From a virus: a stretch of 21,282 bases of DNA. Below the pieces are notes generated by a model. It had not been told where the DNA came from and ran no database searches. It saw nothing but the letters and a program-made list of their open reading frames with translations. This document shows positions 1 to 21,282 of this stretch, in pieces (the stretch's first letter is position 1; every line of letters starts with the position of its first letter). The DNA lies in IMG/VR virus record IMGVR_UViG_3300025828_000237, positions 1-21,282 of that record. One strand, 5' to 3'. The position numbers were made by a program, and so were the translations under genes.

Positions 1-151
1 TCCTTGCGATACTGTCGTCGTCGAGGCACAGCCAAGATTCAAGCCATTGCAGCGCCTTGGCTAAATCAGGTTCTCGATTCATCTGCGCTTTTGCGCTCGC
101 CATATTGAGGCCGCAGCCATCACAAAAGTGAGGTTGTTTAAGTTCGTTCAT
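1..151 (-). CDS. Hypothetical protein, partial (C-terminus beyond the window)
   Basis: The reading frame opens at an ATG (149-151) and stays open to the left edge, giving about 50 residues. A good Shine-Dalgarno (AAGGAG) lies 7 nt upstream. The start reads MNELKQPHFCDGCGLNMA, with one C-x2-C pair (residues 10 and 13) that could be half of a zinc-binding site; the other half would lie outside the window. Its ATG overlaps the TGA of the upstream 25-codon ORF (ATGA), so it is probably translationally coupled to it and belongs to the DNA polymerase-sulfotransferase operon. I do not recognise the family. Confidence 0.6.
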   Translation of the reverse strand, partial: MNELKQPHFCDGCGLNMASAKAQMNREPDLAKALQWLESWLCLDDDSIAR

Positions 152-225
152 TCTTCTCTCCTTAAATTTGCATGTAGACGGTCTACATACTCTGCGCTAG
201 TGTTAATTTCGTCTTGATCACTCAT
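148..225 (-). CDS. Very small ORF (25 aa), unknown
   Basis: A 25-codon ORF beginning MSDQDEINTSAEYVDRLH. It starts at the last base of the sulfotransferase-like gene's stop codon and ends in an ATGA overlap with the next gene. A GGAG lies 7 nt before this ATG; an ATG one codon earlier (228) is also possible. The tight junctions at both ends and the ribosome site argue that it is translated. A perfect 8+1+8 bp inverted repeat is embedded in the codons for VDRLH. No function can be assigned. Confidence 0.45.
   Translation of the reverse strand: MSDQDEINTSAEYVDRLHANLRREE
172..188. repeat. Perfect inverted repeat 8-1-8 (operator-like)
   Basis: ATGTAGAC-G-GTCTACAT is a perfect dyad with a single central base, inside the 25-codon ORF. 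The size and symmetry resemble a dimeric repressor operator, but no promoter is evident beside it. It could also form a short mRNA hairpin just ahead of the next gene's ribosome site. Confidence 0.5.
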
Positions 226-830
226 CATCTTTCTCCATACTGTAGCTCCTCAAAGTCCTTAGAATAATACTCAAGAACTTTATTCTGTAGCCCCTGAGGC
301 AACTTATCAAACTCCTCAGTCCAATCAACCTCCTTCTCGCTCACATTCCTATGAGGCAAATCTCTAGGGGCTACCCTTAGCATCTTCTGTACATCATACC
401 AGTCCTCAGCTAGACTCTCATGCCTGCCAATATACTGAGCATACTGAAGCAGGTTCCAAGGATCTGTTTGAGGCAGGGTATGAGTAGTGACTGACCACTG
501 CTCATGACGATCATCAAAAGCAAACATGTGCTCGATAAACCCCTCAAGCGTGATGTCCTTTAAGGGAGCAACACGCCTTTGAGTTACCTTACCATCGTAG
601 ATATGTTTGGTTCTGTTGCTAAACATATTCCAAGCGCTGATCAATCTCTCAAGAGGGTGGCGAACGAAAGCAAAGATAAGCTTTGGTTCTCTTAACCATT
701 CGCCGGGAATCTCTCCCTTACTTGTTGGAGCCCTATGACTATCTGTCCACATGTCTAAGATGCTTTTACCAGCCGTCTTAGGGATGTGTATGAAGATAGC
801 ATTAGGATTCTCTAAAAGTTTTGCTGGCAT
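225..830 (-). CDS. Sulfotransferase family protein
   Basis: This 201-residue protein has the two PAPS-binding signatures of sulfotransferases. The 5'-phosphosulfate loop is AIFIHIPKTAGKSI (residues 11-24). The 3'-phosphate region contains FAFVRHPLERLISAW (around residues 53-67), including the RxPxxR-like arrangement. HIPKTAG is the form seen in carbohydrate sulfotransferases of the Sulfotransfer_2 type. Such enzymes move sulfate from PAPS to a sugar or other hydroxyl; the phage substrate is unknown. Three ATGs occur in a row. I chose the third (830) because GGAG lies 7 nt before it; the first would have almost no spacing. It overlaps the upstream 91-aa ORF by 29 nt. Sulfotransferase-like genes occur in environmental phages as accessory metabolic genes. 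Confidence 0.8.
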   Translation of the reverse strand: MPAKLLENPNAIFIHIPKTAGKSILDMWTDSHRAPTSKGEIPGEWLREPKLIFAFVRHPLERLISAWNMFSNRTKHIYDGKVTQRRVAPLKDITLEGFIEHMFAFDDRHEQWSVTTHTLPQTDPWNLLQYAQYIGRHESLAEDWYDVQKMLRVAPRDLPHRNVSEKEVDWTEEFDKLPQGLQNKVLEYYSKDFEELQYGER

Positions 831-1077
831 CATCATACTCCAGTGTGAACAGAACTTCGTCTTTAAGTCTGCCTTCTTTATCTACCTTAAGCTTTCTAAT
901 AATTGATTCTTTAAGAGCTTTAATCAAAACGTCCTCACTATGGTTAAGTCCCGGTGGGAAGCCATAAGCATAGGGAATAACGAACGGTCTGAAATACAGA
1001 CCGAAACATACTTCCTTATAAGCTTTTAAGAATGGTTTATTATAATCATTATATGATTTAATTACTAAGAACTTCAT
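802..1077 (-). CDS. Hypothetical protein (91 aa)
   Basis: The ORF begins MKFLVIKSYNDYNKPFLKAY and overlaps the upstream gene's stop as ATGA, which suggests coupled translation; its own Shine-Dalgarno is weak. Its 3' end overlaps the sulfotransferase-like gene by 29 nt. The protein is mixed charged and aromatic with no clear membrane segment or cysteine motif. I do not recognise it. Confidence 0.6.
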   Translation of the reverse strand: MKFLVIKSYNDYNKPFLKAYKEVCFGLYFRPFVIPYAYGFPPGLNHSEDVLIKALKESIIRKLKVDKEGRLKDEVLFTLEYDDASKTFRES

Positions 1078-1262
1078 GGTGTCTTCTTAATGATATTGAC
1101 AGGGTATCCAAGCTCTGCTTCAAGTTCTTCTTCAGTCATATCAACAGACACAGGGTTATTTAGATTCATGATCTCGGCATTAACCTGATCTAGTCTATCT
1201 TGGAGCTGCTCTCGTTGTTGATAGAGGCGCTCAAGGTACTTCTCTTTCTTTGGGTTACTCAT
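1074..1262 (-). CDS. Small coiled-coil protein (62 aa)
   Basis: Residues about 5-37 (KKEKYLERLYQQREQLQDRL and onward) are rich in K, E, Q and R with heptad-spaced leucines, predicting a helical coiled coil. An acidic segment (TEEELEAELG) follows. A strong Shine-Dalgarno (AAAAGGAG) precedes the ATG. It lies directly downstream of the DNA polymerase gene. Small coiled-coil proteins like this often act as assembly or regulatory adaptors, but no function is shown here. Confidence 0.65.
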   Translation of the reverse strand: MSNPKKEKYLERLYQQREQLQDRLDQVNAEIMNLNNPVSVDMTEEELEAELGYPVNIIKKTP

Positions 1263-1304
1263 TTATTTCTCCTTTTAAATATTGTATAGCTCGTTTAAAC
1301 TTCA

Positions 1305-3068
1305 TTAGTGGGTTTCTCGCCAGTTGTTCCCAACTTTTATGTCACCTTTAGTGGCACATCTGAGATTATAATATTCCCCAGCTTCAACAAATGCGGCTTG
1401 TGCTATGGGGATGAAATCTTCAACATCTTCTTCCTTTACTTCCCACTGGTATTCATCATGAATTGAACCCACAAGCTTAGCATCTATGTTAGCTTCTTTA
1501 GTTTTCTCATGTAGGATAACTAATACACGCTTCATATAAATAGCACCTGCCCCTTGAAGTAGGGTATTGAGGGCTGAGTGGATAGATCTGATTCTTATCA
1601 ACCGCCCATCAAGTCCTTTAATAAAACCACGGGCCGCAGCAGTTTGTATACGAGTGATGAGATCTCCAAGATCAGGGAGACCAGCGAATAGTTTATGCTT
1701 TAAGGCTTTACCATCCTTACGTGTTCCGCCAATGATCTTACCCATCTTAGTGTCACCAGCACCATATGCTACAGCATAGAACATCGTCTTTGCTTGGTCT
1801 CTATCTGTCAGACCAGCCGCCCTCATGTTCACGCTATGAGCATCAGTACCTAAATCTTTATCACCGTTTACTACTGCCTCAGTGTAGTCAGGGTTATTCA
1901 TATAGTGAGCTAACATACGTAGCTCCAATGCATCAGCATCCATACCCACAAGCTTATAGCCTTTAGGTACTATGAATAACTCTCTACATTCTGGCCCGTA
2001 GAGTTTTCTTACGGAAGGTACTTGGCCCAAGTTTGGTTTGCTATGACTCATGCGCCCTGTGACAGCACCCATAGGATTTACATACCCATGTTGCCTTCCG
2101 TCCTCATGCACTGAGTCAATCCAGTTTTCTAAGAAACCCTTAATCTTGGTGACGGTCAGGTAGTGATTAATTAAATCTGCCTCGGGGATATCAGTAATCT
2201 CCGAGAGCACTGCATCATCTACTTGCACCTCTCCAGATGGTGTAAACTTAGTTGGTTTCCAACCAAAATCTTGAAGCCATATACCGATCTGTTGTCTTGA
2301 TCCCAAGTTGAATACTTGAGTACGGTATCTGATAAAGGGCTCAAAGGAACCACTAGCTTTAAGGCGTTCATATTCATCTGGCCTTAGCCCTACCTTAGAT
2401 AACGTACCGTCTTTCTTTCTTTTGGGGACTACAGTTTTCTCAGCGAATTGTTTTGGCAAGAAGGTTTCGCGCACTTTATCTTCGGTACGACCGAGGTCAT
2501 CTCTAACAGCCGCTAACAATTCCTCACATTTCTCTGTATCAAAGAGCCAGCCATTACTAATCTGTTCATATATGATGAAAGCAACCTTGTGCTCCATCTC
2601 AACTGAGTCTCCAGAGAATTTCTTACCTTCCTTTTCAAGGACTCGGAGAACCTTAAGGTTCAACTTGGTGTCCTCGGTACAACGATGTTGCATCTCAGGA
2701 CTATAATTTTCCCAGTCTTCGTGCTCAACTTTTGGATAGTCGAGCTTCCAACCCCACGCCTCTAGTGAGTGTCCTCCTTCTCTGGTTGGGTTAAAGAGAC
2801 GCGAAAGCACTAGGGTATCAATAATATGTTTGTCATATAGGTTGAAGCCATAGAGCTTAAGGGTATGGGGTAAATCATAACCAAGAATATTGTGACCTAC
2901 CAGAACCTCGGCATCCCCCAGTACACTGAAGGCATCTTTAAGATTCTCTGGCCCATACTCTTGTACTTCCTGAGTATCAACATCAATCAAGCTGAAGCAA
3001 TGGAACTTAGTAGGTTCAAGTCCATCACCTTCAGCATCGAATAGGATTCGTTTCATTTTAGTTGCCAT
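1305..3068 (-). CDS. Family A DNA polymerase, T7-like, with 3'-5' exonuclease domain
   Basis: This 587-residue replicative polymerase has an N-terminal DEDD exonuclease domain: D11 and E13 in FDAEGDG, GHNILGYD at 58-65, and ExD near 132. Motif A is D377 and E382 in GMDADALELR. Motif B is RDQAKTMFYAVAYGAG, with R423, K427, Y431 and Y435. Motif C is H537-D538-E539. Y431 aligns with T7 Tyr526 and E. coli Phe762; tyrosine at this site has been associated with virulent phages. T7 polymerase is 704 aa, so the shorter thumb region probably lacks the thioredoxin-binding insertion. The gene overlaps the helicase gene. ATG 3068 has GAGG 7 nt upstream, while ATG 3056 makes an ATGA overlap and is an alternative start. 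Confidence 0.95.
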   Translation of the reverse strand: MATKMKRILFDAEGDGLEPTKFHCFSLIDVDTQEVQEYGPENLKDAFSVLGDAEVLVGHNILGYDLPHTLKLYGFNLYDKHIIDTLVLSRLFNPTREGGHSLEAWGWKLDYPKVEHEDWENYSPEMQHRCTEDTKLNLKVLRVLEKEGKKFSGDSVEMEHKVAFIIYEQISNGWLFDTEKCEELLAAVRDDLGRTEDKVRETFLPKQFAEKTVVPKRKKDGTLSKVGLRPDEYERLKASGSFEPFIRYRTQVFNLGSRQQIGIWLQDFGWKPTKFTPSGEVQVDDAVLSEITDIPEADLINHYLTVTKIKGFLENWIDSVHEDGRQHGYVNPMGAVTGRMSHSKPNLGQVPSVRKLYGPECRELFIVPKGYKLVGMDADALELRMLAHYMNNPDYTEAVVNGDKDLGTDAHSVNMRAAGLTDRDQAKTMFYAVAYGAGDTKMGKIIGGTRKDGKALKHKLFAGLPDLGDLITRIQTAAARGFIKGLDGRLIRIRSIHSALNTLLQGAGAIYMKRVLVILHEKTKEANIDAKLVGSIHDEYQWEVKEEDVEDFIPIAQAAFVEAGEYYNLRCATKGDIKVGNNWRETH

Positions 3069-4717
3069 CCTTCATCCTCGATATCAAATTCGTCTACGTC
3101 CTCTACTTCGCTCAAACGACCAGTGTCGGGATCGTAGTAAAGGTTACAAGCTTTGCCTGTATCACCAGTATGTCTTGACTTAAGGACACGAAGGACTGTA
3201 GTATTTGCCAACCTAGCATCATCCGCTTGCTGGTTACGTTCAAGGGCGATAACCGTATCACTCAACTGTGCAATACTTTGAGAGCCCCTCAGATGAGAGA
3301 GACTAACCTCAATACCTTGTTCATGTCCTTTGTCATTACTGGTTCTACGAAGGTGACTGACGAGCACCATGCCACAGCCTGTTTCTTCAACAAGGCTACG
3401 GAGACGCAGCATGATGTCGTCAATCGTTCGACGCTCGTCACCCTCAGTATGAGCAGCGACTAGCATATGCAGGTGATCTACTACAACCCACTGACAGTCA
3501 CAGCCAATGATAAGGTAACGAAGCTTAGCGAAGATGTCATCTATATCTTGGATGCCCAGATGAGCATGAACAAATAACCTATCCGCATTAGGGCCTTCAA
3601 AGAGTTTAGTGTAGTGCTCATGTATTTTAGCCTCGGGATATGCTTGTCTTACTTTGTCCCTAAAGAGCTGGGATTCGGCTTCGATAGATACAATACCCAT
3701 CACAGTCCGTTTGCAATCTTCTTCTAGGGCCATGACTCCTACCTTTTCATCGGTAGTAGTAAGCAGCCAGTGCTCAAGCTCACGAGTAACAGAAGACTTA
3801 CCTAAGCCAGTACCACCAGTTAAGGTGATCAGTTCTTTCTTACGCAGTCCATCCAACTTGTGATTGAGCCCATCCCAAGGATAAGGGATACTCTCTACAC
3901 TTTCTTCGGTGAAGAACTTCTCTTTGAAGTTAGTGACATTAACAATCCCTGAGGGAGTGTATGTCTCTGCGTTCCAAAAACACTGGACAAAACGCTGTGA
4001 TTCATTCCTGATCAGCATATCGTTGGCGTCTTTGAAACCTTCGGGGAGTTTCATTACTTTACATTTCCCCGGCTTCAGTAGCTTTGCAACTTTCCGAGCA
4101 GCTTCCTGTCCCGGCTTATCCATATCGAAGCAAAGTATTACGTTGTCAAACGATTCAAGGTACTCAATGTCTCGTTTGAAATCTCGAGGGGCACCCGATG
4201 CTCCGTTCTTAAGGGAGATACAGGGCCATCTATTACCTGTCATTTGGTGAGCAGCCATAGCATCAAGCTCACCCTCACAAACAGTCAAGTATTTACCGCC
4301 AGCCTTAAAGGCTTGGCAACCGAACATATGAGCTTCACCAGCAGCACCACTAAATGTGAAACTTTTGTTCTGAGTATAACGAATCTTCCTTGCTACCTCT
4401 GTATTAAAGTCAGCGAAGTAAGGATAGATATGTTGAATGATCCCATTAGAACCCTCAATGACTCTAACACCGTAGGTCTTACAGGTTTCTTCAGAGATCT
4501 TACGATCAGGGATATCTTTAAATTCACCCTGATCAGAGAATTGAATTACTGTTTCTTGTTTTTCTTCCAAGCTATCAACGTCCCCGTAGTTCTTAAAGTA
4601 TTTAGAGCATGTGAAGCAGTAGGCAGAACCATCTGCATTGATGCCAGTGTTATCAGAACCCTGCCCACAAGGACAGGGCTGATGTACTTTAACAAAGCCG
4701 TCTTTATTAATTGACAT
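3053..4717 (-). CDS. T7 gp4-like primase-helicase
   Basis: This bifunctional replisome protein is 554 aa, close to the 566 of T7 gp4. An N-terminal zinc motif has CPC (residues 15 and 17) and CFTC (34 and 37). The TOPRIM primase core follows, with VCEGELDA near 146-153 and CFDMDKPG near 196-203. The RecA-like helicase domain has Walker A GGTGLGKSS (about 301-309), Walker B WVVVDHLHML (about 410-419), and VLVSHLRR. The C-terminus is acidic, like the T7 gp4 tail that contacts polymerase. I chose ATG 4717 (MSINKDGFVKVHQPC) because it puts the zinc motif at the distance seen in T7 gp4; an in-frame ATG at 4747 would add ten residues. No strong Shine-Dalgarno is seen, so coupling to the overlapping upstream gene is likely. 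Confidence 0.95.
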   Translation of the reverse strand: MSINKDGFVKVHQPCPCGQGSDNTGINADGSAYCFTCSKYFKNYGDVDSLEEKQETVIQFSDQGEFKDIPDRKISEETCKTYGVRVIEGSNGIIQHIYPYFADFNTEVARKIRYTQNKSFTFSGAAGEAHMFGCQAFKAGGKYLTVCEGELDAMAAHQMTGNRWPCISLKNGASGAPRDFKRDIEYLESFDNVILCFDMDKPGQEAARKVAKLLKPGKCKVMKLPEGFKDANDMLIRNESQRFVQCFWNAETYTPSGIVNVTNFKEKFFTEESVESIPYPWDGLNHKLDGLRKKELITLTGGTGLGKSSVTRELEHWLLTTTDEKVGVMALEEDCKRTVMGIVSIEAESQLFRDKVRQAYPEAKIHEHYTKLFEGPNADRLFVHAHLGIQDIDDIFAKLRYLIIGCDCQWVVVDHLHMLVAAHTEGDERRTIDDIMLRLRSLVEETGCGMVLVSHLRRTSNDKGHEQGIEVSLSHLRGSQSIAQLSDTVIALERNQQADDARLANTTVLRVLKSRHTGDTGKACNLYYDPDTGRLSEVEDVDEFDIEDEGWQLK

Positions 4718-4928
4718 GATCAGGTACAATGATACCTTCAGGTGCATGGTCAGTCATAGAATCTGTCAGCGTCAGTGAGACACGCAGATCCTCAGCCAAA
4801 GCATCGAAAGCTACCTTAAGACTTTGAGACATGAGTTGAGTGAATTGAAGTTGTTCAAGAGTTGATCGTTGTTCTGGTGTCAAATCCTCTGTGTTACGAG
4901 TGACACCATCCAGTGTAAATTGTTCCAT
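4707..4928 (-). CDS. Small acidic protein (73 aa), replication-operon member
   Basis: The ORF begins MEQFTLDGVTRNTEDLTPEQ. It is mainly helical by composition, with an amphipathic central stretch and an acidic net charge. It lies between ssb with the tRNA-like element and primase-helicase, overlapping the latter by 11 nt, so it is co-transcribed with the replisome genes. The upstream region is AT-rich with only a weak ribosome site. The family is not recognised; location suggests a replication accessory protein, but that is inference. Confidence 0.6.
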   Translation of the reverse strand: MEQFTLDGVTRNTEDLTPEQRSTLEQLQFTQLMSQSLKVAFDALAEDLRVSLTLTDSMTDHAPEGIIVPDHVN

Positions 4929-4990
4929 AGATTTATTCTTATTGTTGTTAATGGGTGCTGGTTTATAAGGAGAGCCAGCATCCTTAAGGG

Positions 4991-5093
4991 AGCTACGTCA
5001 GGGAGTCGAACCCTGCTAACCTTTACCATAAAGACTCAGCCTAGCTGTTAGTCAACCTTGGGGAGGTGGCGGTACTCCGGTACCATACGTAGC
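4991..5093 (-). tRNA. tRNA-like element, possible tRNA-Gly(CCC)-like, atypical
   Basis: On the minus strand the ends pair perfectly (GCTACGT with ACGTAGC, or 8 bp including one more pair). A T arm follows the rule exactly: stem CAGGG/CCCTG with loop TTCGACT, matching GTTCRANYC. Between the ends are a D-like arm (GGTAC-CGGA-GTACC), one linking base, and a 5-bp stem with one mismatch closing a 7-nt loop TCCCCAA. These have the right spacing for a tRNA and would give anticodon CCC. Two things are abnormal. Position 33 is C, not U. The variable region is 37 nt and folds into CTAAC/GTTAG enclosing two small hairpins. The 3' end is followed by CCC, not CCA. It may be a real odd tRNA, a tRNA mimic or a decayed gene. 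It begins 3 nt after the ssb stop. Confidence 0.45.
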
Positions 5094-5096
5094 TTT

Positions 5097-5522
5097 TTAG
5101 AACTCATCATCAGGATCAAAGGTTTCAAACTCATCACCGTCTGCACCAGCAAACTCAACAAGATCCAGTACCTGTACTGCCTTGAGATCAAGACCTTGGT
5201 ACGGGCCATAACGACCTGAGCCAGAGTACTCATTGTACTGAACACAGACCTTACTACCATTACCAACCTGTACGTCGATAGGATTCTTGTGTGCATCCAC
5301 AAGTCGTGGTTGCTGGTTCGGTCTACCGTTAGCACCATGCACTTTACGCTTGAATACTACATACTCCAAGCCGTCAGCTTCTTTGATACGATGCCCTGCT
5401 GCCTTGAATTTTTCAAGTTCTTCGGGGCTATCAGGTGCTACGTCGATAGTCCATTGAGGTTCAAATTTTGTATTAGGCGTTTGGATATAAGCCCACTTAG
5501 CGGTGCCAAATACTGTTGCCAT
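5097..5522 (-). CDS. ssb: Single-stranded DNA-binding protein, phage gp2.5-type
   Basis: The protein is 141 aa. Its C-terminus is strongly acidic and ends in DPDDEF. An acidic tail with a terminal Phe is the hallmark of T7 gp2.5 and other SSBs, used to contact polymerase and helicase. The body is beta-rich with aromatic residues (KWAYIQTP, GRYGPYQG) compatible with an OB fold. It is the first gene after a strong promoter (5583-5611) and has a good ribosome site (AGGAG, 6 nt). Helicase-primase and DNA polymerase follow, the expected replisome order. The assignment rests on tail, length and context, since gp2.5-type SSBs diverge widely in sequence. Confidence 0.75.
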   Translation of the reverse strand: MATVFGTAKWAYIQTPNTKFEPQWTIDVAPDSPEELEKFKAAGHRIKEADGLEYVVFKRKVHGANGRPNQQPRLVDAHKNPIDVQVGNGSKVCVQYNEYSGSGRYGPYQGLDLKAVQVLDLVEFAGADGDEFETFDPDDEF

Positions 5523-5582
5523 ATAGTTCTCCTATATTTATTATAATTATTTAAGTGATCACTGGTCACATCCAGTCCCCCT

Positions 5583-5611
5583 ATTATGCCAGAGGATCGG
5601 CAGGTTGTCAA
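5583..5611 (-). promoter_or_regulatory. Sigma70-type promoter upstream of ssb
   Basis: On the minus strand: TTGACA (5606-5611), a 17-bp spacer, then CATAAT (5583-5588), preceded by GGGGC. It lies in the 93-bp gap before ssb, and transcription would start near 5576. It would drive ssb, the tRNA-like element, helicase and polymerase. The -35 context (GGCTTGACA) is shared with the other minus-strand promoters in the window. Confidence 0.75.
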
Positions 5612-5615
5612 GCCC

Positions 5616-6092
5616 CTATCGCATGAATTTAGGTACCTCCCTTTTAGTCCATCGCATATCAATTTCTTTGCTTCGTGCTGCGTAATATTTCTGATATGCT
5701 TTAACTACATCATCATCTTTACAGTCATCGTATACACACTGAGGTGGATCAGTTTCCCTTGATTCTTTAATAGGTAGCACATTGCTCTGACAAAAGTAAG
5801 GAAGAAGCCTAGCACTTTTATGCGTCTTACCATACCTATATGTATACTCATGAAGTAAAGCCATGAAATGTTTAAGCGTCCAAGAGTAGTTCCGTTTGGA
5901 ACTTCTAACCCACAACGCACACGGATGGTTCTTGTGGGTTAGCTTGTATACCTTAGGGGCTACGGGGGTATCGAGCATGTGATGAGCTGAGCTTAGAAGC
6001 TGAGCAGTCTCAAGTACCATTTTAACTACATGCTTATCGCATAGCATCTCGGCAGCCCTGAAGGGATTGTTATCCACTCGGAAAATATTCAT
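5616..6092 (-). CDS. Possible pyrimidine-dimer DNA glycosylase (Pyr_excise-like) family protein
   Basis: The 158-aa protein begins MNIFRVDNNPFRAAEMLCDKH and continues VVKMVLETAQLLSSAHH, then YKLTHKNHPCALWVRSSKRNYSW and EYTYRYGKTHKS. This arrangement (N-terminal MNIF..D, CDKHVVKM, ETAQLLS, HKNHP..WVR) matches a phage protein family that I recall being annotated as pyrimidine-dimer glycosylase or endonuclease V-related. If so it would excise UV dimers. The family call is from memory of the motif pattern, and the catalytic residues cannot be confirmed here. Start ATG 6092 overlaps the thyX stop (ATGA) and has AGGAGG upstream. Confidence 0.5.
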   Translation of the reverse strand: MNIFRVDNNPFRAAEMLCDKHVVKMVLETAQLLSSAHHMLDTPVAPKVYKLTHKNHPCALWVRSSKRNYSWTLKHFMALLHEYTYRYGKTHKSARLLPYFCQSNVLPIKESRETDPPQCVYDDCKDDDVVKAYQKYYAARSKEIDMRWTKREVPKFMR

Positions 6093-6718
6093 TCAATCAA
6101 TCCTCCTATAATCTCTTTAGCCTCAAGAGCAATCTCCCTATGCTCGAGCTGCGTATCTTCATTCTCCCTGACTTCAATCCAATGAAGCCAACTACGAAGG
6201 GAACCATTCATATATAAACGGGACATAGTTAACCCCTCAGGTAACACAGACCTCGCTACTTCCTTAGCGATACCCCGATCAACCGCTGCCTGATAGGCAG
6301 TAATAGCTACATCCTTGACTCTATTCTGCTGCTTAACCCATAGGTGCTGAAGTGATATATCATCTACAGGTATACTGTTCTGCCTGTTTGTCTCGTCTTG
6401 GAGTCTAGCAGATCTGAGCTGAAATGTCAAGGCTTCAATAGGATCAGCATACCTTTGACTAAACTCCTGAAAGGAGAACGAACGATGCCTCAAGATCTGA
6501 CGAGCAATATCTCTAGGACAGTTGATCTCCATACAGATGTTGACCATTTCAAAGGGGCTCCAGTGCTTGTGTCGTTTTAGATAGTTCCAAAGTCTATCCA
6601 CATTCTCACCAGCCTCTTGAGATGCAGGGTTACTGACACGAGCACAGTATACTACTAGATCTTTAAGGCTCTCACCGTTGACTCCAATACTATGACTAAC
6701 TAATTTAATTGTTTCCAT
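6089..6718 (-). CDS. thyX: Flavin-dependent thymidylate synthase ThyX
   Basis: ThyX makes dTMP from dUMP using FAD, NADPH and methylene-tetrahydrofolate. The signature RHR-x7-S is present exactly (RHRSFSFQEFS, residues 77-87 from this start). The upstream HWSPFEMVN and downstream SLRSWLHWIEVR regions are also typical of the family. At 209 aa the length is near normal. I chose ATG 6718 (METIKLVSHS) because AAGGAG lies 6 nt upstream and the family begins here; the open frame extends upstream to 6823 but only inside the preceding gene. It supplies thymidylate for phage DNA synthesis. Confidence 0.95.
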   Translation of the reverse strand: METIKLVSHSIGVNGESLKDLVVYCARVSNPASQEAGENVDRLWNYLKRHKHWSPFEMVNICMEINCPRDIARQILRHRSFSFQEFSQRYADPIEALTFQLRSARLQDETNRQNSIPVDDISLQHLWVKQQNRVKDVAITAYQAAVDRGIAKEVARSVLPEGLTMSRLYMNGSLRSWLHWIEVRENEDTQLEHREIALEAKEIIGGLIE

Positions 6719-7565
6719 TCCATCTCCTTCGCAGTACATTTGATGCTCGTTCAGCCAGTGCTCGGTGCGCTCTAGCTTCTGCTTGATCCCTTCGTATTCG
6801 TTCAAGACTAGTCTCAGGTTCAACAGGGGTAGCGGCTGTTGTTGTCCATATATTATTATCTGTTGGTACTTGGATTGTGGCTCGTTCTAATACTTGTTCC
6901 TCTATATCTCTAGCTAGTTGATTAGCAGCATCTTGGTTAATACGCCCAGCCAACTCCTGAAAAGAACGCGAAGCCATCGACATACCTGACCCTCTAGCGC
7001 CACCATACATTGCTCGATAGTTTTCACGCTGCAAGTAAGCAGCCTTCTCACCTTCACTATTATGGAGTCCAAGCCTTGCCAGCTTCTCGATAAGCTCATC
7101 AGGACACTCAAATCCATACTGAGATTTATAACGAAGCCCATGGACAATAGACATGACAGCTTCCTTGCCATAAATATCTTCAGAGACTAGAGATAACACT
7201 TGACTTCGTGCATCTTCTATGCTATTATCCCCTGTATGAATTCGATCACCATCCCAAGCAAAGCAGCAACAAGTAAAATCAAAAGCCTTGAAGGTCTCCT
7301 CAATGCTTGGATACATTTTCTTTAGGATCTGAATCTTACTATCATCCCAAATATATGAACGAGCATACTCTGACTCCTCCTCAAGTACCCATTCTTCATC
7401 AGCAATGTTGATAGTATAATCTAACTGAGCTTGATTAGAACAGGTGATGTCGTAATCTGCATCCTGAGGTAAATCAAAATAGTGCTTCCTTACTGCGCCG
7501 CCCACTATCCATGGGCCCTCAGGAGATACTTCAAGATACTCAGAGATCTCAGTGAACCTTGTCAT
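6705..7565 (-). CDS. Nucleotidyltransferase-fold protein
   Basis: This 286-aa protein has near its N-terminus WIVGGAVRKHYF followed by DADYDI. This is the GG-x-V-R plus D-x-D pattern of the poly(A) polymerase and CCA-adding nucleotidyltransferase head, where the aspartates bind metal (around residues 35-39). AFDFTCCCFAWDG is consistent with the third strand carrying another Asp. The C-terminal third is charged and helical (QAEARAHRALAERASNVLRR) and unlike classical CCA enzymes. The substrate (RNA, nucleotide or protein) cannot be told. Start 7565 is used because AAGGAG is 6 nt upstream; the ATG at 7571 would leave no spacing. It overlaps thyX by 14 nt. Confidence 0.65.
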   Translation of the reverse strand: MTRFTEISEYLEVSPEGPWIVGGAVRKHYFDLPQDADYDITCSNQAQLDYTINIADEEWVLEEESEYARSYIWDDSKIQILKKMYPSIEETFKAFDFTCCCFAWDGDRIHTGDNSIEDARSQVLSLVSEDIYGKEAVMSIVHGLRYKSQYGFECPDELIEKLARLGLHNSEGEKAAYLQRENYRAMYGGARGSGMSMASRSFQELAGRINQDAANQLARDIEEQVLERATIQVPTDNNIWTTTAATPVEPETSLERIRRDQAEARAHRALAERASNVLRRRWNGNN

Positions 7566-7845
7566 CGTCATCTCCTTGAATTAATGTAAAGATTGTAGCG
7601 GGTTGCTCAGGGGGCTCAGAGGTTTGCATTTCCTCAAGGATCTTTTCTTGAGCCTCACGAACAGACGTTACAAATTTATATTGACAGCTAGGACACCTAT
7701 CAATATCGGGGCCATCATTACTTGGGTGGAAATTAATATGCCAGTTAGCTGTCGTCTCGTCACCTGTAATGATAGGTAGGTTACAGGATTCAACTTCGGG
7801 CAGCTCAATGGTATTAGGGCATAACGAACACTTGATCGTTATCAT
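7549..7845 (-). CDS. Small zinc-ribbon-like protein (98 aa)
   Basis: Two C-x2-C pairs (C6/C9 in KCSLCPN and C51/C54 in RCPSCQ) suggest one structural zinc site. The C-terminal half is acidic (KILEEMQTSEPPEQP, ending GDDDDKVH). A strong ribosome site (AAGGAGG) precedes ATG 7845. It overlaps the next gene by 17 nt and the previous one by 32 nt. Proteins like this often bind nucleic acid or serve as adaptors; no specific function is visible. Confidence 0.65.
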   Translation of the reverse strand: MITIKCSLCPNTIELPEVESCNLPIITGDETTANWHINFHPSNDGPDIDRCPSCQYKFVTSVREAQEKILEEMQTSEPPEQPATIFTLIQGDDDDKVH

Positions 7846-8101
7846 ATAGCCTCCTTATCTCAGCAGATATTGCCTCGTTATCTGATGGTAGATATTTCTC
7901 AAGAGTATAAACAGCTTGTGTTACTGTTGTCGAGGTCTTGAATGCCTGTAAGTTAGCTAGGGCTGTCTCCTTCTTAATCCGAATCAGCTTAGTCTCAAGG
8001 TCACACCTCAAGATGTAAGCATAATCCTTATCAAATCTTGTTAAGAGACAGATCCTCCAGCCTTCTTCAAAGGGATACTTAATTATTTCTGGAGCGTTCA
8101 T
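7814..8101 (-). CDS. Hypothetical protein (95 aa)
   Basis: The ORF begins MNAPEIIKYPFEEGWRICLL. It has an N-terminal beta-like part and a helical C-terminal half, and starts inside the 3' end of the amidoligase gene (23-nt overlap). There is no clear Shine-Dalgarno, so coupled translation is likely. Placement at the end of the amide-ligase cluster makes it a candidate accessory or acceptor protein, but this is inference only. Confidence 0.6.
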   Translation of the reverse strand: MNAPEIIKYPFEEGWRICLLTRFDKDYAYILRCDLETKLIRIKKETALANLQAFKTSTTVTQAVYTLEKYLPSDNEAISAEIRRLYDNDQVFVMP

Positions 8102-9158
8102 ATTCTAACCAGCATTGACGTACTCGGAATTTAAAGTCTTCCCATTCATTACGAGTTAGTGGATCATTAAGATCACGGCTCCATGTATACAGACTATGAT
8201 TCATAGGAGTCCGATCAATAACATAATTCATATAAACACGAGTACGGGGTCTTAGAGATGGGCCGCCTATAGGGATGGGACTATCTAAATCAAATTTATA
8301 GAAGCCTTCCCTGCCTCGGTGGCTCTCACGATCTGCTGACCATCTTTGCCGACGCGGCTGCATTACTGGTTCATGGGCTGGTGCTTGAACCCTATATACT
8401 GTCTCCGTTACTTCTTCACGGAGAGTAGAGGTAACATTAAACAACTCATGGTGTTCAGGTAAAGCCTCTCTAAGAAACTCATCCAAACCAAACTCAGAAT
8501 AGCGCATAAGAATATCTGGTGCCGTATCAAAGGTACAAGCATATTCTCTAAGCCGAAGAAGCATAGAGGCCCATGATTCCATAGTATCTTTAGGGATAGG
8601 GAACCTCATTGATCGGAACTCAAGAGAACCATACTGATTCAGTGCTGCCATATTAAGAGCAGCATACTTGGCTCGGTCACGCTGAATCATTTGAATCCTT
8701 CCACCCACTACTTCACTCAATGTAAAGAACTGATCCTCTGCTTCAAGCATAGACAGACAGAACAGATTACCTTTACGGTGCTCACCACACCAATCAATAA
8801 GGATGGGTTCAAGGATAGAGTAGACACAAATAAAATTTACAAGCTGCTGCAATGTCAACCGCTGGCAGTTAATATGAACATGGGTGCTACAGTTATCACT
8901 GTCTACAATATCATCAAAGTCAAGAGCATTATCATAGATTCGATTGATATACTCAGAGAGCTTACGAGGCTTACAGGGCTGTCGAAGGATGAACTCAGTG
9001 GCATAACCTCTAAGCGACCCATCACTTGTATAAGTCCAGCCAGATGGAGTGTTCTCTCGTGCTCTCTCTAGGGATGACTCACTATCAAACTCTACTTCAA
9101 TCTCAATACCTACGTCACCAGCCTTTTCTCGTTGCTCAAGCTGATCAACAATGTTCAT
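8079..9158 (-). CDS. Amidoligase (glutamine-synthetase-fold, putative amidoligase family)
   Basis: This 359-aa protein has the pattern of the 'putative amidoligase' family, COOH-NH2 ligases with a glutamine synthetase-like fold that form amide bonds with ATP. VGIEIEVEF (16-24) gives the metal-binding G-x-E-x-E. DGSLRGYATEF (46-56) gives D-GS...E. STHVHIN (91-97) is the conserved histidine strand. YGSLEFRSM is the later conserved strand. The C-terminal ~120 residues are less conserved and rich in Arg. SD GGAGG lies 7 nt from ATG 9158. It overlaps the 205-aa unknown by 4 nt. With the second ligase, amidotransferase, cyclotransferase and ATP-grasp genes it forms the amide-bond operon. Its substrates are unknown. 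Confidence 0.85.
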   Translation of the reverse strand: MNIVDQLEQREKAGDVGIEIEVEFDSESSLERARENTPSGWTYTSDGSLRGYATEFILRQPCKPRKLSEYINRIYDNALDFDDIVDSDNCSTHVHINCQRLTLQQLVNFICVYSILEPILIDWCGEHRKGNLFCLSMLEAEDQFFTLSEVVGGRIQMIQRDRAKYAALNMAALNQYGSLEFRSMRFPIPKDTMESWASMLLRLREYACTFDTAPDILMRYSEFGLDEFLREALPEHHELFNVTSTLREEVTETVYRVQAPAHEPVMQPRRQRWSADRESHRGREGFYKFDLDSPIPIGGPSLRPRTRVYMNYVIDRTPMNHSLYTWSRDLNDPLTRNEWEDFKFRVRQCWLEYERSRNN

Positions 9159-9772
9159 AGTCTTGCCTCCAGAAGTTCTCGGTAATAGTTAAATTCATTA
9201 TCTAATTCAGGTTCTCCATTGTCTGTTACTTTACCAACAGCCCTACAGTTAGGGCCAATCAAAAGGAACTGATCATCTTCGTCTGCTGCAAAGATAGTAA
9301 ACTCCCTACAGAATGCTTGAGAAGGGAGATGATCAACAGAATCAAGACGCTCCAAGCACTCAGAGAAACTAGGATATGTCCCATTCATCATGTCATTAAA
9401 GTTGGACATGCCATCAATGGATTCCATAAGATGGTCTACCTTCTGACGACTAATAGTAATCATACCGTGATCCCAAAAGCACCGGATCATTTGGAGATTA
9501 CTATTAGATAGTCCCTGCTTATAGAAGCGGCTACCTTTCCTTACAACATATGTAGGGATCTCAAAGCCATTCATGAAGCCTAGTCTTGGAGGGCTTGAAT
9601 CCAGCTCATCAAAATTAAAGGTTCCTCGACGTTGGCTGTGCATAAATTTACCTGATACCACATTAGACTCTGTGATTTCAGAGATAAGAAAGGGCCTGCC
9701 GTTCCTACTTACAAATGTACCTGAGTATCGAGAGTTCTTATCTCGATTGTTCATGTGACTAAAGTGAGGCAT
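9155..9772 (-). CDS. Unknown protein lodged between two amidoligase genes (205 aa)
   Basis: The ORF begins MPHFSHMNNRDKNSRYSG. I set the start at ATG 9772, with GGAG 6 nt upstream; the longer frame would begin with TTG. The fold looks mixed alpha/beta with an acidic C-terminal half. No catalytic motif is recognisable. It overlaps its neighbours on both sides (14 and 4 nt) inside the ligase cluster, so it is likely an obligate part of the pathway, perhaps a carrier or substrate, but that is inference. Confidence 0.65.
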   Translation of the reverse strand: MPHFSHMNNRDKNSRYSGTFVSRNGRPFLISEITESNVVSGKFMHSQRRGTFNFDELDSSPPRLGFMNGFEIPTYVVRKGSRFYKQGLSNSNLQMIRCFWDHGMITISRQKVDHLMESIDGMSNFNDMMNGTYPSFSECLERLDSVDHLPSQAFCREFTIFAADEDDQFLLIGPNCRAVGKVTDNGEPELDNEFNYYRELLEARL

Positions 9773-10607
9773 AGTGTACTCCAACTCTTGTATACCATTT
9801 TTGATCCCTTATAATTTCCTGTGCACCACTTCTATTAGCCCTATTAATAACTGTTGCTATATAAGGGTCGTCTCTCAATCCATATTCTCGGTTCTGAAAG
9901 TTTTCTATAACTCTCTGAGTATTCTCAAATACCCAACGCATATAACGCTCATCTTTCAACCAAAAATTAGAGAGCACTCGATACTCCAAGCCATAAGGCT
10001 TAGGTCTAAAGGAACCAGCCTGACCATAAAGAGTTCGGCGCTTTTTACCTGAGGCTTGGGGCTCTACAAGAATTGAAGGGAGACCTAAAGCAATGTCAAG
10101 CTCTTTAGTAATTGCTCGACACTCAGCGAAGTGAAGGGGGTCGAAAGGTTCAACATAATCTTTCTCTGGACGCCAGCCAATATGAATATGACCTGAAGCA
10201 CAACGGAAATTAAGATCCTCCGGTTCGTCTGGAGTCTTTTCTTCCCCTGTATAAGCACAGTAATCAGGATCACAACCTAGTTCTTTAGCTTCTGGAGGTT
10301 GCGTTTCCAAATAAGCCTTACTAAAATGTGTTACAATTCTAGGGCTGATATGAAACTCAGAGGGTACTAGTTTACGCAGCTCCTCTTGAACCTTGTTAAT
10401 ATTAAATACAAATTCATCCGAGTTCTTAGCTGGATTGATATTAAATTCAAGAGCCATACCGTCTACTTGAACAGCACCACAATCTACATTGAATGGTTCT
10501 GCTTTAGTACCCGGAATAACTCCATGAGCTGAGACTGCTTTAAACCTAGGCGATGGGCCATTAGTCATAAACAGTTCAGGGTCTGCACCAATAGTAATAT
10601 TTTTCAT
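9759..10607 (-). CDS. Phage COOH-NH2 ligase (type 2 amidoligase)
   Basis: This 282-aa protein has the pattern of the phage COOH.NH2 ligase family, distinct from the amidoligase two genes away. It contains GADPELFM (7-14), VDGMALEFNI (48-57), SGHIHIGW (138-145) and YGLEYRVLSNFW (205-216). These supply the Glu, His and Arg positions of the glutamine-synthetase fold that activate a carboxylate with ATP and couple it to an amine. ATG 10607 overlaps the amidotransferase stop (ATGA). Two different amidoligases in one operon suggest two successive couplings, or two different substrates. Confidence 0.85.
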   Translation of the reverse strand: MKNITIGADPELFMTNGPSPRFKAVSAHGVIPGTKAEPFNVDCGAVQVDGMALEFNINPAKNSDEFVFNINKVQEELRKLVPSEFHISPRIVTHFSKAYLETQPPEAKELGCDPDYCAYTGEEKTPDEPEDLNFRCASGHIHIGWRPEKDYVEPFDPLHFAECRAITKELDIALGLPSILVEPQASGKKRRTLYGQAGSFRPKPYGLEYRVLSNFWLKDERYMRWVFENTQRVIENFQNREYGLRDDPYIATVINRANRSGAQEIIRDQKWYTRVGVHYASL

Positions 10608-11914
10608 GCTCCACCTTGATAGCTTTTAATTTCACACTCATCACTACAAACAAAACTTGTAGCATCCATCCAGATTATATCTTTTGCTTGATCCTCTTTG
10701 GGGATCTGGTTGCATACAAAGCATCCAGAAGTAACCATCTCCCTCCATTCATCAGCCGGGATAAGCATACTCCCATAAGGGATAAGCTGTGAATTATTTT
10801 GAAGGAGAGGAAGTTGCTTTTTTTCTTGAGGGATCTCAGAATCTTTCACACTATACGGGGTAACAACCAGCGTAGCCTTTCGATCAGCCGCTATACTATT
10901 AGTCCAATCAAGATATTGAACCCGACCTGTAAAGTAAAGATCATTAGCAATACCTGCTACCAACTTAGGAACTACTTCTTTATCACATTGAACATGAGCC
11001 CTGCAAGAGATACGAACAGGAACAGGAGGATTAGTACCAATAGCATGGCCCGTAAATGTATCACCGACTCGGCCAGTTACTTTAAAGTAACAAGAATCTC
11101 CCGGCCCGAAGCCCTGATACTTACGACCACTACGATATTGGTTCCCGTTAGATCCATGGTATCCCCCACTGTTGTAGGTAGTAGTCTTCGGTTTCGGTGC
11201 TACATAGGGGCTCAACTTTTTTACTTTAGCCTTATCAATCTTCTCATTAATCTTACTAGGAATAGTAAACTTATAAAGATGATGAGGCTTGACAGAATTA
11301 AACTTATTCTTGTGAACCTTCATATCAGCACGGCTCAGTGCAAGATTAAGAATCTGCCATTCAGATGACCAATAGAGCTGCTTAAAGTCATCACTATAAG
11401 CATAGTAAAGAGGACGCTCATCGTTACGAATAAAGTTCAAGGTCTCATCACTGGCATCCCACCACACTAAAGCAGCAGCACCATGAAGACGATTACTATA
11501 TACTTCCTCGATACCATGAAGGGCCATGTTATAAATAAGAGCCTCACTATCTACATCAAAGTGAGAACCCTCATCAAGAAGTGATACACCCCTTAGCGTC
11601 CCGTTATGAACAGCAGTGATACTCTCATACTGAAAAGGATGAGCGTTCTCATCACTGACATGACCTTTAGTGGCTGCTCGATTATGCCCAATCAAAACCT
11701 TGTGACTGTCCTTAAGAATCTTATCAAATCTACGGGTCGCCATGAATTCATAAGCAGGCAGTGCCTTCTTATACCATGAGGTTTTGTTCTGCTTGTTAAC
11801 AGATATAATACCTGTTGAGTCCTCGCCCCTTAGCACATCAAAGAACAATAGACTCTTAAATACTTTCTCGTGTTTTACTGAGATATCCCCAGCAACACCT
11901 ACAATCCCACACAT
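10604..11914 (-). CDS. Class II glutamine amidotransferase (Ntn hydrolase) with extended C-terminus
   Basis: The protein starts MCGIVGVAGD, so removing Met exposes Cys2, the nucleophile of class II amidotransferases that hydrolyse glutamine to release ammonia. Supporting motifs are RGEDSTG (29-35), LIGHNRAATKG (74-84), HPF (92-94) and HNGTLRG (103-109). The amidotransferase domain ends near residue 210. The remaining ~220 residues have no synthetase domain I recognise. They include a Gly/Tyr-rich linker (GGYHGSNGNQYRSGRK) and a C-terminal CFVC ... CSDEC zinc-like site. This is not asparagine synthetase or GlmS. Ammonia could feed an amidation step by the neighbouring ligases. SD AAGGAG precedes the ATG. 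Confidence 0.85.
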   Translation of the reverse strand: MCGIVGVAGDISVKHEKVFKSLLFFDVLRGEDSTGIISVNKQNKTSWYKKALPAYEFMATRRFDKILKDSHKVLIGHNRAATKGHVSDENAHPFQYESITAVHNGTLRGVSLLDEGSHFDVDSEALIYNMALHGIEEVYSNRLHGAAALVWWDASDETLNFIRNDERPLYYAYSDDFKQLYWSSEWQILNLALSRADMKVHKNKFNSVKPHHLYKFTIPSKINEKIDKAKVKKLSPYVAPKPKTTTYNSGGYHGSNGNQYRSGRKYQGFGPGDSCYFKVTGRVGDTFTGHAIGTNPPVPVRISCRAHVQCDKEVVPKLVAGIANDLYFTGRVQYLDWTNSIAADRKATLVVTPYSVKDSEIPQEKKQLPLLQNNSQLIPYGSMLIPADEWREMVTSGCFVCNQIPKEDQAKDIIWMDATSFVCSDECEIKSYQGGA

Positions 11915-11923
11915 ATAAACTCC

Positions 11924-12751
11924 TTACTTGTAAGTCTCGTGCATCAGTTTAAACATCTCATCCCTATGATCGGGAGCATATTTAAGCTGACGCCCTAAAT
12001 AACTATAACCTATAAGCTCACCGCGAGGGCTGGCCCCTATTCCCTTAATAAACTTAGCAATCTTAGTACCCCCTGATCCATCAAAAGCAGCGTGAACCCC
12101 TTGTTTATTGCGCTCATTAAAGGATGAAGTAGCAAACTTAGGATCAAACCCATGCTCAATAAAGCTCTTAATCTTTGCAGGGCTAGCGTCACAAGTAAAT
12201 ACATCATGATCTCCATAAGCCTTCATAGGACAATGAGACTTCTTGAGGTATTGCATTACTTGAAGGGCTACAATAGGATGGAGTCCCTCATTACGAGCCC
12301 TAATGTATGTCTCTAAGGCATAAGGGCCCTCCCAAGGCTGACGAGATACGATTAGTGCCATGATAGCATAGTTACCGGGGGCATCAGGATCAACAATAAT
12401 GTATTCATCTTCTGGATCATACTCTTTTAGCATGACCTCGCTAAAGAACGGCATCACCTCAGCATAATACTGCTGAAGATCGTCCTCATTAACCTTATAT
12501 TTTTGTCGTGCTTGTATCTTAATAGGAGCTACGACAGCAAAATAATTATCGGGATCAGGGTAAGCTGCTGCTGGCCCATGACAGCTAGCTTTCTGAATTA
12601 TATTATATACTGTCGTACTACCATAATTGTCACGAAACTTATCCCGCGCTCTATTAACCTTGACATGCCAAGCATTAGCTTGATGGACATCCACATTATC
12701 AATCATAAGATCAATAGCTTTATCAATTAACTTTTGGTCAGCCTCGTTCAT
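11924..12751 (-). CDS. Unknown amidoligase-operon protein (275 aa)
   Basis: Start ATG 12751 (MNEADQKLIDKA) is supported by AGGAG 6 nt upstream and a 14-nt overlap with the cyclotransferase gene; the longer frame to 12847 lies inside that gene. The N-terminal half is helical and acidic. Cysteines and histidines are scattered (SCHGP, SHCPMKAYGDHD, FTCDAS) and a Gly-rich FDGSGGTKIAKF lies near the C-terminus. No family is recognised. It sits between the gamma-glutamylcyclotransferase-like and amidotransferase genes, so it probably works in the same pathway. Confidence 0.7.
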   Translation of the reverse strand: MNEADQKLIDKAIDLMIDNVDVHQANAWHVKVNRARDKFRDNYGSTTVYNIIQKASCHGPAAAYPDPDNYFAVVAPIKIQARQKYKVNEDDLQQYYAEVMPFFSEVMLKEYDPEDEYIIVDPDAPGNYAIMALIVSRQPWEGPYALETYIRARNEGLHPIVALQVMQYLKKSHCPMKAYGDHDVFTCDASPAKIKSFIEHGFDPKFATSSFNERNKQGVHAAFDGSGGTKIAKFIKGIGASPRGELIGYSYLGRQLKYAPDHRDEMFKLMHETYK

Positions 12752-13094
12752 GCCAATCTCCTGAAGTAATCTGAGGGCCATCTCCGCTATCAAGAAAGTA
12801 AACCCAGCAATCACCATGACCTTGAATAGATACAAGGCGACGTTCATAAAATCTAGGATGTCCCTCGATGGAATCTAAGAGTCTTAGAGTTCCGGCGTCA
12901 ATGTCGTCATAGACTTCACAAACAACTTGGTTCTCAACAGGTTCATCCACTTCCTTAATGAAAGGGAAGGCACCATAATCAAAGAGGGCGATGTTACTAG
13001 GCAGCCTTGCCATGCCCTTAAAGGTTGCAGAGCTAAGGGCACCAGCCCTAGAATCTCGTTGCCTAAGTGTTCCATATACTGCTACTTGTGTCAT
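12738..13094 (-). CDS. Gamma-glutamylcyclotransferase-like (GGCT/AIG2 family) protein
   Basis: This 118-aa protein has the family signature VYGTLR (6-11), which forms the substrate-binding loop, and LLDSIEGHPRFYERR, which carries the catalytic Glu (E77). Length and order match stand-alone GGCT-like enzymes, which cyclise or cleave gamma-glutamyl-amines and release 5-oxoproline. In this operon it could trim or reverse gamma-glutamyl amide bonds made by the ligases, or recycle a gamma-glutamyl intermediate. Translation is probably coupled: ATG 13094 overlaps the preceding stop (ATGA), with GGAG just upstream. Confidence 0.85.
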   Translation of the reverse strand: MTQVAVYGTLRQRDSRAGALSSATFKGMARLPSNIALFDYGAFPFIKEVDEPVENQVVCEVYDDIDAGTLRLLDSIEGHPRFYERRLVSIQGHGDCWVYFLDSGDGPQITSGDWHERG

Positions 13095-13288
13095 ACTCCA
13101 ACGCTCCGTTTAAGATTAAATGTTTCCTGAGACTCAAGCCGCATCTTATTTCTTGCTAACCTTGAGCCCAGCCCATCACACAAAGACATAAGCGCATCCT
13201 TTTCAGGCCCTTCAGAGATTTGTAGGATTTGACCTCGGATAAGCTGAGTATGTCTTAGTGCTTTAGAGATATTGTGGTAGTCGTTCAT
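13091..13288 (-). CDS. Small helical protein (65 aa)
   Basis: The start at 13288 (MNDYHNISKALRHTQ) is fixed by a near-ideal AAGGAGG 6 nt upstream; the longer frame to 13429 runs antisense into the HNH gene and is not supported. The sequence is helical and basic toward its end. It follows the HNH insertion and overlaps the cyclotransferase gene by 4 nt. No function assigned. Confidence 0.6.
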   Translation of the reverse strand: MNDYHNISKALRHTQLIRGQILQISEGPEKDALMSLCDGLGSRLARNKMRLESQETFNLKRSVGV

Positions 13289-13296
13289 GTTCCTCC

Positions 13297-13326
13297 TTGA
13301 CAAAAAACAAATTTTCAATGTATAAT
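13297..13326 (+). promoter_or_regulatory. Consensus sigma70 promoter for the HNH gene
   Basis: TTGACA (13297-13302), an 18-bp spacer, then TATAAT (13321-13326), a full match to both consensus boxes. Only 7 nt separate the -10 box from the HNH ATG, so the message would start at or within a base or two of the ATG (leaderless). It is one of only two plus-strand promoters in the window, each with the same geometry. Confidence 0.8.
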
Positions 13327-13335
13327 AGTATACAT
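13318..13335. promoter_or_regulatory. Inverted repeat over the -10 box and start codon (possible operator)
   Basis: ATGTATA-ATAG-TATACAT is a perfect 7-4-7 dyad that covers the -10 box, the transcription start region and the first bases of the HNH start codon. A protein bound here would block RNA polymerase directly. No bound regulator is known; the HNH protein itself, with its N-terminal Cys-rich motif, is one candidate. Confidence 0.4.
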
Positions 13336-13816
13336 GGATACTAAAAATTGTAATTCTTGCCGACAGCAAAAACCACTCGATGAGTTCTATACTGGACGGG
13401 CTCAATGTAAATCTTGTGTAGTCACTCAAGTAACAACCAGACAGAAAAATAACCCTCAGTATTTAAAATACCAAGCCCAGTATAGAGAAAAAAATAAAGA
13501 CCGAATGAAAGCTGCTCATAAAAAATATGTTGAGAAGAATCGAGGTCTTATTAATTTCCTTAACAGCCGTCGTAAAAAACGTATTAAAGAACGTACTCCT
13601 AGTTGGCTTTCCTCATCAGATATAGCACAAATTAAAGAAATATATAATCAAGCGGCTGAACTATCACAACAAACTGATAAACTTTATCATGTTGATCATA
13701 TAATCCCATTAAAAGGTGAGCTTGTTAGCGGTCTACATGTACCGTCTAATTTACAAATATTAGAAGCCTCTGAAAATATCCGTAAATCTAATCAACTAAA
13801 ATCGCACGATCTGTAA
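13334..13816 (+). CDS. HNH endonuclease, free-standing, likely mobile
   Basis: This 160-aa protein has an N-terminal C-x2-C ... C-x2-C zinc motif (Cys 6, 9, 25, 28). A Lys/Arg-rich helical linker follows, then a C-terminal HNH core: YHVDHIIPL (118-126), GLHVPSNLQ (133-141, N139) and SENIRKSN (N148). This matches phage HNH nucleases that nick or cut DNA. It lies on the strand opposite to the operon around it, is clearly more AT-rich, has its own consensus promoter, and its 3' end overlaps the ATP-grasp gene tail by 29 nt. No Shine-Dalgarno precedes the ATG. These features fit a homing-type intruder. Confidence 0.9.
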   Translation: MDTKNCNSCRQQKPLDEFYTGRAQCKSCVVTQVTTRQKNNPQYLKYQAQYREKNKDRMKAAHKKYVEKNRGLINFLNSRRKKRIKERTPSWLSSSDIAQIKEIYNQAAELSQQTDKLYHVDHIIPLKGELVSGLHVPSNLQILEASENIRKSNQLKSHDL

Positions 13817-14642
13817 TACATTCGTGAATAAATTTACGATACCCTCCCCTACGTTCAATGACAGGAATCCTATCTAAAGGCTTGTCGTCAACCCAATCAA
13901 GCCACTTAACCATACAATCTTGACGATAGTCTTGTGGCAAAGCGGGGCTAGTGTTGGCCTCTAAGACATAAGGATTACCAGCAGCATCTTGAATAACATC
14001 AATAGCTGCAAAGTCTAAAGAGGTCTTAAGAAAAGCCTCACGAGCATAACGAACAGCCTTAAGGGGCCAGTTATCCCAACTGACATTCTCAAAGCGACCA
14101 CCAGCACTAACATTCCAGATAAGGGATTCGATATCCTCAACAAACTTTTCGGCAACACAAAGAATACGACCCTGAGCCACAAAGACTCTGAATTCTCGAG
14201 TCTTAGGGATATACTGAGAGATATAATACCTGTTATGGCTTTGAGCCCTTATAGCCCTTATAGCCCTCGTCAGTTGCTCATAATCTTCGGCATAATAAAA
14301 ATTAGAACCAGCTTCATGGTTAGCCGGACGAACAACATAAGGGTAAAGGTTAGCTTCGTGAGCTGTGCCACGGTTCCAAAAGGTAGGAGGGCAAAGATTG
14401 TCCTCATTAATTAATACTCTGAATTTACTCTTATCAGAGGCATCAATAATACTTTCAGCTTTATTAATTACAGGGACTCCAAAAGGATTCTGAGAGGTTG
14501 TACAGCCCCACCTAAAAACCTTAGAGATATTACGGGGCTTACGTTTATCATTACGCCAAGCCACAATGTTCTCTGACTTCTCAGCTAAAGTATTTACTGT
14601 GGCTCTGGCATAACCTTTACGACGTAGAAGTGCTATTGTCAT
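13788..14642 (-). CDS. ATP-grasp ligase
   Basis: This 284-aa protein has the C-terminal ATP-grasp signature FAAIDVIQDAAGNPYVLEANTSPAL, with the Asp, Glu and Asn that bind Mg-ATP. A basic central strand (YPYVVRPANHEAGSNFYYAE) fits the nucleotide-binding domain, and REFRVFVAQGRIL fits the family's phosphate-contacting strand. ATP-grasp enzymes activate a carboxylate as acyl phosphate and join it to an amine or thiol, as in RimK and other peptide ligases. The start is set at ATG 14642 because GGAG is 7 nt upstream. It is the first gene of the amide-bond operon, just after a terminator, and is cut off from the rest by the HNH gene. Confidence 0.85.
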   Translation of the reverse strand: MTIALLRRKGYARATVNTLAEKSENIVAWRNDKRKPRNISKVFRWGCTTSQNPFGVPVINKAESIIDASDKSKFRVLINEDNLCPPTFWNRGTAHEANLYPYVVRPANHEAGSNFYYAEDYEQLTRAIRAIRAQSHNRYYISQYIPKTREFRVFVAQGRILCVAEKFVEDIESLIWNVSAGGRFENVSWDNWPLKAVRYAREAFLKTSLDFAAIDVIQDAAGNPYVLEANTSPALPQDYRQDCMVKWLDWVDDKPLDRIPVIERRGGYRKFIHECITDRAILVD

Positions 14643-14655
14643 AAATTTACTCCAT

Positions 14656-14698
14656 AAAAAAACCCCCAAGCCCCGAATCACTAGGGGGCAAGGGGGTT
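14656..14698 (-). terminator. Intrinsic terminator before the ATP-grasp operon
   Basis: On the minus strand AACCCCC-TT-GCCCC pairs with GGGGC-TT-GGGGGTT around a 10-nt loop, and seven Ts follow. The hairpin ends only 13 nt before the ATP-grasp start codon, so it closes the transcript of the 157-aa gene upstream. The amidoligase operon would then need read-through, antitermination or a weak promoter of its own. A small hairpin (GCATC-TAGC-GATGC) precedes it. Confidence 0.85.
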
Positions 14699-14717
14699 AA
14701 AGGGCATCGCTAGATGC

Positions 14718-15191
14718 TTAACTTACCAGAGCAGCCTCAAGCTCGTCATCAAGTTCAACTTCAGGCTCCTCAACCTCAATGCCAAGCAGCTCCATTTTCT
14801 CCTCAAGGCTAAGGGTACTTAGTACATCCTTAAGGGTATTTACTACATCCTCTTTAGAGGGCTCAGGAGCCGTCTTAACAGCCTTTTGAGGGACTGCTTT
14901 AGAGCTTTCAGGGGCTGAATAACTAGCGTCGTAGAGGTCTCTATAACGCTTAGGAAGCACCTTAGCTTCAAGCAGCTTTTGGATTTCACCATGAGTCAGT
15001 TCATCCTTAGCCACCTCGTTGTGGTACTTAAGGATAAGAGCCCTGATAACCGTAGCAAGACGGTAATCGTTAGTCCGCTCCACGGCTTTAAAGCCCTTAG
15101 AAGCGAAGCGAAATGATACTCGCTTGATTTGATTAAAGGTTGCTTTACGATCAGCAGGAATTGAAGAAGGATCAAAAGTTTTAGTAGTCAT
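14718..15191 (-). CDS. Hypothetical acidic-tailed protein (157 aa)
   Basis: I set the start at ATG 15191 (MTTKTFDPSSIPADRKATFN); GGAGG lies 10 nt upstream, while the longer frame (15221) has no ribosome site. The N-terminal two thirds are basic and helical (KATFNQIKRVSFRFASKGFK). A Pro/Ser/Lys linker follows, then a very acidic tail (EVEEPEVELDDELEAALVS). This design is common in phage DNA-binding or replication accessory proteins. The Shine-Dalgarno lies in the loop of an AGTGC/GCACT hairpin, so initiation may be structure-dependent. Confidence 0.7.
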   Translation of the reverse strand: MTTKTFDPSSIPADRKATFNQIKRVSFRFASKGFKAVERTNDYRLATVIRALILKYHNEVAKDELTHGEIQKLLEAKVLPKRYRDLYDASYSAPESSKAVPQKAVKTAPEPSKEDVVNTLKDVLSTLSLEEKMELLGIEVEEPEVELDDELEAALVS

Positions 15192-15267
15192 AATTTTAGT
15201 GCCTCCGAAGCACTTAGTCATAATTAACGTGTGACGAGATCATGTGGCTCCCGTCGAGCCAGTTTCC

Positions 15268-15296
15268 AGAATGACCGATCCAGCCGGAGCTGTCAA
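15268..15296 (-). promoter_or_regulatory. Phage promoter repeat, copy 1 (before the 157-aa gene)
   Basis: Minus strand: TTGACA (15291-15296), 17 bp, CATTCT (15268-15273). The flanks are conserved with the copy at 15413-15441: GTGTTAT upstream, GCTCC just after the -35, and AAACTGGCTCG just after the -10. The -10 is a poor sigma70 match (shared A, T, T), yet the CATnnT form recurs at the same spacing in other copies. Confidence 0.6.
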
Positions 15297-15311
15297 GGCC
15301 CAATAACACAC

Positions 15312-15349
15312 ATGTATATAAATATATATTATACATTTATATAGATATG
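15312..15349. other. AT-rich tract between two promoter repeats
   Basis: About 38 bp of almost pure A/T (repeats of TATATA, with a TTATATA) lie between promoter copies 1 and 2. No supported ORF crosses it. T7's primary origin combines tandem promoters with an AT-rich stretch, so this layout is compatible with a DNA unwinding element, but there is no direct evidence for origin function. The rest of the 15192-15471 gap is filled by the two promoter repeats. Confidence 0.35.
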
Positions 15350-15412
15350 CTCTCGGCTGACCCCTAAACATGCGTGTTAAACATGAGAAGGAGCCCCGCC
15401 GAGCCAGTTTCA

Positions 15413-15441
15413 AGGATGGCATGGCAGCTCGGAGCTGTCAA
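15413..15441 (-). promoter_or_regulatory. Phage promoter repeat, copy 2
   Basis: Minus strand: TTGACA (15436-15441), 17 bp, CATCCT (15413-15418). Flanks shared with copy 1 include CGTGTTAT upstream and GAAACTGGCTCG downstream. It lies just below the 24-aa membrane peptide ORF and fires toward the 157-aa gene. Confidence 0.6.
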
Positions 15442-15471
15442 GCCCTATAACACGCGGGGTATTAAGATTCC

Positions 15472-15546
15472 CTAAAGTATAAAATAAAGCACACAAACCG
15501 CTAAACAGGTTAAAATAAGCGTGTCGAGTAAATCTTCATTATCCAT
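15472..15546 (-). CDS. Probable single-span membrane micropeptide (24 aa)
   Basis: A 24-codon ORF has an acidic N-terminus (MDNEDLLDT) followed by an unbroken hydrophobic stretch LILTCLAVCVLYFIL running to the stop. That is about 15 residues, enough for one short membrane pass. GGAGG lies 6 nt before the ATG. The ORF overlaps the stop of the 127-aa gene by 8 nt, as expected for coupled translation. No family is known to me; candidate roles are inner-membrane effects on the host. Confidence 0.55.
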   Translation of the reverse strand: MDNEDLLDTLILTCLAVCVLYFIL

Positions 15547-15922
15547 TATCAACCTCCGTACAGGTCACTGAACCATCACTAAAGATCTGAAGGTGAAAAC
15601 GATCTAAAATACCTTTGCTAGAGTTAGCTTTAGCTTTATCTAATGTTCCACACTCAACACTAAAATCTTTGTAAACATTTACCCACCTCTCGTGTATTAC
15701 TTTAGGCTTAGGCATAATCAGGTCATCAAGTGGCCTTAAAAAATGGGTACCTTGTAAATTCCACTTAGCAGCAGAAACTTGACCATTATCTGTTATGTAG
15801 CCAATGGCCCAAGTTGTACCTGCCTGATCCTTAATACAATTAAGAATAGTGGCGATAGCGCCATATTTAGTGTGGCATTCACCATTAAATTCCTTTATCA
15901 CCCTATAGGCATTAAATTTCAT
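15539..15922 (-). CDS. Hypothetical protein (127 aa)
   Basis: The ORF begins MKFNAYRVIKEFNGECHTKY and is predicted beta-rich (WAIGYITDNGQVSAAKW, FHLQIFSDGSVTCTEVDNG). The ribosome site AAGGAG lies 6 nt from ATG 15922. It follows the 159-aa gene by 10 nt. No motif is recognised; it is typical of small early phage genes acting on the host. Confidence 0.65.
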   Translation of the reverse strand: MKFNAYRVIKEFNGECHTKYGAIATILNCIKDQAGTTWAIGYITDNGQVSAAKWNLQGTHFLRPLDDLIMPKPKVIHERWVNVYKDFSVECGTLDKAKANSSKGILDRFHLQIFSDGSVTCTEVDNG

Positions 15923-15932
15923 CTAAATCTCC

Positions 15933-16412
15933 TTAGACCCCTGTAAAAGGGGTCTTTCCATCAATTTCAACTAAACCTTCCATGACCATTTCGGCTAAAG
16001 GCAGAAGGTCATCGTTCTCTGTAACCATATCAGCAGCATCTTGCCGTTTATCCATTGGGATGATGTACTCATCACCTAAGCGCCCTTTAGCTTTAATACC
16101 GATAGTCGGTATAATGCTGTTATTCATCGGGGTACAGAAGGTTATCATACTAGCTTGACAGCCTCCTAAGGCTCTAAGCCACCGATTCGGGGTACTAACA
16201 AAGATTATCCGACGACCTTCAGTGCTAGTCAGGGAGTTGACCTTAGCTACTCGTTCTAAGATATCGTCAAAGGTGTATGAACCACCATTATCAGGAACCT
16301 CAAAGGTCTTAACCTCGTAGCCCCCTTTACCGTCAGTCGTCACAACATTATGACACTCAGGGTCTAAGGGGAGCTGATTCATCTTAGCAGCAAGTTGTTC
16401 AAAGTATTCCAT
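15933..16412 (-). CDS. Hypothetical protein (159 aa)
   Basis: The start at ATG 16412 (MEYFEQLAAKMNQLPL) has GGAG 7 nt upstream. The longer frame to 16511 would run through the promoter repeat at 16470-16498 and is rejected. The middle contains RRIIFVSTPNRWLRALGGCQ, a hydrophobic strand followed by a turn, but no Walker motif. It is the first gene after promoter copy 3. The family is unknown. Confidence 0.65.
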   Translation of the reverse strand: MEYFEQLAAKMNQLPLDPECHNVVTTDGKGGYEVKTFEVPDNGGSYTFDDILERVAKVNSLTSTEGRRIIFVSTPNRWLRALGGCQASMITFCTPMNNSIIPTIGIKAKGRLGDEYIIPMDKRQDAADMVTENDDLLPLAEMVMEGLVEIDGKTPFTGV

Positions 16413-16469
16413 AAGTTTCTCCGTAGTTAAATGGAATTTAATGAAGCTGACCGAAGCCAGTTGATCTTC

Positions 16470-16498
16470 ATCATGGCATGGTGGCCCAGAGCTGTCAA
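16470..16498 (-). promoter_or_regulatory. Phage promoter repeat, copy 3 (before the 159-aa gene)
   Basis: Minus strand: TTGACA (16493-16498), 17 bp, CATGAT (16470-16475). The flanks resemble copies 1 and 2 (GCGTGTTAT and CCTTGACAGCTC upstream, AACTGGCTTCGG downstream). Transcription would start near 16463 and give a ~50-nt leader before ATG 16412. Confidence 0.65.
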
Positions 16499-16519
16499 GG
16501 CCAAATAACACGCAGGTAT

Positions 16520-16693
16520 TTAAATCTCTAAGAGCTGCTGCTTAAACTCGTAGCCCAAAGACTTGATGATCTTTATGGCTTCAGGGCTAAAAGTTCTGGT
16601 TCCAGCTAAGTCACAAAACATCTGACCCTTAGAGCAAGCAGGGTAAATACGTCGGTTTCCGTATTCGTGCTTAACAGTAAAGTAAATAATCAT
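16520..16693 (-). CDS. Small conserved-looking phage protein (57 aa)
   Basis: The 57-codon ORF starts MIIYFTVKHEYGNRRIYPAC, has KGQMFCDLAGTRTFSPEAIK in the middle and ends near LGYEFKQQLLEI. A Shine-Dalgarno (CGGAG) lies 7 nt upstream. The pattern 'KxxYGNxxIYPAC ... LAGTxT' matches small uncharacterised proteins I have seen in phages and bacteria. The function is not known. It ends just before promoter copy 3. Confidence 0.65.
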   Translation of the reverse strand: MIIYFTVKHEYGNRRIYPACSKGQMFCDLAGTRTFSPEAIKIIKSLGYEFKQQLLEI

Positions 16694-16702
16694 TTTAATC
16701 TC

Positions 16703-16768
16703 CGTTTAGGCTTTAAAGAGCCTACTTGCCTTTAAGCAGGCTCTCAAAAGCCCCTAAAGGGGCTAGAG
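16703..16768 (-). repeat. Cluster of short hairpins in an intergenic gap
   Basis: The 75-bp gap between two small genes holds four nested or adjacent perfect hairpins. They are AGGCT/AGCCT, GAGCCT/AGGCTC, AGCCCC-TTTA-GGGGCT followed by TTTT, and TAAGCC/GGCTTA, the last overlapping the upstream gene's end. The AGCCCC hairpin plus TTTT could act as a weak intrinsic terminator on the minus strand. The architecture matches the dense hairpins to the right (17.4-19.5 kb). Confidence 0.55.
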
Positions 16769-17005
16769 CTAAGCCCTAAAAGGCTTAGGATGCTCCAAGA
16801 CTTCAGAGTGCTGATCTAAATCAGCAACGGTGTTCTCATAAGTCTCTGAATCCGTTAAGAGCACATAGGATTCGTAGAATCTGGCAACAATAAAACTTCT
16901 ACCATTATACTTGACCTTAGTGCCAGTTTTGAGCCCCTCTAAAGGGGCTCTAGTACCAACTGGGTACAGTTTAGCTTGAAGATTGATTTCGCTCTTAAGA
17001 GCCAT
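16769..17005 (-). CDS. Hypothetical small protein (78 aa)
   Basis: The start at ATG 17005 (MALKSEINLQAKLYPVGTR) has AAGGAG 8 nt upstream and overlaps the stop of the 26-aa ORF as TAATG. The beta-rich middle (LKTGTKVKYNGRSFIVARFY) suggests an SH3-like barrel, but this is not certain. It contains the internal hairpin AGCCCC-TCTAAA-GGGGCT. No family assigned. Confidence 0.65.
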   Translation of the reverse strand: MALKSEINLQAKLYPVGTRAPLEGLKTGTKVKYNGRSFIVARFYESYVLLTDSETYENTVADLDQHSEVLEHPKPFRA

Positions 17006-17085
17006 TATAATTCTCCTTCGATGTAAAGGATAAAGATGAGTATTAAAATACTCGCAACCAATGCTGTAAAGCCCCAAGGTATCAT
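17005..17085 (-). CDS. Probable membrane micropeptide (26 aa)
   Basis: This 26-codon ORF starts MIPWGFTALVAS and continues with ILILIFILYI before a short polar end (EGEL). The hydrophobic run of about 19 residues is enough for one membrane pass. Its ATG directly abuts the stop of the upstream 74-aa gene and its TAA overlaps the next ATG (TAATG), so it is a tightly packed, translationally coupled operon member. AAGGGGG lies 5 nt upstream. The family is unknown. Confidence 0.6.
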   Translation of the reverse strand: MIPWGFTALVASILILIFILYIEGEL

Positions 17086-17310
17086 TTAAACCCCCTTAGC
17101 GGCTTTATTCGCCATCTGACGCTTTATATACCTAAGCTGATCTGCTACCTCAGCAGTAACATTAAAGCCCTTGACTGTTACTAAGTAACATTCAGGGTTT
17201 TGCATCATCAACTTAGCATAAAGCTCAGTCCGTGAATCCGTACTAAAGTAGTAAAGATTCTCTGGAGCCCCTTCGGGGCTTTCGTTAAATGTCATTACTT
17301 CGTAAGACAT
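17086..17310 (-). CDS. Hypothetical small protein (74 aa)
   Basis: The ORF begins MSYEVMTFNESPEGAPENLY and ends with a basic helix (LRYIKRQMANKAAKGV). AAGGAG lies 6 nt upstream. Palindromes GTTACTAAGTAAC and GAGCCCCTTCGGGGCTTTC fall inside its codons. No motif recognised. Confidence 0.65.
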   Translation of the reverse strand: MSYEVMTFNESPEGAPENLYYFSTDSRTELYAKLMMQNPECYLVTVKGFNVTAEVADQLRYIKRQMANKAAKGV

Positions 17311-17320
17311 AATGGTCTCC

Positions 17321-17446
17321 TTAGCCCCTTAGGGGCTGTTGGTTAAGCTCAGACTGGCAGTCTAAGCAGATTACAGTTTTAACAGTGTGGGGAGTCTCCT
17401 TAGACTCTTTAACTGTCGTAAAGCATCGTTCACAAACTTCGGTCAT
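17321..17446 (-). CDS. Zinc-ribbon micropeptide (41 aa)
   Basis: A 41-codon ORF begins MTEVCERCFTTVKESKETPH and contains a second ICLDCQ, giving C-x2-C (5 and 8) and C-x2-C (27 and 30), a compact zinc ribbon. GGAGG lies 7 nt upstream of ATG 17446. Its last codons and stop form the palindrome AGCCCCTAAGGGGCT, just before the next gene's Shine-Dalgarno. Such phage zinc peptides can bind host RNA polymerase or nucleases, but no target is evident. Confidence 0.6.
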   Translation of the reverse strand: MTEVCERCFTTVKESKETPHTVKTVICLDCQSELNQQPLRG

Positions 17447-17464
17447 CGCCGTTCCTCCGGTTGG

Positions 17465-17508
17465 GGCTTATCAAAGCTAGCTAGATTACTATCTAGCTTT
17501 GATAAGCC
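17465..17508. repeat. 16-bp perfect inverted repeat, 12-nt loop
   Basis: GGCTTATCAAAGCTAG and its exact complement flank 12 nt. It is the longest perfect hairpin arm in the window and sits in the gap between the 60-aa gene and the zinc micropeptide. No T-run follows on either strand, so it is not a standard terminator. It could be an RNase III-type processing site, a stabilising structure or an operator. Confidence 0.7.
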
Positions 17509-17541
17509 CTTTAGAACCCCTAAGGGCTCCAAGGGCTGCTT

Positions 17542-17724
17542 TCAATCCCTAAAGGGATCAGTGAACTCACCATCTTCGTCGATAAAGCAATCTTCCTCGG
17601 CAGGATCGAAGATCTCCACTAAACCCCAAAAGGATTCAGCATGTTCACTATCGAGTTTTCTATAAAACTCGCCTTCAAACTTAAAGCTATTCCCTTCGGG
17701 AATTGAATCGAATCGGTAATACAT
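17542..17724 (-). CDS. Hypothetical acidic small protein (60 aa)
   Basis: The ORF begins MYYRFDSIPEGNSFKFEGEF and is strongly acidic in its second half (DPAEEDCFIDEDGEFTDPFRD). AAGGAG lies 7 nt upstream. High acidity and small size recall DNA-mimic or inhibitor proteins of phages, but this is only a composition-based idea. Its stop lies in the palindrome TCCCTAAAGGGA. Confidence 0.6.
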   Translation of the reverse strand: MYYRFDSIPEGNSFKFEGEFYRKLDSEHAESFWGLVEIFDPAEEDCFIDEDGEFTDPFRD

Positions 17725-17734
17725 AAATGGCTCC

Positions 17735-17968
17735 TTAGAGTTCGTAGGTCGTTTCTAAATGGACATGACCCTCTGGGTCAATGACATAAACCGATAAGAT
17801 CTCAGTGCCTCTCGGCAACATAGCATCTTCAGCGGATTCATACCACTGAACATGAATGTTCATGCCAACCCTCTTAATGTTAGTAACTTCAGGGTGAGAC
17901 CCTGAACACTTAAGAGATTCAGGGTTAAACAAATCATCCATAACCTCTTTAACATGACGGTAAATCAT
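17735..17968 (-). CDS. Hypothetical small protein (77 aa)
   Basis: The ORF begins MIYRHVKEVMDDLFNPESLK, with a beta-rich C-terminal half (GTEILSVYVIDPEGHVHLET). AAGGAGG lies 5 nt upstream, itself preceded by the palindrome GGGCCCTTTAGGGCCC. No motif recognised. Confidence 0.65.
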   Translation of the reverse strand: MIYRHVKEVMDDLFNPESLKCSGSHPEVTNIKRVGMNIHVQWYESAEDAMLPRGTEILSVYVIDPEGHVHLETTYEL

Positions 17969-17985
17969 AAATCCTCCTTAGGGCC

Positions 17986-18174
17986 CTAAAGGGCCCCCTC
18001 ATCAAGCTTGTGAACTACTTTAGTAGTAATGTCATCACCGTTGCCATCAAAGATGGCGAAGTCATGACCCCTAAGTTCTAAACTAAGAACTTTATCCAAC
18101 ATCGGATACCAACCTTCTACGAAGGTCTCCGTTTCAGTCCCTAAGGGACTACAGCTAAGTACTTCGTACTTCAT
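17986..18174 (-). CDS. Hypothetical small protein (62 aa)
   Basis: The ORF begins MKYEVLSCSPLGTETETFVE. Several perfect hairpins fall in its codons: AAGTAC-TTC-GTACTT (18157-18171), AGTCCCTAAGGGACT (18136-18150) and ACCTTC-TAC-GAAGGT (18111-18125). The ribosome site AAAGGAG lies in one arm of another hairpin. The family is unknown. Confidence 0.65.
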   Translation of the reverse strand: MKYEVLSCSPLGTETETFVEGWYPMLDKVLSLELRGHDFAIFDGNGDDITTKVVHKLDEGAL

Positions 18175-18179
18175 AACTA

Positions 18180-18194
18180 AACTCCTTTGGAGTT
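18180..18194 (-). promoter_or_regulatory. Hairpin sequestering the ribosome site of the 62-aa gene
   Basis: On the minus strand AACTCC-AAA-GGAGTT is a perfect stem-loop whose 3' arm is the Shine-Dalgarno, 7 nt from the ATG. The mRNA would have to open this stem before initiation. The 123-aa gene just upstream has the same arrangement (ATTTTCC-AAA-GGAAAAT, 18606-18622). Confidence 0.55.
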
Positions 18195-18226
18195 GGTGAA
18201 AGGGGCTCTAAAGAGCCCCCGAGTGG

Positions 18227-18622
18227 CTGTTACTTCGTAACAGTGACTTTGGTTGCAGCGTCAAGACTGTAAGTCTTGCCATTGGCTGACTCGTAAACGG
18301 CTTTGCCGTTCTTGAAAGCCTTCAGGACGTTAAGTCTTTTAGACTTACCGATACGGAACTTCGTTCCGATGTGGCAATCCAGAAGCTCAACCCCTTTAGG
18401 GTTGATGTTGACCTTTCGATCAACCTTCGGTTGAACCGAAGCCCCTTCGGGGCTTTCAGAGCCCTTAAGGGCTGCAACCAGCAAATCTTCAGGGCTCTTA
18501 GGAGCCCTGCGGTCAATCTCAAGCTCTACAAGCTTGAGGACTTGGTTGAACTCAGCTTCGCTGAGGGACTTGAGAACTGCTACAAAAGCTTCGCTTTTCA
18601 TAATGATTTTCCTTTGGAAAAT
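18227..18622. repeat. Array of distinct perfect mini-hairpins through a coding gene
   Basis: Fourteen perfect inverted repeats lie end to end, with centres mostly 20-35 nt apart. Each has arms of 6-8 bp or is a continuous palindrome, and the loop is 3-5 nt when present. Examples: CTGTTAC-TTC-GTAACAG (18227), CAAGACT-GTA-AGTCTTG (18262), AACGGC-TTT-GCCGTT (18296), CGGAAC-TTC-GTTCCG (18354), TCAACC-TTC-GGTTGA (18420), AGCCCTTAAGGGCT (18460), CTCAAGCT/AGCTTGAG (18518), CTCAGC-TTC-GCTGAG (18551) and AAAAGC-TTC-GCTTTT (18584). No two have the same arms, so this is repetition of structure, not of sequence. Six of the loops are TTC closed by C-G, which on the minus strand is C-GAA-G. Confidence 0.8.
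18230..18601 (-). CDS. Hypothetical early protein (123 aa) encoded through a hairpin array
   Basis: The ORF begins MKSEAFVAVLKSLSEAEFNQ. The N-terminal ~45 residues are helical; residues 70-123 are basic and beta-like (GTKFRIGKSKRLNVLKAFKN, KTYSLDAATKVTVTK), which would suit nucleic acid binding. It is the first gene of the minus-strand small-gene block, ~70 nt below a promoter repeat (18679-18707). The codons contain thirteen different perfect hairpins, one covering the stop codon and another, just outside, covering the ribosome site. No family recognised. The hairpins fall in different codon phases, so they reflect nucleic-acid structure and not a peptide repeat. Confidence 0.65.
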   Translation of the reverse strand: MKSEAFVAVLKSLSEAEFNQVLKLVELEIDRRAPKSPEDLLVAALKGSESPEGASVQPKVDRKVNINPKGVELLDCHIGTKFRIGKSKRLNVLKAFKNGKAVYESANGKTYSLDAATKVTVTK

Positions 18623-18678
18623 GAGTTTGAAATACCCCTTCGGGGTAACTCAGCGACCCAGTGCCGCCGAGCCATTTC

Positions 18679-18707
18679 AAGCTACGGGGTTTCGAGATTG
18701 GGGTCAA
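18679..18707 (-). promoter_or_regulatory. Phage promoter repeat, copy 4 (before the 123-aa gene)
   Basis: Minus strand: TTGACC (18702-18707), 17 bp, TAGCTT (18679-18684), followed by GAAATGGCTCGGCGG, which matches the downstream flank of copies 1 and 2 (GAAACTGGCTCGGCGG). Upstream is GGGGGC. The shared downstream flank is the best evidence that this is a true family member despite the weaker boxes. Confidence 0.55.
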
Positions 18708-19263
18708 GCCCCCTTCGCGGGAGAGTCTTTCGCATTATGCGCAGGAACTCCGTACGGAAGGGTGGTCTGGTCGGCCTAGTGATTCTTAGGGCCCTTTAGG
18801 GCCCTTTTGAGCCCCTTTAGGGGCTCTTTAGGGCTCTTTAGAGCCCTTAGTTAGCTCTGAAAGAGCTAGGGGGATGATTGAGGTTTAAGCTCTATAGAGC
18901 TTAGGGAGGCTTTAAAGCCCTAAAGGGCTTCAATGAAGCTCTACGAGCTTTAGGGGCTTTTTAAAGCTCATAGAGCTTTAGAGAGCTTGGGAGTCTTTAG
19001 AGGCTTTTAAGCCTCTAGGTGGTTGATTTCCTTGTGAGATCTGTAAAGATCTCAGGGGTCTTAGGGGCTAATCTTAGCCCCTAAGCGTCTCTGGAGTGAC
19101 CGTCAAGAGCCCCTTAGGGCTCTTCAGGGCTCTTTCAAGCCCTTCAGGGCTTGGGAGATCTCCGTAGGAGATAAGGCTGGAGTCTGATCTTTAAGCCCCT
19201 TAGGGGCTTAGGGGGTCGGGGCAGGCTGCCATGGGGGGTCACTCCTTTAATATACTCCTGCTT

Positions 19264-19292
19264 ACGATGGATAAAGGAGTTGAGGGTGTCAA
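19264..19292 (-). promoter_or_regulatory. Possible phage promoter, CATnnT type
   Basis: Minus strand: TTGACA (19287-19292), 17 bp, CATCGT (19264-19269). The -35 and spacing match the promoter repeats and the -10 has the same CAT..T form, but the flanks are not conserved. It would produce a leader of more than 600 nt to the first gene, passing through the palindrome-rich stretch. Confidence 0.4.
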
Positions 19293-19353
19293 GTGGCGGC
19301 TTAGAAGCCCTAAGAGCCTCTAAGCATCCCTAAGAGCTTTAAAGACCCCCAAT

Positions 19354-19386
19354 AAAAAACCCCCTAGCCCTAACAGGACTAGGAGG
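19354..19386 (-). terminator. Intrinsic terminator in the palindrome-rich stretch
   Basis: Minus strand: CCTCCTAG pairs with CTAGGGGG, extended inward by TCCT/AGGG with a GTT loop, and six Ts follow directly. It is about 165 nt downstream of the consensus minus-strand promoter at 19559-19587 and would stop most transcripts from it. Confidence 0.75.
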
Positions 19387-19552
19387 TCTTATGAGATCTT
19401 AGGGCCCCTTAGGGCTCTAAGGGGTGCTATAGCACCCTTTATACATCTTAGGGAATACTTTAATAATTTATTATGTTACCCCTTTAGAGCCCTAAGGGCC
19501 CTTTAGAGCCCTAAGATCTAGGGTAACCCTAATTCACCCCCGAGGCTCGTTA
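19354..19552 (-). ncRNA. Possible phage small RNA (~200 nt)
   Basis: A consensus sigma70 promoter (19559-19587) and an intrinsic terminator (19354-19386) bracket about 200 nt with no ORF longer than nine codons. The interval holds several strong palindromes (GGGTGCTATAGCACCC; repeated AGAGCCCTAAGG units). It could be a stand-alone structured RNA, or the attenuated leader of the whole minus-strand early transcript. No known RNA family is recognised. Confidence 0.45.
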
Positions 19553-19558
19553 CTCGCC

Positions 19559-19587
19559 ATTATACAGGTAGATTAAAGATCTGTCAA
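19559..19587 (-). promoter_or_regulatory. Consensus sigma70 promoter, leftward
   Basis: Minus strand: TTGACA (19582-19587), 17 bp, TATAAT (19559-19564), full consensus with optimal spacing. It is the outermost minus-strand promoter and is back to back with the rightward promoter at 19618-19646. This divergent pair marks the switch between the leftward small-gene/replication arm and the rightward packaging arm. Confidence 0.85.
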
Positions 19588-19617
19588 GACTTTTTTTAAA
19601 TATTTTATAATCTCCTA

Positions 19618-19646
19618 TTGACAAGTGGCGGCTCAAGGGCTATAAT
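19618..19646 (+). promoter_or_regulatory. Consensus sigma70 promoter, rightward (terminase operon)
   Basis: TTGACA (19618-19623), 17 bp, TATAAT (19641-19646), full consensus. The first ATG is 7 nt after the -10 box, the same distance as in the HNH promoter, so the message would be leaderless or nearly so. The sequence TATAATAG after the spacer is identical in both. Confidence 0.85.
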
Positions 19647-19653
19647 AGACACT

Positions 19654-19866
19654 ATGCTATATGTGTTTCCTAATGGCCCCATAGAGCCCTCAGCAGCCCT
19701 TCAGAAGGCCCTAGAGGATGTTTCTATCCTAGATGAGGTGTTGGTATTGGGTATGACTAAAGACGCTGAGATCGTCTTATATAGCTCCTCAGATGATATA
19801 CGAGATATATTACTCCTTATCGAATTAGTGAAAGCTAGATGGATCTATGACCTCGAAGAAGAATGA
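19654..19866 (+). CDS. Hypothetical protein (70 aa), first gene of the terminase operon
   Basis: The start is set at ATG 19654 (MLYVFPNGPIEPSAALQK). The longer frame would begin with TTG inside the promoter -35 box and is not credible. The protein has alternating beta and helix predictions (DEVLVLGMTKDAEIVLYSS, then DIRDILLLIELVKARWI) and an acidic end. It overlaps the small terminase gene by 20 nt. There is no Shine-Dalgarno; translation probably begins at the very 5' end of the mRNA. The family is unknown. Confidence 0.6.
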   Translation: MLYVFPNGPIEPSAALQKALEDVSILDEVLVLGMTKDAEIVLYSSSDDIRDILLLIELVKARWIYDLEEE

Positions 19867-20290
19867 AACTTATTTACCTAGCCCCCAAAGGTATGGGAAG
19901 CGTGAGCTAACAGAGATGCAACTGAAGCTCCTAGATAGCCTTGAAGAAGCTAATTATAATCCAATAGAAGCAGCAAAGCTAGCAGGGTACAAACACCCCG
20001 TAAGTGCTGTACGTGCTGTGCGAGAGGAGCTGTCAGCCCTTATTGATGACATGATTGCTAATAGTGCCCTAGAGGCTGCTAAGACTATTAGGGATATTAT
20101 GGTAAGCCCTGTACCTGTACCTCAAGCCCGTGAAAGGATGGAAGCAGCGAAAACAACACTCGACAGAGCTGGACATGCCAAAAAGGAGCTAGTGGATGTG
20201 AGGCATACAGTTAAAGGAGGGGTCTTTATTATCCCTGAGAAAGAGCCTATTGATATCCCTGCAGAGGATGCGGTGATCATAGATGAGTGA
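19847..20290 (+). CDS. terS: Terminase small subunit
   Basis: This 147-aa protein sits two genes before the large subunit. An N-terminal helix-turn-helix is visible in ANYNPIEAAKLAGYKHPVSA with a preceding recognition-like helix (LTEMQLKLLDSLEEA). This is the arrangement used by small terminase subunits to bind the packaging site. The middle is helical (ALEAAKTIRDIMV, then ARERMEAAKTTLDRAG), suitable for ring assembly, and the C-terminus is acidic and Pro-rich. The family match is by pattern and position. It overlaps the next gene by 8 nt. Confidence 0.75.
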   Translation: MTSKKNETYLPSPQRYGKRELTEMQLKLLDSLEEANYNPIEAAKLAGYKHPVSAVRAVREELSALIDDMIANSALEAAKTIRDIMVSPVPVPQARERMEAAKTTLDRAGHAKKELVDVRHTVKGGVFIIPEKEPIDIPAEDAVIIDE

Positions 20291-20609
20291 TTACCCTGTA
20301 GCCTATAATAAGAATGGTAAGCCCCCGTATGGCTATGAGCCTCTAGAAGATGGGGAGAAGTACTTCCAACCCAATGATAAAGTATTGGACAAGCTAGTAG
20401 AGACAATCAATTATATTAATATGGAAGCCCTAAGCATACGAGAAGGGGCTATCTACCTTACATACCATGCAGACCGGCCTATAACCTATGAGGGCTTGAG
20501 GTTAATAATTAGAGATGAGCGACACCCAATATACGAAAGTACGAGAGGAGAATCCCTTAGAGGAACTGACAGCCTCCAAAGTCCAGAGGCTACTCAAGGA
20601 GTATCCTGA
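20283..20609 (+). CDS. Hypothetical protein (108 aa) overlapping the terminase large subunit start
   Basis: The ORF begins MSDYPVAYNKNGKPPYGYEP. A possible helix-turn-helix (LSIREGAIYLTYHADRPITY) lies in the middle. It begins inside the small terminase end and overlaps the large subunit start by 95 nt in another frame, which is longer than most overlaps here. It may be a packaging accessory protein. Either its C-terminal tail or the first ~30 residues of the large subunit are under dual-frame constraint, or the true large-subunit start is further down. Confidence 0.6.
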   Translation: MSDYPVAYNKNGKPPYGYEPLEDGEKYFQPNDKVLDKLVETINYINMEALSIREGAIYLTYHADRPITYEGLRLIIRDERHPIYESTRGESLRGTDSLQSPEATQGVS

Positions 20610-21282
20610 GCTTTGGGAGATCTATCCAGAGCTTTATAAGACAGATTCCTCCGGTAACTTTATTCTCACTAAAGCGGGTGTACCTGCAAGGAAACAAGGT
20701 AAATTACCCGGAAGCCCCCATAATCTCCATAGTGAGACTAAAAAGAAAAGGGCGGCTAAGCAGGCCCGAGATAGAGTTAGAGAAGAACAACAGCGAGTTA
20801 AGAAGCTAGAAGCAAAAGTTAAAGAGGCCCAGAAGAAAGCTGAAAAGACTAAAGAGGCTTTAAATAAACTTGATGGGCGCTCAAAGAATCAGCTAATAAC
20901 TAAAGAGGAACTAGATAGGCTACCTCAGGCTGTAAGAGATCAGATAGCCAATGAGGAATCTGAGGTAATCTTTAAGCCCAATCCGGGGCCACAGGAACAT
21001 TTCTTAGGAGCAGGAGAAAAAGATGTCTTATTTGGGGGAGCAGCCGGAGGGGGAAAAAGCTATGCGATGCTTGTTGATCCCCTTAGGTTCTGCCATATAG
21101 GGGACGCCCGGGCACTGCTCATTAGAAGGACTATGCCAGAACTCCGTGAGCTTATCGACAAGTCTTTTGAATTATATCCAAAGGCTTTTCCCGGTGCCAA
21201 GTTCAGACAGCAAGACAAAATCTGGACATTTCCCTCAGGGGCTAAGTTAGAGTTCGGGTACTGCGAGAAGGACAGTGACGTC
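20515..21282 (+). CDS. terL: Terminase large subunit, N-terminal part (runs off the window)
   Basis: The frame is open from ATG 20515 (MSDTQYTKVREENPLEELTA) to the right edge, 256 codons. An N-terminal extension of ~145 residues includes a Lys/Glu/Ala-rich coiled coil (EQQRVKKLEAKVKEAQKKAE). The ATPase then begins with KPNPGPQEHF (adenine-binding region) and Walker A LFGGAAGGGKSYAML, followed by ALLIRRTMPELRELI and PGAKFRQQDKIWTFPSGA, all typical of large terminases that power DNA packaging. Walker B and the nuclease domain lie beyond the window. The upstream ribosome site is weak, so coupling to the overlapping ORF is likely. Confidence 0.9.
   Translation, partial: MSDTQYTKVREENPLEELTASKVQRLLKEYPELWEIYPELYKTDSSGNFILTKAGVPARKQGKLPGSPHNLHSETKKKRAAKQARDRVREEQQRVKKLEAKVKEAQKKAEKTKEALNKLDGRSKNQLITKEELDRLPQAVRDQIANEESEVIFKPNPGPQEHFLGAGEKDVLFGGAAGGGKSYAMLVDPLRFCHIGDARALLIRRTMPELRELIDKSFELYPKAFPGAKFRQQDKIWTFPSGAKLEFGYCEKDSDV

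Follow-up and report, generated by a model that had tools for sequence, protein, structure and literature searches.

A promoter-proximal array of short perfect hairpins in a phage genome and one previously unnamed early gene family almost always co-occur among related phages, a pairing suggestive of a so far unrecognised viral element in two parts, of unknown function. Conservation in this array concerns not sequence but the ability of each unit to pair with itself around a tight loop of 3-4 nt that is mostly closed by C-G.

The window, i.e. the whole 21,282-nucleotide stretch of DNA that was analysed (IMG/VR virus record IMGVR_UViG_3300025828_000237), carries 48 perfect hairpins in the interval 16,700-19,551 (arms of at least 6, loops of 3-4), compared with a mean of 1.9 and a maximum of 7 in the 300 dinucleotide shuffles used as the null model for hairpin counts. 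Under looser criteria (arms of at least 5, loops of 3-5) the same interval contains 62 hairpins versus 9.5 in shuffles (maximum 18). Positions 1-15,500 are near background, with 14 hairpins versus 7.9 expected, and no hairpins were counted to the right of the array at 19,552-21,282. The dense palindrome zone proposed at 16.7-19.55 kb by an earlier sequence-only reading is confirmed by these counts, and the density plotted along the window is uneven, so that the even distribution named as its refuter does not apply. The loops (TTC, TTA, TTT and TTTA/TAAA) and arms such as AGCCCC/GGGGCT are present as that reading described, and hairpins lie across genes, gaps, starts and stops. The array is densest at 18.0-19.2 kb and covers six small minus-strand genes together with an untranslated leader of ~950 nt (18,602-19,551); this non-coding stretch had been recognised, but its length had been given as ~760 bp. 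Base composition, ordinary terminators or an assembly artefact can be practically dismissed as the source of the array. A few hairpins do have partial T-runs, but no T enrichment was found after hairpins and terminator-like sites number 7 versus 4.8 in shuffles, which rules out intrinsic terminators; the 48 hairpins versus 1.9 in shuffles argue against composition, and the recurrence of such arrays across many independent metagenome contigs argues against an artefact.

Hairpin density in the window is alike in genes (15.9/kb) and gaps (17.9/kb), and the proposal that the architecture is independent of coding therefore nearly holds. It is qualified by an imprint of coding, as 3-nt loops dominate within genes (18/24) and over all relatives hairpins are somewhat under-represented in the codon register that accommodates them least (54/213). 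A strand bias of loops is real in genes only.

Table 1. Features of the window associated with the hairpin array
Feature	Position	Strand	Description or basis
Hairpin array	16707..19531	.	~48 perfect inverted repeats, arms 6-11, loops 3-4
Leftward early promoter TTGACA-17-TATAAT	19559..19587	-	12/12 sigma-70 consensus match
Divergent rightward promoter TTGACA-17-TATAAT (terminase arm)	19618..19646	+	no hairpins downstream
Predicted intrinsic terminator in leftward leader	19354..19389	-	sequence and folding
Leader motif GGCAGG-n-GCCA-(G/C tract)-(T)ATATACTC	19220..19259	.	sequence; similar motif in relatives
Conserved non-coding element	18640..18765	.	sequence comparison with relatives
First leftward early gene	18230..18601	-	123 aa, no family match; 40% of gene in hairpins
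Five further small early genes with hairpins	16769-17077, 17086-17310, 17542-17724, 17735-17968, 17986-18174	-	
Window member of array-associated early protein family	14721..15191	-	157 aa; HMM and profile comparison

The promoters and transcription starts are predicted from sequence, without transcript data. The predicted leftward start at ~19,551 coincides with the right edge of the array, which supports the earlier suggestion of a regional process or selection acting on that part of the minus arm which is transcribed first. The predicted leader terminator, a long stem with two G-U pairs followed by UUUUUU, lies ~190 nt past this start and is possibly an attenuator; a simple scan for terminator-like sites did not list it. 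A look-alike of the leader motif is found in relatives both with and without an array. The conserved non-coding element, which is possibly structured, has 77-81% identity to the array-poor relatives L107 and L125 and a partial match to L058/L148. A tRNA search found none.

Arrays of this kind occur at the same place in tens of related uncultured, mostly marine phages, and the alternative refuter, absence from relatives, does not apply either. In three relatives of ~50 kb the array is the sole peak of hairpin density. On the right-hand side of the leftward start, zone-bearing relatives have 0.3-1.0 hairpins/kb; on its left, successive 250-nt steps have 9, 20, 13, 11, 7, 4.6, 3.6 and 1.7 hairpins/kb. 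The array has been gained and lost among relatives, many of which have the same promoter pair and gene order without it, and no zone was found in the 4.4 kb examined of L003, the nearest relative by terminase (65% identity). The best matches of the window TerL are HTVC115P, HTVC033P, CRP phages and HMO-2011, and the polymerase and primase-helicase PHROGs match the wider HMO-2011 / pelagiphage podovirus group, to which the window phage would belong on these matches. No hairpin peak was present over the stretches profiled of the isolates HTVC115P, HTVC033P, CRP-3 and CRP-13. HMO-2011 has a weaker hairpin cluster of a different style near its hub; its closing pairs and the absence of the partner gene argue against the same feature. 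As searches with the first window gene and with the window member of the partner family found no close relatives, the array of the window could not itself be traced from one close relative to another.

Across loci, 294 non-redundant hairpins were collected, with loops of 3 nt (134), 4 nt (120) or 5-8 nt (40) and closing pairs that are predominantly C-G (145), followed by T-A (73), A-T (26) and G-C (10). C-G pairs close 100 of the 3-nt loops versus 27 expected, and particular loops are in excess (cGTAg, 9 versus 0.4 expected; cTTAAg, 7 versus 0.2 expected). The diversity of the stems rules out a dispersed palindromic repeat family of the REP, RPE or Volvox type, and an Rfam search returned nothing near gathering score. 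The loop energies of the ViennaRNA DNA set were uninformative because all 3-nt loops receive the same value. In outline, the 5-8-bp stems and 3-nt loops are like those of phage N4, in which hairpins are promoters for the virion RNA polymerase, and hairpin-rich DNA here adjoins the earliest genes. The array could on this basis be a set of N4-like promoters or a T5-like signal that stalls genome injection, although no comparison with N4 or T5 sequences was made. We regard such a role as very improbable, as the stems share no sequence, the hairpins number in the dozens, perfect sigma-70 promoters stand at the hub and many relatives of the same layout lack the array.

The evolution of the hairpins was followed with hairpins defined in a third sequence. 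Differences per site in groups A, C and B were 0.18, 0.14 and 0.14 in stems, 0.29, 0.28 and 0.33 in loops, and 0.28, 0.22 and 0.25 in spacers. Paired double changes exceeded unpaired ones (778 versus 379 in group A, 214 versus 33 in group C), and both this excess and the slow stems are also found when only the non-coding leader is considered. In 9 cases versus 2.2 expected, relatives carry a loop in exactly inverted form; for example, two phages of 96% identity share an 11-bp stem whose loop reads TCTT in one and AAGA in the other. Such loop inversions between identical stems qualify as a template-switch footprint. These inversions and the concerted changes of arms would also be produced by a neutral mutational hot spot, in which frequent template switching at the early transcript start (which might be a replication origin primed by transcription, or the site of a persistent R-loop) creates functionless hairpins and restores their perfect pairing while the gene hitch-hikes. 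Comparable arguments have been made about the coding palindromes of Nematomorpha (PMC6649704) and about RNA stems (PMC8794818), and the equal presence of hairpins in coding and non-coding DNA, the decay of density with distance from the start and the gain and loss of the array fit it as well. We nevertheless consider it improbable, because conversion alone should not slow change and the stems are slower than loops and spacers, because the array is missing from relatives whose promoter pair and gene order are the same, and because the gene association is left unexplained.

The covariation of paired bases exceeds both unpaired double changes and a slid control, which meets the criterion applied for structured RNA. 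An element acting at the RNA level would consist of hairpins that fold in the leftward early mRNA, within its long leader and first cistrons, where they could block Rho loading or RNase attack or aid RNA polymerase past the leader terminator, with template switching merely supplying perfect stems. All of the array lies downstream of the leftward start and none of it in the rightward transcript, the untranslated leader is long and has its predicted terminator early, and leader RNA folds far better than shuffles. This explanation remains a real contender but is unlikely in our view, as the strand-specific wobble expected of it is missing. Single stem mismatches are strand-symmetric (A-C 95, G-T 94), no G-T/A-C asymmetry indicative of mRNA selection was significant in any form tried, and G-U pairs in predicted folds are below shuffles on both strands in most loci. 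Furthermore, the opposite strand folds equally well, the loops differ from usual RNA tetraloops and have a strand bias in genes only, and the hairpins are without following U-runs. The opposite strand seemed at first to fold better in every locus, but this was an effect of base composition. As far as can be judged from these sequence comparisons, the pattern points to self-complementarity at the DNA level over ordinary RNA structure. A position tied to the transcript would suit an RNA function too.

The partner family comprises proteins with an N-domain, a basic Pro/Lys-rich linker and, in most members, a coiled-coil-like C-terminus; some carry the AT-hook-like GRGRPKGSKNK. The window protein (N-domain ..ATFNQIKRVSFRFA..LTHGEIQKLLEAKVLP.., then a P/S/K linker and a helical acidic tail) is classed by homology search as a divergent homologue, with HMM E-values of 9.6e-13 on the first pass and 4e-21 after iteration and a profile-comparison E-value of 1e-6. 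A full-length homologue is present at 43/44 array-rich loci versus 1/43 array-poor loci, with the N-domain only in 5. When loci were selected by the gene, an array was found at 60/60 non-redundant loci, with 10.3 hairpins/kb in the 900 nt upstream of the gene versus ~0.8/kb further downstream. The link does not merely reflect hairpins inside the gene, since the window gene sits outside the hairpin zone. The association is partly built in, because phages with the array supplied the sequences for the initial HMM and the gene-first scan was run with a single subgroup. The whole-family alignment was too diverse for scanning. Few independent events support the association, because gene and array mostly move as one block; on the terminase tree 5/8 independent pairs changed in the same direction and 0 in the opposite one (sign test p 0.06). 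Exceptions include L056/L108, with a strong array and no family member in a ~50-kb contig, L027 and L026 (score 8) without the gene, and L045, L099, L101, L123 and L024 with the gene at scores 5-7. Comparison of the protein with Pfam, PHROGs, PADLOC and PDB gave weak scattered matches only, no match was found in phage isolates, and the patterns used found none in GTDB genome contigs. This tight tie to one early gene family is beyond what the sequence-only reading could see.

Our leading interpretation, which is tentative and held with less than even confidence in the absence of binding data, is that the zone forms the cis-acting part of an early phage module with two components, the other being a shape-recognising partner protein. 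The array, which starts at the predicted leftward start, fills the untranslated leader and extends into the first genes, would acquire new hairpins and have them re-perfected by template switching at the DNA level. Hairpins would be retained because the partner protein recognises their shape, and binding of many hairpins at once could turn the promoter-proximal early region into a nucleoprotein platform soon after infection. The bound form may be extruded or single-stranded DNA or the leader RNA; DNA is favoured because of the strand symmetry. That this is an unknown kind of phage element, i.e. an early shape-reading protein paired with diverse, template-switch-perfected hairpins that form a nucleoprotein structure at programme entry, is a more speculative possibility. 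The array is a rare case in which shape and not sequence is visibly conserved across a whole DNA region, genes and gaps included, in many related viruses. How template switching and selection create and maintain hairpins can be studied in this natural setting, and an uncharacterised early gene family, from uncultured and mostly marine phages, is put forward as a likely, directly testable partner.

Several known systems resemble parts of this arrangement. The injection stop signal of phage T5 is hairpin-rich non-coding DNA beside the pre-early genes and has been proposed to stall genome injection; the array studied here extends through genes as well and is accompanied by a protein family. In type III toxin-antitoxin loci such as ToxIN, a gene for a small protein is preceded by arrayed structured units, but those units are near-identical RNA repeats, whereas the phage units share shape and not sequence, and the partner protein is without a notable PADLOC match. 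The coding palindromes of Nematomorpha mitochondria, for which template switching or conversion has been proposed, are likewise perfect inverted repeats inside protein genes, either perfect or absent and subject to gain and loss (PMC6649704). They are dispersed over the mitochondrial genes and reach lengths of up to 284 bp, whereas the phage hairpins are short, numerous, confined to one promoter-proximal zone that includes non-coding DNA, and associated with a gene. Palindromic repeats of Volvox carteri organelles share loops of 3-5 nt, often TTTA/TAAA, and the plastid motif TCCCCTTTAGGGA resembles several window hairpins; these repeats form families of similar sequence over intergenic DNA, while the phage stems differ individually within one zone (PMC2670323). 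Finally, hairpins made by template switching in RNA genes have perfect stems, concerted arm changes and inverted loops, the same footprints described here, but as single stems of rRNA and microRNA genes (PMC8794818), whereas the phage case is an array.

The dense run of short perfect hairpins that the sequence-only reading had placed at 16,700-19,551 of the window is real, as this zone holds 48 that pair perfectly over arms of >=6 nt and have loops of 3-4 nt, against a mean of 1.9 and a maximum of 7 in 300 dinucleotide shuffles. Elsewhere on the minus arm (1-15,500) there are 14 where 7.9 are expected, none meeting this definition occurs in 19,552-21,282, and density is roughly equal in genes (15.9 per kb) and gaps (17.9 per kb). 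The leftward promoter is a perfect TTGACA-17-TATAAT, which places the predicted leftward start at ~19,551, the edge that the earlier reading had given to the zone; a second perfect promoter diverges from it (see table).

Features of the window and of related loci discussed in the text
Feature	Location	Strand	Remark
Leftward promoter, TTGACA-17-TATAAT	window 19,587-19,559	-	perfect
Rightward promoter, TTGACA-17-TATAAT	window 19,618-19,646	+	perfect; divergent from the leftward one
Predicted intrinsic terminator	window 19,389-19,354	-	~190 nt past the leftward start
Leader motif GGCAGG..GCCA..(G/C tract)..ATATACTC	window 19220-19259		common to L074, L063, L048 and L030 leaders
Conserved non-coding leader element, possibly structured	window 18640-18765		alignable with array-poor L107 and L125
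Partner-family gene, divergent member	window 14,721-15,191	-	~1.5 kb outside the window array
Nucleotidyltransferase, amidoligase, COOH.NH2 ligase, glutamine amidotransferase and RimK-like ligase cluster	window 6705-14681	-	resembles a pathway for modifying a peptide or small molecule
Short partner-family paralogue, 84-87 aa, N-domain only	L074 7637-8047; L121 4201-4461; L220 478-729		further along the same operon

The window is a virus record of IMG/VR type (21,282 bases) whose TerL is nearest to those of Pelagibacter phages HTVC115P/103P/104P/033P, Roseobacter CRP phages and HMO-2011. On its minus arm lie small genes, an amidoligase-type gene cluster and the genes for primase-helicase and DNA polymerase; the terminase genes are on its plus arm. 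Relatives collected via terminase have the same promoter pair, whose starts are in most cases separated by 80-110 nt. Their hairpins begin at the leftward start: density is 0.3-1.0 per kb on its right, 9-20 per kb over the 500 nt immediately on its left, and down to background by ~2 kb. Three ~50 kb contigs show no peak other than the array, where two adjacent kb hold 12+6, 8+10 and 12+10 hairpins. The array is present in about a third of the 79 non-redundant relatives; it is clustered on the terminase tree yet requires several gains or losses. The window forms a separate distant pair with L003, which has no array within the 4.4 kb examined, and in close relatives without the array the block itself is not alignable.

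The first leftward gene in most array-bearing relatives belongs to one previously unnamed family. An N-domain (..R.AT.KQ...V...FA..., then ..MTHGDVQ.FF....VP..) is followed by a linker rich in Lys, Pro, Ser and Thr, which in some members contains GRGRPKGSKNK; most members also have a coiled-coil-like stretch at the C-terminus. Searches of Pfam, PHROGs, PADLOC and PDB gave no useful match, and searches of phage isolates gave none. The window member was recovered at E 9.6e-13 on the first pass and 4e-21 after iteration (profile comparison, E 1e-6). Among non-redundant loci, the full-length gene occurs in 43/44 array-rich (score >=9), 11/21 intermediate and 1/43 array-poor (score <=5) loci, five of the last having the N-domain alone. 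A gene-first search returned 60 non-redundant loci, and every one carries the array, at 10.3 hairpins/kb across the 900 nt upstream versus ~0.8/kb further downstream. On the terminase tree, 32 loci have both, 39 neither, five the gene only and three the array only; five independent pairs agree in direction, none is opposite and three show no difference (p 0.06). Because gene and array usually travel together as a block, independent events are few; the window, in which they are separate, is among the more telling cases. The one clear exception is an array-bearing phage (L242/L056); in its contig L242 the first early gene (15011-15617) has a Lys/Pro/Ser/Thr-rich linker and a different N-terminal part. 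We infer that array and gene together form a single two-part early module whose protein would recognise hairpin shape; both the binding and the form bound are inferred.

One main rival is an RNA leader function. The window leader has a predicted terminator and may act as an attenuator, and the strictly transcript-linked position of the array leaves room for an RNA role. Selection on the leftward mRNA should make plus-strand A-C mismatches (G-U in mRNA) commoner than G-T, but the two are equal (95 and 94); other sets are also nearly equal, one giving 45 and 31. Predicted folds of both strands are far more stable than shuffles, and in most loci both strands have less G-U than shuffles do. Exact loop inversions between relatives with matching stems number 9 versus 2.2 expected from the loop pool, for example CTCTAAAGTCT-TCTT-AGACTTTAGAG versus AAGA on the same stem in two 96%-identical contigs. 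Loop inversion is the described footprint of template switching (PMC8794818), so a DNA-level process creates or re-perfects at least some hairpins. The other main rival is a neutral template-switch hot spot. Stems change slowly, which suggests that selection also keeps them. When hairpins were defined in one sequence and two others were compared, differences per site in alignable groups A/C/B were 0.18/0.14/0.14 for stems, 0.29/0.28/0.33 for loops and 0.28/0.22/0.25 for spacers. The contrast is weak in group E (0.32, 0.36 and 0.39), is seen in the group A non-coding leader by itself, and may be inflated by residual relatedness and spacer alignment errors. Arms co-change within alignable groups.

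No common arm sequence was found among 294 non-redundant hairpins, whose loops are of 3 nt (134), 4 nt (120) or, rarely, 5-8 nt (40). Loops of 3-4 nt are closed by C-G (145), T-A (73), A-T (26) or G-C (10), and C-G closes 100 of the 3-nt loops versus 27 expected. A distinct cluster 3-4 kb left of TerL in L062, L076 and L023 has G-C rather than C-G closing pairs. A weaker one near the hub in L002 and L084 (HMO-2011; 1-2000 in each) repeats the exact hairpin agtccgCTGTcggact in both orientations and has no partner-family gene. As for other leader elements, the motif at 19220-19259 is also found in array-poor L048, and DNA around the conserved element is mostly not alignable with L107 and L125.

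The literature searched, which mostly excluded subscription journals, held no description of a comparable phage element. The hairpin style resembles that of Volvox organelle palindromes, whose 3-5-nt loops often read TTTA or TAAA (PMC2670323), and nematomorph mitochondrial palindromes (PMC6649704) are alike in perfection and coding overlap. The phage element differs from both in being an array close to a promoter and having a partner gene.

Follow-up and report, generated by a model that had tools for sequence, protein, structure and literature searches.

The window analysed here is a whole 21,282-nucleotide stretch of viral DNA (IMG/VR record IMGVR_UViG_3300025828_000237), which its proteins identify as a fragment of an HMO-2011-type podovirus. 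Three encoded proteins place it there: its TerL shares 75% identity with those of Pelagibacter phages HTVC103P and HTVC115P and 59% with that of HMO-2011, its primase/helicase is 44% identical to the HTVC103P counterpart, and its DNA polymerase matches the group at the level of PHROG families only. HMO-2011-type phages rank among the dominant marine phage groups, and a partial DnaJ domain inside their DNA polymerase has been reported (PMC9038755). The window also encodes a phage-borne sulfotransferase family protein and a cassette whose gene content suggests peptide or wall modification (Table 1).

Table 1. Features of the window, with positions and strand.
Feature	Position	Strand
Sulfotransferase family protein	225-836	
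Cassette, suggested peptide or wall modification	9759-14681	
Cassette: COOH-NH2 ligase-type amidoligase	9759-10607	
Cassette: class-II glutamine amidotransferase	10604-11914	
Cassette: gamma-glutamyl cyclotransferase	12738-13094	
Cassette: R2K ATP-grasp	13788-14681	
Whole mini-hairpin array, coding and noncoding, denser toward the early promoter	16749-19210	.
Further small early ORFs, hairpin density declining (17986-18174, 17735-17968, 17542-17724, 17086-17310, 16769-17077)	16769-18174	-
Opening gene of the leftward early unit (123-aa ORF), with 11 perfect non-overlapping mini-hairpins	18230-18601	-
Hairpin covering the ribosome-binding site of this ORF, ATTTTCC-AAA-GGAAAAT in mRNA sense	18606-18622	-
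Untranslated leader (predicted), about 950 nt, leftward promoter to first ORF; hairpins up to 19210	18602-19558	-
Longest perfect stem of the array, 12 bp with a 2-nt loop	19060-19085	.
Conserved core: GGGGCAGGCTGCCAT, G/C tract, AT-rich ATATACT	19218-19256	.
Leftward sigma-70-type promoter, 12/12 consensus, 17-nt spacer	19559-19587	-
Rightward sigma-70-type promoter, 12/12 consensus, 17-nt spacer, toward terminase	19618-19646	+

The leftward and rightward promoters stand back to back, and transcription of the leader is predicted from the leftward promoter alone. In 67 of 76 related loci, both strands upstream of TerL carry promoters matching at least 11 of 12 consensus positions. The core, with the motif GGGCAGG-NN-GCC followed by a G/C tract and an AT-rich end, is matched in 29 of the 76, where it is placed between promoter and array; it is a candidate origin, packaging or regulatory site. 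A role of its G tract as an R-loop primer was rejected, as G predominates in this tract in some phages and C in others. A terminator scan of the window gave 7 hits against 4.6, no excess worth claiming, and an Rfam search of the window returned chance-level weak matches only, none at the gathering score.

In order to quantify the hairpins, we called perfect, non-overlapping inverted repeats with arms of at least 6 and loops of at most 5 across the whole window. The preliminary description had listed thirteen such repeats in one 372-bp ORF plus one over its ribosome site. Independent calling over 18227-18622 gives the same tally, as 13 non-overlapping repeats and a fourteenth, AGCCCCTTCGGGGCT (about 18439-18453), that overlaps a neighbour, and the listing bears out that all arms differ from hairpin to hairpin. 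The density is indeed far beyond that of random coding sequence: synonymous-codon shuffles of the ORF contain 1.33±1.05 repeats (n=2000, maximum 6) against the 11 observed, and other null models give 0.57 (codon permutations), 0.91 (background codon usage) and 0.55 (dinucleotide shuffles). The near-regular spacing is likewise upheld, with a standard deviation of centre spacing of 4.8 nt across 18190-18660 compared with 12.7 nt under random placement (0 of 5000). AlphaFold modelling of the ORF product was uninformative (pLDDT 38).

Hairpins are densest in the ORF; the feature as a whole, however, is not the single hairpin-built gene originally described but a 2.5-kb array that opens the early transcription unit. 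From 16.7 to 18.6 kb there are 37 inverted repeats where 2.8 are expected, and the noncoding 18.6-19.56 kb has 20 (2.3 expected), while 1-15 kb of the window is at background (24 against 20.3) and the late side has none (2.3 expected). Leftward from the early promoter, successive genes contain 11, 5, 3, 3, 2, 4, 3, 1 and 0 repeats. Hairpins lie mostly on the early side of the core, with 29 to its left and 3 to its right in the window, and 12 against 2, 17 against 6 and 10 against 0 (early against other side) in the related loci L047, L070 and L098. A gap of about 140 nt within the array (18648-18787) is free of hairpins, and its folding is not above that of shuffles (z -1.0).

The same divergent junction carries arrays in many metagenomic relatives and in the cultured phages HMO-2011 and CRP-1; loci with strong arrays were taken for detailed analysis. 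Averaged over 81 TerL-related contigs, hairpin density is highest between positions -3500 and -1000 relative to the TerL motif. The HMO-2011 array lies at 53.2-55.2 kb and includes gp74, which has 9 hairpins against 1.2 in codon shuffles; CRP-1 gp01 has 11 against 1.8, and the first early genes of L070 and L064 have 10 against 1.0 and 8 against 1.35, respectively. The gp74 and gp01 proteins show weak similarity (26%, E 7e-4). The hairpin-filled genes are oppositely oriented in L064, L100 and L111, and between L064 and L100 hairpin positions turn over while density is maintained. At 8394-8441 of L047 and at equivalent places in L060, L098, L038 and L101, a perfect stem of 17-22 bp is positionally conserved, with wholly different arms.

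No comparable array was seen in the examined parts of HTVC103P, HTVC115P, HTVC033P, CRP-738, CRP-3 and CRP-13, or in the first 6 kb of CRP-2. The array is therefore patchy in the group, being present in HMO-2011 and CRP-1 and unseen in seven other cultured relatives. The closest TerL relative, L036, has the same layout without an array, and together with the cultured relatives lacking one it indicates that the array is dispensable in the group. The corresponding leader of L036 contains alternating GT/GC-rich repeats (gcgtgtgcgcg) at 3250-3345.

AT-rich phages commonly carry short palindromes as a background rate, and the array might in principle reflect chance, base composition or an assembly artefact. 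This explanation is exceedingly improbable and is refuted by the excess over shuffles, the excess in the first genes of relatives, the recurrence in independent contigs and the conservation of arms between close pairs (below), and an artefact is further contradicted by the presence of the array in the GenBank genomes of the isolates HMO-2011 and CRP-1.

Hairpin geometry suggests that the hairpins physically form, as 3-nt loops are closed by a 5'-pyrimidine/3'-purine pair in 86 of 90 array hairpins compared with 85 of 191 background repeats. Across 11 pooled arrays, spacers of 0-3 nt are depleted (2 against 24) and lengths of 16-19 nt are overrepresented (24 against 13.5). Regular spacing is clear in the ORF of the window, suggestive in L064, L047 and L038, and lacking in some arrays.

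In aligned relatives, stems hold their places, and both of their arms are rewritten with pairing kept. We compared six close pairs, counting a site as an arm site if it lies in an arm in either sequence of the pair, which limits ascertainment bias. Symmetrised in this way, divergence is 1.1% in arms (14 of 1282 sites), 3.0% in spacers (90 of 3036; p=1e-4) and 15.4% in loops (27 of 175; p=4e-11); arms thus vary less than spacers, contrary to neutral accumulation only. In three pairs, altered array hairpins are mostly still perfect and chance repeats outside are mostly broken, although numbers are small. Comparison of hairpins with outside sequence in the coding pair L064/L138 showed no reduction overall, and per-gene tests were not significant, so that the evidence for arm conservation comes from noncoding arrays. 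The rewriting of arms with pairing kept and their low divergence relative to spacers support the proposal that the repeated unit is the fold and not the sequence. Rewritten and conserved arms are what a selected structure predicts, whether in RNA or in DNA. The compensatory changes that had been suggested as a check in homologues are found in the arrays of relatives; searches of Pfam, PHROG, IMG/VR and phages for direct homologues of the ORF itself found none.

Loops, in turn, are often exactly reverse-complemented between perfect arms in close relatives. This was observed in six noncoding hairpins (L047, L076, L118/L132, L038/L128 twice, and L130/L136) and in one coding hairpin (L064/L138), where AAA became TTT and AKH became ALH. 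The inversions indicate that loop identity is not critical. They are also a known signature of template switching (PMC8604942, PMC8794818), and the array could accordingly be a mutational by-product, in which fold-back template switching near the junction, a possible origin at the core, makes and perfects inverted repeats and leaves a functionless array of self-promoting hairpins. In favour of this, the array is one-sided relative to the core, occupies coding and noncoding DNA in either gene orientation, is patchy among relatives and turns over in position at steady density, and the closing-pair bias would favour fold-back priming as well. On the other hand, arms change about one-third as fast as spacers, whereas copy-back homogenisation alone predicts near-neutral arms; the even spacing is unexpected; and an origin near the junction, here a candidate only, is presupposed. 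We consider this explanation somewhat unlikely. The template-switching footprint proposed in the preliminary description thus accounts for the loop inversions but not for the slowed arms. Since copy-back alone would leave arms near the neutral rate, selection on pairing seems to be needed too, and we infer that pairing is under selection and that hairpins are re-copied by template switching.

The preliminary description had also raised an mRNA scaffold or decoy, for which the strand evidence offers weak hints. Array loops are A-rich on the early-mRNA strand. Single mismatches on this strand favour G-U over A-C by 19:5 (p=0.007) to 14:9 (p=0.4) depending on the settings, several thresholds having been tried. 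This excess is absent from a first, looser count in noncoding arrays (13 A-C, 11 G-U) and from one-sided changes between close relatives. Predicted hairpin stability is equal for the two strands, for RNA and for DNA.

The equal folding of both strands would suit a structure acting at the DNA level, such as the ssDNA structure for replication or packaging proposed in the preliminary description. Hairpins on single-stranded or supercoiled DNA would here take part in opening an origin, in priming or in packaging, or would be recognised by a phage protein. A 5'-pyrimidine/3'-purine closing pair is preferred in DNA mini-hairpins with loops of 2-3 nt, the array adjoins the conserved core and the terminase module, and gene orientation is immaterial. 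However, the sequence-specific hairpins known from origins or packaging sites do not resemble these dozens of varied stems, whose loops are free; the array reaches about 2.5 kb into genes, and it is absent from relatives that likewise must replicate and package their DNA. A DNA-level role is therefore, in our judgement, distinctly unlikely.

Because the array lies downstream of the early promoter and thins away from it, we incline toward RNA, and the hairpins probably act in early RNA. The explanation we favour, with less than even confidence, is that the array fills the early leader and first genes, that its pairing is selected and re-copied by template switching, and, less firmly, that it acts in RNA. 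From a strong host-type promoter, the early transcript would fold into a mini-hairpin about every 34 nt, leaving mostly short single-stranded gaps, while template switching during replication would re-copy arms and flip loops. Such folding could protect the leader and first mRNAs against attack by RNases, the loading of Rho or the formation of R-loops, a predicted role. Against this explanation stand the strand results given above, the non-critical identity of the loops, the many loops of only 2-3 nt, which is short for RNA, the opposite orientation of the hairpin-filled genes in L064, L100 and L111, and the dispensability of the array in the group. In its boldest form, which we regard as rather doubtful, the proposal would be that a double-stranded DNA phage carries a distributed, sequence-free structural code, with a stem about every 34 nt over its early leader and first genes, in which coding sequence is bent to armour early RNA and template switching provides the upkeep. 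As a natural set of many hairpins, the arrays allow template switching, compensatory evolution and folding selection to be measured jointly, protein-coding genes included, and because cultured phages carry them their function is experimentally accessible.

Within the literature library searched, no paper mentions HMO-2011 together with hairpins. In stem and loop size the array resembles the hairpin promoters of the N4 virion RNA polymerase, which have stems of 5-7 bp and 3-nt loops. Those promoters, however, are few and sequence-specific, whereas the phage array comprises dozens of hairpins within transcribed genes, with arms that all differ and no conserved hairpin sequence. Genome-scale ordered RNA structure in RNA viruses spreads folding over coding and noncoding RNA without conserving sequence. 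The phage array shares this distributed, sequence-independent folding, but it is local, belongs to a double-stranded DNA phage rather than an RNA genome, and consists of discrete perfect mini-hairpins. REP/BIME elements and organelle palindromic repeats (PMC3733652; PMC2670323) also form many small hairpins; these copy one or a few sequences, whereas the arms of the phage array differ from hairpin to hairpin and are not copies of one sequence, with noncoding arms of one phage having words in common. Template-switch, or quasi-palindrome, mutation homogenises arms and exactly inverts the spacer at short inverted repeats, coding DNA included (PMC8794818; PMC8604942), and the phage array shows the same arm homogenisation and exact loop inversion. 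The published events are scattered over rRNA and yeast genes, whereas the phage array gathers dozens at one locus, with their stems conserved.
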